DNA from: Zwartia panacis
Lineage (GTDB): Bacteria > Pseudomonadota > Gammaproteobacteria > Burkholderiales > Burkholderiaceae_B
Direction: 5' to 3'
Assembly: GCF_030410395.1 (NCBI RefSeq)
Contig: NZ_JAUHHF010000002.1
Coordinates: 248,001 to 312,000, forward strand
DNA: 64,000 nt
The notes beneath the pieces were generated by a model. It had not been told where the DNA came from and ran no database searches. It saw only the letters and a list, made by a program, of their open reading frames with translations. A program made the translations under genes and the position numbers. Position 1 is the first letter of the stretch. The number at the start of each line of letters is the position of its first letter. Shown here in pieces: positions 1 to 64,000 of the stretch.

Positions 1-1243
1 GGACTCCTTGAAAGAAAGCCATGAGGGCGGCAGTGGGTTGATAAATCGGCACATAACCTCGCATCAACACCTGCGTATTACGCGCATAGGCGGCCCAAGG
101 GATCACAGCTCCGTCAACCGACAACGCGCCGCGGATCCGCGCGCGCAAGGTACCCGCAGGATTTTCCATATCGACAACGATTTCTCTTTCCTCGTCGGAA
201 AAACCAGCAAGATTCTGCGCGATCTCATGTGCCACAGTACCAGGCAACAAACACGCCGTTGCCAGACAGCATCCGCCCGTCACAGCAAGCGAACCGTGTG
301 CGGACTGCGGAGTGAAATATCTGACAGAAATATGACCCGAACCTCTGGGAGGCGCGACCATGCAAATCTTCGGTATCGTCTCGCTGTTTTCAAGCTCTGT
401 ACGCGTCATGGGCTCGCCATTGCGCTTCTTCAAGCCCATTTTCAAGCCCGCCTCGACCCATATTTCACGCAACCGGACTTTCAGATCATGATCCTGATTC
501 AGCGCATCGACTGATTCATCACCCTTTTTACCCAACTCGGCTGCGCTCACGATCACCATTGGCACCGCGACATCCAGACAACTTGCCGACACGCCGGCGA
601 ACACATCTTTTCGATTGCCTGTGGGAAAAAGCTTGCCAGTCTTGGCGCCCACAGGGTGCCTCAAACTGAGCTCCACGCCGGGAAAGGCGCCCATCACCCC
701 GGGAATCTCTGTATCCGCAGGGACGTGAGCATTTCCCGCAGGCGTATTGATTCGCGCATCGGTGATCACTTTTGTATTGGTATTAAAAATTCTCACGGTT
801 GTCAGCGGTTTCTGCGCCTGAATCAACCCAGTCTCCAGCGCATATAACGGGAGAGCCGATGACATGTTTCCGCAATTCACGCTCCAGTCGATCGCAGATT
901 TGTCTGCAGCGAGCTGTGCGAGCGTGCTGCTCAGGTCAGCCTCGGGACCATCATGCATGTCCAGCATGAAGACTTTATTACTTGTCGCCGGACCTCGGCC
1001 CAGACCATTGATTTGCTTGTTGCCCTTTGTTTCGCCTGAGACAGGCACACCCATGATGCGTCTGATCAATTCTTCTTTCAGTTCAAGCGTCCCGGGCAGA
1101 TGCGGCTCCCACAAGACAACCCCTGTGGAGGTGCCACCGCGCATGTAATAAACGGGAAAATGCGCGACCCCATTCAAAAGTCTGGGTGCAAAAGCATCTA
1201 AGCCAGGCGGCTGAGGTGCGTGGGGAGTCTGGGTATTCGACAT
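1..1243 (-). CDS. PrpF-family isomerase (4-oxalomesaconate tautomerase-like), 3' end outside window
   Basis: Reading from ATG at 1243 gives an open frame to the window edge, so the C-terminus is missing. The family motif MRGGTSTG lies about 30 residues in, followed by GRGPATSNKVFML and later GAFPGVELSLRHPVG, typical of PrpF proteins (3-methylitaconate isomerase, 2-methylaconitate isomerase, 4-oxalomesaconate tautomerase). These cytosolic enzymes shift a double bond in tricarboxylic acids. GalD-type tautomerase or PrpF cannot be separated here because the neighbours give no methylcitrate or gallate genes. Confidence 0.85.
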   Translation of the reverse strand, partial: MSNTQTPHAPQPPGLDAFAPRLLNGVAHFPVYYMRGGTSTGVVLWEPHLPGTLELKEELIRRIMGVPVSGETKGNKQINGLGRGPATSNKVFMLDMHDGPEADLSSTLAQLAADKSAIDWSVNCGNMSSALPLYALETGLIQAQKPLTTVRIFNTNTKVITDARINTPAGNAHVPADTEIPGVMGAFPGVELSLRHPVGAKTGKLFPTGNRKDVFAGVSASCLDVAVPMVIVSAAELGKKGDESVDALNQDHDLKVRLREIWVEAGLKMGLKKRNGEPMTRTELENSETIPKICMVAPPRGSGHISVRYFTPQSAHGSLAVTGGCCLATACLLPGTVAHEIAQNLAGFSDEEREIVVDMENPAGTLRARIRGALSVDGAVIPWAAYARNTQVLMRGYVPIYQPTAALMAFFQGV

Positions 1244-1303
1244 ATTCAGCACTCTTGATGGGCGATATCAGAAGAATTATTTGCCACATCATAGCTGCTG
1301 AAA

Positions 1304-1329
1304 CAGGCAAACGCTATGGCGTTCGCCTG
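1304..1329 (-). terminator. Hairpin downstream of EF-hand gene
   Basis: An 11-bp stem (CAGGCAAACGC at 1304-1314 against GCGTTCGCCTG at 1319-1329, one wobble on the minus strand) with a TATG loop lies 24 bp after the EF-hand stop codon. The U-run that follows is short (TTTC), so termination strength is uncertain. Confidence 0.5.
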
Positions 1330-1352
1330 CACTGAAGCACATCCATCAAGAC

Positions 1353-1628
1353 TTATTTGAGAATCATGACCTTGATTTCTTCGATCGTCACAAAACCATC
1401 ATTATTCGTGTCGATTTTGCTGAAATTTGAAGCAATACGCGGCATTCCGGCTTTTGCTTCTTCGAGCGTGAGTTTGCCATCGGCGTTTTTGTCAGCGGCG
1501 ACAAATTTTTCCTCCGCTTCCTTGATTTGCTTTTGCTGGCTGGCAGTCGGTGTCTGCGCGCTAGCAGATACTGCGAAAGCCATCGCGGTCACGGCAAAAA
1601 TACCAGAAAGAATATTCCGAACGTTCAT
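1353..1628 (-). CDS. Secreted EF-hand protein
   Basis: A 91-residue protein with a signal peptide (hydrophobic core 6-22, likely cut after ASA at 24) and two EF-hand loops: DKNADGKLTLEE at 46-57 and DTNNDGFVTIEE at 73-84. Both loops keep the acidic residues at positions 1, 3, 5 and 12, so calcium binding is likely. It probably works in the periplasm as a calcium buffer or sensor; the partner is unknown. It is transcribed alone and followed by a hairpin. Confidence 0.8.
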   Translation of the reverse strand: MNVRNILSGIFAVTAMAFAVSASAQTPTASQQKQIKEAEEKFVAADKNADGKLTLEEAKAGMPRIASNFSKIDTNNDGFVTIEEIKVMILK

Positions 1629-1730
1629 GAGATCAATCCTGTTAAGTCACACTGCGAAAAAGAGACAGTGAAGGACTGTAGCACCCGTGCACCTTGACTC
1701 AGCATGACTTACTCGCAAATGCTGACACGC

Positions 1731-2462
1731 TTATGCGGATATCCCGTGAGGACTGTCATGTCGCCCTAACTTTTTGGAGAGCCAATCCAACACGACCTCT
1801 GCCAATTGCTCAGGCTCCTCCATCGGCATCATATGTCCACAATGTTTCAGGACAACCAGAGGCGCACCCGCCGCTTCAGCCATTTCAGTTGCCTCCTCCA
1901 TCGAGCGCAGACGATCCTGATCCGCCGTCACGACGAGTACGGGACACGCAATCGAACGCATATTTTCAAGATCTGACTTGCGCTCCAGTGCGGACAATCG
2001 GGTAAACACCTCTGCACCCAGCCGCTCACCCATATCTTTCAATCGATTGATCAGTGTCTCGTCATTTTCGCGATCAACATGAACTGCGCGCTTGAGCGCC
2101 GTTCGACTCATGCCTCGAAACATCTTTGTAGCGGGCCCCTCTGACACGGGTGGCGTCGTCGGTCTCGTCGAAGTTCCAATCAGGACCAGAGCCTGCACAC
2201 GCTCAGGAGCCTGATACAACATATGACGCGAAATATAACCACCTAATGAAAAACCGATCAGAATAAAACGCTCGGGACACCGACTTAGATTACTGGCGGC
2301 CAACTCTTGCAAAGTCGTGCCTTCCCGGAAGTCTGCATACATGACGTCGTAGTCCTTTAAAAAAGGAACAAAATCCCGCCAAATATCGTCATCCGTCATA
2401 AAACCAGGGGCCAGAACGATGGTGGGTTTAGTGTTTTTCTGCGTACTCTTATTCGCACTCAT
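1731..2462 (-). CDS. Alpha/beta-hydrolase
   Basis: A 243-residue cytosolic alpha/beta-hydrolase fold protein. The nucleophile elbow GFSLGG places the serine at residue 72; VVTADQDRL and HCGHMMPME near the C-terminus supply the expected Asp and His. The substrate cannot be told from sequence. Its ATG overlaps the stop of the upstream PLP enzyme by 4 bp (ATGA), so the two are translationally coupled and may act on the same compound. Confidence 0.85.
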   Translation of the reverse strand: MSANKSTQKNTKPTIVLAPGFMTDDDIWRDFVPFLKDYDVMYADFREGTTLQELAASNLSRCPERFILIGFSLGGYISRHMLYQAPERVQALVLIGTSTRPTTPPVSEGPATKMFRGMSRTALKRAVHVDRENDETLINRLKDMGERLGAEVFTRLSALERKSDLENMRSIACPVLVVTADQDRLRSMEEATEMAEAAGAPLVVLKHCGHMMPMEEPEQLAEVVLDWLSKKLGRHDSPHGISA

Positions 2463-3682
2463 GACTCGCCTAATACCTTTTTAATTGTGTGAATCATCAA
2501 CTCGATGTCTGCATTTGGATTGGCCGCCGTATTTCGCAGCCACTTGCGCTGTCCAATCGTGACGGTGGACGTCATACCTATCGGCAACTCTGACAATAAA
2601 CGTTCAAACATTCTTGGATCACGCGCGCGCCACACGACAAGACCTGTTGTCGGCATCGCAAATAACTCAAGCCGATCGTCCCCTCGAATAAAATCAGCCA
2701 ACTTTTGCGCCATCATCATGCAATGCTCAATACGCTGCGCAACCCCTGCCCGACCCCAGCTCAACAGCATGGCCAGCAAGGGAACCGCCGTCGCACCATG
2801 AGAGCCCAGCAGCCCTACATTAGGCTCTGTCAAATATGCCCCACCAAAACTGATGGCCTCGGTGGCTTTGAGCGAATCACGAAAAAATACAAGCGCGGAC
2901 TCTTTAGGTTGAAACAACCATTTATGGGAAGACACCGCAACCGAATCCGCATGTTCAATTCCAGCCAGCCGGTCTGCATAACGCGTTAAACGCAAGGGCC
3001 CGCCCCACGCTGCATCCACATGTGTCCAGGCAGCTCGACCAATGAGTGTGAGAGGATCCAACGCGCCGACGCTTGTCGACCCGGAGGTCAATACAAGTGC
3101 GGCTTTATGCATATCTGTTGGCAAAGCTTCCTCACGGATCACGCCTGCATCGTCCACAGGAACAGCCGTGAAGCGTAATCCCAAAATATGTGCGGATTTT
3201 TTAATAGAAAGATGCGCCGCCTCAGAAGCTATCACCTCTGAGATATCAGCGCACTCGCGCGCCGCCCAGAGCGCAGTCAGATTTGCAGCGGAAGAGCCAG
3301 GCGTCATATGTCCACCCGACATGCCGAAATAAGGCGCGAGCCATTCAATCACTTTTTCTTCAAGCTCGCGCGCGACAGGTGCCGTCGCGGGGTGCAACAG
3401 GTTCTGATTCAGCGAGGCATTCCAGAGCGTGGTGGCCCAGGTTACCCAAGGCGTCGGAGGATCCTTGTGGGCGAACGCTGTCGGCGCATCCAGTCTGGCG
3501 GCACGACCCAGCACGATCGGTGCAAGTTGATCCAACGTTTCAATTGAACCGATTCCAGACTCAGGGAGTGTGGTGCCAAGCTTGGCGAAATCACTTGCAG
3601 TAAAGGTCTGTCCCATCAGCGCCACAGCATGGGCAAGCGCCTCGCGATCGAGCATAAATTCCTGATCCAGCTCGCGTGACAT
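2459..3682 (-). CDS. PLP-dependent decarboxylase/lyase (group II type)
   Basis: A 407-residue fold-type I pyridoxal-phosphate enzyme. TPGSSAANLTALWAAR near residue 125 and VAVSSHKWLF around 250, with the Schiff-base lysine in SHKW, match the aromatic-amino-acid decarboxylase/glutamate decarboxylase group. The substrate is not determinable here. It is the first gene of a two-gene operon with an alpha/beta-hydrolase. The 130-bp region upstream is shared with a divergent glycosyltransferase and should hold both promoters. Confidence 0.8.
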   Translation of the reverse strand: MSRELDQEFMLDREALAHAVALMGQTFTASDFAKLGTTLPESGIGSIETLDQLAPIVLGRAARLDAPTAFAHKDPPTPWVTWATTLWNASLNQNLLHPATAPVARELEEKVIEWLAPYFGMSGGHMTPGSSAANLTALWAARECADISEVIASEAAHLSIKKSAHILGLRFTAVPVDDAGVIREEALPTDMHKAALVLTSGSTSVGALDPLTLIGRAAWTHVDAAWGGPLRLTRYADRLAGIEHADSVAVSSHKWLFQPKESALVFFRDSLKATEAISFGGAYLTEPNVGLLGSHGATAVPLLAMLLSWGRAGVAQRIEHCMMMAQKLADFIRGDDRLELFAMPTTGLVVWRARDPRMFERLLSELPIGMTSTVTIGQRKWLRNTAANPNADIELMIHTIKKVLGES

Positions 3683-3812
3683 GTTTAATCAATCCTTGAA
3701 AATGAAACCCTGATTTAAAAAAGTTCATCTGGCTATTATCGCCGAGCTGAGCAGGTGTGCGAAGCATGTTTCAAGCCTGAACCCCATCCTCTGCCTCTGT
3801 TATTCTTGAAGC

Positions 3813-4865
3813 ATGCAAATACTTCAAATCAATCTTGAGAGAGGCTGGCGTGGCGGAGAGCGTCAAACGCTTTTAACTGCTTGCGCGCAACGAGAGCTCG
3901 GACATGATGTCGAGATTATCGCGCGCGCGGGGAGTGAACTTGCACAGCATGCAAGAGAATTAGGTTTCACCGTGCATCACGCCCGCCAAGCGGTATCCTT
4001 GGCATTGTGGTTAAGCTTGCATGGCGCGCGTTTTGATATTTTGCATGCACAGACCGCCGGAGCAGTCACAGGAACGGTGCTGGCCAAACCTTTTCACCGC
4101 AGACCCATCGTTTTTTCCAGACGGACTGAATTCCCCGTGTCGTCCGGACAGCTTTTCACCAAACTGAAGTGGAAATGTGTCGACCAGCTTGTCGCCATCA
4201 GCCAGGCAGCCGCAGCAGAACCTCGCCGATTTGGCCTCGCACCCATCATCATTCCGAGCGCGACACCGCCCATCACGCCTGACACCCATAGAATCAACAC
4301 GCTGATTTCCACCCATCAGCTACAAGGTAAAAGACTCATCGGCACAAGTGCTGCCCTGAGCGTCGAAAAGGATCCCCTCACACTGATCCAAGCTGCAGCC
4401 CTAGTCTGTCAAGACCATCAGGATGTCGTCTTTATTCACTGGGGTGCTGATGGATCCTCTTCTGAGGCGTCCCGTGCACTCATCAAGAAACTTGGAATCG
4501 AAAAAAAATACTTACTCCTGGGTTTTCAGCACAGCCCTGAACGACTCTATCCAGCTTTGAGTGCTTTCGTCCTCTGCTCAACCTATGAGGCGCTCGGCAG
4601 TAGTTTGCTCGATGCAATGTCGCTCGAAATACCAGTCGTTGGTACCCGCACGGGTGGAATCAAAGAGGTACTCGCAGACGGACGCGGACTGCTCGCCACC
4701 GTTGGCGACGCGCAGGAAATTGCCAAACATCTTGACTGGGTATTAAGTCACCCTGCTGAGGTCAGCAACATGACTGCGCTGGCAGCTCAATACGTGAGAA
4801 ACGAGCACGATGTCAGCAGAATGGCTCAAAAGTATTTGGCACTTTATACCCATTTAAGCCGCTAG
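3813..4865 (+). CDS. Glycosyltransferase, GT4-like
   Basis: A 350-residue GT-B fold glycosyltransferase. The N-terminus MQILQINLERGWRGGERQ is the glycine-rich acceptor-side start of GT4 enzymes such as lipopolysaccharide or capsule transferases. The C-terminal half has EALGSSLLDAMSLEIPVVGT, the nucleotide-sugar site with the family E-x7-E arrangement reduced to E and D. It probably adds a sugar to an envelope glycan. It stands alone and overlaps the convergent trxC by 12 bp. Confidence 0.8.
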   Translation: MQILQINLERGWRGGERQTLLTACAQRELGHDVEIIARAGSELAQHARELGFTVHHARQAVSLALWLSLHGARFDILHAQTAGAVTGTVLAKPFHRRPIVFSRRTEFPVSSGQLFTKLKWKCVDQLVAISQAAAAEPRRFGLAPIIIPSATPPITPDTHRINTLISTHQLQGKRLIGTSAALSVEKDPLTLIQAAALVCQDHQDVVFIHWGADGSSSEASRALIKKLGIEKKYLLLGFQHSPERLYPALSAFVLCSTYEALGSSLLDAMSLEIPVVGTRTGGIKEVLADGRGLLATVGDAQEIAKHLDWVLSHPAEVSNMTALAAQYVRNEHDVSRMAQKYLALYTHLSR

Positions 4866-5279
4866 CGCTCTTTGCACAAACTGCTCAAGCGAAGCAGCAG
4901 GCAAAGCACCGCTGACACGATTGACTTCTTTGCCACCCACATATGCGGCGAGCGTCGGAATCGACCTGATATTCAGTCGCTGAGACAACATTTGGTTGTC
5001 TTCGGTATTGATTTTGACATGAAGTACACGATTGGCGTGCCGAGCCGCACTCGCTTTGAAAGTGGGCGCGAACATTTGGCAAGGACCGCACCAAGAGGCC
5101 CAAAAATCAACGACAACGGGTAGTGGAGAGCTTGCCAAAAGCTCATTGAAGGTCAGTTCGTCGACATCAACCGGTGCGGTTAACAAGTCTTTTTTGCAAG
5201 CACCGCAAATCGGCGAGCTCGATAACCTGTCAACAGGCAACTGATTGATTTTTTGGCAGTGCGGGCAAGTCATTCTCAT
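4854..5279 (-). CDS. trxC: Thioredoxin 2
   Basis: TrxC type: an N-terminal zinc ribbon with two CxxC pairs (CPHC, CGAC) precedes a thioredoxin domain with the WCGPC active site. Start chosen at ATG 5279, because GGAG sits 6 nt upstream and the resulting length (141 residues) fits E. coli TrxC (139). An ATG at 5273 would also suit; an upstream ATG at 5309 would add ten unrelated residues. It is a cytosolic disulfide reductase typically linked to oxidative stress, and could feed the MsrA/MsrB enzymes encoded further right. Confidence 0.93.
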   Translation of the reverse strand: MRMTCPHCQKINQLPVDRLSSSPICGACKKDLLTAPVDVDELTFNELLASSPLPVVVDFWASWCGPCQMFAPTFKASAARHANRVLHVKINTEDNQMLSQRLNIRSIPTLAAYVGGKEVNRVSGALPAASLEQFVQRALAA

Positions 5280-5343
5280 GAGTTTCTCCGAGAGAGGGTA
5301 GTCATCCACAACCTCTGACTACACCGCTCTTACAGGATGTCAC

Positions 5344-6249
5344 TCAGAGATCGTCTTTTGAGACCTTTTGCCAAGTAGCGTCTGGATTGAAAGACTTAAT
5401 TTGTTTCGCCAATCGCTCCGTGGCGGGTCCCAGGTTCTTTTGATAAACCTGTCCAGCCTGGTTCACGATAAACGTCATCACACCTGTCTCGCCGTATTCA
5501 ACGGGCCAGGCCAACAAGGCATATCCGCCAATCATACGTCCATTTACAACATAGTCGAATGCACCACCCGGTGCCGCAGGACCCTGAGAAGTCAAGACAC
5601 GGAAAAGATAACCATGGAATCCACGCTCATCGATACCGTCCACCGACTTTGACTGCGCGAAATACTCGCCGATCGGACTTAAAGGCTCATCCGCGTTTGT
5701 GGGCCAGTACAGTCCATCACGTTTGCCCGGAGTGCTTTGCAAGCGTTGGGCATACTGCAATACACCGTCACCCATCCGATCTTTTTCAGCGTATTCCATT
5801 TGAGCGTCGCCGTAGGCAAGCATCGCCTTGATCGCAGCGAGTTCATTGACACCCACTGTACGCTGTCTCATTTCCTGGGCAGCCAAATCCAAATCGAAGC
5901 GCCAGTCATTGCCCTCTTTGACCAGAGGGATCGGCAACGTCCAACCCTTTTCACCCACACCGATATGTGCGAGTTGCGGATTGTCCATCAAAATTTTGTG
6001 CGACTTATCCCATGCACTTAAAAACCGCTGATAGTCCTCCTTGGTCGGTGAGGGAATATAGGATTTGTAATCCTCTCCCAGCATCAGACGAAATAGCAGG
6101 TCATCCTTGTTTTTAACCGCATAGCCGAATTCTTCCATTGCGGCCTCTGGTGTTTTGAAAACCTGCTGAACACGTTGTGCCTGAGTGGTGGCAGAGGCCA
6201 TCAACAGCCCAATCGTTAAAAGTAATACTGAACCAATACGTGCAATCAT
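5344..6249 (-). CDS. DUF2950 family periplasmic protein
   Basis: A DUF2950 protein of 301 residues from ATG 6249. A signal peptide (MIARIGSVLLLTIGLLMASA, cut near TQAQ) shows export. FKTPEAAMEEFGYAVKNKD and the C-terminal GGYALLAWPVEYGETGVMTF are family features. Function is unknown. The open frame extends upstream to 6336, but that start would place the signal peptide internally and overlap the preceding gene. It follows a DUF3300 gene by 52 bp, an association often seen in proteobacteria, so the two probably act together in the envelope. Confidence 0.85.
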   Translation of the reverse strand: MIARIGSVLLLTIGLLMASATTQAQRVQQVFKTPEAAMEEFGYAVKNKDDLLFRLMLGEDYKSYIPSPTKEDYQRFLSAWDKSHKILMDNPQLAHIGVGEKGWTLPIPLVKEGNDWRFDLDLAAQEMRQRTVGVNELAAIKAMLAYGDAQMEYAEKDRMGDGVLQYAQRLQSTPGKRDGLYWPTNADEPLSPIGEYFAQSKSVDGIDERGFHGYLFRVLTSQGPAAPGGAFDYVVNGRMIGGYALLAWPVEYGETGVMTFIVNQAGQVYQKNLGPATERLAKQIKSFNPDATWQKVSKDDL

Positions 6250-6301
6250 GGTGGTCTCAATAAAAGTCTGAAAAATATTTTTGGACAAAATGCGCAAGGT
6301 A

Positions 6302-7579
6302 TTAACCACGACCGTGGGCCCTACCACCACCGCCACCCCCGCCGCCTAACCTGCCACCACCACCGCCACCGCCATGACCCACATTCGGACGTGACGCTGC
6401 GGCCACACTTGAGCGACCACGATCAATAGACTGTCTGCCAGCCTCAACTCCTTTGAACGCATCCCCTCTCGCCACAGGTGCTTGCGCCGCGCGGTTTTGC
6501 AAGGCATCGCGCTGAGTGGCCGCAGCGGGACGGTTTTGTTCAAGATTTCGTACAGGAGCGGCAGCCGCTGCGCGCACAGGCGCATTGCCAGCATTGGCTG
6601 CATTCCTCACCGGCGCGTTACCCGCACCCGCCGCAGGACGTGCGGGTGTGTGACCACGCATTTCATTGCGTGCATTCACAGCATTGGCATCTCGTGTCGA
6701 GTAACGTTGCCTTGATCCGTTATCGCGATATGCCACTGCACCACGATGCTGTGGATTGTGTTTCCAGCTGCTATTACCTTGACCGGAATAAAAATTATTG
6801 CGATTGATTCGATTGAAATTATTGACGTTGATATTGACGTCGCGATTGTTCCAGTTAAATCCACCAAAAATCGCGCCCGCTGCGGCCACACCTGCTCCCC
6901 ACATCAAGCCATTCACCATCGCCTGACCGGGATACCAACTCATCACGCCGGGATAATAAACAGGCGGGTACGAAGGGTAAGCCCACGCGCCGTACACCAC
7001 AGTCGGGTTATAGGCAGGCACATACACGACATTCGGTTGCGCTGGTTCGATGATGATCGTCTGTCCTTGCGTGGAAACGTTTTGCTGAGTGTTGGATGCC
7101 AAATTGCCGGCCTTTTGCGCCTGTGCGCGCAAGCGCTGAACCGAATCCATCACATCGCCTTGCTGAGCCAAGAAGGCGTCACCGAGTTTTTGAGTCCAAT
7201 CGAGCTGCTCGCTCATCATGGTTAGCACTTGTGGAAACGCGACGAGAGATTGCACACTCGGATCCCAGGTCTGATCACTGACTTTGGCGAGCGCGGCATC
7301 ACCGCCTTTATTTCCAGAGGACTTCGACCAACGTGCCGCTTGAACGATTTCGAGCGGATATGTCGCTGCCATCAATACCTGAGATAACAGCGCATCCGGG
7401 TAGAGCGCAATCGGCGCCAGCATGGCGTCGATTTCTTGTGCAGAAAATACTGGCGCAGCTGCATTTTGTGCTTGCGGTGCTGTTGTTGAATCTGTTGCGG
7501 CAGATTGTCCGACTGAGGGTGCGGCCCAAGCGACTGAAAGGGCAAAAACAATTGTTGAGACACGATATGGAGTCTGCAT
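6302..7579 (-). CDS. DUF3300 family envelope protein with Gly-rich tail
   Basis: A 425-residue exported protein: signal peptide 1-25, DUF3300 core (about 42-220, with APIALYPDALLSQVLMAATY and YVPAYNPTVVYG), then a low-complexity Ala/Asn/Arg-rich segment with VRNAANAGNAPVR-like repeats, and a tail of almost pure glycine with a few Arg and His. The tail looks disordered. No enzymatic residues are recognisable. It is probably the first gene of an operon with the DUF2950 gene; the 190-bp AT-rich gap upstream faces a divergent outer-membrane protein gene. Confidence 0.85.
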   Translation of the reverse strand: MQTPYRVSTIVFALSVAWAAPSVGQSAATDSTTAPQAQNAAAPVFSAQEIDAMLAPIALYPDALLSQVLMAATYPLEIVQAARWSKSSGNKGGDAALAKVSDQTWDPSVQSLVAFPQVLTMMSEQLDWTQKLGDAFLAQQGDVMDSVQRLRAQAQKAGNLASNTQQNVSTQGQTIIIEPAQPNVVYVPAYNPTVVYGAWAYPSYPPVYYPGVMSWYPGQAMVNGLMWGAGVAAAGAIFGGFNWNNRDVNINVNNFNRINRNNFYSGQGNSSWKHNPQHRGAVAYRDNGSRQRYSTRDANAVNARNEMRGHTPARPAAGAGNAPVRNAANAGNAPVRAAAAAPVRNLEQNRPAAATQRDALQNRAAQAPVARGDAFKGVEAGRQSIDRGRSSVAAASRPNVGHGGGGGGGRLGGGGGGGGRAHGRG

Positions 7580-7770
7580 AAGTCATCCTAAGAGGAGTCA
7601 ATCTTGCTTACAGGGCAACGATTAATTACACACATCGCGCCTTCGAGTTGCAAATATTACAATCGTTGTCGATCGCATAATTACTCAGAAACCATTAATC
7701 TATTTACTTATCTAAATTCACTCACCGCAAACACCTGAGGCGTACGCCAATCGAGCTACGAAGCCCGTCA

Positions 7771-8751
7771 ATGTTGAAGTTTTTAAACAACATCATGTGT
7801 AAAAACGCTTTTCAATCCTTGTTAAAAATCATTGTTTTACTGTTGTGCAGCCTTGCCTTCAGTCAAACATCCGCACAAGGTCGCGGTCTTCTACCGGCAG
7901 CAAAAATCAAAAAAAGTGCAGACGAGATTCTTGCCATAATGTCTTATTCAGTCGTGCCTGATCTGACCAGTAGTTTTCTTTCCATTCAAGACGATCAAGT
8001 CGGTCAAAATCGTATGTTCATGACTCAGTTTGCAGGTGGGGAGACAATCAGTAAAAAGGTACCCGTCTATCTTGAGGGCTCTGCTGCGTTCATGCGCTTT
8101 GATCCAGTTTTTGTTGCTGAACGTGGACAGGATTTCCGTTCAGTTCCCGCGCGCTGGAATTCCGTCGCCCTCTCCGGTGGTGTGGGCTACGACTTCCCAA
8201 TTGCTCCCAACCTTGTCTTACGCCCCATTTTTAATTTCTCGCTCGCGCACCTCGAATCCGACGCCTCGCTCGCGGGCCGTTTCATCGATGACTATATCGA
8301 TCCCTCTTTGGACTTTCTCAAAAGAGGTCGACTCAACGCCTACGGTTTGGGCGGCTCGCTCATGCTCGACTACACGCTTGTGAAACCTGAGCATGAGATT
8401 GATCTCGAGCTGCGCTACACGAATATTCGATTGCGCACGTTTGACTCATCTGCAGTAGTCAGTGGCTCAGCCTCAGCAGAAGCCGCCAGTGTTTATGCGC
8501 GCTACCGAGCACCGACTGGCTTGCAGTTGATGGACAACCCACTTCGCTACGTTCTGGAGGCGGCCAATACGGTTTACCTGGGTGACCAACGCGGCTTGCT
8601 CGGGTTCAACAATCTGACCTCTGTCGGCGTGGGGATCGAGTTCGACTCGAGCAAGTACAAAGCGGTTGTTACGCGTACAAGGCTGGTCGCCCGCTACGCC
8701 TTTGGTGATAATGTGCGAGGCTTTGCGATTGGTTTAGCGGTCAGTTTCTAG
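7771..8751 (+). CDS. Predicted outer-membrane beta-barrel protein
   Basis: A 326-residue exported protein not assignable to a named family. A signal peptide (hydrophobic 17-30, cut near SAQG) is followed by alternating polar/apolar stretches such as ALSGGVGYDFPI and EIDLELRYTNIRL. It ends in FAIGLAVSF, a terminal Phe typical of outer-membrane barrels. The ATG at 7795 is an alternative start. A Solitary-outer-membrane-autotransporter-like or OmpA-like barrel is possible. Confidence 0.65.
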   Translation: MLKFLNNIMCKNAFQSLLKIIVLLLCSLAFSQTSAQGRGLLPAAKIKKSADEILAIMSYSVVPDLTSSFLSIQDDQVGQNRMFMTQFAGGETISKKVPVYLEGSAAFMRFDPVFVAERGQDFRSVPARWNSVALSGGVGYDFPIAPNLVLRPIFNFSLAHLESDASLAGRFIDDYIDPSLDFLKRGRLNAYGLGGSLMLDYTLVKPEHEIDLELRYTNIRLRTFDSSAVVSGSASAEAASVYARYRAPTGLQLMDNPLRYVLEAANTVYLGDQRGLLGFNNLTSVGVGIEFDSSKYKAVVTRTRLVARYAFGDNVRGFAIGLAVSF

Positions 8752-8819
8752 TCTGGCTTCCTTGATTTGAGTGAAATAGCGCATAATGGTCTTCTTGGAA
8801 AACGAGCCTAAAACGCCCT

Positions 8820-10205
8820 ATGACCTCCAACAGAAAAAAGAACCAAGACCCCTCACTGACCATTTATTCCTTGAAGTCTCTGATTCAGGAAATCAGCGAT
8901 TGGCGCAATCTCCTGCGCACCGAATGGCCCATGCTCTTGTTGTTAGTGGCGGGTCTCAGTGTTCTTCTGTTTGTCACCGATCCGTTTCCACCCCGTAATG
9001 TTTACCTGGCAGTCGGCCAGCCCGACTCGAGTTTTGAAAAACTCGGTAAAAAATTCCAATCCTATTTCGAAGCGGAAGGGATCACTCTGCATTTGGTCAA
9101 TACAAGCGGCTACACCGAAAGCATGCAAGAGATCACGGACCCCAGATCTCCAGTGACCGCTGCGTTCGCCCTGGCTGGTATTGCCCCTAAAGGTCGCTAT
9201 CCCCAACTTCAAACTCTCGGTAGCATTGAATACGTTCCATTATGGTTATTCCATCGCGGAGAAGAACTTGATGCCAAAGCCATCATTGCAGCCTTGAGTG
9301 ACAAAAAAATTTCAATTGGTCCCAAAGGAAGCGGCACCGATATTCTCAGCGAAAAAATCTTATCTCTGACTAACCTAAATGTTAAAGACAATCCAAACTT
9401 TCTTCACTTGAGTAATACCGAGGCGACTCAAAAAATAATCGATGGCGAAATTTTTGCCATGTTTATTGCAGATGCGGAAAATGGTCCGAACCTGCAAAAA
9501 CTACTGAATCATCACGAACTGAAAATCTTTAATTTTGATTTCGCCCAGGCGATCTCGAAAAAGATCCCTATCTTGAATCCAATCACGCTACCCAAAGGAG
9601 CCCTGGATCTGAAACATCGGATTCCCGCTCAAGATGTCAACATGCTTGCCACAACGGCAACGCTGCTCATCAGTAAAGACATGCATCCTGCCATTCAGTA
9701 TCTTTTTATGACTGCGGCAGAACAAATCAGCCGGGACCTCGAACCACTTTTCAACAACCCTGATTTTTTTCCAACTTACCTCGACCGTAATTTTCCGTTA
9801 AGCCAAGTCGCCTCACGCTATTACGACAAAGGGGCTCCCGCTCTTGATGGAAAACTCCCGCTTTGGCTGGTGAGCTATCTGGACAAAATCTGGCTACTGC
9901 TGGTCGGTGCTTTTGCAGTGATCTATCCACTCTTCAAATTGTTTCCAAACTACCGGCATACCCGCGCAGTGATTCTTATATCTAATGCCTATGAAGAAAT
10001 CTTGGAGATCGAACGAAATGCCGTCTATAACGACAACCGTCAAGAGCTTCAGCAAATGCTTTCGCGATTAAATGACTTGAATCTGGAAATCCTCAATATC
10101 TCTATTCCCACCGACGATATGAATCGTTTGTATTCACTGAAAAGCGCGCTAGACGCTCTTCGTAAACTTATTGCCAACAAGCTCGTTGATATTGAAAAGA
10201 ATTGA
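8820..10205 (+). CDS. TAXI-family TRAP-type solute-binding protein, membrane anchored
   Basis: A 461-residue protein with a TAXI (TRAP-associated extracytoplasmic immunogenic) binding domain (about 60-330; VYLAVGQPDSSFEKLGKKF, ISIGPKGSGTDILSEKIL) between two membrane segments (about 37-54 and 348-372) and a C-terminal cytosolic helical region. Ordinary TAXI receptors are soluble, so this is an anchored variant that displays the ligand domain outside and could signal inward. No TRAP permease gene is nearby. It ends one base from the convergent YdcF-like gene. Confidence 0.8.
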   Translation: MTSNRKKNQDPSLTIYSLKSLIQEISDWRNLLRTEWPMLLLLVAGLSVLLFVTDPFPPRNVYLAVGQPDSSFEKLGKKFQSYFEAEGITLHLVNTSGYTESMQEITDPRSPVTAAFALAGIAPKGRYPQLQTLGSIEYVPLWLFHRGEELDAKAIIAALSDKKISIGPKGSGTDILSEKILSLTNLNVKDNPNFLHLSNTEATQKIIDGEIFAMFIADAENGPNLQKLLNHHELKIFNFDFAQAISKKIPILNPITLPKGALDLKHRIPAQDVNMLATTATLLISKDMHPAIQYLFMTAAEQISRDLEPLFNNPDFFPTYLDRNFPLSQVASRYYDKGAPALDGKLPLWLVSYLDKIWLLLVGAFAVIYPLFKLFPNYRHTRAVILISNAYEEILEIERNAVYNDNRQELQQMLSRLNDLNLEILNISIPTDDMNRLYSLKSALDALRKLIANKLVDIEKN

Positions 10206-10946
10206 CTACAGACCTCTGAGGATTCGGTAGTAGAGTCCGCCGAGCCATTCGCGCACAACGATATCTGTCAGTCTCAGTGCGCGTGGATCGGGCATGAAAT
10301 CCATTGGCGTCATCGCTATGGCGCGAACTTTGAAATCCACTGGAAAAGCCTCGACCTCAAATCCCTGGGTCTCAAACTGACGCTGGGCCCGAGGCATGTG
10401 ATAGGCAGAGGTCACTAATAAAATTTTTGCTTCACCCAATAGCTCTTTGACAGCATACGCTTCTTGCTGAGTATTTTGAGCCTCGCGTGTCACACTGATG
10501 TTCTTTTCAGGCACACCAAACCGTAATGCTAAGGACCGAAGAATCTCGCCCTCACTTTGCGACAATTTTTCCCATGGCAGGACACCACCCGTGAATATCA
10601 AACGCGGAGCTTTTCCAGCCTGATAAAGATCCAGACCAGCAAAAAAGCGATCTGCATCATCCCATTCTGCGACTGGGCCTGTTTCACTATTTACATGGAC
10701 CAGCATTCCGCTCAATACGACAATCGCATCAGCAGGTTTCGCTTGTTGAGCTTGCTTTTTAAGGTTGCGTCCTTCCAGTGACTCGAACAAAAAATCCGCC
10801 ACAATAAAAGTACTAGAACCATAGAGCAGGATTAAACCTATTAACCCATAACGCTTTTTTTTAGTGATGACACCAACTGCCAAGAGGAGTATCGCCAGCA
10901 CGAGTGGCGAGAGCAAAAACGGCAGTATTTTGTGTAGATAAATCAT
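10206..10946 (-). CDS. YdcF/SanA-type membrane protein (DUF218)
   Basis: DUF218 domain protein of about 246 residues. Two N-terminal membrane helices (from MIYLHKILPFLLSPL) precede the DUF218 core with DAIVVLSGM, LIFTGGVLPW, EAQNTQQEAYAVKELL and TSAYHMPRA. Relatives (SanA, ElyC, YdcF) act in envelope or peptidoglycan-precursor metabolism. Start set at ATG 10946; a GTG at 10958 adds four residues. It is followed tail-to-tail by the TAXI gene. Confidence 0.85.
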   Translation of the reverse strand: MIYLHKILPFLLSPLVLAILLLAVGVITKKKRYGLIGLILLYGSSTFIVADFLFESLEGRNLKKQAQQAKPADAIVVLSGMLVHVNSETGPVAEWDDADRFFAGLDLYQAGKAPRLIFTGGVLPWEKLSQSEGEILRSLALRFGVPEKNISVTREAQNTQQEAYAVKELLGEAKILLVTSAYHMPRAQRQFETQGFEVEAFPVDFKVRAIAMTPMDFMPDPRALRLTDIVVREWLGGLYYRILRGL

Positions 10947-10987
10947 CAACTGAAGCACCCATCAAATCATACCTATTCGGCGCAAAA

Positions 10988-11908
10988 CTAATTTCGCCAG
11001 GAACCCAGTCTTCCAAGTCTTGGATCAAAGCGTGAACCGCGCGGCAACACATGCATTCTGATTCCCGAGGCACCTACAGTATCATCCTCCTCATTCACAA
11101 TGTACGCGCGTCTGGCGTCATAAATTTTTACGTGACCATTTCCCATGATCTCCCAACGACCATCGGGACGGACGATCAGTGCAGTTTCCTCGTCGATCCC
11201 CACCCCCAATAGTTGAGGGCTATCTAGAACGGCGCTGACTAACCGGTTATCGCGTGAACGACGACTGAAATGCTGATCAATGATCGCGCCGGGGAGTAAT
11301 CCGAAGCCAAGGGTGACCTCTGTGCTGCGCAAAGCAACCGCGTTAGGGTCATCATTGATTCGACCGCTTGCCGTTCGACGCTCTCCTGTCAACATGGTTG
11401 CTGTCATCACTGCCGCTCCCGCAGAAGTTCCCCCGACCACCGCGCCTTGCTCGTAGCGAAACTCAATCGTGCGCAACGCCCTTGTCCCCAGAAGTGATGA
11501 CGCCAGTAAATTTTGATCGCCTCCCAAAAACCAAAAACCCGTGAATTTTGAGAGGATGGCATCCATTGCTTTGGATTGAGCATCCTCGCGGTCAAGATTC
11601 AGCACCTCAACCTCGGCACCCAGCAAACTGAAATCCGCCAGCACTTCGTCCAGCTCCTCGTCGAATTCAGTTTTAGCCATGGGGAAAATCGCGACCCGCG
11701 CGCGTCCAGCTCCGCCGGCAAGCTCCACGAATCTTTTTTGAATCGTGTAGGGCGTATCGCCTCCCCCAACGATCATCAATGACCCCCGCTTGTGCGGCTC
11801 CACATGCACCTCAGCACTTGCGGATCCGACCATGATCAGACCTAGGAAAGCCAAGGCGCACATCATCACCAGACGTGAACCAAAAATTCCGAAATCCTTT
11901 TTAATCAT
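10988..11908 (-). CDS. Cyanophycinase-like peptidase (S51), exported
   Basis: A 306-residue peptidase S51 protein. GGTSAGAAVM carries the catalytic serine, preceded by GFWFLGGDQN; GLLPGAIIDQHFSRRSRDNRL is also typical of cyanophycinases. A signal peptide (VMMCALAFLGLIMVGSASA) implies periplasmic or secreted action on cyanophycin or other isoaspartyl dipeptides. Start chosen at ATG 11908, which overlaps the stop of the upstream LysR gene by 4 bp (ATGA), so the two form an operon. Confidence 0.87.
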   Translation of the reverse strand: MIKKDFGIFGSRLVMMCALAFLGLIMVGSASAEVHVEPHKRGSLMIVGGGDTPYTIQKRFVELAGGAGRARVAIFPMAKTEFDEELDEVLADFSLLGAEVEVLNLDREDAQSKAMDAILSKFTGFWFLGGDQNLLASSLLGTRALRTIEFRYEQGAVVGGTSAGAAVMTATMLTGERRTASGRINDDPNAVALRSTEVTLGFGLLPGAIIDQHFSRRSRDNRLVSAVLDSPQLLGVGIDEETALIVRPDGRWEIMGNGHVKIYDARRAYIVNEEDDTVGASGIRMHVLPRGSRFDPRLGRLGSWRN

Positions 11909-12801
11909 TCGTGTGGCCTTATTTCCTTGCGCATGTGAAGCTTGAACGCCGTCGCAATCGGCGACAATTTTTTGCTCGCGGGGTGCACAATATGCCAATT
12001 AGAGAGAATCGGGAAGCCCTCCACATCGACCACAGTCACGCCATGCTCTTTCTGGTGACCATGCAAGGAGTGACGGGATACGATTCCGATCCCGAGTCCT
12101 CCCGCGACAGCTTCTTTAATAGCCTCATTACTCCCCAACTCCATGCGGATATCCGGCCGAAATTTATTTTTATTAAAGAACTGATCCACACCCATTCTGG
12201 TTCCCGAACCCTTTTCCCGCAGAATAAAACGCTCCTTTCCAAGGACAGTCAAAGATATCCCCGCCTGCTTGACAAGCGAAGACCTAGCAGCGGCCACCAA
12301 CACCAACGGGTTTGCCATAAAAATCTCATCATTTAAATCCAGATCGCGTGGCGGCTGGGACATGATGTACAGGTCATCCAGGTTTTCACGCATCCTCTGC
12401 ACGACACCATCTCGGTTCAAAATCTCCAGCGATACATCGATTTCGGGATATTTCTTGCAAAATGAACCAATGAGGCGTGGCATGAAGTATTTCGCTGTGC
12501 TCACCACAGCAACCTTGAGCTTGCCGCGTGCGAGGCCCTTGACGCTATCCACTCCTTGCTCAAAAGTATCCCAAGTCTGAATCATTTCTCTGGCGGTTTG
12601 GGCCAGCTCGCGTCCGATCTCGGTGAGATGCACTTTCTTTGAAATCACCTCATAGAGAGGAACGCCTACAGCCTGCGTGACCTCTTTGAGCTGCATGGAT
12701 GCGGTCGGCTGGGTGACATGCATTGCACGCGCCGCGCCACTCACACTTCCGGTTTCGGCCAAGGCGAGAAAAAGCTTGAGTTGCCGAAAAGTAATATTCA
12801 T
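11905..12801 (-). CDS. LysR-type regulator, CbbR/CmpR-like
   Basis: A 298-residue LysR protein: winged helix 1-60 (FRQLKLFLALAETGSVSGAA, THVTQPTAS-type recognition helix) and a substrate domain from about 90. The N-terminal sequence and the divergent SbtA-type bicarbonate transporter suggest a CbbR/CmpR-type regulator of inorganic carbon uptake, with RuBP, 2-phosphoglycolate or NADPH as effectors in that family; this is inferred from context. It is cotranscribed with a cyanophycinase gene. Confidence 0.82.
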   Translation of the reverse strand: MNITFRQLKLFLALAETGSVSGAARAMHVTQPTASMQLKEVTQAVGVPLYEVISKKVHLTEIGRELAQTAREMIQTWDTFEQGVDSVKGLARGKLKVAVVSTAKYFMPRLIGSFCKKYPEIDVSLEILNRDGVVQRMRENLDDLYIMSQPPRDLDLNDEIFMANPLVLVAAARSSLVKQAGISLTVLGKERFILREKGSGTRMGVDQFFNKNKFRPDIRMELGSNEAIKEAVAGGLGIGIVSRHSLHGHQKEHGVTVVDVEGFPILSNWHIVHPASKKLSPIATAFKLHMRKEIRPHE

Positions 12802-12886
12802 AGACTTTTATCTATATATCAATGCATAAGAATCGATTTTACATTAGTTATGTCCTCGCTCTACGATCTTGCAAAGGACTCAACCC
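12802..12886. promoter_or_regulatory. Divergent LysR/sbtA control region
   Basis: This 85-bp AT-rich gap separates the LysR start from the SbtA-type start. It contains TTAT-N14-ATAA (TTATCTATATATCAATGCAT then AA), a dyad of the size LysR proteins bind, placed to control both genes. Assignment rests on position and symmetry only. Confidence 0.4.
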
Positions 12887-13831
12887 ATGCAAAATCTTCT
12901 CGACCCCGCTATTCTATTTTTCATTTTTGGCGTACTTGCGGGCTTCGTGCGCTCCAATCTGGAAATTCCCCCCGCGATCTCACGCTTTTTGTCTCTCTAT
13001 CTCTTGATGGCCCTGGGCCTCAAAGGCGGCTTCGCGCTTGCACAATCAGGCCTGACCTACGAGGTCGCAGCGAGCCTTGGCGCCGCGATTTTGCTCGCAC
13101 TCATCGTCCCGGCACTCGGCTACTGGACGCTCAAACGCTTCCTGTCAGGTTTTGATGCCGCCGCGATCGCCGCCACCTACGGTTCGGTGAGCGCAGTGAC
13201 TTTTGTCACGGCCGTTCAGTTTTTAGAGAACCAGGGCGTCGAGTATGGTGGTCATATGGCTGCAGCGATGGCGCTCATGGAATCCCCCGCCATCATTTTG
13301 GCTGTGATTCTCGCCAATACGCTCAGACAGAACAAATCGGTGCCCATCGGGAAAATCTTGCACGAGTCCTTTACGGATGGCGCACAACTCTTGTTACTCG
13401 GAGCCATGGTCGTCGGCCTCCTGACAGGCGAGGCCGGTCAGGCCGCCATGCAGCCCTTTTCCGGTGATCTGTTCAAAGGCATGCTGGCGTTTTTCTTGCT
13501 GGATATGGGCTTGATGACCGCGCGCAACCTTCCTCAACTCAAAGGCATTTCACCAGGACTCATTGGCTACGCTGTTTTAGGCCCTTTGTTGCATGCAGCG
13601 ATTGCGCTGGCATTGGCGCTCCTGCTCAACCTATCGCCCGGTAACGCCACCCTGTTGATGGTGCTTGCCGCAAGTGCGTCTTATATTGCCGTCCCCGCTG
13701 TACTGCGCTATGCGGTTCCAGAGGCCAATCCGTGCCTGTATTTTGGTTTGTCGCTCGGACTGACGTTTCCGTTTAATTTGATTGTCGGGATTCCCCTGTA
13801 CTCCAGGGTTGCGGCGTATTTTCTGGGGTGA
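12887..13831 (+). CDS. SbtA-family sodium-dependent bicarbonate transporter
   Basis: A 314-residue polytopic membrane protein of the SbtA family (about ten helices). Diagnostic stretches are LLDPAILFFIFGVLAG at the N-terminus, the duplicated core motif YGSVSAVTF and ASASYIAVPAVLRYAVPEA near the C-terminus. Family members import bicarbonate with sodium. ATG 12887 has AAAGGA nine bases upstream; a TTG at 12869 is less likely. No sbtB gene is adjacent. Confidence 0.88.
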   Translation: MQNLLDPAILFFIFGVLAGFVRSNLEIPPAISRFLSLYLLMALGLKGGFALAQSGLTYEVAASLGAAILLALIVPALGYWTLKRFLSGFDAAAIAATYGSVSAVTFVTAVQFLENQGVEYGGHMAAAMALMESPAIILAVILANTLRQNKSVPIGKILHESFTDGAQLLLLGAMVVGLLTGEAGQAAMQPFSGDLFKGMLAFFLLDMGLMTARNLPQLKGISPGLIGYAVLGPLLHAAIALALALLLNLSPGNATLLMVLAASASYIAVPAVLRYAVPEANPCLYFGLSLGLTFPFNLIVGIPLYSRVAAYFLG

Positions 13832-13898
13832 CGTCAGGCTCTGCTAAGATCGTGACTTCACTCAGAGATCATCCAGCTTGTTGCTGGCGCATATACTA

Positions 13899-14477
13899 AT
13901 GGAATCCCTGCTCGTATCAACCGGCGTGGTCGCTCTCGCCGAAATTGGCGATAAAACTCAACTTTTAGCCTTCATTCTGGCTGCGCGTTTTAAAAAGCCG
14001 GTACCGATTATCCTCGGGATCCTGGTCGCGACCATCATTAACCACGGCCTGGCTGGTGCCCTCGGTGCATGGATCACATCGGTTGTCACGCCTGAGATTT
14101 TACGCTGGGTGTTGGGCCTGTCCTTTATCGGTATGGCGATCTGGACCATGATTCCCGACAAGATCGAGGAAGAAGAAACCAAAGTCGCACAGAAATTTGG
14201 CGTGTTTGGGGCCACACTCATCACCTTTTTCCTCGCCGAAATGGGCGATAAAACACAGATTGCCACAGTGGCCATGGCTGCGCATTACGCTGCCCCACTC
14301 ATGGTGGTGATCGGCACCACGCTTGGCATGCTGATTGCGGATGTCCCAGCGGTTTTTATCGGAGATAAGTTGGCGAACAAGATCCCGATGAAGCTTGTGC
14401 ATTCGATTGCCGCTGCGATTTTTGCCATACTCGGTATTGCGACATTGTTTGGAGCAGGTGCTGGGTTTGGGTTTTAG
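13899..14477 (+). CDS. GDT1/TMEM165 family (UPF0016) manganese exporter
   Basis: A 192-residue, six-helix membrane protein with the duplicated signature AEIGDKTQ (near residue 15) and AEMGDKTQ (near 105), the cation-binding motifs of the UPF0016/GDT1 family. Bacterial members such as MneA export manganese. Start ATG 13899 gives the usual N-terminus; an in-frame TTG at 13878 would add seven residues. No yybP-ykoY manganese riboswitch is visible in the 67-bp leader. Confidence 0.88.
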   Translation: MESLLVSTGVVALAEIGDKTQLLAFILAARFKKPVPIILGILVATIINHGLAGALGAWITSVVTPEILRWVLGLSFIGMAIWTMIPDKIEEEETKVAQKFGVFGATLITFFLAEMGDKTQIATVAMAAHYAAPLMVVIGTTLGMLIADVPAVFIGDKLANKIPMKLVHSIAAAIFAILGIATLFGAGAGFGF

Positions 14478-14520
14478 AAAAATCAATTAAATCAAACATC
14501 TAAATCATTTTCACCCTATA

Positions 14521-14557
14521 ATTTACAAATCTAAAGTTGAAACTTGGATTTGTAAAT
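14521..14557. promoter_or_regulatory. Nested palindrome over ATPase start codon
   Basis: Perfect 11-bp arms ATTTACAAATC (14521-14531) and GATTTGTAAAT (14547-14557) enclose a second dyad AAGTT-GA-AACTT. The right arm includes the first two bases of the ATPase start codon (ATG 14556). It could be an autoregulatory operator or an RNA hairpin that hides the start. Confidence 0.6.
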
Positions 14558-15725
14558 GATCCCTCGTGATGCAGCACATACCTTGGTTCGCCTTGCCAAG
14601 GGATTCCCGGTGATTGCGATTACCGGACCACGTCAAGCGGGGAAAACCACGCTTGCACGTAATATTTTCAAAGACAAACCTTATATTTCTCTGGAGAACC
14701 CAGATGAGCGGGATTTTGCCCTCACTGATCCAAAGCGATTTTTAGCACGCTTTCCTCAGGGAGCGATTCTGGATGAGGTTCAGCGCTGCCCTCAATTGCT
14801 GTCCTGGTTACAAGGTCTGGTCGATGAACGACAACGCATGGGCGATTTTGTCCTGACAGGCTCGGCACAATTCAGTTTGATTGAAAGCATCACACAAACG
14901 CTCGCAGGTCGCGTTGCGCGCGTTGAATTACTTCCGTTAAGCGCCTCTGAACTCGGACAAGTCAACAAGCTCCCTGAGACGCTCACTCAAACGCTTTTTC
15001 AAGGGGGCTATCCAACACTGTATGACCGTCCTGTTAGCCCGCAAGACTGGTTCAGCAATTATGTCGCGACCTATGTCGAGCGCGACGTGCGGCAATTGAT
15101 CGCGGTGCGCGATCTCGGTCAGTTTCAAACCTTCGTCAAAATGTGTGCAGCCCGAACGGGGCAGCTCCTCAACCTCACCGCGCTTGGAGCAGACTGCGGT
15201 ATTAGTGCCGTCACTGCCAAACAATGGCTGACCGTACTCGAAACCAGCTATATCGTCACCTTGCTGCGGCCACACTTTCGCAACTACGGCAAACGACTCG
15301 TCAAAACGCCAAAACTTTACTTCTTAGACTCGGGTTTAGCGACATGGCTCATGGGCATACGCGATGTCCAAACCTTAGAGACACACGCAGCACGAGGCGC
15401 ACTATTTGAAACCTGGGTTGTCAGCGAGCTTTACAAGCAACGTCTGAATGCAGGACTTGCACCTGATCTCTACTTTTGGCGAGACAACTCAGGCCAGGAA
15501 ATTGATGTCTTGTGCGAAACAGCTCAAGGGCTTCAAGCCATCGAAATCAAATCAGGCAGCACCTACGCTTCAGACTGGGCTCAGAATCTTAAAAAATGGC
15601 AGACACTTGCAAGCTCCGAGTTCCCCAACTCCACCATCATGTATGGTGGAGAGAGTAATTTTGAGCGCGATGGCATCAAAGTATGGGGATGGAGAGACGT
15701 GACTCAAGCTTCGCCACCTTCTTAA
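14556..15725 (+). CDS. AAA ATPase with DUF4143 domain
   Basis: A 389-residue COG1373 ATPase. Walker A GPRQAGKTTLAR lies near residue 24-35, Walker B AILDEVQRCP near 70, and the C-terminal DUF4143 domain runs from about 190 with LYFLDSGLATWLMG and the nuclease-like FWRDNSGQEIDVL...AIEIKSG segment. Members are often solitary, spread horizontally, and some behave like toxin-antitoxin or defence proteins, but function is unproven. The start codon lies in a nested palindrome. Confidence 0.87.
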   Translation: MIPRDAAHTLVRLAKGFPVIAITGPRQAGKTTLARNIFKDKPYISLENPDERDFALTDPKRFLARFPQGAILDEVQRCPQLLSWLQGLVDERQRMGDFVLTGSAQFSLIESITQTLAGRVARVELLPLSASELGQVNKLPETLTQTLFQGGYPTLYDRPVSPQDWFSNYVATYVERDVRQLIAVRDLGQFQTFVKMCAARTGQLLNLTALGADCGISAVTAKQWLTVLETSYIVTLLRPHFRNYGKRLVKTPKLYFLDSGLATWLMGIRDVQTLETHAARGALFETWVVSELYKQRLNAGLAPDLYFWRDNSGQEIDVLCETAQGLQAIEIKSGSTYASDWAQNLKKWQTLASSEFPNSTIMYGGESNFERDGIKVWGWRDVTQASPPS

Positions 15726-15824
15726 AGTTCCAGATCCATTTAGCCATTAGCACTCACAATTAACAGCCCAAAGTGATACTCATGCTGTATAAAAGCAATT
15801 CTTATTAAAACACCGGAGATTGAC

Positions 15825-16808
15825 ATGCGCTTTATTTCGACCATGACCCGTGCCCTTGTCGCAAGCGCCGCCCTCGTCGCGTTCGCGCATGGCACAGCCT
15901 CGGCTCAAACTGATTATCCAACGCGACCCGTAAACGTGATCGTGCCCCAGGGCGCAGGTGGCGCCAACGACACGATTGCCCGCATTATTTCCGCCAAGCT
16001 CAGCGAGGTTCTAGGCCAACAATTTGTTGTTGAAAACCGTACGGGCGCTGGCGGCAACATCGGTACCGCCGCTGTCGCAAAAGCCAAGCCAGACGGCTAT
16101 ACACTGATGCTGACGACCAACGGTGCTCAGGTCATCAATCCCTGGCTCTACAAAACCACAGGTTTTGATCCCATCAAAGACTTCACACCTGTTGGTCTGG
16201 TGGCCAGCGCAGGTTATGTGCTTGTCGCCAACGCTGCCTTTCCTGCCAATAATGTCAACGAACTGATTGCTCAACTCAAAGCCAACCCAGGCAAATACAA
16301 CTACGCTTCGGCAGGAAATGGCACGCTCAATCACCTGATCATGGAAATGTTCAAACAGCAGGTCGGCTTGAACATTCAGCATGTGCCCTACAAAACTGCT
16401 TCTGCAGCCGCAGCAGATGTGGCGGGCGGAATAGTTCCCGTCTCAGTACAAAGTGCGCCCTCCTCCCTGGGCTTAATTAAAGCTGGAAAAATCAAAGCCT
16501 TGGCTGTGACCAACGAAAAGCGCATTGGCGCCCTGCCTGACGTACCCTCCATTAGTGAAACCATCCCAGGCTTTGGCTCAACCCCATGGTACGGTATTCT
16601 GGCTCCCGCTGGCACACCTGAAGCGATCGTGAACAAACTCAACGCTGCCATCAAAACAGCATTAGCTGACAAAGATGTACAGGAACGCCTACTCAAGCAA
16701 GGTTGTGAACCACTTGAAAGCACTCCCCAGCAGTTTGCCACGCTGATCAAAGACGATTTGGCGAACTGGCAGAAAATCGTCAAGAGCTCTGGCGCAAGCG
16801 TGGATTAA
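15825..16808 (+). CDS. Bug-family (TctC-like) periplasmic solute receptor
   Basis: A 327-residue tripartite tricarboxylate transporter receptor. Signal peptide 1-28 (ends ASAQ), then YPTRPVNVIVPQGAGGANDT, ENRTGAGGNIGT, AKPDGYTLM and WYGILAPAGTP, all Bug signatures. These receptors bind carboxylates in the periplasm. No TctA/TctB permease is nearby, which is usual for orphan Bug genes in Burkholderiales. Its terminator precedes the AtuA-like gene, whose product may process the ligand. Confidence 0.92.
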   Translation: MRFISTMTRALVASAALVAFAHGTASAQTDYPTRPVNVIVPQGAGGANDTIARIISAKLSEVLGQQFVVENRTGAGGNIGTAAVAKAKPDGYTLMLTTNGAQVINPWLYKTTGFDPIKDFTPVGLVASAGYVLVANAAFPANNVNELIAQLKANPGKYNYASAGNGTLNHLIMEMFKQQVGLNIQHVPYKTASAAAADVAGGIVPVSVQSAPSSLGLIKAGKIKALAVTNEKRIGALPDVPSISETIPGFGSTPWYGILAPAGTPEAIVNKLNAAIKTALADKDVQERLLKQGCEPLESTPQQFATLIKDDLANWQKIVKSSGASVD

Positions 16809-16853
16809 ACCCACACCACCCTAACCTTGTCGCTCACACATCGACGACATTTC

Positions 16854-16894
16854 AAAAGCTGCAGCCTTGTTCATCAAGGGTGCAGCTTTTTTTT
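16854..16894 (+). terminator. Strong rho-independent terminator / possible attenuator
   Basis: AAAAGCTGCA-g-CCTTG, loop TTCAT, then CAAGG-g-TGCAGCTTTTTTTT forms a long stem with a U-run. It lies 45 bp after the Bug stop and ends only about 14 nt before the next ATG at 16909, with the ribosome site CGAGGA directly after the U-run. Confidence 0.85.
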
Positions 16895-16908
16895 CGAGGA
16901 ATCAAACA

Positions 16909-18264
16909 ATGAAAGAAACCATCCGCATCGGATCAGGTGCTGCTTGGTGGGGCGATCGCGTCGAGCCTGCTGCATTGAACGCGGAAAAAGGCGATCTGGA
17001 TTACCTGTGCTTTGAAACTATGGCCGAAGCCACCGTCTCGGCCGCACAAGTCCGCGCCAGGCGCGACAAGTCTTTTCCCGGCTACGACACATATCTGGAT
17101 GATCGGATGAAAGCCGTTCTGCCTGCATGCATGAAGCGCGGAACCAAAATCGTGACAAACCAGGGGTGGATCAACCCCGATGCTGCAGCGAGACGTGTCG
17201 CCGAACTACTCAAAGAGATTGGGTACACGGGCGTCAAAATCGCCTCGGTCAACGGCAGCCTCATTACCGAACACGTACTTGAGCTAACCGACACCATCAT
17301 GGAGACAGGCGAAAAAACCTCCACCCTCAAATCCACACTGATCTCAGCCGAAGCCTATCTCGGTGCAGAACCCATCGTCGAGGCACTCAAGGCAGGTGCC
17401 CAAATCGTCATCACTGGTCGTGTCGCGGATCCATCGATTTTCATGGCACCCATGATGTATGAATTCGGGTGGGATCCCTTGGACCACGTCAAACTTGGCC
17501 AGGGCACAGGAATTGGCCACTTGATGGAATGCGGTGCGCAGGTCACGGGGGGCTATTTCATGGACCCTGGTTTCAAGGACGTACCCGAGCCCTGGAAATT
17601 CGGTTTCCCCATCGCGGAAGTCAGCCGTGATGGGAGCGCCATCATCACCAAGGTGGCAGGCACTGGAGGTGCGGTGAACTTGCAGACGGTTAAAGAACAA
17701 TTGCTTTACGAAGTCCACGATCCAGCCAACTACCTCACACCAGATGTCGTGGTCGACTTTACGACCGTCAAGCTCGAGCAAGTGGGTCCTGATCGTGTTC
17801 GGGTCAGCCATATTGGCGGCAAGCCCCGCACACCGACGCTCAAGGTATCGATTGGCTGCACCGAGGGACATATCGGGGAGGACATGTTTTTTTATGCAGG
17901 CCCCGGCGCATTGAGACGTGCGCAAATCGCCAAAAAAGTGCTCGAAGAAAGATTCAAGATTGTCAATCTTCAGGCTGAAGATCTTCGCATCGACTTTCTA
18001 GGCTTGAACGCCATCCATGGTGCTGCCACGCCAGCAGACGCCCCCGAGCCTTACGAGATTGCAGTGCGCGTCGCCGCTCGGACCAAGACCAAAGAGGAGG
18101 CCGCCAAAGTTGGCCGTGAAATTGATGGGATGGCAGTCTCAGGCATTGCTCACACGGGCAAACGCGTGCCGCATCAAGATCGCACACGCGAAGTCATCGG
18201 CGTTTGGTCCTCACTCGTGCCACGCGAAAAAGTCCCTGCCTCTGTTACCTATATCGAGAGCTGA
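16909..18264 (+). CDS. AtuA-family (DUF1446) acyl-CoA/terpene utilisation protein
   Basis: A 451-residue DUF1446 protein similar to AtuA of acyclic terpene utilisation. IRIGSGAAWWGDRVEPA at the N-terminus and the glycine-rich VKIASVNGS and GRVADPSIFMAPMMYEF segments mark the family. The exact reaction is unsettled; members are thought to act in CoA-ester catabolism. The start at 16909 has CGAGGA 8 nt upstream. It is followed after 3 bp by its usual small partner and flanked by two Bug receptors. Confidence 0.85.
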   Translation: MKETIRIGSGAAWWGDRVEPAALNAEKGDLDYLCFETMAEATVSAAQVRARRDKSFPGYDTYLDDRMKAVLPACMKRGTKIVTNQGWINPDAAARRVAELLKEIGYTGVKIASVNGSLITEHVLELTDTIMETGEKTSTLKSTLISAEAYLGAEPIVEALKAGAQIVITGRVADPSIFMAPMMYEFGWDPLDHVKLGQGTGIGHLMECGAQVTGGYFMDPGFKDVPEPWKFGFPIAEVSRDGSAIITKVAGTGGAVNLQTVKEQLLYEVHDPANYLTPDVVVDFTTVKLEQVGPDRVRVSHIGGKPRTPTLKVSIGCTEGHIGEDMFFYAGPGALRRAQIAKKVLEERFKIVNLQAEDLRIDFLGLNAIHGAATPADAPEPYEIAVRVAARTKTKEEAAKVGREIDGMAVSGIAHTGKRVPHQDRTREVIGVWSSLVPREKVPASVTYIES

Positions 18265-18267
18265 TCC

Positions 18268-18624
18268 ATGAAAGTCAAATTACAACACGTTGCGCATACG
18301 CGCTCTGGCGATAAGGGCAACACCTCTAACATCGCAGTCTTTGCCTATACCCCTGAGCTTTATCCCTTACTCAAAGAGCAACTCACCGAAGAGCGATTCA
18401 AAAAATTCTACGGCGATGCCATCACAGGTTCAGTCACACGCTATGACGTCGACAACATTCATGCGATGAACTTTGTCTGCCAAGGCGCGTTGGGAGGAGG
18501 CGTGTCTAGAAGTCTGTGTCTGGATAACTATGGCAAGGCACTTTCCGCTGCGGTGCTAGGCTTTGAAATCGAGGTGCCCGAGCATTTAAAAACATTTCTT
18601 AAAGCCCCGGAACTGATTGCCTGA
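18268..18624 (+). CDS. AtuA-associated small protein
   Basis: A 118-residue protein that matches the small partner (or C-terminal domain) of DUF1446 proteins: KLQHVAHTRSGDKGNTSNIAVFAY at the N-terminus and FVCQGALGGGVSRSLCLDNYGKAL later. In many genomes the two are fused or adjacent, so they probably form one complex. The start lies 3 bp after the AtuA-like stop, indicating translational coupling. Confidence 0.83.
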   Translation: MKVKLQHVAHTRSGDKGNTSNIAVFAYTPELYPLLKEQLTEERFKKFYGDAITGSVTRYDVDNIHAMNFVCQGALGGGVSRSLCLDNYGKALSAAVLGFEIEVPEHLKTFLKAPELIA

Positions 18625-18710
18625 CATCGTAAGTAATCGTTACTGACTGCCCTGACTGTTCCGACTGTTTCGATCATTTAATAAAAACCTCATAATAATT
18701 AGGAGACACC

Positions 18711-19703
18711 ATGAATCATCTACATCACGTACATACACGTCGCGTCACACTCAAAAGTCTTGCACTCGCCACACTCATCGCGTGGTCTGCCCTAGCAGGT
18801 GCTCAAACCGCCGACAAGACCTTGCGCATAGTTGTCCCTTATCCCCCGGGCGGCACGACAGACCTCCTCGCCCGCAACCTTGCGCCAGGCCTTCAGCAAC
18901 GCACCGGCTTGACCGTCGTGATTGAAAACAAAGCAGGTGCAGGCGGCGTGATCGGCTCACAACAAGTATCAAAAGCAGCTCCCGATGGCCGCACGCTTGT
19001 CATGGGCACGATCGCTTCTCACGGGATTATTCCTGCGCTCCAGTCGCCCCCACCTTACGATCCCACCAAAGATTTTGTGCCTGTGACGCTTGTCGCCAGC
19101 ACACCGAACGTTTTATTGGCGAGCCCCACGTTCCCAGCCAAAGACGTCAAAGAACTAATTGCGTTAGCCAAAGCAAAACCAGGCTCGATTAATTTTGGCT
19201 CGACCAGCCACGGTGGCTCGCCACACATGAGCGGCGAACTGCTCAAAACACTCGCACAAATCGACATCGCCCACATCCCTTACAAAGGTGGCGCGCCGAT
19301 GCTGAGCGATCTGATGGGCGGACAAGTGCAAATCGGCTTTGACAACTTACCGTCATCGATGAGTCTGATTAAAGCCGGCAAAGTGCGTGCACTGGCTGTC
19401 ACCACCAATACACGCTGGCCTGCCGCACCCGACATCCCGACCTTGGCCGAGGCAGGTGTCCCCGGTTATGAAATGTCAGCATGGTTTGGATTGTTTGCGC
19501 CTGCGGGCACACCAAAACCACTCGTAGATGACTTAAATAAACACATTGTTGCGATTTTGAAAACGCCTGAGATGCAACAGAAAATGCTTGAGCTAGGTGC
19601 GCAGCCTGTCGGCGATAGCCCAGAACAGTTTGCTGCCTACGTCAGGTCCGATAACAAAAAATGGCAAGAAGTCGGAAAAGCAAACAACATTAAACTCAAC
19701 TAA
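18711..19703 (+). CDS. Bug-family (TctC-like) periplasmic solute receptor
   Basis: A second Bug receptor (330 residues): signal peptide ending LAGAQ near residue 32, then LRIVVPYPPGGTTDLLARNL, IENKAGAGGVIGSQQV, AAPDGRTLVMG and LFAPAGTPKPLV. It shares the fold but only moderate identity with the receptor at 15825, so the two probably bind different carboxylates. It follows the AtuA pair by 86 bp with an AGGAGA ribosome site and is likely cotranscribed. Confidence 0.92.
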   Translation: MNHLHHVHTRRVTLKSLALATLIAWSALAGAQTADKTLRIVVPYPPGGTTDLLARNLAPGLQQRTGLTVVIENKAGAGGVIGSQQVSKAAPDGRTLVMGTIASHGIIPALQSPPPYDPTKDFVPVTLVASTPNVLLASPTFPAKDVKELIALAKAKPGSINFGSTSHGGSPHMSGELLKTLAQIDIAHIPYKGGAPMLSDLMGGQVQIGFDNLPSSMSLIKAGKVRALAVTTNTRWPAAPDIPTLAEAGVPGYEMSAWFGLFAPAGTPKPLVDDLNKHIVAILKTPEMQQKMLELGAQPVGDSPEQFAAYVRSDNKKWQEVGKANNIKLN

Positions 19704-19778
19704 TCTGCGACTGCTCTAATTGACAAAGCGTGCCGTTTTTTCAATCATTTGAAACCCCACACCGCACCGCGCGTAACC

Positions 19779-20738
19779 ATGACGAAAAAATATATACAAA
19801 CTCTACTTCTCTGCATATGGATAGGTGGCACTTCACCAAGTTTTGCTCAATCGCCCGACCCAAAATCTGCCGCACTCGCAAAAATCGTCCCCATTGCAGA
19901 TGTACATCTGCACACCTACTCCCGCAATGGTCCCGCTCGCGACGATATTGTTCAGAGGATGAACGCCAATGGTGTCCGCTGGGGGGGAGGTGTCGGCGAC
20001 CTGCGCCATGACATTGCTGAGGCTCTAGGTAACCGACATATCCCGGCGGCCGGTCAGCGAGAGTTTGCTGAGAGCTTTATTCGCCAGGGATCTGTCACAC
20101 TTGTTGAGAAAGAAAATATCTATTTTCGTGATCTATTTAGGAATGCCCGTGAAATGTTTGCGGCGGGTACCATCAAAGGTTTTGGCGAACTACACACAAA
20201 TAATGAGTCAAGTGGTCCTCCACCCTTTCGTCGAAAAATAAAAACTGACAATCCTGCAATGCGAAAGTTTTATGAAATCGCGAACGATTACGGTGGATTT
20301 ATACAAATTCATTCTCAGCAAAATCCAGAGTTCACAGAAGACATTCTGCGCCTCTCTGCAGACTTTCCAAACACCCTCACGATTCTTTCTCACTGCTTGC
20401 CACTAGCGCAACCAGAGGATCTCGCAAATCTCTTTAAACAGCGCAAAAATATCATGTGTGAAATGTCGGCTTCGGGCGAACTGCACAATCGTTTAGCAAA
20501 AATCAACCGACCAGGTCGCGCTTATACAACAGAGGGACTTCGTCCAAAATGGAAAGCACTGATCGACGCCTACCCAGATCGAATCATGCTTGGCTCGGAT
20601 ACATGCTGTGGCTGGGATGCTTATTATGACGAGGCCATTGCTGAAATTCGTACCAATCTGCTGCCCTATTTGCGTTCAGACGTCATCGAACTCGTCGCGT
20701 ATAAAAATGCCTTGCGGGTTTTTAAACTTCAAATGTAG
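19779..20738 (+). CDS. Exported amidohydrolase-fold protein
   Basis: A 319-residue TIM-barrel metal hydrolase (amidohydrolase superfamily). A signal peptide (up to SFAQ near 22) precedes IADVHLHTYSRNG with the HxH metal motif; later come FIQIHSQQ, LSHCLP and MLGSDTCCGWDAYYDE, supplying the remaining His and Asp ligands. The substrate is unknown. The ATG at 19779 is preferred to an in-frame TTG at 19749 because it places the signal peptide at the N-terminus. Confidence 0.78.
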   Translation: MTKKYIQTLLLCIWIGGTSPSFAQSPDPKSAALAKIVPIADVHLHTYSRNGPARDDIVQRMNANGVRWGGGVGDLRHDIAEALGNRHIPAAGQREFAESFIRQGSVTLVEKENIYFRDLFRNAREMFAAGTIKGFGELHTNNESSGPPPFRRKIKTDNPAMRKFYEIANDYGGFIQIHSQQNPEFTEDILRLSADFPNTLTILSHCLPLAQPEDLANLFKQRKNIMCEMSASGELHNRLAKINRPGRAYTTEGLRPKWKALIDAYPDRIMLGSDTCCGWDAYYDEAIAEIRTNLLPYLRSDVIELVAYKNALRVFKLQM

Positions 20739-20810
20739 AAATACTTGCTAAAGTGTCGTTCATGCATTCGGTTTTCGGAAATCAGAATAGCGCCGTCAAG
20801 GATCAGCAAT

Positions 20811-21539
20811 ATGACATCTCTTAACGCTTCCATTCAATTACCACCTGGCTGGCTAGGCGTCATCGGCGGCATGGGGCCGCTCGCCACTTCAGACTTTCTG
20901 CGCAAACTCACTCTTTCCACAACAGCGCAAACCGACCAGCAACATATTCCTGTTCTTTTATATGGTGATTGCACGACCCCCGACCGAACAGCATCCGTGC
21001 TCGGTGAAGGCCCGAGTCCGCTCCCGCAACTGCTCGCAGCGGTTGACTTCCTGAACGCGGCGAACGTGCAAGTGATCGCCATGCCTTGCAACAGCGCGCA
21101 TTGCTGGTACGAGGATTTGGCCAAGCGAGCGAAGATGCCTTTTCTGCATATCGTGGATGCGAGTGCCCAACAAGTTCTGGCTCGCAACCCTCATGCGAAC
21201 ACTATCGGTGTGCTTTCAACTGAGGGCACTGCACACATGGGTATTTACAGTCAACGCCTGTCGGCCTTGGGCCTCAAGCCTTTAGTCCCGAGTGAAGAGG
21301 ATTTTCATCAGCTGGTGTCACCCGGTATCGCTTTTGTGAAGGCTGGTGACCTGGAGGCGGGAGGTGCGTTGTTGCGACAAGCAGCCAATGTGCTTTTCAA
21401 TAGAGGCGCTGAATCCGTCATTCTTGGATGTACCGAAATTCCGCTAGGCATGATCCACGAACTGGAAAATGATCCACTGCGATTTATAGACTCCACACAG
21501 TCTTTGGTGGATGCAACGCTGTTACACCTGAGAGGCTAA
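20811..21539 (+). CDS. Aspartate/glutamate racemase family protein
   Basis: A 242-residue Asp/Glu racemase fold protein. GVIGGMGPLATSDFLRKL at the N-terminus, the first catalytic cysteine in AMPCNSAH and the second in ILGCTEIPL match YgeA/aspartate racemases, which work without cofactor. Start at ATG 20811 with AAGGA upstream; an earlier TTG at 20745 adds unrelated residues. It could be cotranscribed with the amidohydrolase 72 bp upstream. Confidence 0.88.
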   Translation: MTSLNASIQLPPGWLGVIGGMGPLATSDFLRKLTLSTTAQTDQQHIPVLLYGDCTTPDRTASVLGEGPSPLPQLLAAVDFLNAANVQVIAMPCNSAHCWYEDLAKRAKMPFLHIVDASAQQVLARNPHANTIGVLSTEGTAHMGIYSQRLSALGLKPLVPSEEDFHQLVSPGIAFVKAGDLEAGGALLRQAANVLFNRGAESVILGCTEIPLGMIHELENDPLRFIDSTQSLVDATLLHLRG

Positions 21540-21579
21540 GCCTACAGAGGACATTCATACTTTCCTCTAACTCCCAGAG

Positions 21580-22146
21580 TCATTTGCTGCCCGCTACAAA
21601 GGGGTAGCGGGCAAAAATCGATGCGATCATGTTCTGAACAGCCTGATCTGAGGCTGTTTGCTGGATGTTATCGACGATCGATGTGCCCACACCTTCCCAC
21701 ACCATCTGCCTGCGCTTGGCGTCGATCAGATCAACTTTCATCGTGCCTTCGTTGTACTGAATCACGTCCGGTCCAAACGCATAGCCCGGCCAACCGCCAT
21801 AAAACCCATATCCATAACCATAGCCCCACATCATCGGCGGAGGCGCAACGTATTCGGTTCTGCTTTGAACATGAGATTGAAAGTTGATCAACAAATCAGG
21901 ATCTTTCTCGCGATAGACATAACCACGCGACTCCATCTGCAAGGCAGCGGCTCGCTTGAGTCGTTCCGTCAAGAGCGTCGTGTAGCCCGCCCGATCGGTC
22001 CCAAGTGGCTCAATGAAAGCGAAAGTACGATAGGAGGCGAAATCTGCACGAGGATCAAAATCGCTGCGCACGACGGGTGCGTTAATGCAAGCCGCCAATA
22101 AAGCGCAAATCACCACTGCAAAAAAGAGACGAATATGAGATGCCAT
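21580..22146 (-). CDS. DUF4136 lipoprotein
   Basis: A 188-residue lipoprotein. Signal peptide with lipobox LLAAC (Cys about 19), then DFDPRADFASYRTFAFIEP and VDLIDAKRRQMVWEGVG, typical of DUF4136. A Tyr/Gly-rich insert (MWGYGYGYGFYGGWPGYAFG) sits in the middle. Probably anchored in the outer membrane; function unknown. Its last codons form a 10-bp hairpin. Confidence 0.85.
   Translation of the reverse strand: MASHIRLFFAVVICALLAACINAPVVRSDFDPRADFASYRTFAFIEPLGTDRAGYTTLLTERLKRAAALQMESRGYVYREKDPDLLINFQSHVQSRTEYVAPPPMMWGYGYGYGFYGGWPGYAFGPDVIQYNEGTMKVDLIDAKRRQMVWEGVGTSIVDNIQQTASDQAVQNMIASIFARYPFVAGSK
21588..21613. terminator. 10-bp perfect hairpin at convergent gene ends
   Basis: TGCCCGCTAC (21588-21597), loop AAAGGG, GTAGCGGGCA (21604-21613). 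It lies inside the final codons of the DUF4136 gene and 50 bp after the racemase stop. No U-run follows on either strand, so it may act as an mRNA 3' stabiliser rather than an intrinsic terminator. Confidence 0.45.
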
Positions 22147-22284
22147 CTCTATCTTCCTTAGTTTAAGTATCTGACTCACATCATAAGCGCTGAAATCCCT
22201 TCAGGCTCACATACAATCACCAAATTGAAAAGATTGCGATCCTGCTCTGCGCAATTTTTGCCACCACCTAATGGAAAAGAGGCC

Positions 22285-23217
22285 ATGGTTCACTTGATTT
22301 TTTCCGCCCTTGCGCCTGTTGCGTTCGTCATTGTGCTTGGCTATTTTGCGGGTTTGACTAAAGTCATCAACTCAGAAGGTGCGCGCAGCCTGTCCACTGT
22401 GGTGGTGAGCTTTGCCTTGCCCTGCGCATTGTTCGTCTCGATTTTTAACTTCAGCCCCAGCCAGCTTGAAAACATTCCCTATGCGCTGACCCTGCTGCTA
22501 GGCATCACAGTGCCTTTTTTCATCGCGCTTCTCCTGGCGTTGTTCGTTTGGAAAAAACCCGCTAACGAAGCATCATTATTCGGGAGCAACTGTGGCTTTC
22601 CAGACATGGCGTATTTCGGGATGCCTGTCGCACTGACCGTGATTGGTCCGCAGGGCATGCTACCCATTATTGTGGGCAACATCATCGCCAGCATCATAGT
22701 GATTCCGGTGATTATGGCTTTGCTCAACAAAGGAAATGAAAGCGGTGCCTCTGCGACACTTCCTCACATCTTGCTTGATACGATTAAGCAACCCGTCGTT
22801 TGGGCACCCCTGCTTGGCATGTGCATGGTGCTTGCAGGCATTAAACCGCCTGAGCTCGCGACCGATTCCATCAAACTACTCGGCAGCATCTCTGGCGGTC
22901 TTGCCCTGTTCACTCTGGGAGTACTTCTTTCTTTCCTGACACCGCGCGTGGACAAACAAGTTGTCCTCGTCGTCTTGATTAAAAATATCCTGATGCCAGG
23001 GCTCGTGGTCTTGCTCGCGCTAGTGTTCAAGCTGGATGGGATACTTGCCAAGGGTGTGGTGATCATCGCCGCATGTCCGGCCGCCACGATGGGCGCGATG
23101 CTGTCGTCACAATTCAGAGTGGCACAAGACAGCATCCCTGGACAAATTCTGGCCAGTAACATCGCGGCAATCTTTACGATGGCAATGTGGATCGTGGTCG
23201 CAGAAAAGGTTTTTTAA
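22285..23217 (+). CDS. AEC (auxin efflux carrier) family transporter
   Basis: A 310-residue membrane protein with about ten helices of the AEC family: FAGLTKVINSEGARSLSTVVVSFALPCALF at the N-terminal half and the family NCGFPDMAYFGMPV motif. Bacterial members carry malate, malonate or other organic anions. ATG 22285 is preceded by AAAAGAGG; the upstream frame start is not supported. It belongs to a different subgroup from the two AEC proteins at 27515 and 32611. Confidence 0.85.
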   Translation: MVHLIFSALAPVAFVIVLGYFAGLTKVINSEGARSLSTVVVSFALPCALFVSIFNFSPSQLENIPYALTLLLGITVPFFIALLLALFVWKKPANEASLFGSNCGFPDMAYFGMPVALTVIGPQGMLPIIVGNIIASIIVIPVIMALLNKGNESGASATLPHILLDTIKQPVVWAPLLGMCMVLAGIKPPELATDSIKLLGSISGGLALFTLGVLLSFLTPRVDKQVVLVVLIKNILMPGLVVLLALVFKLDGILAKGVVIIAACPAATMGAMLSSQFRVAQDSIPGQILASNIAAIFTMAMWIVVAEKVF

Positions 23218-23275
23218 CCCAGCTTTGATCGACTTCAATCCATCGTGACGGATGGCAAGATAGAAACCTCACTAA

Positions 23276-24076
23276 CTAGCAGGCTCCAGCCTGTTTGGCT
23301 CCAAAAGCAGCCTGCTGTTCAGTGAATTTTCCCCCTGCACGAGAGGAAAGCTGTTGAATCAAACCCTTGCATGAAAATCCCATCATTTGGAGATATTGCT
23401 TGGCAGATTTCACAGCCTCTTGATTCCAGTCGATGTTCATGCTGTCCACGGCGATCGTTGCATCAGCGATGTTAAAGCCGCTTCCCGCAGATGATGAAAG
23501 TTGTTCGATCAACCCGTCTCGCGAAAATGCACTGATGCTGAGATAGGACTGCGCTGCCCGCAAAGCGTTTTTCTGTGGACCCGTTAAAACTGGCGGAACG
23601 TTTTGTGCGACAGAATCATTGGATGCGGGTCTTGCTGGTTGAGCCGGTGGTTCGGATGTTTTTGCTGCCGATGGTGTAGAGTCAACGCCAGAAAAGGACT
23701 CTATTTCTTTGGCACGAGAAGCAGTCTCTGACATCAAACAATCTGCTGCACTGACTCTAGCCAATGAACCTCCATCTGGATCATCATAAAATTTACAGTT
23801 AGCATCACGGTAGTTTATCCAAGCACGCTGAGCATGCTGAAGTTGTTTTTTACGTTCTGGAGACAGTTGATCCATGACATCTTTGTAGGCTTTGTTGAGT
23901 CTTCTGTCTTGACGTTTTATTTCCGCGTCAATGCACTCGAGCATTTCGACAGTGACACCGTTGGATTTATCCATACAGCCGGAGAACTGCTTCGTGAGTC
24001 CAATATCCTGGGCAGAGGCAAGCTGGAAAGCGCTCGACAGAATCAAAGCCGCTAAGATTTTCAAGTTTGAAGCCAT
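23276..24076 (-). CDS. LprI-type (DUF1311) protein with two Ltp-like repeats
   Basis: A 266-residue exported protein. Signal peptide 1-22, LprI/DUF1311 domain about 25-120 with conserved cysteines (GCMDKSNGVTVEMLECIDAE, RDANCKFYDD), a Pro/Ala/Ser linker, then two Ltp-family repeats (AQSYLSISAFSRDGLIEQLS and AKQYLQMMGFSCKGLIQQLS). LprI proteins inhibit lysozyme and Ltp repeats are known from host or phage surface lipoproteins that block DNA injection. The combination suggests envelope protection, by inference. Confidence 0.82.
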   Translation of the reverse strand: MASNLKILAALILSSAFQLASAQDIGLTKQFSGCMDKSNGVTVEMLECIDAEIKRQDRRLNKAYKDVMDQLSPERKKQLQHAQRAWINYRDANCKFYDDPDGGSLARVSAADCLMSETASRAKEIESFSGVDSTPSAAKTSEPPAQPARPASNDSVAQNVPPVLTGPQKNALRAAQSYLSISAFSRDGLIEQLSSSAGSGFNIADATIAVDSMNIDWNQEAVKSAKQYLQMMGFSCKGLIQQLSSRAGGKFTEQQAAFGAKQAGAC

Positions 24077-24205
24077 GTCACATCTCCCGCTCAAGGAATT
24101 CAAAATAAAAAGTGAATGTAGCTTTTTACTTTTAAAGATTATCAAAAGTTTTATTGTTGTCTATTTTGTAATATTTTGCAGGCGATGGTTTCAAGAACGA
24201 AATGT

Positions 24206-25090
24206 TCAATCAGGCTTGAAATCATGCTTCACTTCATGCTTGAAGTCATCAAATAAGAAAGCCAAGGTATTACGCAGGTAATCGACGGTTGCGCCCAGAG
24301 ATGTTGCTTTCAATTTGTTGCGATTAACAAACGCATTCCACTGGGTATTTTTCTGAGCATTCAATGAAAATCGCTCGCTCAGTCCAGTTGGTACGTCTTT
24401 AGGTCTCGTCGTTTTTCGACGATTCAGGGTGGCAGTTACCGCTTGACTAAGAACCGTTCGATCTATGTCGGTATCCTGCAAAATGACGTACAGATCAAAA
24501 TAGTCTTTCATTCGCGTGTTCGCCATCCCCAGCGTAATGATGGCCTCTAACTTTTCTGCTATCACCGTATATCTGGGATACACCCGTAAGCAAGGTGCTG
24601 GCATATCATCCAGCATGACTGGATACAGCACTGACTCTGGCGCTGGAGTCACTGCATCTCCATATCCAATGTCGACTTGTATCGGACATTTCGCACCATC
24701 AATTAAACCGAGTAAAGTGACTCTGATACCGGAGTAATTTGCTTCTTTACGAATCTCTTCGACCTTAATGGATTTCAAATCGTAAAATATTCCATCATCT
24801 AACTCTAGATTGCAGAGTTCTTCAAAGATATCAATAAGATGCGGAATTTCTGCAATCCCAAATCCTAATAAGTCGATGTCATGAGTTGGACGCAATGGGA
24901 CGTCATACCAAAGATCAAAAAGCAAGGCGCCTTTGAGTAAGAAATACTCTTTCTGAGACGAAATGCTTAATCGATATAACAAACGCTCTAACGCATAACG
25001 CGTGAGGACCAGTTGATAATCTACGGATTTTTCGCGAGCCTTGCTCAGCAAACGCGCACGCACGGACGCACTTCTATTTTTTAATGTCAT
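24206..25090 (-). CDS. AbiEii-family nucleotidyltransferase toxin
   Basis: A 294-residue AbiEii/AbiGii toxin. The nucleotidyltransferase motif appears in LKGALLFDLWYDVPLRPTHDIDLLG, and KLEAIITLGMANTRMKDYFDLY is the family motif III/IV region. AbiEii toxins transfer nucleotides to tRNA or other targets and abort phage infection or stabilise elements. Start at ATG 25090 overlaps the antitoxin stop by 4 bp. The C-terminus has a repeated FKHEVKHDFKPD tail. Confidence 0.9.
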   Translation of the reverse strand: MTLKNRSASVRARLLSKAREKSVDYQLVLTRYALERLLYRLSISSQKEYFLLKGALLFDLWYDVPLRPTHDIDLLGFGIAEIPHLIDIFEELCNLELDDGIFYDLKSIKVEEIRKEANYSGIRVTLLGLIDGAKCPIQVDIGYGDAVTPAPESVLYPVMLDDMPAPCLRVYPRYTVIAEKLEAIITLGMANTRMKDYFDLYVILQDTDIDRTVLSQAVTATLNRRKTTRPKDVPTGLSERFSLNAQKNTQWNAFVNRNKLKATSLGATVDYLRNTLAFLFDDFKHEVKHDFKPD

Positions 25091-25686
25091 ACAAGACTTT
25101 CTAAATACGGTCTCATGACATTGGCTACTCTGCAAAGCTCAGCAGCCTTCCACAGCTCATCCATTGAAACCTTTTTTTGTTGCCATGCATCCCTCAACGC
25201 TTCCAGAGCCACATCGAATCCAATCTTGTTACGAAATTTAAAACAATCAGCGATTGTTTTTGCCACTGATGTGACAGGGATATAAACGACTCCATCAACA
25301 GACTTTTGCTCAATGCATAGTCCGGGGTTGCTCAGTCGAAATATGCGAAGTGGTGGATATGCTAGCTTTGGAGCACGAGCCTTCGAAGGGATGGCAACCC
25401 AGACTTCATGTGGTGCTTGCGTTGTCAGGCCGTGAATTTGAAGTGCTGTGAGCAGACAAAATACTAAATGCGGATGACTGATTGCAATCAGTGCAAGTTG
25501 ATCTTTCTCGGTAACAACCCGGTCGGGGGACGAATAGATTCCGCGGCTGACTCTAACCAGCGAGCCGCGATTTAATAGTTGTTGGAGTTTTTCACCTGCG
25601 ATTCCGGCGAGGGCAAGCTCACCCGCTCTTACCAGACCTTTGGTGCGAGTCAGTTCAAATGCGGGATTGTTAAGTTTTGTTTGCAT
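25087..25686 (-). CDS. AbiEi-family antitoxin
   Basis: A 199-residue AbiEi antitoxin: an N-terminal winged helix (about 15-65; GLVRAGELALAGIAGEKLQQLLNRGSLVRVSRGIY) and the AbiEi_4-type domain with ALQIHGLTTQAP, VWVAIP and VTSVAKTIADCFKFRNKIG. In this type IV system the antitoxin neutralises the toxin without binding it and represses the operon by binding inverted repeats, which are present upstream. Confidence 0.9.
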   Translation of the reverse strand: MQTKLNNPAFELTRTKGLVRAGELALAGIAGEKLQQLLNRGSLVRVSRGIYSSPDRVVTEKDQLALIAISHPHLVFCLLTALQIHGLTTQAPHEVWVAIPSKARAPKLAYPPLRIFRLSNPGLCIEQKSVDGVVYIPVTSVAKTIADCFKFRNKIGFDVALEALRDAWQQKKVSMDELWKAAELCRVANVMRPYLESLV

Positions 25687-25696
25687 ATCATTATTT

Positions 25697-25740
25697 TATG
25701 AAAATGTCGTAAAAAGTAAATATATTTCAACATTTTCATA
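25697..25740. promoter_or_regulatory. Inverted-repeat operator of the abiE operon
   Basis: Perfect 11-bp arms TATGAAAATGT (25697-25707) and ACATTTTCATA (25730-25740), separated by 22 AT-rich bp, lie 11 bp upstream of the AbiEi start. AbiEi proteins are known to repress by binding two inverted repeats at their promoter, so this is the likely site. Confidence 0.72.
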
Positions 25741-26014
25741 TTTCCTAAGTCCTCAAGGTCAACCTAATAGTTTCTGAAAGGCTGAATAAACTGAATCAAA
25801 AAATCAGTCCCGAACTGACCTACTAGGATCAGCCGCATACATTACAAGTAGCGTGACTTAACGAGTATCTTTTTTATTATTGTTTTATGATTTATCTATC
25901 AAGATCAGTAATTTACAAAAAATTACTGGCGGCCCAAGAGGAATTGTTTAAATAACTTGCTCAGGTCAGAAAGCATCGACTATTGGTGGCGCTAGGGATT
26001 CGAACTCTCCCCAA
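25741..26014. other. Intergenic stretch at island edge
   Basis: AT-rich, no credible coding frame. At 25985-26007 the minus strand reads like a degenerate tRNA 3' end (TTCGAATCCC then GCGCCACCA), but it is two bases short and lacks a pairing T-stem. It sits next to the shortened end of the AraC gene and may mark a recombination junction. Confidence 0.4.
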
Positions 26015-26842
26015 TCAATTCGCCTGCCTAGGCAACATTGACTTGGCCAAAGCACGAGACAAAGCTGAGCTGTTTCCATACCCAGCCACTTTGGCTGCCT
26101 CCTTGAGTCCCTTGCCCAAATCAACAGCCCGCTGTGCCAAGGCCAGCCGGATTGCAGCCAAATACTTTCCTGGCGGCCTGCGCATTGTTAGATGAAACTT
26201 GGTCGCAAATGCCGTCCGCGACATACCGGCCTCTTTGGCCAACAGTTCCAAATCCCACCCAAAAGCTGGACGTTGGTGCATGGCCACCAAAGCTTTGGCA
26301 ATTCGTGGATCGGCCAAACCATTGAAGAGGCCACTCTCTTGGTCACTGGGATGTGCCACGAGGTAACGCAACAAGCCGATGAACAGAATGTCGCCTGCGC
26401 GGTTGAGCAATGCCGGTTGTCCGCAACGGGGTGCATCCAATTCAGACTCGATCATGGCGACAGCCAATTGCAACGCGGGCTCATCATCAGCCAGTGAGAC
26501 TGTTCGCGGTTGTGCGAACTCCTCCAAGAACAAGGTGGCCACAGGTCCAGTCAATTGGACACGCGCCTGCACCAAGCGGCAGGCATCCTTTGCCGAGAAT
26601 CTGTGAAAGACGAAGGGCTTGCTGGCATGCACTGCAACCAAGGCTGGGGATTCGATCGTTTGTCGCACACCATTGATCTTCAACTCTGCGCGCCCTCGCG
26701 TCAAAAAGAACAACTGCAGATCGGTGTCGTTGTCTCCACTGGGTGCGCCATCGACACGGGCGTCAGAAACGAGCCCCAGCGTGACCAAGGGGGCCAAACC
26801 CTCCAAAAGCGCAGACAGGCGATCGAGTTTGACATCACTCAT
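26015..26842 (-). CDS. AraC-family regulator (cupin_6 type), C-terminus altered
   Basis: A 275-residue regulator of the RclR-like AraC group: an N-terminal cupin (about 10-120) and a C-terminal double HTH (WDLELLAKEAGMSRTAFATKF, LKEAAKVAGYGNSSALSRAL). It ends in SMLPRQAN where relatives continue with a GxSPxxW helix, so about ten residues are replaced. It lacks the two cysteines found in the regulators at 36389 and 62268. It is divergent from a peroxiredoxin-like operon that it probably controls. Confidence 0.85.
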   Translation of the reverse strand: MSDVKLDRLSALLEGLAPLVTLGLVSDARVDGAPSGDNDTDLQLFFLTRGRAELKINGVRQTIESPALVAVHASKPFVFHRFSAKDACRLVQARVQLTGPVATLFLEEFAQPRTVSLADDEPALQLAVAMIESELDAPRCGQPALLNRAGDILFIGLLRYLVAHPSDQESGLFNGLADPRIAKALVAMHQRPAFGWDLELLAKEAGMSRTAFATKFHLTMRRPPGKYLAAIRLALAQRAVDLGKGLKEAAKVAGYGNSSALSRALAKSMLPRQAN

Positions 26843-26850
26843 ATTGTACG

Positions 26851-26885
26851 AATTGCAAATATTTTTGAATTTTCAATTGCACATA
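26851..26885. promoter_or_regulatory. Direct repeats between araC and peroxiredoxin genes
   Basis: AATTGCAAATA (26851-26861) and AATTGCACATA (26875-26885) repeat 24 bp apart in the 109-bp divergent region, flanked outside by GTAC on each side. Tandem half-sites at about two helical turns are the usual AraC-family operator layout. Confidence 0.5.
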
Positions 26886-26951
26886 GTACATCACAATGGC
26901 ATTCATCGTTCCCACTCAACCTCTTTTCACGCATCTCCAAAAGGACACTTC

Positions 26952-27500
26952 ATGAGCACAAACGCACTGACACCCCGGCAGCCTGTTCCCGCATTGCACG
27001 TTCCGCTTGTCACGGGAGGTCACTTTGCTCTGGGGGTAGCACCCGCAGAGCGGTTTGACTTACTCGTTTTTTACCGAGGCCTGCATTGCCCCATTTGTGC
27101 CAAGTACCTGATGGAGCTCGAGGCCTTGACGCCCGAGTTCCACCAGCGTGGCGTTCAGGTTGTGGCGCTCAGCAGTGACAACGCCGAGCGTGCGCAAGCC
27201 ATGTCGGAGAAAATCAAGGCTACCCACCTACAAATTGGCTATGGTCTGAGCTTGGCCAGTGCCCGCGAGTGGGGTCTTTACATCAGCGCATCCAGGGGCA
27301 AGACATCGATTGGCATTGAAGAACCCGCACTGTTTAGCGAGCCGGGTGTTTTCATCGTGAGACCCGATGGGACGCTTTACTACGGCGCCACACAAACCAT
27401 GCCGTTTGCCCGTCCGCAGTTTCAGGACCTGCTGGGTGCGATTGACTTCGCCATTGCAAAAGACTATCCCGCGCGCGGCGAATACACAGGCTTAGTCTGA
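26952..27500 (+). CDS. Peroxiredoxin-like (AhpC/TSA) protein
   Basis: A 182-residue thioredoxin-fold protein of the peroxiredoxin-like group. FYRGLHCPICAKYL has a CxxC redox centre after the first strand, and GVFIVRPDGTLYYG and MPFARPQFQDLL follow. Such proteins reduce peroxides or act as thiol reductants in the cytosol. Start at ATG 26952 with AAGGA 7 nt upstream; the longer frame reaching back to 26619 is antisense to the AraC gene. First gene of a three-gene operon. Confidence 0.87.
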   Translation: MSTNALTPRQPVPALHVPLVTGGHFALGVAPAERFDLLVFYRGLHCPICAKYLMELEALTPEFHQRGVQVVALSSDNAERAQAMSEKIKATHLQIGYGLSLASAREWGLYISASRGKTSIGIEEPALFSEPGVFIVRPDGTLYYGATQTMPFARPQFQDLLGAIDFAIAKDYPARGEYTGLV

Positions 27501-27514
27501 ATCTAGCGCCCGCC

Positions 27515-28393
27515 ATGTTTCAAAAAATCATTGAAATCACATTGCCCATTTTTTTGATTGCGTGGTTGGGCTTTGCCTACAGCCGTCGGTTCAAGCCAGA
27601 CCTGGGAGGCGCCAACAAACTGATTGTTGATCTTGCATTGCCCATTCTGATCTTCAGTTCTCTTGCGTCGAAAAGTTTTGATCCACAGTCCGCCATCACA
27701 TTCACTTTCGCTTCGATGACGTTGATTGTCTTAAGTGGATTACTGGCCTGGCCTGTGGCTCGATTCTCGGGGGCTTCTGTGAAGGCATTTTTACCCTGTG
27801 TCATGTTCACAAACGTTGGGCCGATTGGCATTCCACTCATCGCATTGGCCTATGGACCTGAAAGCTTGCCGCTTTCAATTGTGCTGTTGGTCATATCGAA
27901 TATTTTGCATTTCACACTGGGGGCGATTGTCATGAGCGGCCGCGTGGACTGGCGCTTGGTCTACGCCAATCCACTCATATGGGCCACGCTGCTGGGCTTG
28001 TGGGTCTCGCACATGCAATGGGAGATTCCTTCTCCCTTGCAAACTGCATTGACCATGGTTGGCAATGTATTGGTTCCGATGATGTTGCTGTCGCTGGGTT
28101 CTAGACTGGCAAGCAGCCAGTTACATGATGTGCGAGTGGGTGTGAACGCGTCGATTTTGACATGGGTCATCCGGCTGGTGTCAGTTTTGCTGCTCTTGCA
28201 ACTGTTGACACTCCAACCGATTGAGCGCGGGGCGATGATTTTGTTTGCTTGCTTACCCCCCGCAGTGTTTAACTTTTTATTGGCCGACAAGTTCCATGTT
28301 GAACCAGAAAAAGTGGCCTCCACAGTGGTGATGGGACATATATTCAGCATGGTCTTTTTGCCATTGGGCATCTGGCTTGCTTTTCTAAAATAG
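27515..28393 (+). CDS. AEC family transporter
   Basis: A 292-residue AEC-family membrane protein, about ten helices, with RRFKPDLGGANKLIVDLALP and the core motif FTNVGPIGIPLIALAYGPE. It begins 14 bp after the peroxiredoxin stop and ends 6 bp before a DM13 gene, so the three are one operon. It is a close paralogue of the AEC protein at 32611, which is also paired with a DM13 gene. Its substrate is unknown; context suggests export or import of an oxidised metabolite. Confidence 0.87.
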   Translation: MFQKIIEITLPIFLIAWLGFAYSRRFKPDLGGANKLIVDLALPILIFSSLASKSFDPQSAITFTFASMTLIVLSGLLAWPVARFSGASVKAFLPCVMFTNVGPIGIPLIALAYGPESLPLSIVLLVISNILHFTLGAIVMSGRVDWRLVYANPLIWATLLGLWVSHMQWEIPSPLQTALTMVGNVLVPMMLLSLGSRLASSQLHDVRVGVNASILTWVIRLVSVLLLLQLLTLQPIERGAMILFACLPPAVFNFLLADKFHVEPEKVASTVVMGHIFSMVFLPLGIWLAFLK

Positions 28394-28399
28394 GTCTCT

Positions 28400-28888
28400 A
28401 TGAACAAAAAAATATTGGCCCTTGTCTGTCTGCTCTTCGTAAGCAGTGTCCACGCACAAATACTGGAGGCGATCACAGGACATGCCAAAGACATCAAAGC
28501 ACGTTTTTCAAAGGACACGTTCATCCATGGTGTGACACTGAAACAAGGCGACATTGATACCACGGCCAAAGGGCAAGATCTCATTCACAACTCATCTGGG
28601 ACATGGTTGCTGATTCGCGCTGGCAACGATCTTTACTTGCAATCTGCAGCCAATTTCAAATCCAGCCCAGGGCCCGATTACCACGTGTACATCAGCACAT
28701 CGGCCGCCATCAAAGACAACCCCGAATTCGATGCCAAGCAAGTTGAAGTCAGTAGGCTTTCAAAGCCCAACGGCGCTGCCTATTACAAACTCACGACAAC
28801 CAATGCTGAAGATGTCAAGAGCGTTTTGATTTGGTGCAAACAATTCAAAGAGTACATTGGGTCTGCAGACCTGATTGAATTGAAGTAA
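28400..28888 (+). CDS. DM13-domain periplasmic protein
   Basis: A 162-residue exported protein. Signal peptide 1-20 (ends VHAQ), then a DM13 domain with GQDLIHNSSGTWLL, SSPGPDYHVYIS and SVLIWCKQFKEYIGSADL at the end. DM13 domains are predicted redox or electron-transfer modules with a conserved cysteine, here in IWCKQF. It is the last gene of the peroxiredoxin-AEC operon and has a paralogue at 29958 with an identical C-terminal 18-residue block. Confidence 0.85.
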   Translation: MNKKILALVCLLFVSSVHAQILEAITGHAKDIKARFSKDTFIHGVTLKQGDIDTTAKGQDLIHNSSGTWLLIRAGNDLYLQSAANFKSSPGPDYHVYISTSAAIKDNPEFDAKQVEVSRLSKPNGAAYYKLTTTNAEDVKSVLIWCKQFKEYIGSADLIELK

Positions 28889-29607
28889 GCATTGATTGCG
28901 GAGGCACCTTACGCATTGGCATTGGCGTTGGCACTGAATAGTCAGTTGTGTTTGGTGAGTGCAGATCGCCCGTTGGTGGGGAAGATCTGAAACTTTGAAG
29001 AAAGTTTGCTTGGCGGATTTATTGGGATTCGAAACCTCAATCAGGGTATCGGCTAAATTGAGAGTTGCAAACAAGTTCTCTAATGCTCTCCACTTTTTCC
29101 ATCACTCCTAAGCACCCACCAAGCCAGCATCTTCCTGCACCCTGCCGCGAAGAGTTGTTTTTATTGCTCAACTATCCTATGCACGGCATCAAAAAGAATG
29201 GCGCTTTTCGAGAGACCGTAAGTTGTTGATTTTTATGACTTCAGACTTGTAGACTGCCTTCTATCAAGTCCACAACTTTTGGAGAATGGAGAGTAAAAAC
29301 AGGCCCGTAAGGTGTTTTACAGGGGATCGTTTTAGGGCGAAGACAACATCTAAAAACGGCGAAACCCCGCAGAGACTGGGCCTCAGCGGGGTTCTTCAAA
29401 AAATGAGAGAGTGCTTTCTCACTTTGCATATGGTGGTGCATTGTGGACTCTGGTTCAATTCCACACCAACAGCACTTGAATACTGCTTGACCGGTAGTTG
29501 CGTATGCAGTGCATAACATACAAATTTCCGCAACAGACTCTTGAATTAGCTGGCTTTTTCCTCGAATCTACGCGTCAATGGGCTTCCCAAAAAAAAAGGA
29601 AAAAACC
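28889..29607. other. Non-coding 719-bp region
   Basis: No convincing gene. It contains the hairpin at 29363-29393, a stem TGAGA...TCTCA near 29404-29421 and nested inverted repeats (TGGT...GTGGA...TCCAC-ACCA) near 29431-29469, so a structured small RNA or the remnant of an RNA gene is possible. The minus-strand frame at 29241-29519 has no signal of real coding. Confidence 0.4.
29363..29393 (+). terminator. GC-rich hairpin
   Basis: AACCCCGC (29363-29370) and GCGGGGTT (29386-29393) pair across a 15-nt loop, followed by CTTC rather than a U-run. It resembles an intrinsic terminator, with no annotated gene just upstream. Confidence 0.5.
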
Positions 29608-29877
29608 ATGACAGACTCCGTGAAACACCTAACTCAAAACGATCTAGCCAACAGGTGGAATAAATCAGTCCATACCATCGAACGTTACCGTTGCGAAGGC
29701 AATGGTCCAGTTTATCTCAAAATTGGCGGCAAAGTAATGTACCGACTGGTTGACATCGAAGCATTTGAAGCTAAGCATCGCTACGAAAGCCCGAAAGTTT
29801 CCGCCTCTCAAACTAAGCTCAATGAATCTGGATTAAAGCTCCACGAAGCAATGAAACAACTTCACGAATTCACATAA
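29608..29877 (+). CDS. Small helix-turn-helix DNA-binding protein
   Basis: An 89-residue protein with an AlpA/excisionase-like (HTH_17) domain: LTQNDLANRWNKSVHTIERYRCEGNGPVYLKIGGKVMYRLVDIEAFE. Such proteins act as excisionases or element-borne regulators. Start at ATG 29608 is backed by AAAAGGA 7 nt upstream; an in-frame ATG at 29578 lacks a ribosome site. It stands alone between two DM13 operons with no integrase beside it. Confidence 0.75.
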   Translation: MTDSVKHLTQNDLANRWNKSVHTIERYRCEGNGPVYLKIGGKVMYRLVDIEAFEAKHRYESPKVSASQTKLNESGLKLHEAMKQLHEFT

Positions 29878-29957
29878 ACCTCAATTTTTTCTTATTAACA
29901 CTTGTGCCGGCCGAACAACTTAGCTTAGATTGATAGCAGGCGTGCTGTTTATGTGAC

Positions 29958-30449
29958 CTAGTTAGCAGGACGTAAATCAGCCGATCCGATGTACTCTTTG
30001 AACTGCTTGCACCAAATCAGCACGCTGCTTACATCTTCTGGATTTTGCGTCGGTAAGAGATAGTAAGCAGCACCATTAGGCTTTTTCAGTCGGCTGACTT
30101 CAATCTGTTGGGCGCTAAATTCATCGTTGTCTTTGATGGCAGATTTGCTGCTGATGTAGACGTGGTAGTCAGGGCCTGGACTGGATCTAAAGTTCTCGCT
30201 AGATTGCAAAAATAATTGATCCCCTACCTTGATGACAGACCACTCACCAGAAGAGTTGTGTATCAAATCCTGCCCCTTTGCAGTTTTGTCAATCTGCCCT
30301 CGCTTAATGAGTTCGCCTTCAATCTTTTGATGATCGTCAAACCGCACTCTTAGGTCTTGAACATGACCACGAATGGCATCTAGAAGCTGAGCGCTTGCGT
30401 TGTGTCCCATGCAAAGCAGGAAGAAACTTAAAAGTACTTGAAATTTCAT
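29958..30449 (-). CDS. DM13-domain periplasmic protein
   Basis: A 163-residue paralogue of the protein at 28400: signal peptide 1-20 (ends ASAQ), DM13 domain with GQDLIHNSSGEWSV, SSPGPDYHVYIS and the same SVLIWCKQFKEYIGSADL block with the single conserved cysteine. Codons differ at many silent positions, so the duplication is not recent. It ends a five-gene operon (AEC, GST, GST, HAD, DM13) and starts 8 bp after the HAD stop. Confidence 0.85.
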   Translation of the reverse strand: MKFQVLLSFFLLCMGHNASAQLLDAIRGHVQDLRVRFDDHQKIEGELIKRGQIDKTAKGQDLIHNSSGEWSVIKVGDQLFLQSSENFRSSPGPDYHVYISSKSAIKDNDEFSAQQIEVSRLKKPNGAAYYLLPTQNPEDVSSVLIWCKQFKEYIGSADLRPAN

Positions 30450-30457
30450 AGCGATGA

Positions 30458-31159
30458 TTACTCTGTGAGTTTCAACGATTGAAGGACTGACTTGAGATCT
30501 GCCCCCGAGTAATTAGGGCGCGGTGTTAAAGCCTCAAACGGCAAACCTTGCCGGTTGACCCAATGCGTTGTAAAGCCAAACCAATTTGCACCTAGTGCAT
30601 CCCATGCATTGCTTGATACGAACAGAATTTCATCTTTGTTTATGGGAATCGTCTGTTGTACAAGTCCATAACTTTCTGGAGAGGTCTTGAAAAGACGTAT
30701 CGGATCGACAGATATGACATGGTCTAAAACATCCTCCATGCCTGCGCTCTTGACTGCAGATGCCAGCATATCCTCGCTGCCATTTGAGAGGATGGCAGTC
30801 GTAAAACCACTAGCCTTGATTTTCTGAAGGACCGCCAAATTTTCAGTAAACGGGGTCAGATGAGCGTATTGCTGCATCAGTTTTTCTACCTGACTCGATT
30901 CACGATTTAGCTTTAGTCGGTCTAGGGTGTACTCCAGCGACAGGCGCGTCAGCTCCCAAAATGGACGGAAGTATTGACTGCCAGATGCGTTGTGCGGATC
31001 AGACTGCGTGATCAACCTTGTGTACTCAATTTGCTTGTCGCGCCACTTCAGCGCAATGTCAGCCCCATGGTTTGGGTAGAGCTCTTCAGCTAATACTTGG
31101 ATGGAGTAGACATCAAACAATGTGCCGTAAGCATCAAAAACAACCGCTTTTATAGTCAT
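30458..31159 (-). CDS. Haloacid dehalogenase, type II
   Basis: A 233-residue HAD-superfamily enzyme of the (S)-2-haloacid dehalogenase type. The nucleophile Asp is in VVFDAYGTLFDV, the substrate-binding SNGS in TTAILSNGSEDML, the lysine in RLFKTSPESY, and the acidic/Asn motif in FVSSNAWDALGANW. This type hydrolyses 2-haloalkanoic acids via an ester on Asp. It is in an operon with two glutathione transferases, consistent with handling of halogenated products. Confidence 0.9.
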   Translation of the reverse strand: MTIKAVVFDAYGTLFDVYSIQVLAEELYPNHGADIALKWRDKQIEYTRLITQSDPHNASGSQYFRPFWELTRLSLEYTLDRLKLNRESSQVEKLMQQYAHLTPFTENLAVLQKIKASGFTTAILSNGSEDMLASAVKSAGMEDVLDHVISVDPIRLFKTSPESYGLVQQTIPINKDEILFVSSNAWDALGANWFGFTTHWVNRQGLPFEALTPRPNYSGADLKSVLQSLKLTE

Positions 31160-31179
31160 AAATATTTCCTAGCGGGCAA

Positions 31180-31878
31180 TCAAACTACTGTCTTTGCATC
31201 TTGGCCAAACAAAATAGATTTGGCGTTTTGGTCCACAGTAGGCGCAGTATTGATCGACTTGGCAATGTCATATGCCTTTTGTGTTGCTGGACGATTTCCA
31301 ATCCGTTCAAACCATGAGGATAGATAGGGAAACTGGTTCATGTCTTGACGTTGCCGTTCGTGTGGAACAACCCATGGATAGCACGCCATATCGGCAATAG
31401 AGTAATCACCGCAAATGTATTCACGACCATCTGAAAGAAGCTTATTCAGCACGCCATACAGGCGCGACGTCTCTTTGACATAGCGATCAATGGCATAAGG
31501 CAGTTGTTCTGGTGCGTACTGCACAAAGTGGTGGTTCTGACCTGCCATTGGGCCTAAGCCCCCCATCTGCCAAAACAACCATTGCAGGCACTCATTTCTT
31601 CCACGTAAGTCCTGAGGAATAAATTGTTTTGTCTTGTCTGCCAAGTACAAAAGAATGGCACCCGATTCAAAAATACTAATGGGTTCACCGCCACCTGATG
31701 GCGAGTAATCAACGATGGCAGGTATGCGATTGTTGGGCGCTATCTTCAAAAAATCAGGAGCAAATTGCTCACCTTTGCTGATATTGATAGGTTTGATGTT
31801 GTAGTCAAGACCTGACTCTTCCAAGAACATCGTGACCTTATGGCCGTTAGGTGTGGTCCAGTAATAGAAGTCAATCAT
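31180..31878 (-). CDS. Glutathione S-transferase
   Basis: A 232-residue GST of the YfcG/YghU-like (nu) group: thioredoxin-fold N-domain with FYYWTTPNGHKVTMFLEESG, NNRIPAIVD and FESGAILLYLADK (glutathione site), and an all-helical C-domain with CGDYSIADMACYPWV. Nu-class enzymes often reduce disulfides or hydroperoxides. It lies 3 bp downstream of a second GST gene, to which it is related but not closely. Confidence 0.88.
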   Translation of the reverse strand: MIDFYYWTTPNGHKVTMFLEESGLDYNIKPINISKGEQFAPDFLKIAPNNRIPAIVDYSPSGGGEPISIFESGAILLYLADKTKQFIPQDLRGRNECLQWLFWQMGGLGPMAGQNHHFVQYAPEQLPYAIDRYVKETSRLYGVLNKLLSDGREYICGDYSIADMACYPWVVPHERQRQDMNQFPYLSSWFERIGNRPATQKAYDIAKSINTAPTVDQNAKSILFGQDAKTVV

Positions 31879-31881
31879 GTT

Positions 31882-32577
31882 TCACACTCCAGAGGTTTTG
31901 AGGCGTTCGTTAGATGGGAAAAGCTTTTTGCGAGCATCCTCATCCATTTCAGTTTTGAAAGCAAACTTCGTCTTCAAGGCCTCTGCTCGTTGCGCAGCAG
32001 GGCGAGCGTTGATTTCATCAAGCAAGCGTTTGACGTTCGGGAGTTTTTCCCATGCGTCTGCCCCTAAAACAAAGGGCGCAACGCGTGCCCAGCCCCAAAC
32101 AGACATATCCACAATGGTGTATTCATTGCCCATCATGTAGGGCTGATTTGCTAAGTGGTCATTGATGATGTGCCAATGACGCCAGGCTTCAAAGTCATAA
32201 CGATTCACTGCATATTCTTTGGGCTCTGGCGCAAAGTGCTTGAAATGGACCGCTTGCCCACAGTATGGGCCGATGCCCGTAGCTACAAACATCAGCCATG
32301 AGTACATCTCAGCTTTGTTCTTGGGTGTATCTGCAGGAACGAACTTGCCAATCTTTTCAGACAAATAAAGCAACATGGCATTGCTATCGAAAACTCGAAT
32401 GTCGTCATCCAGCATTGCTGGCGTCTTTGCATTCGGGTTGATCACCTTAAACGAATCTGCGTGTTGGTCACCTTTGCGCGTATCCACGGGAATGAGCTCG
32501 TAAGGCTCACCTGTCTCTTCAAGGAACAACGCAACCTTCAATGGATTGGGTGAGGGATGAAAATAAAACTTGATCAT
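31882..32577 (-). CDS. Glutathione S-transferase
   Basis: A 231-residue GST. The N-domain has YFHPSPNPLKVALFLEETG, NAKTPAMLDD and FDSNAMLLYLSEK; the C-domain has GNEYTIVDMSVWGW, the usual N-capping motif. It probably conjugates or reduces electrophiles with glutathione in the cytosol. It is the second gene of the AEC-GST-GST-HAD-DM13 operon (33 bp after the AEC stop). Confidence 0.88.
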   Translation of the reverse strand: MIKFYFHPSPNPLKVALFLEETGEPYELIPVDTRKGDQHADSFKVINPNAKTPAMLDDDIRVFDSNAMLLYLSEKIGKFVPADTPKNKAEMYSWLMFVATGIGPYCGQAVHFKHFAPEPKEYAVNRYDFEAWRHWHIINDHLANQPYMMGNEYTIVDMSVWGWARVAPFVLGADAWEKLPNVKRLLDEINARPAAQRAEALKTKFAFKTEMDEDARKKLFPSNERLKTSGV

Positions 32578-32610
32578 GACGGTTGTCCTTATGTTTATGA
32601 AAAATGAAAA

Positions 32611-33486
32611 CTAAATGAATGCCAGCCAAATCCCGAGAGGCAGGAAAGCCAAACTCAAGATATGGCCAATGATGACAGTGGACGCCACCTTGTTGGGCTC
32701 CACCTGAAATTTGTCTGCGAGCATAAAATTAAAAACTGCCGATGGCAAGCATGCAAAAAGGATCAATGCACCGCGCTCTAGACCTTGCAACGGAATGAAC
32801 CAAAGCGCCATAAGCACAGCCGCAAGCCTGATGATCAATATGAGAACTCCTGAGCGAGCACCTACCCATGCGTCTGCCACTTGACTGCTGGCCAGCCTTA
32901 CACCGAGGGACATCAACATCATCGGGACCAACACACTGCCAATCAAGGTGCAGGATGTTTGAATCCAATCTGGAAACGCAATTTGAAATTGCGAACTAGC
33001 GACACCCAACACTGTTGACCAAACAAGTGGGTTGGCATACACCATACGCCAGTCGACTTTGCCGCTCATCACGCCAGCCCCAAGCGTGAAGTGCAAAATA
33101 TTGGAAATGACTAGCAAAACTACAGCGGGCGCCATTCCCTCGGGCCCATAAGCAAGTGCTATCAAGGGAATCCCAATAGGACCTACGTTGGTGAACATGG
33201 CGCATGGCAAAAATGCTTGCATTGTTGCGCCTGAAAATCTTGTGAATGGCCAAGCAATCAAGCCAGTCAGAAGAATCAACACGATCGATGCACCGGTAAA
33301 TGACAGGGCTGAAACGGGATCGAAAGATTTAGCGGACAACGAGATAAAAATCAAAGCAGGCAGTGCGATGTCCACAATCAGTTTGTTGGCTCCACCGAGG
33401 TCAGGTTTAACACGTCGGCCGTATAAGAAACCAACAAGAACAATCGTAAAAATTGGCAACGTAATGGAAGCGATTTTGGAAAACAT
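32611..33486 (-). CDS. AEC family transporter
   Basis: A 291-residue AEC transporter, paralogue of the protein at 27515 along its whole length: shared RRVKPDLGGANKLIVD, FTNVGPIGIPLIALAYGPEG, LLVISNILHFTLGA and LPLGIWLAF. ATG 33486 is used; the in-frame codon at 33489 is TTG. It is the first gene of the operon, just downstream of a minus-strand terminator that separates it from the MXKDX gene. Substrate unknown. Confidence 0.87.
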   Translation of the reverse strand: MFSKIASITLPIFTIVLVGFLYGRRVKPDLGGANKLIVDIALPALIFISLSAKSFDPVSALSFTGASIVLILLTGLIAWPFTRFSGATMQAFLPCAMFTNVGPIGIPLIALAYGPEGMAPAVVLLVISNILHFTLGAGVMSGKVDWRMVYANPLVWSTVLGVASSQFQIAFPDWIQTSCTLIGSVLVPMMLMSLGVRLASSQVADAWVGARSGVLILIIRLAAVLMALWFIPLQGLERGALILFACLPSAVFNFMLADKFQVEPNKVASTVIIGHILSLAFLPLGIWLAFI

Positions 33487-33510
33487 CAAAACTCACTATC
33501 AAAATCCAAA

Positions 33511-33537
33511 TTAAAAATCCCGCACTTTGGCGGGATT
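33511..33537 (-). terminator. Rho-independent terminator after MXKDX gene
   Basis: On the minus strand AATCCCGC-caaagt-GCGGGATT is followed by TTTTAA. The stem lies at 33516-33537, 20 bp after the MXKDX stop, and closes the msrB-to-MXKDX operon. Confidence 0.82.
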
Positions 33538-33556
33538 GCACCTAGCGTAAGGCAGA

Positions 33557-33820
33557 TTACTTTGACATACCGTCTTTTTTCATGTCATCTTTTTTCATGC
33601 CATCTTTGGCCATAGCATCTTTCTTCATACCGTCTTTGGCCATGGCATCTTTCTTCATACCGTCTTTAGCCATAGCATCCTTTTTCATGCCATCCTTTGC
33701 CATGGCGTCTTTAGACATAGCGTCTTTTTTCATACCATCTTTGCTCATGTCATCAGCTTGCGCGACTTGAAATGTGCCAGCCATGACCAAACAAGAAATC
33801 AAGGTTGCGATTTTTTTCAT
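33557..33820 (-). CDS. Pentapeptide MXKDX repeat protein (MrpX-like methionine-rich peptide)
   Basis: An 87-residue exported peptide. A 22-residue signal peptide (ends VAQA) is followed by 65 residues made almost only of five-residue units such as SKDGM, KKDAM and AKDGM, repeated about twelve times, so 13 of 65 mature residues are methionine. It matches the MXKDX repeat family. A methionine-rich periplasmic peptide beside a YedY-type enzyme is the arrangement of Azospira MrpX, a sacrificial hypochlorite sink. Start ATG 33820 with GGAG 6 nt upstream. Confidence 0.88.
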   Translation of the reverse strand: MKKIATLISCLVMAGTFQVAQADDMSKDGMKKDAMSKDAMAKDGMKKDAMAKDGMKKDAMAKDGMKKDAMAKDGMKKDDMKKDGMSK

Positions 33821-33875
33821 GTGAATCTCCAAAAGTTAAAAGCACAAGCGTGCGAAATAAGGCGGCAGCTGATGA

Positions 33876-34643
33876 TCAGCTACCACCAAACCAGTTGTAA
33901 CCTTGGTCTTCCCAGTAGCCTCCAGGATTCACGTTAGTCACAAAAATTTCTTGAATGTATTTAGGATTTTTATAGCCCAATTTTGTTGGCATTCGCAGCT
34001 TCATCGGGTAGCCATACTTAGGCGGCAGTACCTCATCAGCGTAAGTCAAGGTGAGCAATGTTTGTGCATGAAGCGCTGTGGGCATGTCGATGCTTGTGTA
34101 GTAGTCGTCATGACATCTAAAACCTACAAATTTTGCAGTGCTATCTGCTCCTATGCGCTTGAGAAAATCACTGAACCGCACGCCACCCCATTTACCTATT
34201 GCACTCCAACCTTCAACACAAATGTGTCGCGTAATTTGACTGGTTTGTGGAAAAGCACGCAGCTCAGTAAGCGTCCAATCTTTCGTGTCTTGAACTAAGC
34301 CAGATACTTTTAATTTGAAATTGTCTGGACTGGGGCGTATCTCATCTTCAGTGTAAAACGCATTGAATGGAAAAGGTTTTGTCAACATCTCTTCCGAATA
34401 CGTTGGAGCCATCTTGTTAGGATCAAATAACCAGCTTTGCACGCCGTCATTGAAACGAGACATCACCATCAGGGCTTCTTCAATAGAGTCCTCGCTTGTT
34501 AAGCTGCACCCAGTGAGCATAGAGATGGCACCCAAGCTGAGTGCTCGCTTACCAAATAAACGTCGCGTCGGAAGATCTAGACCTTTGTAAACGTCTTTGA
34601 TTATTTCTTTTTCATGGGGATTAAAAATCTTTTTATCTGGCAT
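33876..34643 (-). CDS. YedY/MsrP-like molybdopterin oxidoreductase
   Basis: A 255-residue sulfite-oxidase-fold molybdoenzyme. TRRLFGKRAL at 26-35 is a twin-arginine signal, followed by a lipobox-like LTGC (Cys46), so it may be a Tat-exported lipoprotein. The molybdenum-ligand cysteine is in RHICVEGWSAIGKWGG; YGYPMKLRMPTKLGYKNPKYI is the C-terminal signature. MsrP-type enzymes repair oxidised methionine in periplasmic proteins. Its neighbours are a cytochrome b, MsrA/MsrB and a Met-rich peptide. Confidence 0.87.
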   Translation of the reverse strand: MPDKKIFNPHEKEIIKDVYKGLDLPTRRLFGKRALSLGAISMLTGCSLTSEDSIEEALMVMSRFNDGVQSWLFDPNKMAPTYSEEMLTKPFPFNAFYTEDEIRPSPDNFKLKVSGLVQDTKDWTLTELRAFPQTSQITRHICVEGWSAIGKWGGVRFSDFLKRIGADSTAKFVGFRCHDDYYTSIDMPTALHAQTLLTLTYADEVLPPKYGYPMKLRMPTKLGYKNPKYIQEIFVTNVNPGGYWEDQGYNWFGGS

Positions 34644-34644
34644 G

Positions 34645-35244
34645 TCATTTTCCCCTGGTCATGATCAAAAGCGTTCTAGGTACAAGCGCAACCATCAATA
34701 AGTGCACAAGGATGAAAAAGACCGCAAAAGACATGGCTGCAAAGTGCACCACTCTGGCGTTATCAAACCCGCCCATCAAATCTCGAAGAATTGGAAACTG
34801 AACTGATTTCCAAATGGCCAAGCCAGAGGCAATCAAGATGACGATGTCAAGGATCACCGACAAATAGGCTAGCTTTTGAATGGTGTTGTACTTACTTAAA
34901 TCTTCATGCGCAAGCTTGCCTTTGAGCGTGTCTAAAACGTCTTTGATGAGCTCTTTTGGACTTATTGGAAAAAACTTCTTCCAGGCACGACCTGTGTAGA
35001 AATTGAGAGTGAGATAAATCAGTCCATTGACCACCAATAACCACATGAAGGCAAAGTGCCAAAGTAACGCACCGCCTAACCAGCCCCCTACGGTCAGCTC
35101 TCGCGGGAACAGAAAATCAAAGATCGGGGATGCGTTGTAAATCTTCAATCCACTCATGATCATGACAATGACAGCTAAGGCGTTGAGCCAATGTGTCACT
35201 CTGACAAAGAGTGGAGCTATTGTGTGATGAGCTTGGTGATCCAT
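34645..35244 (-). CDS. Cytochrome b561-like membrane subunit (YedZ1-like)
   Basis: A 199-residue di-haem cytochrome b-type membrane protein with four to five helices. Histidines lie in FVRVTHWLNA, LLWHFAFMW, VHFAAMSFA and FILVHLLMV. It ends one base before the YedY-like start, so it most likely delivers electrons from the quinone pool to that molybdoenzyme, as YedZ/YedZ1 does. ATG 35244 was chosen over a GTG at 35265. Confidence 0.85.
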   Translation of the reverse strand: MDHQAHHTIAPLFVRVTHWLNALAVIVMIMSGLKIYNASPIFDFLFPRELTVGGWLGGALLWHFAFMWLLVVNGLIYLTLNFYTGRAWKKFFPISPKELIKDVLDTLKGKLAHEDLSKYNTIQKLAYLSVILDIVILIASGLAIWKSVQFPILRDLMGGFDNARVVHFAAMSFAVFFILVHLLMVALVPRTLLIMTRGK

Positions 35245-35301
35245 GGACCCAATGTAAGAGTCCACCGATCACGATAAGTCCCAATTAATGTACTTTTCAT
35301 C

Positions 35302-35817
35302 TCATTTAAGCCTTGCCTCATTCTGGTGCGGCAGAACCCAATTTGATCGTGGATAGTGACATGTGTAGCCATTGGGGTGTCTCACTAGATAGTCTTGATG
35401 CTCAAGCTCAGCCTCCCAGAAATCTCCCACTGGCTCCAACTCTGTAACAACCTTCCCCGGCCAAAGGCCCGAAACATTAACGTCATGAATGGTTCTGATG
35501 GCTTCTATCCGCTGGGCTTCACTTGTGTAATAAATGGCTGAGCGATAGGACATGCCGATGTCATTACCCTGGCGCTTTGGCGTTGTTGGGTCATGAATTT
35601 GGAAAAAGAATTCCAAAATGCGTCGATAGCTAATCAAACTGGGATCGAAATGAATTTCGATGCCCTCCGCATGTGTGCCGTGGTTTCGATAAGTGGCGTC
35701 TTTAACATCGCCACCTGTGTACCCTACTCGCGTGCTGAGCACTCCTGAGAGTTTTCGAATTAAATCTTGCATGCCCCAAAAGCAACCTCCTGCAAGAACA
35801 GCTCGTTCAGTTTTCAT
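35302..35817 (-). CDS. msrA: Peptide-methionine (S)-S-oxide reductase
   Basis: A 171-residue MsrA. The catalytic cysteine is in [11 protein letters not shown], followed by [20 protein letters not shown] and the C-terminal [20 protein letters not shown]. No signal peptide, so it acts in the cytosol on methionine-S-sulfoxide with thioredoxin. It begins 4 bp after the msrB stop; the cytochrome b gene follows after 57 bp. A second MsrA is encoded at 61634. Confidence 0.94.
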
Positions 35818-35821
35818 GTCA

Positions 35822-36265
35822 TTAACCTTTCACTTGGTCTAGGTAGTCCGTATAGCCTTCGGCTTCCATTTCAGACTTTGGGATAAATCGCAAGGATGCT
35901 GAGTTGATGCAGTATCTGAGCCCTCCGCGGTCAGGTGGGCCATCTTCAAATACATGCCCAAGGTGACTGTCTCCATAGGTCGACCGGACTTCAACACGAC
36001 GCATGCCGTGACTCAGGTCAGTACGCTCTTTCATAAATTGTTGTGCGATGGGTTTTGTAAAGCTAGGCCAGCCACACCCAGAGTCAAATTTGTCCGATGA
36101 CGCGAACAAGGGCTCTCCAGAGACAACATCCACGTAAATGCCTTGCTGCTTGTTATGAAGGTATGCCCCGGTGCCCGGTAACTCTGTTCCATTGCGTTGC
36201 GTGACATCGAACTGCTCTTTGCTAAGGGCAGCGATAGCCTCACTTGACCTCTGATAGCGACCCAT
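35822..36265 (-). CDS. msrB: Peptide-methionine (R)-S-oxide reductase
   Basis: A 147-residue MsrB. The catalytic cysteine is in [14 protein letters not shown], and the resolving cysteine in [10 protein letters not shown]. The two CxxC zinc pairs of many MsrBs are absent ([13 protein letters not shown] stands in place of the first), so this is the zinc-free form, unlike the MsrB domain at 58845. First gene of the msrB-msrA-cytochrome b-YedY-MXKDX operon. Confidence 0.93.
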
Positions 36266-36340
36266 ATATGCCTCCTTTACAAATAAATTTCCAAAATTTT
36301 TTAGCCGATCTGTTGATCAACTTGTTTAGGGATTCATCTT

Positions 36341-36369
36341 ATGAGATGATTTGATTCATTTAATCTCAT
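36341..36369. promoter_or_regulatory. Inverted repeat between msrB and araC
   Basis: ATGAGAT (36341-36347) and ATCTCAT (36363-36369) flank a 15-bp spacer, 20 bp upstream of the AraC start and on the msrB side. The right part, TTCATTTAATCT, recurs upstream of the AhpD operon at 39509-39520. Likely a regulator site. Confidence 0.5.
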
Positions 36370-36388
36370 TTTGTGAACAATAAATCCC

Positions 36389-37222
36389 ATGGATCGGCTC
36401 TCATCACTTTTACAGCACTTCAAGATTAAAACTAATGTGTTTAGTCACGGGACGCTCTGCGGAGAGCACGCTTTTGAGATCCAAGCTGGAATGGGTCACA
36501 TTCACATCATCAAAAAAGCACCCTTAGAAATTATTTTGAAAGAAAACCAAATCGTCGAAGTTGCCGAATCGTCGATCGTTTTCTTTCCTAGACCAACCGA
36601 ACATTCTTTTCGGTCCATCAAGCCTGAAGGCGCAGATATGGTCTGTGCCAAAGTTTCTATCGGGAGCGGTCTTCAAAACCCACTGATCCTCGGCATGCCA
36701 GAAGTTTTGGTTATACCGACCTCTAAGTTAACGGGTTTTGAAGAGATTTTTAATTTGCTGTATCAAGAAGCTTTTGGGGACAGGTGCGGCAGGCAGCATG
36801 CAATCGATCATCTGATGGATTACTTAACCGTGAGGATGTATAGGTTTTTGATTCAAGAAAATTTGATTCCAACAAGCGCGATTGCTGGCATGGCTGATTC
36901 AAAGATTTCTAAAGCCATAGAGGCAATGCACAGTCAACCTGGTCAAAGCTGGAACCTAGATCAATTAGCTCAAGAAGCAGGTATGTCCAGGGCGAGATTT
37001 GCTGATCATTTCAAAGAAAAAGTTGGTGTCGCACCGATTGCATATCTAACTGAATTGAGAATTAATTTGGCAATGCGAAAGCTGCAGGAAGGAAGACCGA
37101 TAAAGAACCTTCATCGTGAATTAGGCTATGCGTCTGCGTCCTCATTCACTAGGGTTTTTCATCAAAAGAATGGTTTGACTCCAAAAGAGTGGCTAGTTAA
37201 TAGCTGCCTTTCTACATCTTAA
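36389..37222 (+). CDS. AraC-family regulator, RclR-like
   Basis: A 277-residue AraC regulator with an N-terminal cupin_6 domain (about 1-130) and a double HTH (WNLDQLAQEAGMSRARFADHF, HRELGYASASSFTRVFHQKNGLTPKEW). Cys24 and Cys86 align with Cys21 and Cys89 of E. coli RclR, the residues that sense hypochlorite. It is divergent from msrB-msrA and next to peroxiredoxin genes, so it probably activates both on reactive chlorine stress. Confidence 0.87.
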   Translation: MDRLSSLLQHFKIKTNVFSHGTLCGEHAFEIQAGMGHIHIIKKAPLEIILKENQIVEVAESSIVFFPRPTEHSFRSIKPEGADMVCAKVSIGSGLQNPLILGMPEVLVIPTSKLTGFEEIFNLLYQEAFGDRCGRQHAIDHLMDYLTVRMYRFLIQENLIPTSAIAGMADSKISKAIEAMHSQPGQSWNLDQLAQEAGMSRARFADHFKEKVGVAPIAYLTELRINLAMRKLQEGRPIKNLHRELGYASASSFTRVFHQKNGLTPKEWLVNSCLSTS

Positions 37223-37275
37223 ATTTAAACGCTTTTCAAAAAGCTATACCTGGTCGAATTTATTTAATTTGAAAA

Positions 37276-37938
37276 TTAACGATGTTGTTGCAAACTTATT
37301 GCTTTCAGAACTTCAGTAGGTTCTGCACGCTCTCGGTAATCTGCTTCAATGTGAGCGTAAATGATTCGACCATCACTTCCTATGACGTAAGTCGCTGGTA
37401 GCGGCAAGACCCAACGTTCATTCCCATTGAGCATTGGCAGATCGTTACCTACGCTGCCATATAGTTCAATTAATGCTTTAGGTAGTTCAAATGCAATGCC
37501 AAATGCGTTGGCTGCTAGCAAGTTTGAGTCGCTCAGCACAGGAAATGCCAATTGATTTTTTTCAGCTGTCGATAGCGAATTGTCTGGTGTCTGCGGAGAG
37601 ATAGCGATCAATCTGCCACCTAACTCAATGAGTGATTCCAGATGTTGTTGCCATGCACGCAGTTCCAAGTTGCAATATGGGCACCAACCGCCGCGATAAA
37701 AAGCAACCACCAAAATATTTTGGTGCCACAGATCAGACAGACGAACAACTTGACCAGTCGCGTCAGGTAATTCGATATCTGGAGCTTGATCACCGATCTG
37801 AAGTGCACTGACCTCGATGCCAGAGGCTTTGAGCTCTGCGGTGGCCCCCTCCATCATCGCCAAACGCTCGGATGGCACTCTTTGAATAAAGCCAGCCTTG
37901 TATTCGGCCAATTGTTGGGTTAGCGAAGTGGTACTCAT
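37276..37938 (-). CDS. Peroxiredoxin-like (AhpC/TSA) protein
   Basis: A 220-residue thioredoxin-fold peroxiredoxin-like protein. A helical N-terminus (1-60) precedes IELPDATGQVVRLSDL and the redox motif FYRGGWCPYCNLEL; VLPLPATYVIGSDGRIIYAH follows. It lacks a signal peptide. It is the third gene of the AhpD-DMT-peroxiredoxin operon (17 bp after the transporter) and converges on the AraC gene. Confidence 0.88.
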   Translation of the reverse strand: MSTTSLTQQLAEYKAGFIQRVPSERLAMMEGATAELKASGIEVSALQIGDQAPDIELPDATGQVVRLSDLWHQNILVVAFYRGGWCPYCNLELRAWQQHLESLIELGGRLIAISPQTPDNSLSTAEKNQLAFPVLSDSNLLAANAFGIAFELPKALIELYGSVGNDLPMLNGNERWVLPLPATYVIGSDGRIIYAHIEADYRERAEPTEVLKAISLQQHR

Positions 37939-37955
37939 AGTTTTCCTCGTTTTAT

Positions 37956-38903
37956 TTAAGTTTTATCAGAAGTGACGGACGACACAGTGACGGCAACGAT
38001 CAAGCCACTCATAACGACCAGCAAGCCTATGGCTTCAAGAAATGCAGGTACATGTCCTAAGACTGGCCAAGCCATCAAGGCTGCCAGCCCTGGGGCTAGC
38101 GCTGGGAACACGGCAGCTCGAGATGGACCTAGAAGTGAAACCATTTTTGAATAGGTGTAAAGCGTACCTGCACCAGCGATCACGCCCTGAACCAACACCT
38201 CGACCCAGAAAACATTTGGTTCAGCTTGCATCAAACCCGAAGCACCTGTAAACCAGAAATAAGCGGGGGCGTAAGTGCATAGCGCACTGATTGAAATCAC
38301 CGAGGTAGCCAACAAGGGGTCGAGCCGATACTTTCTCAACACAATTCCAAAACTCGCCCACAACGAGCCAGCGATTACAAACATAGCATCTCCCATCGCT
38401 GCGTTCCATGTCAAGCTAGAGGCATCTACACCTGAAATCAATACAAGTCCTATCAGCACTACAACAATTCCAACCACCCGTCGATACGTCATTCGATCAC
38501 CAAGCACTACTGCACCTAACACCATGCCCATCACGCTCATGGCAGTGAATGGGAATACAGCCGCATGGCTAGGAGGTGCAAATTGCAACGCTCCGAACAT
38601 TAATAGTCCAAAGGGCGTGCCTGCGAATAACGCCACCAGCAGCCATACCCGCCATCTCTGTAAGAATTGCGCACTGTCTCGACGAAATGCCATTGCAAAC
38701 ACTGGCAGCATCAAAACTCCAGCAACCCCAAATCTCAACACAGTCAAATCAGGCGACGACAAACCGCGTGCAATGCCCCAACGTGCATAAACGGTGTAAA
38801 GCGCACCAATACTGGCTGCGACAAGACCCACGGCGATCCCTTTGGCAAATTGATGGCGATCACTTTGCCCCAACAACGGTAGAGTCAGTGTGCTGGTGTT
38901 CAT
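37956..38903 (-). CDS. EamA/DMT-family transporter
   Basis: A 315-residue ten-helix drug/metabolite transporter with two EamA repeats (about 15-150 and 165-305); the first ends GMVLGAVVLGDRMTYRRVVGIVVVL. It probably exports an amino acid or small metabolite. It lies 30 bp after the AhpD-like gene and 17 bp before the peroxiredoxin gene. Substrate unknown. Confidence 0.85.
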   Translation of the reverse strand: MNTSTLTLPLLGQSDRHQFAKGIAVGLVAASIGALYTVYARWGIARGLSSPDLTVLRFGVAGVLMLPVFAMAFRRDSAQFLQRWRVWLLVALFAGTPFGLLMFGALQFAPPSHAAVFPFTAMSVMGMVLGAVVLGDRMTYRRVVGIVVVLIGLVLISGVDASSLTWNAAMGDAMFVIAGSLWASFGIVLRKYRLDPLLATSVISISALCTYAPAYFWFTGASGLMQAEPNVFWVEVLVQGVIAGAGTLYTYSKMVSLLGPSRAAVFPALAPGLAALMAWPVLGHVPAFLEAIGLLVVMSGLIVAVTVSSVTSDKT

Positions 38904-38933
38904 TTTGTTGTCCTATTGCAAATAGGAATCCGC

Positions 38934-39473
38934 TCAAGCTGTCAGTGCAGGCGCTGGTGAGAAATCCACAGGTACTTTAGTTGTCCCATGAAGGTAATTT
39001 GTCACGGTCTTGTCACCAATGACTACCATCACATCCACAAGGTTTCCTGGTGTCCAGCCAGCGGCTAAAAACTCATCGACCAGTGCAGGATTGGCATGCC
39101 CGCGTTCAATTGCAATATTTCTAACCAATCGGGCCAATACATCGAGCTTGGCATCAAAAGTGGCACGACCTTGACGAATTTCGATGATTTGTTCGGGTGT
39201 GAAGCCGACCATTCCGCCGATGACCGTATGAGCAGCTAGACAGTACTCACAGTTGTTGACCTGGCTGACAACAAGGTTTACCACTTCACGCGACTTGCCA
39301 TTGATGCTGCTCTTAGCGTTTTGCAGTGTTAGGTAGGTACCCAAAGCGGTTTCAGAATGCGCCAGAGTTGCATACAGGTTTGGCACCATGCCCAAACCTT
39401 TTTTGAGGTTGTCAAACAAAACTTGGTTTTCAGTGCTGACGCTTGCGTGTGTTGGAACGTTAACTTTGCTCAT
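38934..39473 (-). CDS. AhpD-like carboxymuconolactone decarboxylase-family protein
   Basis: A 179-residue AhpD-like protein. The redox/proton-relay motif EYCLAAHTV lies in the central helix bundle, with GMVPNLYATLAHS at the N-terminus. Such proteins often act as alkylhydroperoxidase partners or thiol reductants. First gene of an operon with an exporter and a peroxiredoxin-like gene. A LysR gene reads away from it and is disrupted by an insertion sequence. Confidence 0.88.
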   Translation of the reverse strand: MSKVNVPTHASVSTENQVLFDNLKKGLGMVPNLYATLAHSETALGTYLTLQNAKSSINGKSREVVNLVVSQVNNCEYCLAAHTVIGGMVGFTPEQIIEIRQGRATFDAKLDVLARLVRNIAIERGHANPALVDEFLAAGWTPGNLVDVMVVIGDKTVTNYLHGTTKVPVDFSPAPALTA

Positions 39474-39532
39474 GAAAATCTCCTAGGTGTGAATTGATTG
39501 CTTGTAGTTTCATTTAATCTAATAAATCACAC

Positions 39533-39551
39533 TAGTCTAAAATTATGACTA
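39533..39551. promoter_or_regulatory. LysR-type box between ahpD-like gene and lysR
   Basis: TAGTC-N9-GACTA (39533-39551) and TCCAATTTGGA (39560-39570) are short dyads in the divergent region. LysR proteins bind such sites and often control the divergent gene; the truncation of this LysR would free the operon from that control. Confidence 0.4.
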
Positions 39552-39587
39552 TCATTTAGTCCAATTTGGAATATATAAGGAATTCAA

Positions 39588-39728
39588 ATGGATCGCTTAG
39601 AAGCAATGCAAACATTTGTGCGCGTAGTTGAGAGCGGGAGTTTTTCTGCAGTTGCGAGGGAATCACGCACTACTCAAAGTGGCGTGAGCAAGCAGGTCGC
39701 AGCACTTGAAAAGGTCCTTGGGTGTTGA
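39588..39728 (+). pseudogene. LysR-type regulator truncated by IS21 element
   Basis: The first 45 residues of a LysR winged helix (MDRLEAMQTFVRVVESGSFS, then TQSGVSKQVAALEKVLG) are intact, after which the reading frame enters the IS at 39723 and stops at once (Cys-stop from TGTTGA). The rest of the gene is not found on the far side of the element, so it was lost. The fragment keeps the HTH but no dimer or ligand domain and is probably inactive. Confidence 0.9.
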
Positions 39729-39827
39729 CGATCGTTCAAAATTGACCCACTTAGCGCAATAGTTTTCACCCAAAATTGACCCATGTGATTGAATGTCCTG
39801 CTCAAGGATTGAGCAGGAGAATTTGGA

Positions 39828-41348
39828 GTGATCACAGTGGGCATGCTAGCTAAGATTAGGCGGATGCACTTTCGCGAGAAACTCTCGATCCGAGAGATTT
39901 CGCGCCGCACCAATTTATCCCGAAATACGATCCGGCAATGGTTACGTCAGCCAGATATGGTTGAACCCCAGTACCCGGCTCGACCGATTAAAAGCATCGT
40001 TGAACCGTACTTTGAGCAGATTCGGCAGTGGCTCAAAGCGGATAGTCATCGCGCCAAGAAGGAAAGGCGTACGGCTAAGGTGATATTTAATGAGCTAAAA
40101 ACGCAAGGCTATACCGGTAGCTATGTGCGTCTAGCCGTCTGGGTGCGCAAGTTACGCCAAGAGATGATGGATGCTCCAGAGCGCAAAGCGTTCGTACCGA
40201 TGTTCTTTGCACACGGCGAAGCCTTCCAGTTTGATTGGAGCTGTGAGTACGTCTGGATCGCGGGTCTACGGCGCAGACTAGAAGTCTCGCATTGCAAACT
40301 TGCCTCCTCGCGTGCCTTCTGGATGGTCGCGTACTTTACTCAGAGCCACGAGATGCTGTTCGATGCACACACTCGTTCATTTATCGCGTTTGGCGGCGTG
40401 CCACGACGAGGTATCTATGACAATATGAAGACCGCTGTCGATAGGGTGCTCCGAGGCAAGGGACGCAAAGTCAATGCACGCTTTGAAGCGATGTGCAGTC
40501 ATTACCTCTTTGAGCCTGACTTCTGTAATGTGGCCTCTGGCTGGGAGAAAGGCATTGTTGAGAAGAACGTCCAGGATCGCCGACGCCAGATCTGGGTAGA
40601 GGTCGGTAATCAGCGATGGGATTCACTTGAGCAAGTCAATGCATGGGTCGCTGATCGTTGTCGCACAGCATGGTCTGAGATGATGCATCCACAATGGCCG
40701 ACCATGACGATTGCTGATGTCCTCCAAGATGAGCAGCAGCAAATGATGCCGTGTCCTCGACCCTTTGATGGTTATGTAGAGCAACCGATCCGGGTCTCTT
40801 CAACAAGCCTAATCCACTTTGAGCGCAACAGGTACAGCGTACCAACTGCCTATGCACATCGAGTGGTCAGTCTGCATATCTACCCGGCGGAATTAGTACT
40901 CATCGCTGATGACCAGGAGATTGCCCGCCATGTTCGACAGTTTGATCGATACGTGACAATTTATAACTGGGAGCACTACATCCCGCTCATCGAACGCAAG
41001 CCTGGGGCATTACGTAATGGAGCGCCGTTCCTGACAATGCCCGACCCGTTATTAAGTCTTCAACGTCATCTTCTGCGTCATACGGGCGGAGATCGGATCA
41101 TGGCGCAAGTCTTATCCGCTATTCCGGTGCACGGCATAGAGGAGGTTCTTGTCGCAGTAGAGATTGCTCTTGAATCGGGGCATCCGAGCGGTGAGCACGT
41201 ACTCAATGTACTCGGAAGGCTTAAGAGCCCGGCCACACCTGAAACTGTTCTGGTTTCGCCGCTGAGCGTGAGAATCGAACCGTTGGCGAACGTATCTCGC
41301 TATGAAACGCTACGTAACATTCCAATAGAGATCAACCATGTCCCATGA
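39828..41348 (+). CDS. istA: IS21-family transposase IstA
   Basis: A 506-residue transposase. An N-terminal HTH ([28 protein letters not shown]) binds the ends; the DDE core includes [25 protein letters not shown] and [14 protein letters not shown] at 39828 is used with GGAG upstream; ATG 39843 is an alternative. It overlaps istB by 11 bp, which couples their translation. Confidence 0.94.
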
Positions 41349-42150
41349 AATTATCCGTCATTTAAAGTCACTCAAACTTCACGGCATGGCCCAAAGTTGG
41401 CCTGAGCTCACTGCACACAACCGCATTGCAGACTTCGATCCTGAACAGCTCATGATGCAGCTAATCAAGTCGGAGACAGCGGAGCGAGAGGTTCGCTCAG
41501 TAGCCTATCAAATGAAAGCAGCAAGATTCCCGGCGCATCGGGACTTCAATGGATTTACGTTTAGTGAGGCACAAGTCGACGAATCACTGATGACTGAGTT
41601 GCGTACATTGTCGTTTCTAGATGCGGCACATAATCTGGTATTTATTGGCGGCCCAGGAACAGGCAAAACACATTTAGCCACGGCACTTGGGATTGACGCG
41701 ATTAGACAGCATGATAAAAGGGTTCGATTCTTCTCTACGATCGAATTGGTCAATGCTCTCGAGTTGGAAAAAGCCGCAGGTAAACAGGGACAAATTGCCC
41801 ACCGTCTGGTTTATGCAGACTTAGTCATCCTGGATGAGCTGGGTTATTTGCCATTTAGTCAGGCAGGCGGTGCACTTCTATTCCATCTGTTATCAAAACT
41901 CTATGAACATACAAGTGTGGCAATCACAACAAACTTGAGCTTTGCAGAATGGCCCAAAGTGTTTGGTGATGCAAAGATGACAACGGCGCTATTGGATCGG
42001 CTCACGCATCACTGCCATATCGTCGAAACTGGAAATGAATCCTGGCGTTTTAAACAGAGCGAGACGAGTAAAAAACAGACCAACAGAAAATCAAACAAAA
42101 AGGGAGATTTGGATACGAAAAAACTTAACTTATCCACAGAAACACTGTAA
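41338..42150 (+). CDS. istB: IS21-family helper ATPase IstB
   Basis: A 270-residue AAA+ ATPase that directs IstA to target DNA. Walker [12 protein letters not shown] lies near residue 105 and Walker [14 protein letters not shown] near 160; [23 protein letters not shown] is the family C-terminal motif. A Lys/Ser-rich tail ends the protein. Starts within istA. Confidence 0.94.
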
Positions 42151-42212
42151 TTTATGCAGTAACAGGGTGGGTCAGTTTTAGATGAAAACTCTGGGTCAGT
42201 TTTAAGTGATTC

Positions 42213-42497
42213 TCAACAGTCGTACCTACCATCGGCTTTTATGGCATCAATGACGCTTTCTTTTTCCTGATCGAAATATGCAGAAATGATCTGATCGGCA
42301 TCTTCAGCGATGCTGAATATTTCTTCCCGGGATCGATCACGAAGAATTGATCGTGCGCGGTATATGACAGAAGAGGCCTGCGGAAAACGCCAATCCGTCA
42401 AGCTGCCTTTTTGCGGGTCAAAGTATTCAAATTGCTTGTAAAAACCCATTGCGCACCGTCCGATTACTTGTTTGTGTGAACCGCGCCGATGAAACAT
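42213..42497 (-). pseudogene. Unknown ORF truncated by IS21 element
   Basis: A 94-residue frame (alternative start at 42449, MGFYKQFEYFDPQKGSLTDW) of unknown function. Its final codons TGT TGA are the right terminus of the IS, so the original 3' end is missing. It reads YRARSILRDRSREEIFSIAEDADQ in the middle, helical and charged. It has no recognised family. Confidence 0.5.
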
Positions 42498-42595
42498 TGT
42501 CTTGCGCGACAGGAAATATTTTGTCCGAATAACAGGTTCTCGTCACTCACGACAAAGGCTGAGAAAAGCCAGGTACTGCGCCGGTATGAACCTTC

Positions 42596-42778
42596 ATGCC
42601 AGCATCCGTCCCTCGCCCCAAACAAAAGAAGCCCTCAGAGCGGTCCCCTGCGGCCATCGCGGGTGTCATCCTGGCCATGGCCGTCATCCGCATGCGCGAC
42701 CGCCAGGATGGACTTGATAACCTGACCGAACAGAGCGTTAGTACGGGGTGTCCTGACCACCAAGGAGAACCCCAGTGA
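42596..42778 (+). CDS. Small basic protein of recombinase cassette
   Basis: A 60-residue frame with a basic Pro/Lys/Arg-rich start (RPKQKKPSERS), then AAIAGVILAMAVIRMRDRQDG. Its stop overlaps the DUF2924 GTG start by 4 bp, the same spacing as the next two junctions, which supports it being a real gene. No family recognised; it may be a small membrane or accessory protein of the recombinase. Confidence 0.5.
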   Translation: MPASVPRPKQKKPSERSPAAIAGVILAMAVIRMRDRQDGLDNLTEQSVSTGCPDHQGEPQ

Positions 42779-43221
42779 CTGAACCCGTTGTGGCCCGCGT
42801 GGCCGCCCTCAAAACCGCCAGTACCGCCGAACTCAAGCAGATATGGCGGGACCTCTTCGACCAAGACGCGCCCCCGTTCAACCGCCGCTTCCTTGAAACG
42901 CGCCTGGCGTACCGCATCCAGGAGTTGGCCTACGGAGGCCTTAAGCGCGAGACTGCAAAGCGCCTTGAACTGCTGGGCGAACAACTCGATGGCGGCAAGC
43001 AGGAGGTCCGGCGCCGTCGGCTGGACAACCGCCCGATCGCCGGGACTCGACTGATCCGCGAATGGCAAGGCACACCTTGCGAGGTCGTGGTGGGTGTCGA
43101 CCACTTCGACTACCAGGGCCGGCGATACAAATCTCTTTCCAGCATCGCGCGCGCCATTACCGGCACCAACCGCAATGGCTGGGCCTTCTTCGGGCTGAGC
43201 TCGGCAAGGAGCGGCGCATGA
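42775..43221 (+). CDS. DUF2924 protein of serine-recombinase cassette
   Basis: A 148-residue DUF2924 protein: LKQIWRDLFDQDAPPFNRRFLETRLAYRIQEL then GTRLIREWQGTPCEVVV and YKSLSSIARAITGTNRNGWAFFGL, a domain that resembles a short DNA-binding module. Such genes nearly always precede a large serine recombinase. GTG start; the stop overlaps the recombinase ATG by 4 bp. Confidence 0.88.
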   Translation: MTEPVVARVAALKTASTAELKQIWRDLFDQDAPPFNRRFLETRLAYRIQELAYGGLKRETAKRLELLGEQLDGGKQEVRRRRLDNRPIAGTRLIREWQGTPCEVVVGVDHFDYQGRRYKSLSSIARAITGTNRNGWAFFGLSSARSGA

Positions 43222-44564
43222 CGGCAGACCGCCGCCTGATCTGCGCCATCTACACGCGCAAGTCCACAGAAGAGGGGCTCGACCAGAACTTCAACTCGCT
43301 GGACGCGCAGCGGGATGCCTGTGAGAACTACATCGCCAGCCAAAAATCAGAGGCCTGGCTCATGGCGCGGGAACGCTACGACGACGGGGGCTACTCCGGG
43401 GGCAACATGGAGCGCCCCGGCCTCAAAAAACTGCTGGAAGACGTCCGCAGCGGCATGGTCGACATCATCGTCGTCTACAAAATCGACCGGCTCTCGCGCT
43501 CACTTGCCGACTTTGCCAAGCTGGTCGAGATTTTTGATGAGCACAAGGTCACCTTCGTGTCGGTGACGCAAGCGTTCAACACAACCACCTCCATGGGCCG
43601 GCTGACATTGAACATCCTGCTGTCCTTTGCCCAGTTCGAACGAGAGTTGTCTGGCGAGCGAGTGCGCGACAAGATTGCAGCCTCACGCCAGCGCGGGATC
43701 TGGATGGGTGGAATGCCACCGCTGGGCTATGACGTTTCAGACCGCAAGCTAATTCCCAACCCGGAAGAGGCGAAGGTCGTGCGGGAGATGTTCACGAGGT
43801 TCGCTGCGATGCCCTCGATGGCCACGCTTGTGAGAGACATGCGCGCCAGGGGCGTCACATCCAAGTCGTGGACCACCGGCAAGGGAATCGAACGCCAAGG
43901 CAAGTTGATCACCAAGGGCTACGTCTACAAGGTGTTCAAGAACCCTGTCTACATCGGTATGGCCGCCTACAAGGGGCAGCAGTACCCGGGCGAACACAGC
44001 GCCATCATTGATCAAGAGGTCTGGGACACGGTGCAGGAACTGCTCAAAGCGGGCGACAAGCACGTCAAGGGCGGCTGTGGGATGCGCGAAACCAAGGCGC
44101 AGTCCATGTTGCGCGGTTTGATCTTTTCCCCGGAGGGCCGGGCCTTCACGCCTGGCTGGACTAGCAAGGGTCCAAAGCAGTACCGCTACTACATCAACAC
44201 CGACGCCATCAAGCTCGGCAAAGAGGCCTGCGAAGTCCGACGTGTACCGGCCGGCGAAATCGAAGGGGTTGTGGTCGAGCAGTTGCGGGGCGTTTTGAGA
44301 GCACCGGAAATTCTGGCTGCCGCGGTCAGGGAAGTCACCTTGTCTCGACCGGACATCAGCGAAGCCGATGCAATCCAGACGTTGCAGTCAATTGACCAGG
44401 TCTGGGACAACTTGTATCCGGCTGAGCAGGCATGCATCGCCAAAGCGCTGATCGAGCGGATCACGGTTCGCACGGACGGTATCGATATCAAGTGGAAGTC
44501 CACAGGCATGACCAAACTGCTTCGCGACACGGTCATGCAACAAGCCTACAAGGAGGCGGCATGA
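43218..44564 (+). CDS. Large serine recombinase
   Basis: A 448-residue large serine recombinase. Resolvase domain about 5-150 with YTRKSTEEGLDQNFNSLDAQ (catalytic Ser) and YKIDRLSRSLADF; recombinase domain about 165-275 with IPNPEEAKVVREMF. The usual zinc-ribbon cysteines are absent (MLRGLIFSPEGRAFTP). It probably integrates or excises the element carrying this cassette. Both start and stop overlap neighbours by 4 bp. Confidence 0.93.
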   Translation: MTADRRLICAIYTRKSTEEGLDQNFNSLDAQRDACENYIASQKSEAWLMARERYDDGGYSGGNMERPGLKKLLEDVRSGMVDIIVVYKIDRLSRSLADFAKLVEIFDEHKVTFVSVTQAFNTTTSMGRLTLNILLSFAQFERELSGERVRDKIAASRQRGIWMGGMPPLGYDVSDRKLIPNPEEAKVVREMFTRFAAMPSMATLVRDMRARGVTSKSWTTGKGIERQGKLITKGYVYKVFKNPVYIGMAAYKGQQYPGEHSAIIDQEVWDTVQELLKAGDKHVKGGCGMRETKAQSMLRGLIFSPEGRAFTPGWTSKGPKQYRYYINTDAIKLGKEACEVRRVPAGEIEGVVVEQLRGVLRAPEILAAAVREVTLSRPDISEADAIQTLQSIDQVWDNLYPAEQACIAKALIERITVRTDGIDIKWKSTGMTKLLRDTVMQQAYKEAA

Positions 44565-44956
44565 CTCAAGCTGCGCAAATGCCGGAGACGACCCACATCC
44601 CAATGACCTTTCGACCGCGGGGCGGCAAGACGGTCATCGTCTTGCCTGATGGATCGCGTGGTGTGTTTCGCCGCGAGGCCACGATCGACAACACGATGAT
44701 CAAGGTGATCGCCCGCGGATTCCGGTGGCAGCGACTGCTTTACGACGGGACCTACGCCACCATCGAGGACCTGGCTGCCGCGGAGAAGATCAACCCTTCC
44801 TATGTCAGCCGCATCCTGCGCCTGGCCTACTTGTCGCCAAAAGTGGTTCAGGCAATTCTTGATGGGTCACACCCAGCATGGCTGACCATGAAAGATCTTC
44901 TAAGGCCCCTGCCGTCAGACTGGGCGGAGCAAGAACGACTCTTGCTGCGCGCCTGA
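44561..44956 (+). CDS. HTH-containing protein downstream of serine recombinase
   Basis: A 131-residue protein with a central helix-turn-helix (ATIEDLAAAEKINPSYVSRILRLAYLSPKVVQAIL) like that of ParB or homeodomain-like proteins. It typically follows DUF2924-recombinase pairs and could be a directionality factor. ATG overlaps the recombinase stop by 4 bp, giving four coupled genes in a row. Confidence 0.8.
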   Translation: MTQAAQMPETTHIPMTFRPRGGKTVIVLPDGSRGVFRREATIDNTMIKVIARGFRWQRLLYDGTYATIEDLAAAEKINPSYVSRILRLAYLSPKVVQAILDGSHPAWLTMKDLLRPLPSDWAEQERLLLRA

Positions 44957-45078
44957 GTCGCTTAATCCGTTCCTGTCAGCTAGCCGAGACGAATTGAGCC
45001 AATAACGAGACTAAAGGGAAGATTAATTCATCTCGACAATCCCTAAAATATCAGTTCACTAGATAGGAAGAGGCTCCA

Positions 45079-45645
45079 ATGTCCAGCAAGTACATCAATT
45101 CCCTCACCCCCGTCGCGCTCACGAGTGCCAACGCCCCGCAGCGCGAGATCCTTGAAACTGCGCAAAAACAGGTTGGCTTCATCCCGAACATGTACGCCAA
45201 CATGGCTAACGTTCCTGGCATCCTCAGCACTTACCTGCACGGGTATGGGCTGTTTCGCAAAGATTCCGGGTTCACGCCGACGGAGCAAGAGGTCGTTTTC
45301 CTGGCTGTCAGCCAGGTCAACGGCTGCAAATACTGCACGGCTGCTCACAGCATGATCGCCGACAAGGTCTCCGGCGTGCCGGCGCCTGTGCTTCAAGCGA
45401 TCCGCGCGGGTCAGGCGATCCCGGACGCCCGCCTGGCTGCCTTGTTCGCCCTGACCCAGGAACTGGTGAAGAACCTGGGTCAACCGACCCCCGCCTCGGT
45501 CGAAGCTTTCCTCAAGGCCGGCTTCACCGAAACCCATCTGCTGAATATCGTTCTTGCCATTGCGGTGAAGGTGCTGAGCAACTACACAAACCACGCGTTT
45601 GGCACGGAAGTCGACGAGCGTTTTGCAGCCTACAAGGTCGCGTGA
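45079..45645 (+). CDS. AhpD-like carboxymuconolactone decarboxylase-family protein
   Basis: A 188-residue AhpD-like protein with the CxxxH redox motif in KYCTAAHSM and an N-terminal VGFIPNMYANMANVPG. It resembles the low-GC AhpD-like protein at 38934 but is GC-rich. It lies 32 bp before a haloacid dehalogenase, giving a two-gene operon. Confidence 0.87.
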   Translation: MSSKYINSLTPVALTSANAPQREILETAQKQVGFIPNMYANMANVPGILSTYLHGYGLFRKDSGFTPTEQEVVFLAVSQVNGCKYCTAAHSMIADKVSGVPAPVLQAIRAGQAIPDARLAALFALTQELVKNLGQPTPASVEAFLKAGFTETHLLNIVLAIAVKVLSNYTNHAFGTEVDERFAAYKVA

Positions 45646-45677
45646 GTTGGCCTGACAATTGACCCAGGAGGTACCGG

Positions 45678-46367
45678 ATGGCGGCTTTGAACGGGGTGGT
45701 CTTCGATGCTTACGGTACGCTCTTCGATGTCCATTCGATCGGGCGTCGGGCTGAAGAGTTGTTTCCCCAGATGGGCGCGGCCATTTCGACCCTCTGGCGT
45801 GACAAACAGATTGAATACTCCCGGCTCGTGTCCCTGTCCGACCCCTCACCGGGGGGCAGTCGCTACTACCAGCCCTTTTGGGACCTGACCCGTGCAGCGC
45901 TGGAGTACAGCTTGGCGAAGTTAGGCCTGGCTCACGGGACGCAGGAAGTCGATGACCTCATGCGAGGCTATGCCCGGCTCGATGCGTACCCGGAATGCGA
46001 AGCCGTGTTGAAGGCGGTGAAGGCGCGGGGGCTGAAGACGGCCATCCTATCAAACGGCTCGCCCGACATGCTGAAAGTGGCCGCTGACAGTTCAGGCCTG
46101 GCCCCTTGGCTGGATCATGTGATTTCTGTCGACTCCACCCGGCAGTACAAGACCAGCCCCGTCTGTTACGCGCTCGCCTCCCAGACCTTGCAGGTGCCCA
46201 CGGAATCCCTGATGTTCGTTTCATCGAACGCCTGGGACGCCATGGGGGCGACCTGGTACGGATTTCGAACTTGTTGGGTCAACCGGCAGAACCTGCCGCC
46301 AGAAGCGATAGGCTTGCCGCCGCACCATACCTGCCGCACGCTTGATGGGCTGATCGACCAGCTCTGA
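45678..46367 (+). CDS. Haloacid dehalogenase, type II
   Basis: A 229-residue (S)-2-haloacid dehalogenase-type HAD enzyme: VVFDAYGTLFDVHSI, AILSNGSPDML, RQYKTSPVCY and FVSSNAWDAMGATW give all catalytic blocks. Clear paralogue of the enzyme at 30458, but in a GC-rich setting. It is coupled to an AhpD-like gene (ribosome site AGGAGG before ATG 45678). Confidence 0.9.
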   Translation: MAALNGVVFDAYGTLFDVHSIGRRAEELFPQMGAAISTLWRDKQIEYSRLVSLSDPSPGGSRYYQPFWDLTRAALEYSLAKLGLAHGTQEVDDLMRGYARLDAYPECEAVLKAVKARGLKTAILSNGSPDMLKVAADSSGLAPWLDHVISVDSTRQYKTSPVCYALASQTLQVPTESLMFVSSNAWDAMGATWYGFRTCWVNRQNLPPEAIGLPPHHTCRTLDGLIDQL

Positions 46368-46427
46368 CGCACGCACAGCCGCTTGGCATGAAGTCACCCG
46401 CCCTCAGACAAGACAAGGCCTCTTGAA

Positions 46428-46670
46428 GTGACGACCTCGACGGCGAAGGCCCTGGTGCTGACTGCTCTTTCCCCGAAGATCCGCCGGAGCGCCACCAAGG
46501 TGGCCCTCCTGGTCGGGAGTGTGCTCAACCTCATCAATCAGGGAGACGCAATTTTGGGTCCTGCGGAAATTTCGTGGGCTCACGTGGCACTCAACTTTTT
46601 CGTCCCCTTTTGCGTCTCCAGCTACAGCGCTGCAAGGAAGGGGTCTCCTCGTTTTCAGTGCAATAAGTGA
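46428..46670 (+). CDS. NrtS-like small nitrate/nitrite transporter, 3' end replaced by Tn3 end
   Basis: An 80-residue protein with two membrane helices: KVALLVGSVLNLINQGDAIL and WAHVALNFFVPFCVSSYSA match NrtS, a small nitrate/nitrite permease. The final ten residues [10 protein letters not shown] are encoded by the Tn3 inverted repeat, so the original C-terminus was cut; the core appears intact. GTG start, no strong ribosome site. Confidence 0.68.
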   Translation: MTTSTAKALVLTALSPKIRRSATKVALLVGSVLNLINQGDAILGPAEISWAHVALNFFVPFCVSSYSAARKGSPRFQCNK

Positions 46671-46740
46671 CGGTACGCAAAGCTAGCACTGGCGCGGGGG
46701 TGGTCTGGGTAGACCGTTGATTTCATTGACTTTCCTGTTC
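46640..46740 (+). repeat. Left terminal inverted repeat of Tn3 element
   Basis: The first 38 bp (GGGGTCTCCTCG to ACGGTACG) match the right end perfectly; similarity goes on to about 101 bp with five mismatches, far beyond the usual 38-bp Tn3 end. Confidence 0.9.
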
Positions 46741-46784
46741 GCTTTGTAAACGGGTATGGTGGCCTCCCACTTTTGAGGTTCACG

Positions 46785-49700
46785 ATGCAGGGTTGGCACA
46801 CAACGTTTTTGGGGATGCGTGGGCTCCCCCGCGATATCAGCGACTTCGAGATGAAGGCATTTTTCACCTTCGATGGTGCCGAGCGCGACGCAATCAATGC
46901 ACGCCGAGGTGATTCCCACAAGCTTGGTCTGGCGCTCCATATTGGTTTCCTGCGCATGAGTGGGCGTTTGCTCGGTGCCTTTCGGGTAATTCCAGTAGCC
47001 TTGTGGCGCCACCTTGGCAACGAGCTTGGCATTGCAGCACCAGAAGTCGCCTCGCTGAGAGCCATGTATGAACGCGGGCGCACGCTATTCGATCACCAAC
47101 AAGTAGCCTGCACGGTCCTTGGATTCCAGTGGATGAGCGAGCACCAGCGCCGCTCACTGGTACGTGAACTGCGCGACGAAGTGGCGCGCTGCGCCGACCG
47201 CGATCAGCTACTCGTGCGGGCGCGTCAATGGCTGTACAAGAACAAGCTGGTGATCGTGCACGAGCGGGCAATTCGGACACTGATTGCGGCGGCACTTGCC
47301 CAGCTTGAAGTTGAAACAGGCACCGCCATCGCCGCCAGCGTTGATCCAGCAACACTTGATCGCTGGCGAGCCTCAGTTTCAGAGCTGCGCCCAGATGGAC
47401 AAACCCAGCAGAGTTGGCTATGGGCTGCACCGGCGAAACACTCAACCCGCCAAATCAGCGAGGTACTGGAGCGCATCGACCTGCTTTACACGCTGGACGT
47501 TCATAAGCACCTGGCAGACATCCCCGATCTCATCTTGCGCCGCTACGCGCGCCGACTTGTCTCCAGGCCGCCCTCAGCCGGAGCCAAGATCAAAGAGCCA
47601 GCGCGCACCGTGGAGGTCGCATGCTTTCTTCGGTATTGCCTGTTCACCACCACAGACCAGTTGATCCTTATGGTGCAGCGCCGGATCGCCGATCTGTGGC
47701 GTCAGGCTGCCGCCGATGTCCCCGCTACCGTCAATTGGGCCGCAATGTACAAAACGCTGCTCGGCGAACTTGTTGCCTTGAGCGCGCAAGGTGCGGTGCC
47801 AGATGCTGAGTTGCGTGCCCGTCTTGAAGCCTTGATCACCGAAACCCAGAAACGCAAACCACCGAGCAGGGCCTCCCTGGTCCGCGAGGGATTGATTGAT
47901 GGAATTCGCCCCGTGCGGTCGTTGCTCGTCGCCATTGCAAAGCTGCCCTGGCAGGCCACCGGCGAGCATCCTGCCATCGAGTACCTTGCCAAGCTGCAAG
48001 CTTTATATCTCAAAGGATCCAGAAAGCTGCCAGTTGAAGTGGTGGCACCAAGTCTGGGAATGATCTGGCAGGTTTCGATCTCCAGCCCAGACCGGGAACG
48101 GGCGTTTCAGGCGTTGGAGGTGGCCACCCTGTTTGCCCTGCGCCGCGCGGTGCGCAATGGCTCGGTCTGGATTGAGCACAGCCTGAGCTTTCGGGGTCGT
48201 GCGCGCTTGTTCTTCACGGACGAGCGTTGGCAGGCAGAGTCCAAGAAACACTATGCCCGTCTATCGTTACCCAGCAAGGCTGCCACTTTCTTGAAGCCTT
48301 TGCTGGCCAGAGTAACTGCCGGTGTCGATGCGGTGGCCGCTGCAGCCCGCAGTGGCGTACTGCGCGTGGATGATGAACTCCATTTGTCGCCATTGCCCGC
48401 AGAGGACGAAGACCCAGAAGTGACCAAGCTGCGCGCGGCTTTGGATCACCGCATCGGTGAGGTTCAATTGCCGGAAGTGATTCTGGCCGTTGACGCCCAG
48501 GTGCGCTTTAGCTGGATCATGCTCGGACGTGAGCCGCGCTCTACCGACGAGCTGCTGATGGTCTATGCCGGCATCATGGCCCACGGCACCAGTCTGACTG
48601 CGGTCGAATGCGCGCGCATGATTCCGCAATTGTCTGCCACCAGCATTCGCCAGGCCATGCGCTGGGCGCGGGACGAACGGCGTCTGAGCCAGGCCTGCCA
48701 AGCTGTGCTGGAATTCATGCAGCGACACCCGATTGCCGCCACCTGGGGGCGGTCCGATTTGGCATCTTCTGACATGATGAGCATGGAGACCACCAAACGG
48801 GTGTGGCAAGCCCGGCTTGATCCTCGGCGCAACACACCTTCCATTGGAATCTACTCCCATGTAAAAGACCGGTGGGGCATCTTCCATGCGCAGCCCTTTG
48901 TGCTCAATGAGCGCCAGGCGGGCGTGGCCATTGAAGGTGTCATCCGCCAAGAAAAGCTGGAGACCAGCCAGCTTGCTGTGGATACCCATGGCTACACCGA
49001 CTTTGCCATGTCACATGCCCGTTTGCTTGGTTTTGATCTTTGCCCGCGGTTGAAGGAACTCAAACAGCGCCACCTCTTTGTGCCACGCGGCACCAAAGTG
49101 CCCGCAGAAATCGCTGCGGTGTGCGAAGCCAATGTCGACGTCGCTTTGATCGAAAAGCATTGGGATAGTCTGGTGCACCTGGCAGCCTCGGTCATGAGCG
49201 GACATGCCAGTGCGGTGGCAGCTCTTGCGCGGTTCGGTTCTGCCGCCCAGGGCGATCCAATCTATGAGGCTGGCGTGCAATTGGGGCGGTTGCTGCGTAC
49301 GGCGTTTTTGGCTGACTACTTTGTCAAGGACGCTTTCAGGAACGAGTTGCGCCGGGTGCTCAATCGGGGCGAGGCTGTTAACGCCCTCAAGCGCGCCATT
49401 TATACCGGCCGGATCAGCCCGGCGCAGGCCAAACGTGTCGATGAAATGCAGGCTGTGGCCGATGCGTTGAGCCTGATGGCCAACATCGTGATGGCGTGGA
49501 ATACCTCACAGATGCAGGCGGTCCTGGATCGCTGGTCGAACCGCCGCCAGGTCATTCCACCGGAACTGATCGGGAAGATTGCGCCCACCAGGCTGGAGAG
49601 CATCAACTTGCGGGGTGTGTTTCGCTTCCCGGTTGACCGCTATGCTGACCAAATCCTGCCTTCGCGGCCAAATGCATCGATAACTGGCACCAATGGATGA
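46785..49700 (+). CDS. tnpA: Tn3-family transposase TnpA
   Basis: A 971-residue Tn3-type transposase. The N-terminal DUF4158 domain (about 1-165; FLGMRGLPRDISDFEMKAFF) binds the ends; the DDE catalytic domain includes SSDMMSMETTK and AVDTHGYTDFAMSHARLLGFDLCPR, and ends in FRFPVDRYADQIL. Start at ATG 46785 with TGAGG 7 nt upstream; the in-frame TTG at 46773 is an alternative. Full length, no frameshift seen. Confidence 0.95.
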   Translation: MQGWHTTFLGMRGLPRDISDFEMKAFFTFDGAERDAINARRGDSHKLGLALHIGFLRMSGRLLGAFRVIPVALWRHLGNELGIAAPEVASLRAMYERGRTLFDHQQVACTVLGFQWMSEHQRRSLVRELRDEVARCADRDQLLVRARQWLYKNKLVIVHERAIRTLIAAALAQLEVETGTAIAASVDPATLDRWRASVSELRPDGQTQQSWLWAAPAKHSTRQISEVLERIDLLYTLDVHKHLADIPDLILRRYARRLVSRPPSAGAKIKEPARTVEVACFLRYCLFTTTDQLILMVQRRIADLWRQAAADVPATVNWAAMYKTLLGELVALSAQGAVPDAELRARLEALITETQKRKPPSRASLVREGLIDGIRPVRSLLVAIAKLPWQATGEHPAIEYLAKLQALYLKGSRKLPVEVVAPSLGMIWQVSISSPDRERAFQALEVATLFALRRAVRNGSVWIEHSLSFRGRARLFFTDERWQAESKKHYARLSLPSKAATFLKPLLARVTAGVDAVAAAARSGVLRVDDELHLSPLPAEDEDPEVTKLRAALDHRIGEVQLPEVILAVDAQVRFSWIMLGREPRSTDELLMVYAGIMAHGTSLTAVECARMIPQLSATSIRQAMRWARDERRLSQACQAVLEFMQRHPIAATWGRSDLASSDMMSMETTKRVWQARLDPRRNTPSIGIYSHVKDRWGIFHAQPFVLNERQAGVAIEGVIRQEKLETSQLAVDTHGYTDFAMSHARLLGFDLCPRLKELKQRHLFVPRGTKVPAEIAAVCEANVDVALIEKHWDSLVHLAASVMSGHASAVAALARFGSAAQGDPIYEAGVQLGRLLRTAFLADYFVKDAFRNELRRVLNRGEAVNALKRAIYTGRISPAQAKRVDEMQAVADALSLMANIVMAWNTSQMQAVLDRWSNRRQVIPPELIGKIAPTRLESINLRGVFRFPVDRYADQILPSRPNASITGTNG

Positions 49701-49742
49701 AACCGACCACGGTTTGACGCCACGAATCGCAGATTTGAAAGT

Positions 49743-49843
49743 GAACAGGAAAGTCAATGAAATCAACGATCTACCAACACCACCTCCGCGCCAGTGCTAG
49801 CTTTTCGTACCGTCACTTATTGCACTGAAAACGAGGAGACCCC
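49743..49843 (-). repeat. Right terminal inverted repeat of Tn3 element
   Basis: Reverse complement of 46640-46740 with five mismatches in the inner 63 bp and a perfect outer 38 bp. Confidence 0.9.
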
Positions 49844-50221
49844 AACAAGTCCGGGCAGTTGGCACACCGGCTGATGTACGTCGATCTGGTGATCCTGGAT
49901 GAACTGGGCTACCTGCCGTTCACGCAGTCGGGCGGTGCGATGCTGTTCCACCTGCTCTCCAAGCTCTACGAGCGAACGAGCGTGGTGATCACCACCAACC
50001 TCACCTTCTCGGAATGGAGCAGCGTCTTCGGCGACGCCAAGATGACAACCGCCTTGCTCGACCGCCTCACGCACCACTGCCACATCGTGGAGACAGGCAA
50101 TGAGAGCTGGCGATTCAAGCACTCCAGTGCCGCTGGCGCGGCACCGTCCAAGCCACGTGCAAAAGCTCAGAAAGGAGATCGAAAAGCAGCAGACCCGATA
50201 GACTTATCCACAACCGAGTAG
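49844..50221 (+). pseudogene. istB: istB remnant
   Basis: 126 in-frame codons corresponding to IstB from just before Walker B ([20 protein letters not shown]) to the C-terminus ([20 protein letters not shown], then a Lys/Ala tail). The N-terminal half with Walker A is missing, cut at the Tn3 end. It cannot be an active helper ATPase. Confidence 0.92.
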
Positions 50222-50293
50222 CCAGAACATCCATCAACCCAGTGGCTCAGTATTCGACGTGATCACTGGCTCAGTTGTGCTGATGAATCAACA
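49844..50293 (+). mobile_element. IS21-family remnant, right end
   Basis: From the Tn3 boundary the sequence encodes the C-terminal part of an istB, then a right terminus with repeated ACTGAGCCA blocks (reverse strand) ending TGTTGATTCATC. The left half, including istA, is missing. It is a different IS21 subgroup from the element at 39723. Confidence 0.85.
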
Positions 50294-50377
50294 GGCACGT
50301 ATCGTTTTTCCTAACAGCGCACCCGTCCTTGATGGACGGCTCCGAAGATACATCTCAAACAGTCCACAAACCGTCTA

Positions 50378-51298
50378 CTAAAGCCATTTGAACCAGCGAA
50401 AGACCGCTACCAACCCAACACTCATTAGTAAGCAAAGACCTACCAACACCCAGAAGCCATTGGTGGCATCTGCGAACGGCAGTCCCAGAAGATTGGCGCC
50501 AAACAGGCCAGTGACAAAGTTCAAGGGCAAGAAGATTGTGGATACCACGGCAAAAAAATAAGAGCTTTGATTCAGCTGTCGCTCCTGAATGCGGTTTGCC
50601 TGGTCACTGAGGATATCGATACGGTCACGCAAATTCTCCAGCGTTTCGAGCAACCGCAACAGCTGGTTCAGGTGCTCCTCCAGTCGGCCTCGGTGATTTA
50701 TATTCAGCGGCGGGACGACGAGAGTTGTCAACGTTTGAAGAACGGCTCGCTGGGGGCCAAGATGACGAAGAAAGCCAGAGATCGCGGTCTGGGTATTGGC
50801 CATGCTCGGGCATGCCGCTTCCGTCTGGTGCTGAACCAGAAGGCCGCCGATCAGATCCACCCCATCCTCCAGCATCTCGACCTGCTCGGAAACTTCCGCG
50901 AGGTGCTCTTCGATGAGATCGCAAAGGAAGTCACCTGGCGTTGCAGGGCCGCGCCCCTGAGAGATGTCTTCTGCAAGTTCGAGGATGGGATCCACATCCT
51001 CCTCGCGGGTCGTGATAACCCGACGCTCATCAATCCAGATTCGCATGGACACCATGTCCTCTGGATGCCCCACTCCATCAGCTCTCAGATGCATCGCTTT
51101 GAGCAGAACCATCACACCCTGCCCGTGCGACCGGGTATCTTCAGAGACCATCGCTGCGGCGATCAGCTTGTCCAGGCCGGTCGCGCTCGAGAGAAAACCT
51201 TCCGTCTCGCGGTGGTGGATGCACATGTGCAACCACGACGCACCGCCGGTCATCTGGAGAAGATGGAGGAACCCAGGCGTACGCTCTGCTTCGATCAT
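50378..51298 (-). CDS. zntB: ZntB/CorA-family zinc transporter
   Basis: A 306-residue CorA/ZntB-type transporter: a large cytosolic N-domain (1-245) with RIWIDERRVITTRE and a long coiled stretch (LRLLETLENLRDRIDILSDQ), then two C-terminal helices with the pore-loop motif GAN in GLFGANLLGLPF (GxN), most like ZntB. It moves zinc or other divalent cations. It is the last gene of the long minus-strand operon and could supply or export zinc under oxidant stress. Confidence 0.85.
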   Translation of the reverse strand: MIEAERTPGFLHLLQMTGGASWLHMCIHHRETEGFLSSATGLDKLIAAAMVSEDTRSHGQGVMVLLKAMHLRADGVGHPEDMVSMRIWIDERRVITTREEDVDPILELAEDISQGRGPATPGDFLCDLIEEHLAEVSEQVEMLEDGVDLIGGLLVQHQTEAACPSMANTQTAISGFLRHLGPQRAVLQTLTTLVVPPLNINHRGRLEEHLNQLLRLLETLENLRDRIDILSDQANRIQERQLNQSSYFFAVVSTIFLPLNFVTGLFGANLLGLPFADATNGFWVLVGLCLLMSVGLVAVFRWFKWL

Positions 51299-51303
51299 GG
51301 CTC

Positions 51304-51840
51304 TCAGCCCACGGTGGATTCAACGTCAAGGTTAACGGTATCTCCAACCCGTAGCACGCCACCTACGACGATCCGTGCCGTGGCGCCCCCGTGACCACGC
51401 AGCGCGGCGTAACCGCCTTCACCGAGCTCGTCCTCCATGCGTGAACAAGGAGGACATGGCCCCGTGATTTCAATGCGGACCGAACCGCCAATTCGCCAGA
51501 CAAAGCGCTCTTCCCGGAAAGGTGAATGCATCGCGGCGATGTTGATCCCCGAGATCACGAGGTTGCGCCGCAAACGCTCCGGGGCAATTGGGGCTTGCCC
51601 CGTCCAGACCCCGAGCAAGCTGAGGTGCTCAGCCTGGATCAGACTCAGCTCGCGATGGCGTTGCGCATCCGACTGACGAAGCCGCAGGGAGCGGTGATCG
51701 CCAATCAGCCCGAGACCCGGTTCGGCCCTGGCCTCCTGCACGGACACAGCGTCCTTGAGGCGATCTGGGCGCAGAACGATGGCACCAAGTCGACCTGTGC
51801 CATGAAAGCGCCGGACCAAGTCGCGCAGCGTGCCGCCCAT
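51304..51840 (-). CDS. MOSC-domain protein
   Basis: A 178-residue MOSC-domain protein: LRPDRLKDAVSVQEARAEPGLGLIGDH, LRRNLVISGINI and the sulfur-site GPCPPCSRMED with the conserved cysteine. MOSC domains carry sulfur for molybdenum cofactor or reduce N-hydroxylated compounds. It ends 5 bp before zntB and lies in an operon that also encodes a molybdoenzyme at 55282. Confidence 0.85.
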   Translation of the reverse strand: MGGTLRDLVRRFHGTGRLGAIVLRPDRLKDAVSVQEARAEPGLGLIGDHRSLRLRQSDAQRHRELSLIQAEHLSLLGVWTGQAPIAPERLRRNLVISGINIAAMHSPFREERFVWRIGGSVRIEITGPCPPCSRMEDELGEGGYAALRGHGGATARIVVGGVLRVGDTVNLDVESTVG

Positions 51841-51863
51841 CGTTCAGACTCGAATGAGGTGCA

Positions 51864-52310
51864 TCACAAGACTTCCTCTATGTGCAGTTCGCGTTGCCGG
51901 AAGCTGACAACATCACCGGCTCGGGCATCTGCGATCGCTGCGTAGATGGGCGCCTGGGTGGAAATTCCCATGTAGGTGTTGCCGTCGCACTGGAAGGCAT
52001 CGCTAGCAACCGCAATCACGAACCAACGCCCGTCGATGCGAACCACGGCGCCTGTCTCCACCGAATCCCGGGGACCGAAATCGATCTGACGTAAGACTTC
52101 CAGGGCCTCCTGATGATCGTGAATGGGGCATTCGAACGCCTGCGCCAGAGCGGCATTGTTGACGGCCCGCGACGCCGCATCGCTTTCACTGGGTTCATCT
52201 CCGCGGCCCGCCGCACCGACCAGGTATTGCGCATAGGTCTGTTCAGCAAACCGCAGGCGCCCTTCGGCAAGGTCCAGCATGGTCTGGCGCAGATGGGTCT
52301 TGTTGCTCAT
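51864..52310 (-). CDS. Gre-factor-like domain protein
   Basis: A 148-residue protein with a C-terminal FKBP-like domain of the GreA/GreB type (SVETGAVVRIDGRWFVIAV, YMGISTQAPIYAAIADARAGDVV). The N-terminal coiled coil of true Gre factors is replaced by a short helical stretch, so it probably binds RNA polymerase without transcript-cleavage activity. Function unproven. Between egtD and MOSC in the operon. Confidence 0.65.
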   Translation of the reverse strand: MSNKTHLRQTMLDLAEGRLRFAEQTYAQYLVGAAGRGDEPSESDAASRAVNNAALAQAFECPIHDHQEALEVLRQIDFGPRDSVETGAVVRIDGRWFVIAVASDAFQCDGNTYMGISTQAPIYAAIADARAGDVVSFRQRELHIEEVL

Positions 52311-52323
52311 TAGGACTCCTTTT

Positions 52324-53301
52324 TCAGGTCGACGTTTGTTGCGTTGGGGTGAACGGTAGCCGGTGCCAGACGGTGATGGCGTACCAGCCTCGGGGGTCGG
52401 TCAGGGTGCAGGTGTTGTCAAACCCGCTTCGGCGTGCGAGGTGTTCGATTGAAGCCAGGGAGTATTTCTGGGATTGCTCTGTATAGATGGTCTCCCCGGC
52501 ATGGAATACAAACCCTCGGTCAAGGGTTCTGCTGTGGACCACCTGGTCAACTTGGCTCACCAGAAAGCTTCTGGCCACGTGTTCCAGCGGACAGTAGCTG
52601 GCGTAGTGCCGAAATTTCGTCAGATCGAAGTCCATGCCCAACTCGCGATTCAACCGCGTCAGCAGATTCAAATTGAACGCAGCGGTCACGCCCTGTGAAT
52701 CGTCGTATGCTGCGCGCAACATGGCCGGGTCCTTGACCAGATCCAGACCAAGCAGCACAAGGTCACCCGGGCGCAAATGCGAATGCACCCGCTGCAGCAG
52801 CTTGACGGCACCGTGTTCGTCGAGGTTGCCCAGATTGCTGCCCAGCAACATTGCAACCTGGCGTCGCCCTTCGGCAATCTGAGGCCAATGCTCGAAATAG
52901 TCTCCCAGCACCGGTTCGATGGCCATGCGGGGGAGGTACGTGTCAAAGCGGCGGCTCAGATCCGCTAGGGCGTGTGCGGACACATCCATAGGCCTGTAGA
53001 TGCAATCCACTTCACGTTGCGCCAGTGCCTGGCACAGCGACAGCGTTTTGGCCCCGTCGCCGCTGCCCAGTTCAATCAGATCGATCGGGCTGCACCGAGG
53101 ATCTATCCACCGGGAAAGCTCATCCGCGCGTGAGCGCAGCAGCTCGTGCTCAAGGCGTGTGAGGTAGTACTCGGGCAGCGCCATGATCTGCTGAAACAGG
53201 CGCGAGCCCTCATCGTCGTAGAACCAAGCGGATGAGAGCGCCTTCTGTGGTCGCGTCAACCCTTGCAGAACATGCTCCGTCAGTCTGTCCCGATCAGTCA
53301 T
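52324..53301 (-). CDS. egtD: L-histidine N-alpha-methyltransferase
   Basis: A 325-residue EgtD. It methylates histidine three times with SAM to hercynine, the first step of ergothioneine synthesis. IELGSGDGAKT is the SAM loop, with LLGSNLGNLDE and YDDSQGVTAAFNLNLLTRLN as family blocks. ATG 53301 overlaps the egtB stop by 4 bp. The frame is open further upstream to 53691 but would overlap egtB. Confidence 0.92.
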   Translation of the reverse strand: MTDRDRLTEHVLQGLTRPQKALSSAWFYDDEGSRLFQQIMALPEYYLTRLEHELLRSRADELSRWIDPRCSPIDLIELGSGDGAKTLSLCQALAQREVDCIYRPMDVSAHALADLSRRFDTYLPRMAIEPVLGDYFEHWPQIAEGRRQVAMLLGSNLGNLDEHGAVKLLQRVHSHLRPGDLVLLGLDLVKDPAMLRAAYDDSQGVTAAFNLNLLTRLNRELGMDFDLTKFRHYASYCPLEHVARSFLVSQVDQVVHSRTLDRGFVFHAGETIYTEQSQKYSLASIEHLARRSGFDNTCTLTDPRGWYAITVWHRLPFTPTQQTST

Positions 53302-54506
53302 GCGGACTCCCGCGAGCGAACAGGACGGATGCCCGTGAACTGCCAACGCAACGGAGCGTGAAAGAAGTTCCGGTATGTCAAACGGGCGTGGCCCGGCGAT
53401 GTGGCCCAGGACGCTCCGCGCAAGACCTGCTGGTTCACCATGAACTTCCCGTTGTATTCGCCCACTGCGCCCTCGCTGCGGGCAAAACCGGGATAGGGCT
53501 GATAGGCACTGCGCGTCCATTCCCATCGACGCCCCCAGTCGAACCGGCTTGCCGCTGCTTCCCACTCGAACTCGGTGGGCAATCGCCACCCCGCCCAATC
53601 GCAGAAAGCGTGTGCCTCGTAGTAACTGACATGCGTGACTGGTGCCTGACTGGTCAGCGGCATCACCCCCTGGAGCGTGTAATGACCCCATCCGTCAGGC
53701 TGGTTAGGGTCGGGCTGCCAGTACATCGGCGCACGGAATTTAAGCGTTTGCACCCAGTCCCAGCCTTCCGCATGCCAGAGCGAATGGCGCTGATATCCTC
53801 CGTCGCGCATGAACTGAAGGTATTCATCATTGGTGACTAGCGCCACACGGATGTCTACTCCTTGAATGAGCGCCAAATGCGATGGCGACTCGTTGTCGAA
53901 GGCGAACCCTGGCCCCTGGTGGCCCATGCGAATCGTCTGCCCTTCGACGCTAAGCCAATCGTCCAGTGGTGGGCAGGTTCCATCATGTTCGGCCGTCACA
54001 TCTTGGGGACCGATGCCCAGAGGGTCATACGCCGGATGCAATGGGTTGTGGCCCAGGATGTACTTGATGTCTGTGATCAGCAACTCCTGATGCTGTTGTT
54101 CATGCTGCATGCCCAGCTCTACCAAGGCCGCGACCGCGGGCTCCAGTGGTTCCTTCAGCATACGGCGCATGGACTCGTCCACATGCGCGCGATACGCCAT
54201 CACCTCAGCCACCGTCGGGCGACTCAAGCTCCCTCGCTGCGGGCGTGCCAGGTGAGCGCCCTCCGATTCGTAGTAGCTGTTGAACAGGTAGCCATACAGA
54301 GGATGGAACAGTCGATAGTCCGGCTGTTGTTTCGCGAGGACAAAAGTCTCGAAGAACCACGTGGTGTGGGCCAAGTGCCACTTCGGCGGACTGACGTCGG
54401 AAACCGGTTGGGGAACATGGTCCTCGGCACTCAGAGGGGCACACAGACGTTCGCTGCGCGAACGGACAGAGACGTATCGGGTTAGGCGGATGTCTTCAGG
54501 TGTCAC
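53298..54506 (-). CDS. egtB: Hercynine sulfoxide synthase
   Basis: A 402-residue EgtB: DinB_2-like domain about 1-170 with the iron ligands in QHEQQHQELLITDIKY (HxxxHxE) and an FGE-sulfatase domain about 185-400 ending RLTYRNFFHAPLRWQFTGIRPV. It joins cysteine or gamma-glutamylcysteine to hercynine. GTG start. No egtC or egtE lies here, so any such steps must be done by genes elsewhere. Confidence 0.92.
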   Translation of the reverse strand: MTPEDIRLTRYVSVRSRSERLCAPLSAEDHVPQPVSDVSPPKWHLAHTTWFFETFVLAKQQPDYRLFHPLYGYLFNSYYESEGAHLARPQRGSLSRPTVAEVMAYRAHVDESMRRMLKEPLEPAVAALVELGMQHEQQHQELLITDIKYILGHNPLHPAYDPLGIGPQDVTAEHDGTCPPLDDWLSVEGQTIRMGHQGPGFAFDNESPSHLALIQGVDIRVALVTNDEYLQFMRDGGYQRHSLWHAEGWDWVQTLKFRAPMYWQPDPNQPDGWGHYTLQGVMPLTSQAPVTHVSYYEAHAFCDWAGWRLPTEFEWEAAASRFDWGRRWEWTRSAYQPYPGFARSEGAVGEYNGKFMVNQQVLRGASWATSPGHARLTYRNFFHAPLRWQFTGIRPVRSRESA

Positions 54507-54527
54507 GGCAGATGAGAAAAAAGAGAG

Positions 54528-55289
54528 TCAACTTCCGAAGCGCTCGGTGCGGATGGAGACCTCGGGCACATTTAGCCCGGTGACCATATGAACGATGGAC
54601 TCGACAAAGTCATTACGCCCGCAGATGAAAACCTGCGCAGATTCGGTCGCCACATCACCCAATTGCTGCAATGCCCAAGCAACATCGGCTCCATCAATGC
54701 GGCCAACGTGGTCCTGTGCGCGCGGGGCACAGGTATCCCGCGAGAGCGCCAGTCGGCTGCGAAACCGCGGCGTAAACGCTTCCCATCGCTGCAGGGTGGG
54801 CCAGAGCAACACTTCGTCAAGATGGCGTGCGGCAACCAACAGCGTTGTATGCGCTTGGCTGTATGCACCCACGCGTTGCGCTGCCATGGACAAAAGGGGA
54901 ACGACGCCAGATCCTCCCCCAATCAGCAAGGCTGGTCGTGTGTTCGACTCGTCAAGCACAAAATGACCTCCAACCGGTCCGAGGACTTCAATCGTTTCGC
55001 CGTGCTGGGCCTTGTCGTGAAACCAGGTGGATACTTCGCCATCGTCCAAACGCTCAATGCCAAGCTCATAGAGCCCGGTACGTTGAGGAGGTGAGAGGAG
55101 TGAATAGCTCCGTTGTGCCTGATAGCCGTCTTCCGCTGTCAGTCGGACATCCAAATGCTGGCCCGGCCTCGGGCGAACCCATCTGTCAGGACGCAGCACC
55201 ACCCGCATGACGCGTGGAGTCAGTGCCTGCAACGCATCGATGCGTGCGGTCTGCCAGCTCAGCCGGTGTTGACCAACAGCCTCATCCAT
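54528..55289 (-). CDS. FAD/NAD(P)-binding ferredoxin-reductase-like protein
   Basis: A 253-residue ferredoxin-NADP-reductase-type protein: FAD site RSYSLLSP, phosphate-binding GGGSGVVPLLSM and C-terminal CGRNDFVESI. It lacks an iron-sulfur domain, so it uses FAD only. Start ATG 55289 lies 8 bp inside the preceding molybdoenzyme gene. The two usually pair, this one donating electrons to the molybdenum centre. Confidence 0.88.
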   Translation of the reverse strand: MDEAVGQHRLSWQTARIDALQALTPRVMRVVLRPDRWVRPRPGQHLDVRLTAEDGYQAQRSYSLLSPPQRTGLYELGIERLDDGEVSTWFHDKAQHGETIEVLGPVGGHFVLDESNTRPALLIGGGSGVVPLLSMAAQRVGAYSQAHTTLLVAARHLDEVLLWPTLQRWEAFTPRFRSRLALSRDTCAPRAQDHVGRIDGADVAWALQQLGDVATESAQVFICGRNDFVESIVHMVTGLNVPEVSIRTERFGS

Positions 55290-55890
55290 AGCGCTCTTCC
55301 TTGAAAGGGTCGCCTCGCATGTGATAGCCCCGCAGTTCCCAGAACCCGGCCTCGTCGCGCTCGTTGAACTGCAGCGCATTGACCCACTTGGCCGACTTCC
55401 AGAAGTAGAGATGCGGCACCAACAGGCGTGCCGGTCCCCCGTGCTCGGGCGCGAGCGGTCGGTCGTCGTAGTGCGTTGCGATCATTGCGCGCCCTTGTGT
55501 CAGATCGGCCAACGGCACGTTGGTGGAGTAGCCGTCCTGAGAATGCGCCAACACCCAAGGCGTGGGCGCTTCCAGTCCGGCCGCCTGCAACAAGGTGTCC
55601 AACGTCACACCGCGCCAGCGGGTGTCGAATTTCGACCAGGTGGTAACGCAATGGATATCGACCACCTGCTCGGTCTGGGGCAGGGCCTGGAATTCGCTCC
55701 AGGTCCAAACGCGAACCGGCCGCACACCGACCTTCAAGGTCAAGCGCCAATCGCCAAGCGCCAAGGCTTTTGGGGTGGGGCCCGCAGTCAGCACGGGAAA
55801 ACCTTCCGTCAGGGACTGTCCTGGCGGAAGTCGACCGCCGTGGTTGTGGACATCGCGATTGCGGCCGCTGAATGAGCGGTTGATGGGCAT
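55282..55890 (-). CDS. Sulfite-oxidase-like molybdoenzyme
   Basis: A 202-residue molybdopterin oxidoreductase of the COG2041 group, with no signal peptide. The molybdenum ligand cysteine is in VDIHCVTTWSKFDTRWRG; VLAHSQDGYSTNVPLADL and LVPHLYFWKSAKWV are also conserved. ATG 55890 has GGAGGA nine bases upstream; a GTG at 55911 would overlap the upstream stop by 4 bp. With its reductase it may reduce an oxidised sulfur or nitrogen compound in the cytosol. Confidence 0.87.
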   Translation of the reverse strand: MPINRSFSGRNRDVHNHGGRLPPGQSLTEGFPVLTAGPTPKALALGDWRLTLKVGVRPVRVWTWSEFQALPQTEQVVDIHCVTTWSKFDTRWRGVTLDTLLQAAGLEAPTPWVLAHSQDGYSTNVPLADLTQGRAMIATHYDDRPLAPEHGGPARLLVPHLYFWKSAKWVNALQFNERDEAGFWELRGYHMRGDPFKEERYG

Positions 55891-55907
55891 GGTGTGGGTC
55901 CTCCGGC

Positions 55908-57317
55908 TCACCCAGAACTTGCGGTCAAGGGCTTGCGTCGATCAATGATGGTGGGCAGGAACTCGGTGACCGTCGGGTGAACGGGCAATGCATCCCGGAC
56001 CAACTTCCAGGTGCCGCCACTGGCCATCACCAGACCGATCGCCTGAATGATCTCGTCCGACTGGATCCCGAGCATGGTCGCTCCGAGGAAATGACCACTG
56101 TCCTCATCGATGAGGAGCTTGATCTTGCCCACGGTTTCGCCTTCTTCCTTCGCGCGACTGACGTCCTTCATGGCGTGAACCGCCTGGGAAATGCGTCGCC
56201 CTTCGGTCACGAGTTTTCGCGCGTCGGCCTCATAAAGACCGACGTGGGCCAGCGGAGGATCGGTAAACATGGCATAAATGCCGACGCGCGCGGCGGCGCT
56301 GCGTTGCCCTCCGGCCAGGTTCTCCGCCACGATGTCCTGATCGTGGTAGCTGGTGTGGGTAAAGGCCCCGCGCTGATTGATGTCACCCAGCGCCCAGATG
56401 CCGGGAACCGCGGTTTCGAGCCGGTCGTTGGTGACCAGGTAGCCTCGCGCACTGACCTCCAGGCCCACCGTTTCCAGGCCCAGACAGTCGGTGTTCGGTA
56501 TTCGCCCGGTGGCCACCAGCAGGTGGCTGCCATCCACGCTGCGGCCACCAGCCAACTGCACCCGCACGCCAGCGTCGTTGTCCGCCTTGCCGACCCGCTC
56601 AATGCGCACGCCGGTGTTCACTTCGATGCCTTCCGCTGTCAGCATTCCGGTCACAGCGGCTGCAATGTCCTCGTCCTCGCGGGCCGTGAGGCGGGGCCCT
56701 GTTTCCAGAATGGCAACCTCACTTCCCAGCCGCCGAAAGATCTGAGCCATCTCCAGGCTGATGTATCCACCGCCGATGATCACCAGCCTGGACGGTAATT
56801 CACGCAGCGCCAACAGCCGTTCGTTGTCCAGGAACGGCAGCTCGTCCAGCCCAGGCACCGGCGGAACAAAGGGACGTGTGCCGGTGTTCAGCACCACCTT
56901 GGGCGCCACCAGCTGATGCTCGCCGGCCAGCACCACGAACTGTTCGCCTTCACGGCCCGCCAGGCGACCGCGCGCCTTGATGATGGTGAGTCCTTCCAAC
57001 TGGCCCAGCCAGGCCTGCAGGCCAGAGCGAGCCTCCTCCACCCGGCGTTGCATGCGCTCCATCGCTGCCCTGAAGTTGACCTGGACCGACCCGGTTTGCA
57101 CACCGAATTCGCTGGCCCGGCGCGCCATGTGAGCCACACGAGCCGACTTGCGTAGGGTCTTGGTTGGGGTGCAGCCCCGATTGACACAGGTACCACCCAG
57201 GTCACGCTCCTCGATGAGCGCCACCTTCATACCCCGGGCAACGAGTGTCGCGCCCAGAAAGGGACCGGCCTGACCGGCTCCGATCACGATCGCGTCGAAC
57301 CTCTGTTCCCCGCTCAT
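55908..57317 (-). CDS. RclA/mercuric-reductase-like flavin oxidoreductase
   Basis: A 469-residue pyridine-nucleotide-disulfide oxidoreductase. FAD site VIGAGQAGPFLGATLV, redox disulfide GGTCVNRGCTPTKTLRKSAR, NAD site IIGGGYISLEMAQIF, and a dimer domain with HPTVTEFLPTI. E. coli RclA has the same layout (CxxxxC then PTKT) and protects against hypochlorite. Start ATG 57317 overlaps the DUF427 stop by 4 bp. Confidence 0.85.
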   Translation of the reverse strand: MSGEQRFDAIVIGAGQAGPFLGATLVARGMKVALIEERDLGGTCVNRGCTPTKTLRKSARVAHMARRASEFGVQTGSVQVNFRAAMERMQRRVEEARSGLQAWLGQLEGLTIIKARGRLAGREGEQFVVLAGEHQLVAPKVVLNTGTRPFVPPVPGLDELPFLDNERLLALRELPSRLVIIGGGYISLEMAQIFRRLGSEVAILETGPRLTAREDEDIAAAVTGMLTAEGIEVNTGVRIERVGKADNDAGVRVQLAGGRSVDGSHLLVATGRIPNTDCLGLETVGLEVSARGYLVTNDRLETAVPGIWALGDINQRGAFTHTSYHDQDIVAENLAGGQRSAAARVGIYAMFTDPPLAHVGLYEADARKLVTEGRRISQAVHAMKDVSRAKEEGETVGKIKLLIDEDSGHFLGATMLGIQSDEIIQAIGLVMASGGTWKLVRDALPVHPTVTEFLPTIIDRRKPLTASSG

Positions 57318-57595
57318 GGCCGCACCTCGACACCGCGCCAGAACGCCACCCTGCCGGTCACCGCCTCCGCACCAGCCTTGGGCGACGGGTAGTACCACGC
57401 CGCGTCAGCGTTCACGTCTTCGCCGACCACGACGTCGTAGTAGCTGGCCCGCCCCTTCCATGGACAGGTGGTGTGCGTATCGCTTGGTTTGAAATGTTCC
57501 GGGCGCAACGCGTCGTGTGGGAAATAGGCGTTGCCTTCAACTTCCACGATGTCATCGCTCTCAGCGATGGTGGTGCCTTTCCAGATGGCTCTCAT
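57314..57595 (-). CDS. DUF427 protein
   Basis: A 93-residue DUF427 protein: MRAIWKGTTIAESDDIVEVE, then HTTCPWKGRASYYDVVV and a C-terminal VTGRVAFWRGVEV. The beta-rich domain is of unknown function, often found in oxidative-stress loci. Start ATG 57595 was chosen because of the N-terminal family sequence and the GGAGACGGAG before it. It overlaps the next gene by 4 bp. Confidence 0.88.
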   Translation of the reverse strand: MRAIWKGTTIAESDDIVEVEGNAYFPHDALRPEHFKPSDTHTTCPWKGRASYYDVVVGEDVNADAAWYYPSPKAGAEAVTGRVAFWRGVEVRP

Positions 57596-57627
57596 GCTCC
57601 GTCTCCTTCGTTTGTGTGTGGTTGGGA

Positions 57628-58848
57628 TCAGTCCCGAATCAGTGTGGTGGTGATCACCGGATGGTTCTCCAGCGTTCGATGCACGGGGCAACGATCGGCG
57701 ATGCGCAACAGGTCCTGTCGCTGGCTTTCACTCAACGGTCCGCTCAGCAGGAGCTGCCGCGTGACGTGGTCAACCTGTCCCGAGCGATCCCCGCACTCCT
57801 GGCAATCGGTCGCGTGCGCGCGCTCATGACGCAACCTGACCTGGACATCCTTGAGCGCATAGCCTTTTCGCTTGGCGTACTGGCGCAATGTCATGGACGT
57901 GCAGGCGCCCAGCGACATCAGCAGAAGTTCATAAGGATCGGGCCCGCGTTCGCCACCACCCACTTCCTTGGGCTCATCGGCGTCGAGGTGGTGCGGACCT
58001 GCTCGCATCGATCGCCAGAAGGCGTGATCGTGCTCCCCCACCCACACCTCGCCCGCACGAAGGTCCGACGGCGCATCGTTTCGCTCGGCTCGCATCGGCA
58101 GAAACCGCGAGGCCCAGGCGCCAATCAGGTCAGCCGCATACTGCGCATCGGCCGGGCGCGTGAGCAGATGGTCCGCATCGTCCAGGCTGATGAAACTCTT
58201 AGGATGTCTGGCCGCCTTGAACAGGTCCTGTGCCTCGCCGATGTCCACCACCGCGTCACTTGGCGCGTGCATAACCAGCAAGGCCGCGCGAAGCCCCTTG
58301 ACCGGGTTCTCGTGGGCTTGGGCCTGGAGCTCTTCAATGAAGGCCGGCGCGATCCTGAACGCCCGGCCGCCCAGGTCGACCTGGATCTGCCCATCCTCTT
58401 CGGACTTGGTCGGACCGAAGTGACGAAGCACATGGTCGGCCGTCGCGGGTGCGCCCAGCGTGCAAACCGCCCGTATGCCGTCGAGGCGGGCAGCCGCCGC
58501 GATGGCCGCCGTCCCCCCCAGGCTGTGTCCGACCAACAGTGCAGGCATGCCGATCGTGCTCTGCATCCAGTGCACCGCCGCCACAATGTCCGCCACGCTG
58601 GACGAAAAGCCACCGCGCCCGAAGTCGCCTTCGCTCTCGCCCAGACCGGTGAAATCAAAGCGCAGCGTGGCGATGCCCTGCTGAGCCAGCGCCCGGCTGA
58701 TGCGGGTCGCGGCGAGAGAGTTCTTTCCGCAGGTAAAGCAGTGGGCAAACACCGCCAGGGCTTGTAACGGTGCATGGTCCGGGCGTTCCAAGACACCCAC
58801 CAGCAGACCCTGGCTGCTGCCAGCGAAGCCTACCTTTTCGCTGCTCAT
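57628..58848 (-). CDS. Fused alpha/beta-hydrolase and OsmC-family protein
   Basis: A 406-residue two-domain protein. The alpha/beta-hydrolase (about 1-255; nucleophile in VGHSLGGTAA) is fused to an OsmC/Ohr domain (about 270-406) with LLMSLGACTSMTLRQYAKRKG and ADRCPVHRTLENH carrying the two reactive cysteines. OsmC enzymes reduce organic hydroperoxides. The hydrolase may cut esters of fatty-acid peroxides first. Start ATG 58848 overlaps the upstream stop by 4 bp. Confidence 0.9.
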   Translation of the reverse strand: MSSEKVGFAGSSQGLLVGVLERPDHAPLQALAVFAHCFTCGKNSLAATRISRALAQQGIATLRFDFTGLGESEGDFGRGGFSSSVADIVAAVHWMQSTIGMPALLVGHSLGGTAAIAAAARLDGIRAVCTLGAPATADHVLRHFGPTKSEEDGQIQVDLGGRAFRIAPAFIEELQAQAHENPVKGLRAALLVMHAPSDAVVDIGEAQDLFKAARHPKSFISLDDADHLLTRPADAQYAADLIGAWASRFLPMRAERNDAPSDLRAGEVWVGEHDHAFWRSMRAGPHHLDADEPKEVGGGERGPDPYELLLMSLGACTSMTLRQYAKRKGYALKDVQVRLRHERAHATDCQECGDRSGQVDHVTRQLLLSGPLSESQRQDLLRIADRCPVHRTLENHPVITTTLIRD

Positions 58849-59816
58849 GCTTTCTCCAGTGCCAGGGCGTTGATGCAGTAGCGCAGACCGCTGGGCTTGG
58901 GTCCGTCGGGAAACACGTGACCCAGGTGGGCGTCGCAGACGTTGCACGTCGTCTCCACCCGCACCATGCCGTGGCTGTTGTCTCCGTGATAGCCCACCAG
59001 ACCCGGGGCAATGGCCTGCGTGAAGCTGGGCCAGCCGCTGCGGCTGTCATATTTGGTCGACGCATCGAATAGTTCAGTGCCGCAGCACACGCACCGGTAG
59101 ATCCCGGGCGAAAACAGCGTACACATCGAGGAGCTGTGCGCCCGTTCGGTGCCCTTGAGCCGCGTGATTCGGAACTGCTCGGGCGTCAGCTGTTGGGCCC
59201 ACTCGGCTTCGCTGCGCTCAACTCGGCGCGGTGGCGTCGGGTTGCCCGTTTCCACCAGTTGAATCACTCCTTTCCAAGTCAACATGTCGGGCCCAGGCTC
59301 CGGTGCCGCCGGTTCGTTTTCCAGCCGCTTGAGAAAGGTGACGAGCTTGTCGGCGTCGATTCGGAAATGGTTGTAGACCACTCTGCCATCGGGATCGATC
59401 AGGATGAACCAGGGTGTGCCGCCGTTGCGGTAGCGGCGCATCAGCTCCGAACCCGCGCCGTCCTGTTCGTCACCGGCGTCGTGCCCGAAGGGAATGCCCA
59501 GCGCGTAGCGGGAGTGATTGGCCAGCATGCGCTCCCAGGTGTTCGAACCGAAGTCCTCGAACACGGTCTGGACTGCGGCGAACCCGACGAAGTCGCTCCC
59601 CCGAAACGCGTCGACCACCCGGGCAAGCGCCGGAAAGCCGGTCGCATGGCACCCCGGGCAGGCGTCCTGAAAACAGAAGATGAGCTTGAACCGGCCGGGC
59701 ATGCGGTCCAGGTCGAAGTGTTCCAGCGCCTGGCCCGACGCGTCCACCCACCGGGTCACACCCAGGGGAGCGGCCGCTTCGCCAAGGACACCGGGTTCCT
59801 GTTTCGTTGTGGTCAT
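58845..59816 (-). CDS. Redoxin-MsrB fusion
   Basis: A 323-residue fusion. The N-terminal thioredoxin-like redoxin (about 15-170) has CPGC in FQDACPGCHATGF; the C-terminal MsrB (about 195-323) has zinc pairs CVCC and CNVC and the catalytic cysteine in GLRYCINALAL. The usual resolving cysteine is serine (YDSRSGWPSF), so the redoxin may reduce MsrB directly. Its redoxin half matches the free redoxin at 61060. Start ATG 59816 was chosen over 59852. Confidence 0.9.
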   Translation of the reverse strand: MTTTKQEPGVLGEAAAPLGVTRWVDASGQALEHFDLDRMPGRFKLIFCFQDACPGCHATGFPALARVVDAFRGSDFVGFAAVQTVFEDFGSNTWERMLANHSRYALGIPFGHDAGDEQDGAGSELMRRYRNGGTPWFILIDPDGRVVYNHFRIDADKLVTFLKRLENEPAAPEPGPDMLTWKGVIQLVETGNPTPPRRVERSEAEWAQQLTPEQFRITRLKGTERAHSSSMCTLFSPGIYRCVCCGTELFDASTKYDSRSGWPSFTQAIAPGLVGYHGDNSHGMVRVETTCNVCDAHLGHVFPDGPKPSGLRYCINALALEKA

Positions 59817-59852
59817 GCGAAGTCTCCTTTCAGAAATCGTTGGGTACCCCAA

Positions 59853-61055
59853 TCAGGTGCCGCAGAAGGTGCGGTGGGCTGCGGCCACTTCGGGCGAGGC
59901 CGGCAGCGTGAATGGCCGCGCGGACTCCACCGTCTCGTACGGCCGCCCCAGCACCGCCAGCAGGCGCTCGAACGGACCGAGGTCGGCCTCGTCCACGGCA
60001 CTCGACAGCGCCGCCTCCACCTGGTGATTGCGCGGGATCACGAAGGGATTGACCGACCACGCCGTTGCGGCGCAGTCCTGCAAGGTCCTTCCCTCCCGGG
60101 CCATGCGCTGGCGCCAGCGCGCCATGGCCGGCTGCTGGCCGTAGGCATATCGCCCCTGACGGTCGATCGAGCTGAACACCGTGGCCGGATCGAAACCCTC
60201 CATGAACGCACACGGACCATAGTCGATGGTCTCGCCCGAAATGCTCATGTTGTCGGTGTTCATCACCCCGTGGATGAAGCCCACGCCCATCCAGCGTGCA
60301 ATCAGCTGCGCCTGCCGCTCACAGACGGCCTCCAGCATCGGAATGGGCTTGTCGGAAAGCTTGGCGAGGGCGGGGTCATGCCGCGCCACGGCATAGTCGA
60401 GCAGCCGCCGAAGCATCACCTCCTCCTCCCGCGCCGCGAAGAACTCAAAAGTGCCCACCCGCAAGTGGCTGGCCGCCACGCGCACCAAGATCGCCCCGGG
60501 GGGCGAGCCCTCGCGGTTCACCCGCTCACCGGTCCGGATCACCGCCAGCGCACGCGTCGTGGGAATGCCCAACGCGTGCATGGCCTCGCCCATGAGGTAC
60601 TCGCGCAGCGCCGGGCCCAGTGCCGCCTTGCCATCGCCACGGCGCGAAAACGGCGTACGGCCCGACCCCTTGAGGGCCAGGTCCCGACGCTGTCCTGCCG
60701 TGTCGATGAGTTCCCCGAGCAGCAAGGCGCGGCCATCCCCCAAGTGTGGCGAGAACTGGCCGAACTGGTGTCCCGCGTAGGCCTGCGCCAGCGGCGCCGC
60801 CTCAGCCGGCATTTCCACGCCGGACAGCCACGCCAGACCGGTCGCAGACTTCAGCGTCGCCGGCTCCAGCCCCAGCTCCAGCGCCAGGGCGTCGTTGAAC
60901 TGCACCCAGGCCGGGGCCGGGGACGGCTCGGGCTTCCAAGGCACATAGAACCCCTGCATGTCCCGGAAGAAGCTGTTGTCAAACGGCAGCCGAAACGCCG
61001 GGCCCGTCCCCGGCGTCTTCGGCTCCGACACGGCCTTTGGTGTGGACGCACGCAT
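59853..61055 (-). CDS. selO: SelO-family protein AMPylase, internally deleted
   Basis: A 400-residue SelO (YdiU) protein; the family is about 480 residues. The pseudokinase region is intact, with LLLGELIDTAG, LKGSGRTPFSRRGDG and HGVMNTDNMSISGETIDYG. The sequence then jumps from YGQQPAMARW to RQRMAREG and ends in VNPFVIPRNHQ...HRTFCGT, so about 85-95 residues of the helical insert are missing in frame. SelO AMPylates proteins in oxidative stress. Start ATG 61055, 4 bp after the redoxin stop. Confidence 0.85.
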   Translation of the reverse strand: MRASTPKAVSEPKTPGTGPAFRLPFDNSFFRDMQGFYVPWKPEPSPAPAWVQFNDALALELGLEPATLKSATGLAWLSGVEMPAEAAPLAQAYAGHQFGQFSPHLGDGRALLLGELIDTAGQRRDLALKGSGRTPFSRRGDGKAALGPALREYLMGEAMHALGIPTTRALAVIRTGERVNREGSPPGAILVRVAASHLRVGTFEFFAAREEEVMLRRLLDYAVARHDPALAKLSDKPIPMLEAVCERQAQLIARWMGVGFIHGVMNTDNMSISGETIDYGPCAFMEGFDPATVFSSIDRQGRYAYGQQPAMARWRQRMAREGRTLQDCAATAWSVNPFVIPRNHQVEAALSSAVDEADLGPFERLLAVLGRPYETVESARPFTLPASPEVAAAHRTFCGT

Positions 61056-61059
61056 GACT

Positions 61060-61548
61060 TCAGGCCGCCTTGAGACCATCGTTCGAAGCGCCGAACGCCC
61101 CGATCAGCTGCCGCTCGTCGAGCTCGAAGTCGCTGTAGAGCACCTCGTCCAGCGGATCGATCACCAAAAACCACGGCGTGCCGCGCGTCCCGTAGTCCGC
61201 CACGAGCGACGACGCGCGTCCGATCGCAGGGTCGTGTCCGAACGGAATGTTCAAGCCGTAGCGCAACTGCGTCTCGCGCAGGCGCTCGAAGGTGTTGGAC
61301 TCGGCGCCCTCGAACACGGTCTGCACCGCGGCAAACGCGAAGCCGCGATCGCCCAACGCCTTGATCAGCTTCTGCAGGGTCGGAAAGCCATGGCTGTGGC
61401 AGCCCGGACACCAGTGCTGGAAGCAGAAGATCACTTTGAACCCGTCGCCCAGATCGGACAGCTTCAGCGGTGCCATGCTGCGCCCTTCGCCGTCGATCCA
61501 CCACGGCACCCGCAGCTCGGGCGCCTGTTGAATGCACCGGGATTGCAT
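61060..61548 (-). CDS. Redoxin (thioredoxin-like)
   Basis: A 162-residue thioredoxin-like redoxin: CPGC in FQHWCPGCHSHGF, FAAVQTVFEGAESNTFERL and RGTPWFLVIDPLDEVLY. It is a paralogue of the redoxin half of the fusion at 58845. No signal peptide. Start ATG 61548 has GAGGAG 6 nt upstream; ATG 61554 is too near. It could serve the MsrA encoded upstream as an electron donor. Confidence 0.87.
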   Translation of the reverse strand: MQSRCIQQAPELRVPWWIDGEGRSMAPLKLSDLGDGFKVIFCFQHWCPGCHSHGFPTLQKLIKALGDRGFAFAAVQTVFEGAESNTFERLRETQLRYGLNIPFGHDPAIGRASSLVADYGTRGTPWFLVIDPLDEVLYSDFELDERQLIGAFGASNDGLKAA

Positions 61549-61633
61549 CACCATCTCCTCAGGAAAAAAACAGACACACCGGGTCGGCCCGCCCACTGGC
61601 GCGCCGACCCCCACCGTTCTTGAGCGTTGGCCG

Positions 61634-62143
61634 TCAGCCGATCTCGCGTCGCGGCAGCTTCCAGCCCGCACGGGGGTAGTGGCAGGTGTAGCCGTTGGGG
61701 TGCTTGACCAGGTAGTCCTGATGCTCGGGCTCGGCCTCCCAGAACGGCCCCGCGGGCGCGAGCTCGGTGACCACCTTGCCCGGCCACAAACCCGAGGCAT
61801 TCACATCGGCAATGGTCTGCTGCGCCGTGGCCAGCTGCTCGTCCGAGGTGTAGAAAATGGCCGACCGGTAGGAACTGCCGCGGTCATTGCCCTGGCGCCC
61901 CGGGGTGCTCGGATCGTGGATCTGGAAGAAGAACTCCAGCAGGTCGCGAAAGCTCGTCTGCGTGGGGTCGAACTCCACCTCCAACGCCTCGGCGTGGGTG
62001 CCGTGGTTGCGGTAGGTGGCGTTGGGCACATCGCCGCCGCTGTAGCCCACACGGGTGCGCAACACGCCAGGCAGCTTGCGCACCAGGTCCTGCATGCCCC
62101 AGAAACAACCGCCGGCCAGGACTGCTTTTTCGCTCGGGTTCAT
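61634..62143 (-). CDS. msrA: Peptide-methionine (S)-S-oxide reductase
   Basis: A 169-residue MsrA, GC-rich paralogue of the enzyme at 35302. The catalytic cysteine is in [34 protein letters not shown] and [20 protein letters not shown] follow. Start ATG 62143 has GGAG upstream; the open frame begins at 62158. First structural gene after the AraC regulator. Confidence 0.94.
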
Positions 62144-62267
62144 CGTGATCTCCTTCAAAGTTCTGCCTCAAGGCATTGAACCTGAAGTCGGGTCCGTTCG
62201 GCACAGCACAACGGCATTCGGCGTCCGCATCACGCCACCGATCGTCCAGAACCAGGGCGCGATGGAC

Positions 62268-63119
62268 CTACGGCTGACTCAGATGCTCCATCTGCCAAGC
62301 GCTGGGCGATTGCCCCGAGGCCCGTTGAAACGCTCGCGCGAATGCGGTGGCATTACCGTAGCCCACCTGAGAGGCCACCGCCTTCACTGCCTGCCCTTGC
62401 GCGAGTAGGTTGCGGGCAACCGCCATGCGCCAGTGGGTCAAGTAGGTCAACGGCGGTATGCCCACCACCTGGACAAAGCGCAGGGCAAAGGCAGACCGGG
62501 ACAGGTGCGCCAGCTCCGCCATGCTGTCAAGCGTCCAGTCGTGCTCTGGCGATTCGTGCAGCATGGACAGCACCACACCCAGACGGCTGTCGACCATGGC
62601 CTCCAGCACACCGCCGGACAGCAGTTGCCGATCAATCAGGTGACGCACAAGCACCACGAAGGTGTATTGCAGCAGGCGGTCGATCGCTGCCCGATAACCA
62701 AAAGCACGTGCCTCGGCCTCCTCGAACAGCAGCTCTACCGGTCGCTGCAGCGATGACGTGGCGGTCAAGTCAATCACCGTGACGTCCGGCAAGATCATGT
62801 CCAGCGGCGGCGCCAATTCACTGAGGGTGGCGCACATCAGGTCCACCCCCTGCGGCCCTGAGCCCTGAACCCAGTGCTCCAACGCGCGGGGAAGCAACAG
62901 CACGCTGGGCGCCCGCACGTTCAGCGGCGCAAAGCCCTTGCGCGTCAGTTGCAGCTCGCCGCGACTCAGCAGGTGCATCGTCCCCTGCTTGAGGCCGTCA
63001 GCCTCGGATCCCTGCGTCAGGGTACAGAGATTTCCCGAGAAAAACATGCGCGCCGTGGGGGTGAACCGTAACAGCTGGTTCAGCAGAGAGGCGTTCGGCA
63101 AGGGAGTGCTTTGGTTCAA
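62268..63119 (-). CDS. AraC-family regulator, RclR-like
   Basis: A 283-residue AraC regulator with an N-terminal cupin_6 domain and a double HTH (WTLDSMAELAHLSRSAFALRF, ASQVGYGNATAFARAFQRASGQSPSAWQ). Cys32 and Cys96 align with the redox cysteines 21 and 89 of RclR. A TTG start at 63119 is needed for a full-length protein. It reads into the msrA-to-zntB gene row and probably controls it; divergent from glnS. Confidence 0.86.
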   Translation of the reverse strand: MNQSTPLPNASLLNQLLRFTPTARMFFSGNLCTLTQGSEADGLKQGTMHLLSRGELQLTRKGFAPLNVRAPSVLLLPRALEHWVQGSGPQGVDLMCATLSELAPPLDMILPDVTVIDLTATSSLQRPVELLFEEAEARAFGYRAAIDRLLQYTFVVLVRHLIDRQLLSGGVLEAMVDSRLGVVLSMLHESPEHDWTLDSMAELAHLSRSAFALRFVQVVGIPPLTYLTHWRMAVARNLLAQGQAVKAVASQVGYGNATAFARAFQRASGQSPSAWQMEHLSQP

Positions 63120-63188
63120 GCGCGTGACACCTGTTGTGGGTTAGACCTTGATTATATTGGAGCTTCCGCCTCTCCTTAGAATGACTGC

Positions 63189-64000
63189 ATGCCCCCCCCG
63201 TCCCTTTCGTCCAGCATCTCTCGACACCACCAAGCTCCCGCAGAAATTGAGGGCCAGGCGCTCAGGACGTCAAACTTCCTGCGCCAGGTCATTGAAAAAG
63301 ACCTCGCCACCGGCACCTACGCCCAGCGCCAATGGGGCGGCGGCCCGGGTGATGCCGCCTTCCACGACGCCGGCCAGCCCGACCCGGCCAAGATCCGCAC
63401 CCGCTTCCCGCCCGAACCCAACGGCTACCTGCACGTGGGCCACGCCAAGAGCATCTGCCTGAACTTCGGCCTGGCGCGCGACTACGGCGGCGTCTGCCAC
63501 ATGCGCTTTGACGACACCAACCCCGAGAAGGAAGAAAAGGAGTACGTGGACTCCATCCTCGACGCGGTGCAGTGGCTGGGTTTCAACTGGGAATCCAACT
63601 TCAACGGCAAGCAGGAAAGCCACCTGTACTACGCGTCGAACTACTTCGACTTCATGTACCGCGCGGCCGAATACCTTATCACCGCCGGCCACGCCTATGT
63701 GGACGAGCAGACAGCCGAAGACATGCGCATCAACCGCGGCGACTTCGGCAAGCCCGGCGTGGACAGCCCCTTCCGCAGCCGCAGCCCGGAAGAGAACCTG
63801 GCCCGCTTCCGCGAGATGCGCGACGGCAAACTGGCCGACGGCGCCGCCGTGCTGCGCGCCAAGATCGACATGGCCTCGCCCAACATCAACCTGCGCGACC
63901 CGGCCATCTACCGCATCCGCCGCGCCACGCACCACAACACGGGCGACGCCTGGTGCATCTACCCCATGTACACCTTCGCGCACCCCATCGAGGACGCGCT
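63189..64000 (+). CDS. glnS: Glutaminyl-tRNA synthetase, partial
   Basis: The first 270 codons of Gln[22 protein letters not shown] opens the catalytic domain, [20 protein letters not shown] holds the HIGH-type motif, and [16 protein letters not shown] and [12 protein letters not shown] follow. The gene is cut by the window edge before the KMSKS motif. Very GC-rich, unlike the left part of the window. Its 69-bp leader is shared with the AraC gene. Confidence 0.95.

Follow-up and report, generated by a model that had tools for sequence, protein, structure and literature searches.

Layout of the gene run

How did fifteen genes, ranging from a transcriptional regulator to a cation transporter, come to lie together on one strand of this DNA, and what do they do there? 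The window (the whole stretch of 64,000 nucleotides that was analysed) had been described as carrying a one-strand run from an AraC gene (63119) to zntB (50378), and all 15 of its 15 genes were indeed found on the minus strand. The gene families proposed for them received Pfam or NCBIfam support for most of the proteins. In the order of reading, domain matches identified an AraC-family regulator with a Cupin_6 domain (62268..63119), MsrA (61634..62143), SelO (59853..61055), a redoxin–MsrB fusion (58845..59816; a SelR match and a weak redoxin match), an alpha/beta hydrolase–OsmC fusion (57628..58848), a FAD disulfide reductase of the MerA/RclA superfamily (55908..57317), a sulfite-oxidase-like molybdopterin oxidoreductase (55282..55890), an FAD/NAD(P) reductase (54528..55289) that is perhaps the electron donor to the molybdoenzyme, EgtB (53298..54506) and EgtD, a histidine N-alpha-methyltransferase (52324..53301), both of ergothioneine biosynthesis, a MOSC-domain protein (51304..51840) and a ZntB/CorA-family cation transporter (50378..51298). 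The molybdoenzyme, EgtB and EgtD are so annotated in other copies as well. The stand-alone redoxin (61060..61548), which bears a CPGCH motif, has no Pfam or NCBIfam family match of its own; it was named from the annotation of copies and its likeness (46% identity) to the redoxin that is fused to MsrB. The DUF427-domain protein (57314..57595) was named from the annotation of a near-identical copy, and a 148-aa protein (51864..52310) is taken up below.

The largest gap, of 124 bp as previously stated, lies between the AraC gene and msrA. Overlaps had been counted at six junctions; with the starts of annotated copies there are four, namely −4 between the redoxin–MsrB and OsmC fusions, −4 between the DUF427 and disulfide reductase genes, −8 between the molybdoenzyme and its neighbouring reductase, and −4 between egtB and egtD. 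The remaining ten gaps range from 4 to 124 bp. No tRNA gene was found in the window, and no Rfam family scored above threshold there.

The gene run is carried between two copies of IS1071

An IS1071 of 3204 bp with inverted repeats of about 106 bp was found at 46640..49843 (plus strand), at least 99.9% identical to elements annotated as IS1071 and with an intact tnpA of 975 aa (46773–49700, plus strand; DDE_Tnp_Tn3, E 8e-100). A second, 100% identical copy in direct orientation lies 2.2 kb beyond the end of the window, at 66208–69411 in window-extended numbering (L063 2208–5411). The outer ends of the pair are flanked by the same 6 bp, AAGGAA, at 46634..46639 and again just after position 69411, as is seen when a whole unit duplicates its target. 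The 15 genes thus stand inside a composite transposon of 22.8 kb, whose cargo runs from 49844 through 64000 to 66207. Its order is IS1071, zntB to msrA and araC, glnS, a truncated gene of the PEP-mutase family, and IS1071. The cargo measures 16,364 bp here and 16,694 bp once a stretch of selO present in other copies is counted. At its left end there is a fragment of istB (IS21; 49853..50121, plus strand) with 71% identity to part of an IS21-type element at 39828–42150; in two copies this fragment is annotated as IS21 family or ATP-binding protein.

Both inner junctions recur in other replicons with other target duplications, GTATT in a plasmid of A. denitrificans and TACCGG in one of A. insolitus. 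The picture is not uniform: pOS401 is without the unit target duplication, the left inner junction differs in L179, and similarity ends short of the right IS1071 in L094 (at 62196), L102 (63767), L106 (65106), L107 (65181) and L110 (65477). Given the identical IS1071 pair, the target duplication, the inner junctions common to several replicons, the duplicate glnS and the co-occurrence of the gene set elsewhere, we consider, with a probability of roughly 0.8, that an IS1071 composite transposon entered this genome as one unit with the 15 genes as its cargo, and that this cargo probably serves oxidant defence. To judge from its ends, the unit would have transposed as a whole.

Could the run be a resident chromosomal operon of the species, immobile, with the IS1071 copies merely incidental? 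Most of its genes look intact and the adjoining glnS resembles the core chromosome. Against this, the unit target duplication and the shared inner junctions contradict it, copies of 98–99.9% identity lie on plasmids of other genera, the genome has another glnS elsewhere, and the GC content of the cargo is 0.625 compared with 0.557 for the left flank (40.0–46.6 kb). We regard a resident origin as very improbable indeed.

Composite transposons of IS1071 are known from the Tn5271 type, and their cargo is classically catabolic. The present element resembles them in its two intact IS1071 copies around a cargo, in the target duplication, and in being found on plasmids and contigs from Comamonadaceae as well as other bacteria of water. 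It differs in carrying oxidant repair and a spare aminoacyl-tRNA synthetase, and no degradation pathway. A search of the open-access literature returned no work joining IS1071 with this cargo, ergothioneine and methionine sulfoxide included. The transposon status of the genes was overlooked in the preliminary description, as was the recurrence of glnS and a Gre-like factor with the gene set.

Near-identical copies

For comparison, 80 of 397 redoxin loci were kept. The redoxin of the element was present at 96–99% in 21 of these, which hold the cargo whole or in part in about 20 other genomes and differ from the window at 2 to 955 positions over 3,657–14,815 covered bases (the largest number, 955 in 13,709 bases, being that of L106). 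Six of the 21 lie on contigs of 16,708–17,107 bp, slightly above the 16,694 bp of the cargo, as if these ended at the repeated IS1071. Another 20 plasmids carry cargo, 7 over at least 80% of 13.8 kb and 13 as a four-gene core only. Mostly little changed, these copies are spread over various bacteria of water and wastewater. Among the environmental carriers are Thauera sp. 2A1 and Acidovorax soli DSM 25157, the latter holding the locus in two versions (L100 and L126). Near-identical copies are rare nonetheless in the sample of the order, where the one genome of 399 that has them is the window's own. It may be noted that several carriers are metagenome-assembled genomes, in which plasmid contigs can be misbinned, and that L090 and L092 look like one Thauera plasmid entered twice. 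The zntB of the window has a 12-bp in-frame deletion relative to the 7 copies in which these bases are seen. A connection with phages or E. coli was ruled out: the msrA-to-msrB stretch has no match in E. coli genomes, and phages gave one weak 2% match to the operon.

Diverged versions and the operon

The check proposed with the preliminary description, conserved co-occurrence elsewhere, was carried out on 59 diverged loci, and the set was found to co-occur strongly. MsrA was present in 55, MsrB in 53, SelO in 33, the molybdoenzyme in 25, the Gre-like protein in 24 and the RclA-like reductase in 23; across 20 control stretches, MsrA occurred once and each of the other five not at all. Because 21 loci elsewhere hold all or parts of the run and the set recurs in diverged form, its arrangement is not due to chance. 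A close AraC gene is kept in only 3 of the 59 loci and the MOSC gene in 1, so the regulator and the tail are less conserved than the core. SelO by itself is no marker of the element: in the class sample it is common, 70 of 143 genomes having it (the window's own included), and the 276 matches in 300 for a redoxin–MsrB query are likewise uninformative since MsrB is common.

Scans of 49600–63600, which are weak ones, gave no sigma-70-like promoter, against 2.0 expected from shuffled sequence, and a total of 9 terminator-like sites over both strands, against 10.4 expected; hence no internal break of the run is marked. It is possible, if on the doubtful side, that this is a real mobile stress island and not one operon, several promoters driving sub-modules and the MsrA–redoxin–SelO–MsrB core being the selected unit. 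The 13 plasmids that retain only the core speak for this; in the two of them that were examined, the place of araC immediately before msrA is taken by a relB/dinJ-type antitoxin gene or an unnamed gene, and the same holds for two Comamonas plasmids in which the operon is otherwise retained. The gaps before msrA and the redoxin gene (124 and 85 bp) point the same way, whereas all later gaps are at most 36 bp, four junctions overlap and terminator-like sites are not in excess.

The regulator and its promoter

The regulator and the disulfide reductase had been called RclR-like and RclA-like. These labels proved too strong because both proteins score far under the NCBIfam equivalog cut-offs (89.5 against 400 bits and 300.3 against 740 bits, respectively), and the resemblance is distant only. 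The proposal of a co-directional oxidant-defence set nevertheless finds support in its gene content, its tight spacing and its strong co-occurrence elsewhere. The locus shares with E. coli rclR-rclABC an AraC-type regulator with one aligned cysteine and a flavin disulfide reductase that is 35% identical to E. coli RclA and keeps the CxxxxC motif; it differs in having many more repair genes. Pfam scans, which covered 14 of the 15 proteins, showed no DUF417 (RclC-type) domain. In RclR, two cysteines act as sensors. C96 of the present regulator aligns with an RclR cysteine, and its C32 lies three columns off RclR C21.

Upstream of the regulator gene, TATAAT (63151..63156, minus strand) matches the consensus −10 box and may function as one. 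It is a private change of the window copy: the first base differs in the 24 other covering copies, reading GATAAT in those printed. No shared operator motif is claimed upstream of the AraC gene because the near-identical copies are alike almost throughout, and the diverged loci L114 and L115 do not align.

SelO

SelO of the window has a private in-frame deletion of 330 bp at a 6-bp repeat (60119–60124), so that it is not of full length in its C-terminal region and lacks 110 internal residues. All 21 genome copies have the missing stretch, as do 8 of the 9 plasmid copies, which rules out a natural short family; in the ninth (A. insolitus), a chlorite-dismutase (cld) transposon sits at its place. 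The deletion may be an assembly error in this one genome. SelO scored 319.9 bits for Pfam (cut-off 22.8) and 442.2 for the NCBIfam YdiU family (cut-off 431), and stayed below the SelO equivalog cut-off (280.7 against 900 bits). If our reading is right, SelO would gain in MsrA, MsrB and redoxin a clear and testable set of partners; the rival roles given for it in part of the literature are AMPylation, UMPylation and NAD hydrolysis.

A Gre-like protein

The unnamed 148-aa protein has an N-terminal coiled coil and a C-terminal beta domain, as in the Gre factors GreA, GreB and Gfh1, and is predicted to be a Gre-type RNA-polymerase factor. It differs from these in having no Pfam GreA_GreB match, whereas 5 of the 19 members of its alignment match weakly (best E 0.0019). 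Compared with Gfh1 in the PDB, the E-value was 0.044. If correct, this reading links a further family of Gre-like factors with oxidant defence.

Proposed function

In the mechanism that we propose, the AraC-type regulator would sense oxidation through its cysteines and turn on one long transcript. MsrA, redoxin–MsrB and perhaps the molybdoenzyme/reductase pair would repair oxidised methionine, OsmC and the redoxins would remove peroxides and reduce disulfides, and the FAD reductase, EgtB/EgtD and SelO would act on the redox state of thiols and on the control of that state by nucleotidylation. Under stress, the Gre-like protein would keep RNA polymerase working. In treated water, sludge and wastewater, bacteria would meet reactive chlorine or comparably strong oxidants; these are the likely targets, to which the cargo likely gives resistance, the link to chlorine being one of co-location only. 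If so, a well-known transposon can carry tolerance to disinfection-type oxidants from one bacterium to another, and the trait is present in bacteria of sludge and water and, in part, on plasmids from hospital isolates.

A chlorite-dismutase transposon was found inserted in two Achromobacter copies, at two different places of the cargo. In the neighbourhoods described by Barnum and Coates 2022 (PMC9751292), chlorite dismutase is accompanied on mobile DNA by methionine sulfoxide reductases, peroxiredoxin, glutathione S-transferase, recombinase and plasmid-stabilisation genes. The likeness to the present locus lies in these features, and three proteins of Table 1 in that paper (WP_012435588, WP_011342942 and WP_011342941) are in the cld transposon inside one cargo copy. 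The IS1071 transposon itself differs in being without cld, and the main text of that paper nowhere mentions SelO, ydiU or ergothioneine.

That metals, xenobiotics or another toxicant were the selected target, with the redox genes secondary, we consider distinctly unlikely. The catabolic tradition of IS1071 cargo, the presence of ZntB and a MerA-superfamily reductase, and the location of some copies near mer or drug-resistance genes would fit such a target. By family, however, 7 of the 15 genes act on oxidised methionine, thiols or peroxides (MsrA, the two redoxins, one of them fused to MsrB, the OsmC fusion, the disulfide reductase, EgtB and EgtD), and the reductase remains under the MerA cut-off (322.5 against 454.45 bits). 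By eye, host flanks were seen to hold further Msr, peroxiredoxin and AhpD-like genes with AraC-type regulators.

The second glnS

Divergent from the operon, a glnS gene (619 aa, plus strand) runs from 63189 through 64000 to L063 position 1048; it is a second glnS, the host keeping its own elsewhere in the genome. If our reading of the island is right, the question arises why such islands hold a spare glutaminyl-tRNA synthetase. Its being a mere passenger, captured with a segment of a comamonad chromosome, has somewhat less than an even chance. In a tree, the enzyme falls within a group of native Hydrogenophaga enzymes, and the adjacent gene of the PEP-mutase family runs out in IS1071 sequence, both as expected of a passenger. 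On the other hand, DNA similarity to four native glnS regions covers the gene alone, with no shared flank (in one region the contig stops shortly before the gene). Moreover, diverged operon versions have GlnRS of other lineages no more than 10 kb away, and the linked enzymes require at least 4 label changes on the tree, in which the placement of the T3 GlnRS is unsure because of its long branch.

Fewer cysteines were considered as a reason for the spare enzyme. Operon-linked GlnRS do have fewer (p 0.0025, for related rows and not corrected for kinship), and the T2 group is on a par with its nearest native relative (means of 6.8 and 6.9 per 600); the idea was not upheld and is a hint only. A bolder and rather unlikely reading is that oxidant islands have repeatedly taken up an independent second GlnRS (in a sister module, an ArgRS) that has a function of its own there. 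It would be a mobile substitute, tolerant of oxidants, for an essential enzyme that would fail under oxidation, comparable to target bypass in drug resistance, and would stand beside a dedicated Gre-type factor serving to keep RNA polymerase in motion. At least two GlnRS genes were found in 13 of 18 redoxin-bearing genomes against 0 of 79 controls. This transposon's own glnS accounts for 8 of the 13, and among the 10 redoxin-bearing genomes without it, 5 still have at least two.

Gene content of the probable oxidant-defence run

The preliminary description had proposed an oxidant-defence operon of fifteen genes, and the window (G000:C22:248001-312000; host genome 3.34 Mb, 54 contigs) does carry fifteen genes, all on the minus strand, from 63119 down to 50378. 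In this order they encode an AraC regulator, MsrA, a redoxin, SelO, a redoxin-MsrB fusion, an alpha/beta hydrolase-OsmC fusion, DUF427, a FAD disulfide reductase, a molybdopterin oxidoreductase, a FAD/NAD reductase, EgtB, EgtD, a 148-aa protein (predicted Gre-type RNA-polymerase factor, hereafter Gre-like), MOSC and ZntB. The largest gap is 124 bp, as had been claimed, but four overlaps were counted rather than six (intergenic range −8 to 124 bp). A promoter/terminator scan of the run gave no excess over shuffles.

IS1071 composite transposon

Directly past ZntB lies a 975-aa Tn3-family transposase (46773-49700), and an identical second one lies 2.3 kb past the window end. Both are within identical 3204-bp elements in direct orientation, with inverted repeats of ~106 bp, near-identical to elements named IS1071 in annotated plasmids. 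The outer flanks of the two copies carry a 6-bp target duplication, AAGGAA, and the whole element measures 22.8 kb. Units with the same two inner junctions were found on plasmids of Achromobacter denitrificans (duplication GTATT) and A. insolitus (TACCGG). From these duplications and shared junctions, the element appears to have been mobilised in one piece on three or more occasions. Plasmid pOS401 has the same inner junctions, yet no duplication was found at its unit's outer flanks. The left inner junction differs in locus L179, and in five genome loci (L094, L102, L106, L107, L110) similarity stops short of the right IS1071. GC content is 0.625 for the cargo between the IS1071 copies against 0.557 for the left flank (40.0-46.6 kb).

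Composite elements built on IS1071 are a known kind, and so are oxidant operons; no composite transposon combining fifteen oxidant-defence genes with a glnS of its own turned up in open-library searches naming IS1071, judged mostly from hit listings. An istA/istB pair of IS21 type (39828-42150) and, read by eye, a serine recombinase (43062-44564) adjoin the transposon, and an istB fragment related to this pair lies inside the cargo (49853-50121).

Spread of near-identical copies

A redoxin alignment run against one genome per species (84,980 species) picked out 397 relatives; the analysis covered the best 80 of them. Among these, 21 loci (L090-L110) matched at 96-99%, in hosts including Thauera, Pseudoxanthomonas, Hydrogenophaga, Dechloromonas, Acidovorax, Limnobacter, Curvibacter, Competibacteraceae, Diaphorobacter, Aquabacterium and Xenophilus. 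This host range is partly uncertain, because several hosts are MAGs and L090 and L092 look like a single Thauera plasmid entered twice. At 16,708-17,107 bp, six of the contigs are little longer than the cargo (16,694 bp), as expected if contigs break at the repeated IS1071. In the order sample, a near-identical copy was present in 1 of 399 genomes, the window's own.

Among 72,556 plasmid records 54 matched, 20 of them at 95% or more. In seven of the 20 the match spans 80% or more of 13.8 kb. The remaining 13 (Klebsiella 10, Aeromonas 2, Serratia 1) hold only the msrA-redoxin-selO-redoxin-msrB end, with a common break at 62196 (two inspected). In the two inspected core-only plasmids and two Comamonas plasmids AraC is replaced: the gene directly upstream of msrA is antitoxin-like or unnamed. 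The core lies at 8001-12146 of L172 (Klebsiella IncC plasmid) and 8001-12679 of L173 (Aeromonas plasmid), msrA being 24 bp past another gene (antitoxin-like in L172); both plasmids also carry drug-resistance genes.

Conservation in diverged loci

Co-occurrence of the genes elsewhere, the check proposed in the preliminary description, was borne out by 59 diverged loci (L111-L169; redoxin identity 50-72%, among the same best 80 of 397), which by organism names belong to Pseudomonadota, Acidobacteria, Nitrospira and Bacteroidetes. In these partly non-independent loci we counted MsrA 55 times, MsrB 53, SelO 33, molybdoenzyme 25, Gre-like 24, FAD disulfide reductase 23, OsmC 15, FNR-type reductase 15, ZntB 14, DUF427 13, EgtB 12, EgtD 10, GlnRS 8, AraC 3, MOSC 1 and the PEP-mutase-family gene 0. 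Twenty control stretches of 20 kb, hand-placed across nine genomes, seven from the class sample and two from carriers, gave 0 throughout except MsrA 1 and FNR-type 1. At the same threshold, L116 had none of the counted genes. Of the 16 counted genes, 15 are present in L115, a Rubrivivax locus, at 55-80% identity and nearly in the window's order: zntB has moved, araC is 6 kb from msrA, and araC and glnS are divergent as in the window.

Regulator and possible link to chlorine

The regulator contains Cupin_6 and HTH domains; its C96 aligned with an RclR cysteine, and its C32 is three columns off RclR C21. These features, together with the weak −10-like box that precedes araC in the other copies, suggest an oxidant-sensing activator. 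Oxidants sensed by it would activate the operon, whose products would repair methionine, thiols and peroxides and make ergothioneine.

Specificity for reactive chlorine may be inferred from chlorite dismutase (cld) transposons in two cargo copies, from listed cld neighbours and from redox genes in the host flanks. The two copies, both on Achromobacter plasmids, carry the cld transposon (chlorite dismutase, cupin, toxin-antitoxin and recombinase genes) at different cargo places (L170 22730-28601, L178 19119-24993); L178 has lost the annotation of both selO and the stand-alone redoxin. The cld neighbours listed by Barnum and Coates (PMC9751292) include recombinase and toxin-antitoxin accessions found in one such transposon. 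By eye, the host flanks contain further Msr, peroxiredoxin and AhpD-like genes, accompanied by regulators of the AraC type.

A separate oxidant cluster of lower GC (30458-39473), read by eye from translations, comprises an MsrP-like molybdoenzyme with a cytochrome-like partner, MsrA (35302), MsrB (35822), AraC (36389), two glutathione S-transferases, peroxiredoxin (37276) and AhpD-like (38934). Directly outside the transposon (45079-46367, and 5443-8821 of L063, the sequence continuing past the window) are a further AraC regulator, sharing 40% identity with that of the operon, and, by eye, AhpD-like genes and one gene each of thioredoxin-like, glutathione-reductase-like and HAD dehalogenase-like type.

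Private changes in the window's copy

The 16.4-kb cargo was compared with up to 30 other copies. Five single-base changes are private to it, each scored against 6 to 29 copies, and zntB has a 12-bp in-frame deletion. A 330-bp in-frame deletion between 6-bp repeats shortens selO; the lost stretch is present in 21/21 genome and 8/9 plasmid copies. The host has a longer SelO elsewhere, covering 2-464 of 466 Pfam positions. One of the five single-base changes makes a consensus −10 box, TATAAT, out of the GATAAT that lies 31 bp upstream of the araC start; a stronger promoter may be inferred from it.

The extra glnS and neighbouring genes

The cargo glnS (619 aa, 63189 to L063 1048) is divergent from araC; the host's other glnS is at C22:160303. 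Among 80 order genomes at least 95% complete, 72 had a GlnRS match and only the window's genome had two genes, one further double match being a single gene in two pieces. At least two GlnRS genes occurred in 13 of 18 redoxin-bearing genomes (identified via 21 redoxin loci, with one more, L098, left out); eight of the 13 carry this transposon's own glnS, and without those the count is 5/10. In the tree, linked and native GlnRS are interspersed, with at least four label changes, and the linked ones have fewer cysteines (p 0.0025, kinship ignored). Aligned at the DNA level with four native glnS regions, one of which stops just upstream of glnS, the cargo is similar over the gene only; thus, in these comparisons, no chromosomal flank accompanied the cargo glnS.

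In pOS401 (L175 6528-27112) a second, diverged module lies next to the cargo copy, between IS1071 copies. It encodes diverged egtD, egtB, reductases, gshB, AraC, msrB, msrA, GST-like, corA, grxC, a further msrA and argS, as well as a redoxin and a Gre-like protein. This arginyl-tRNA synthetase module is also found in L111, at 91%. Because the final codons of the cargo's isocitrate lyase/PEP-mutase-family gene (L063 1396-2238) belong to IS1071, this gene is probably cut short; a redoxin-like ORF in pOS401 finishes with the same tail.
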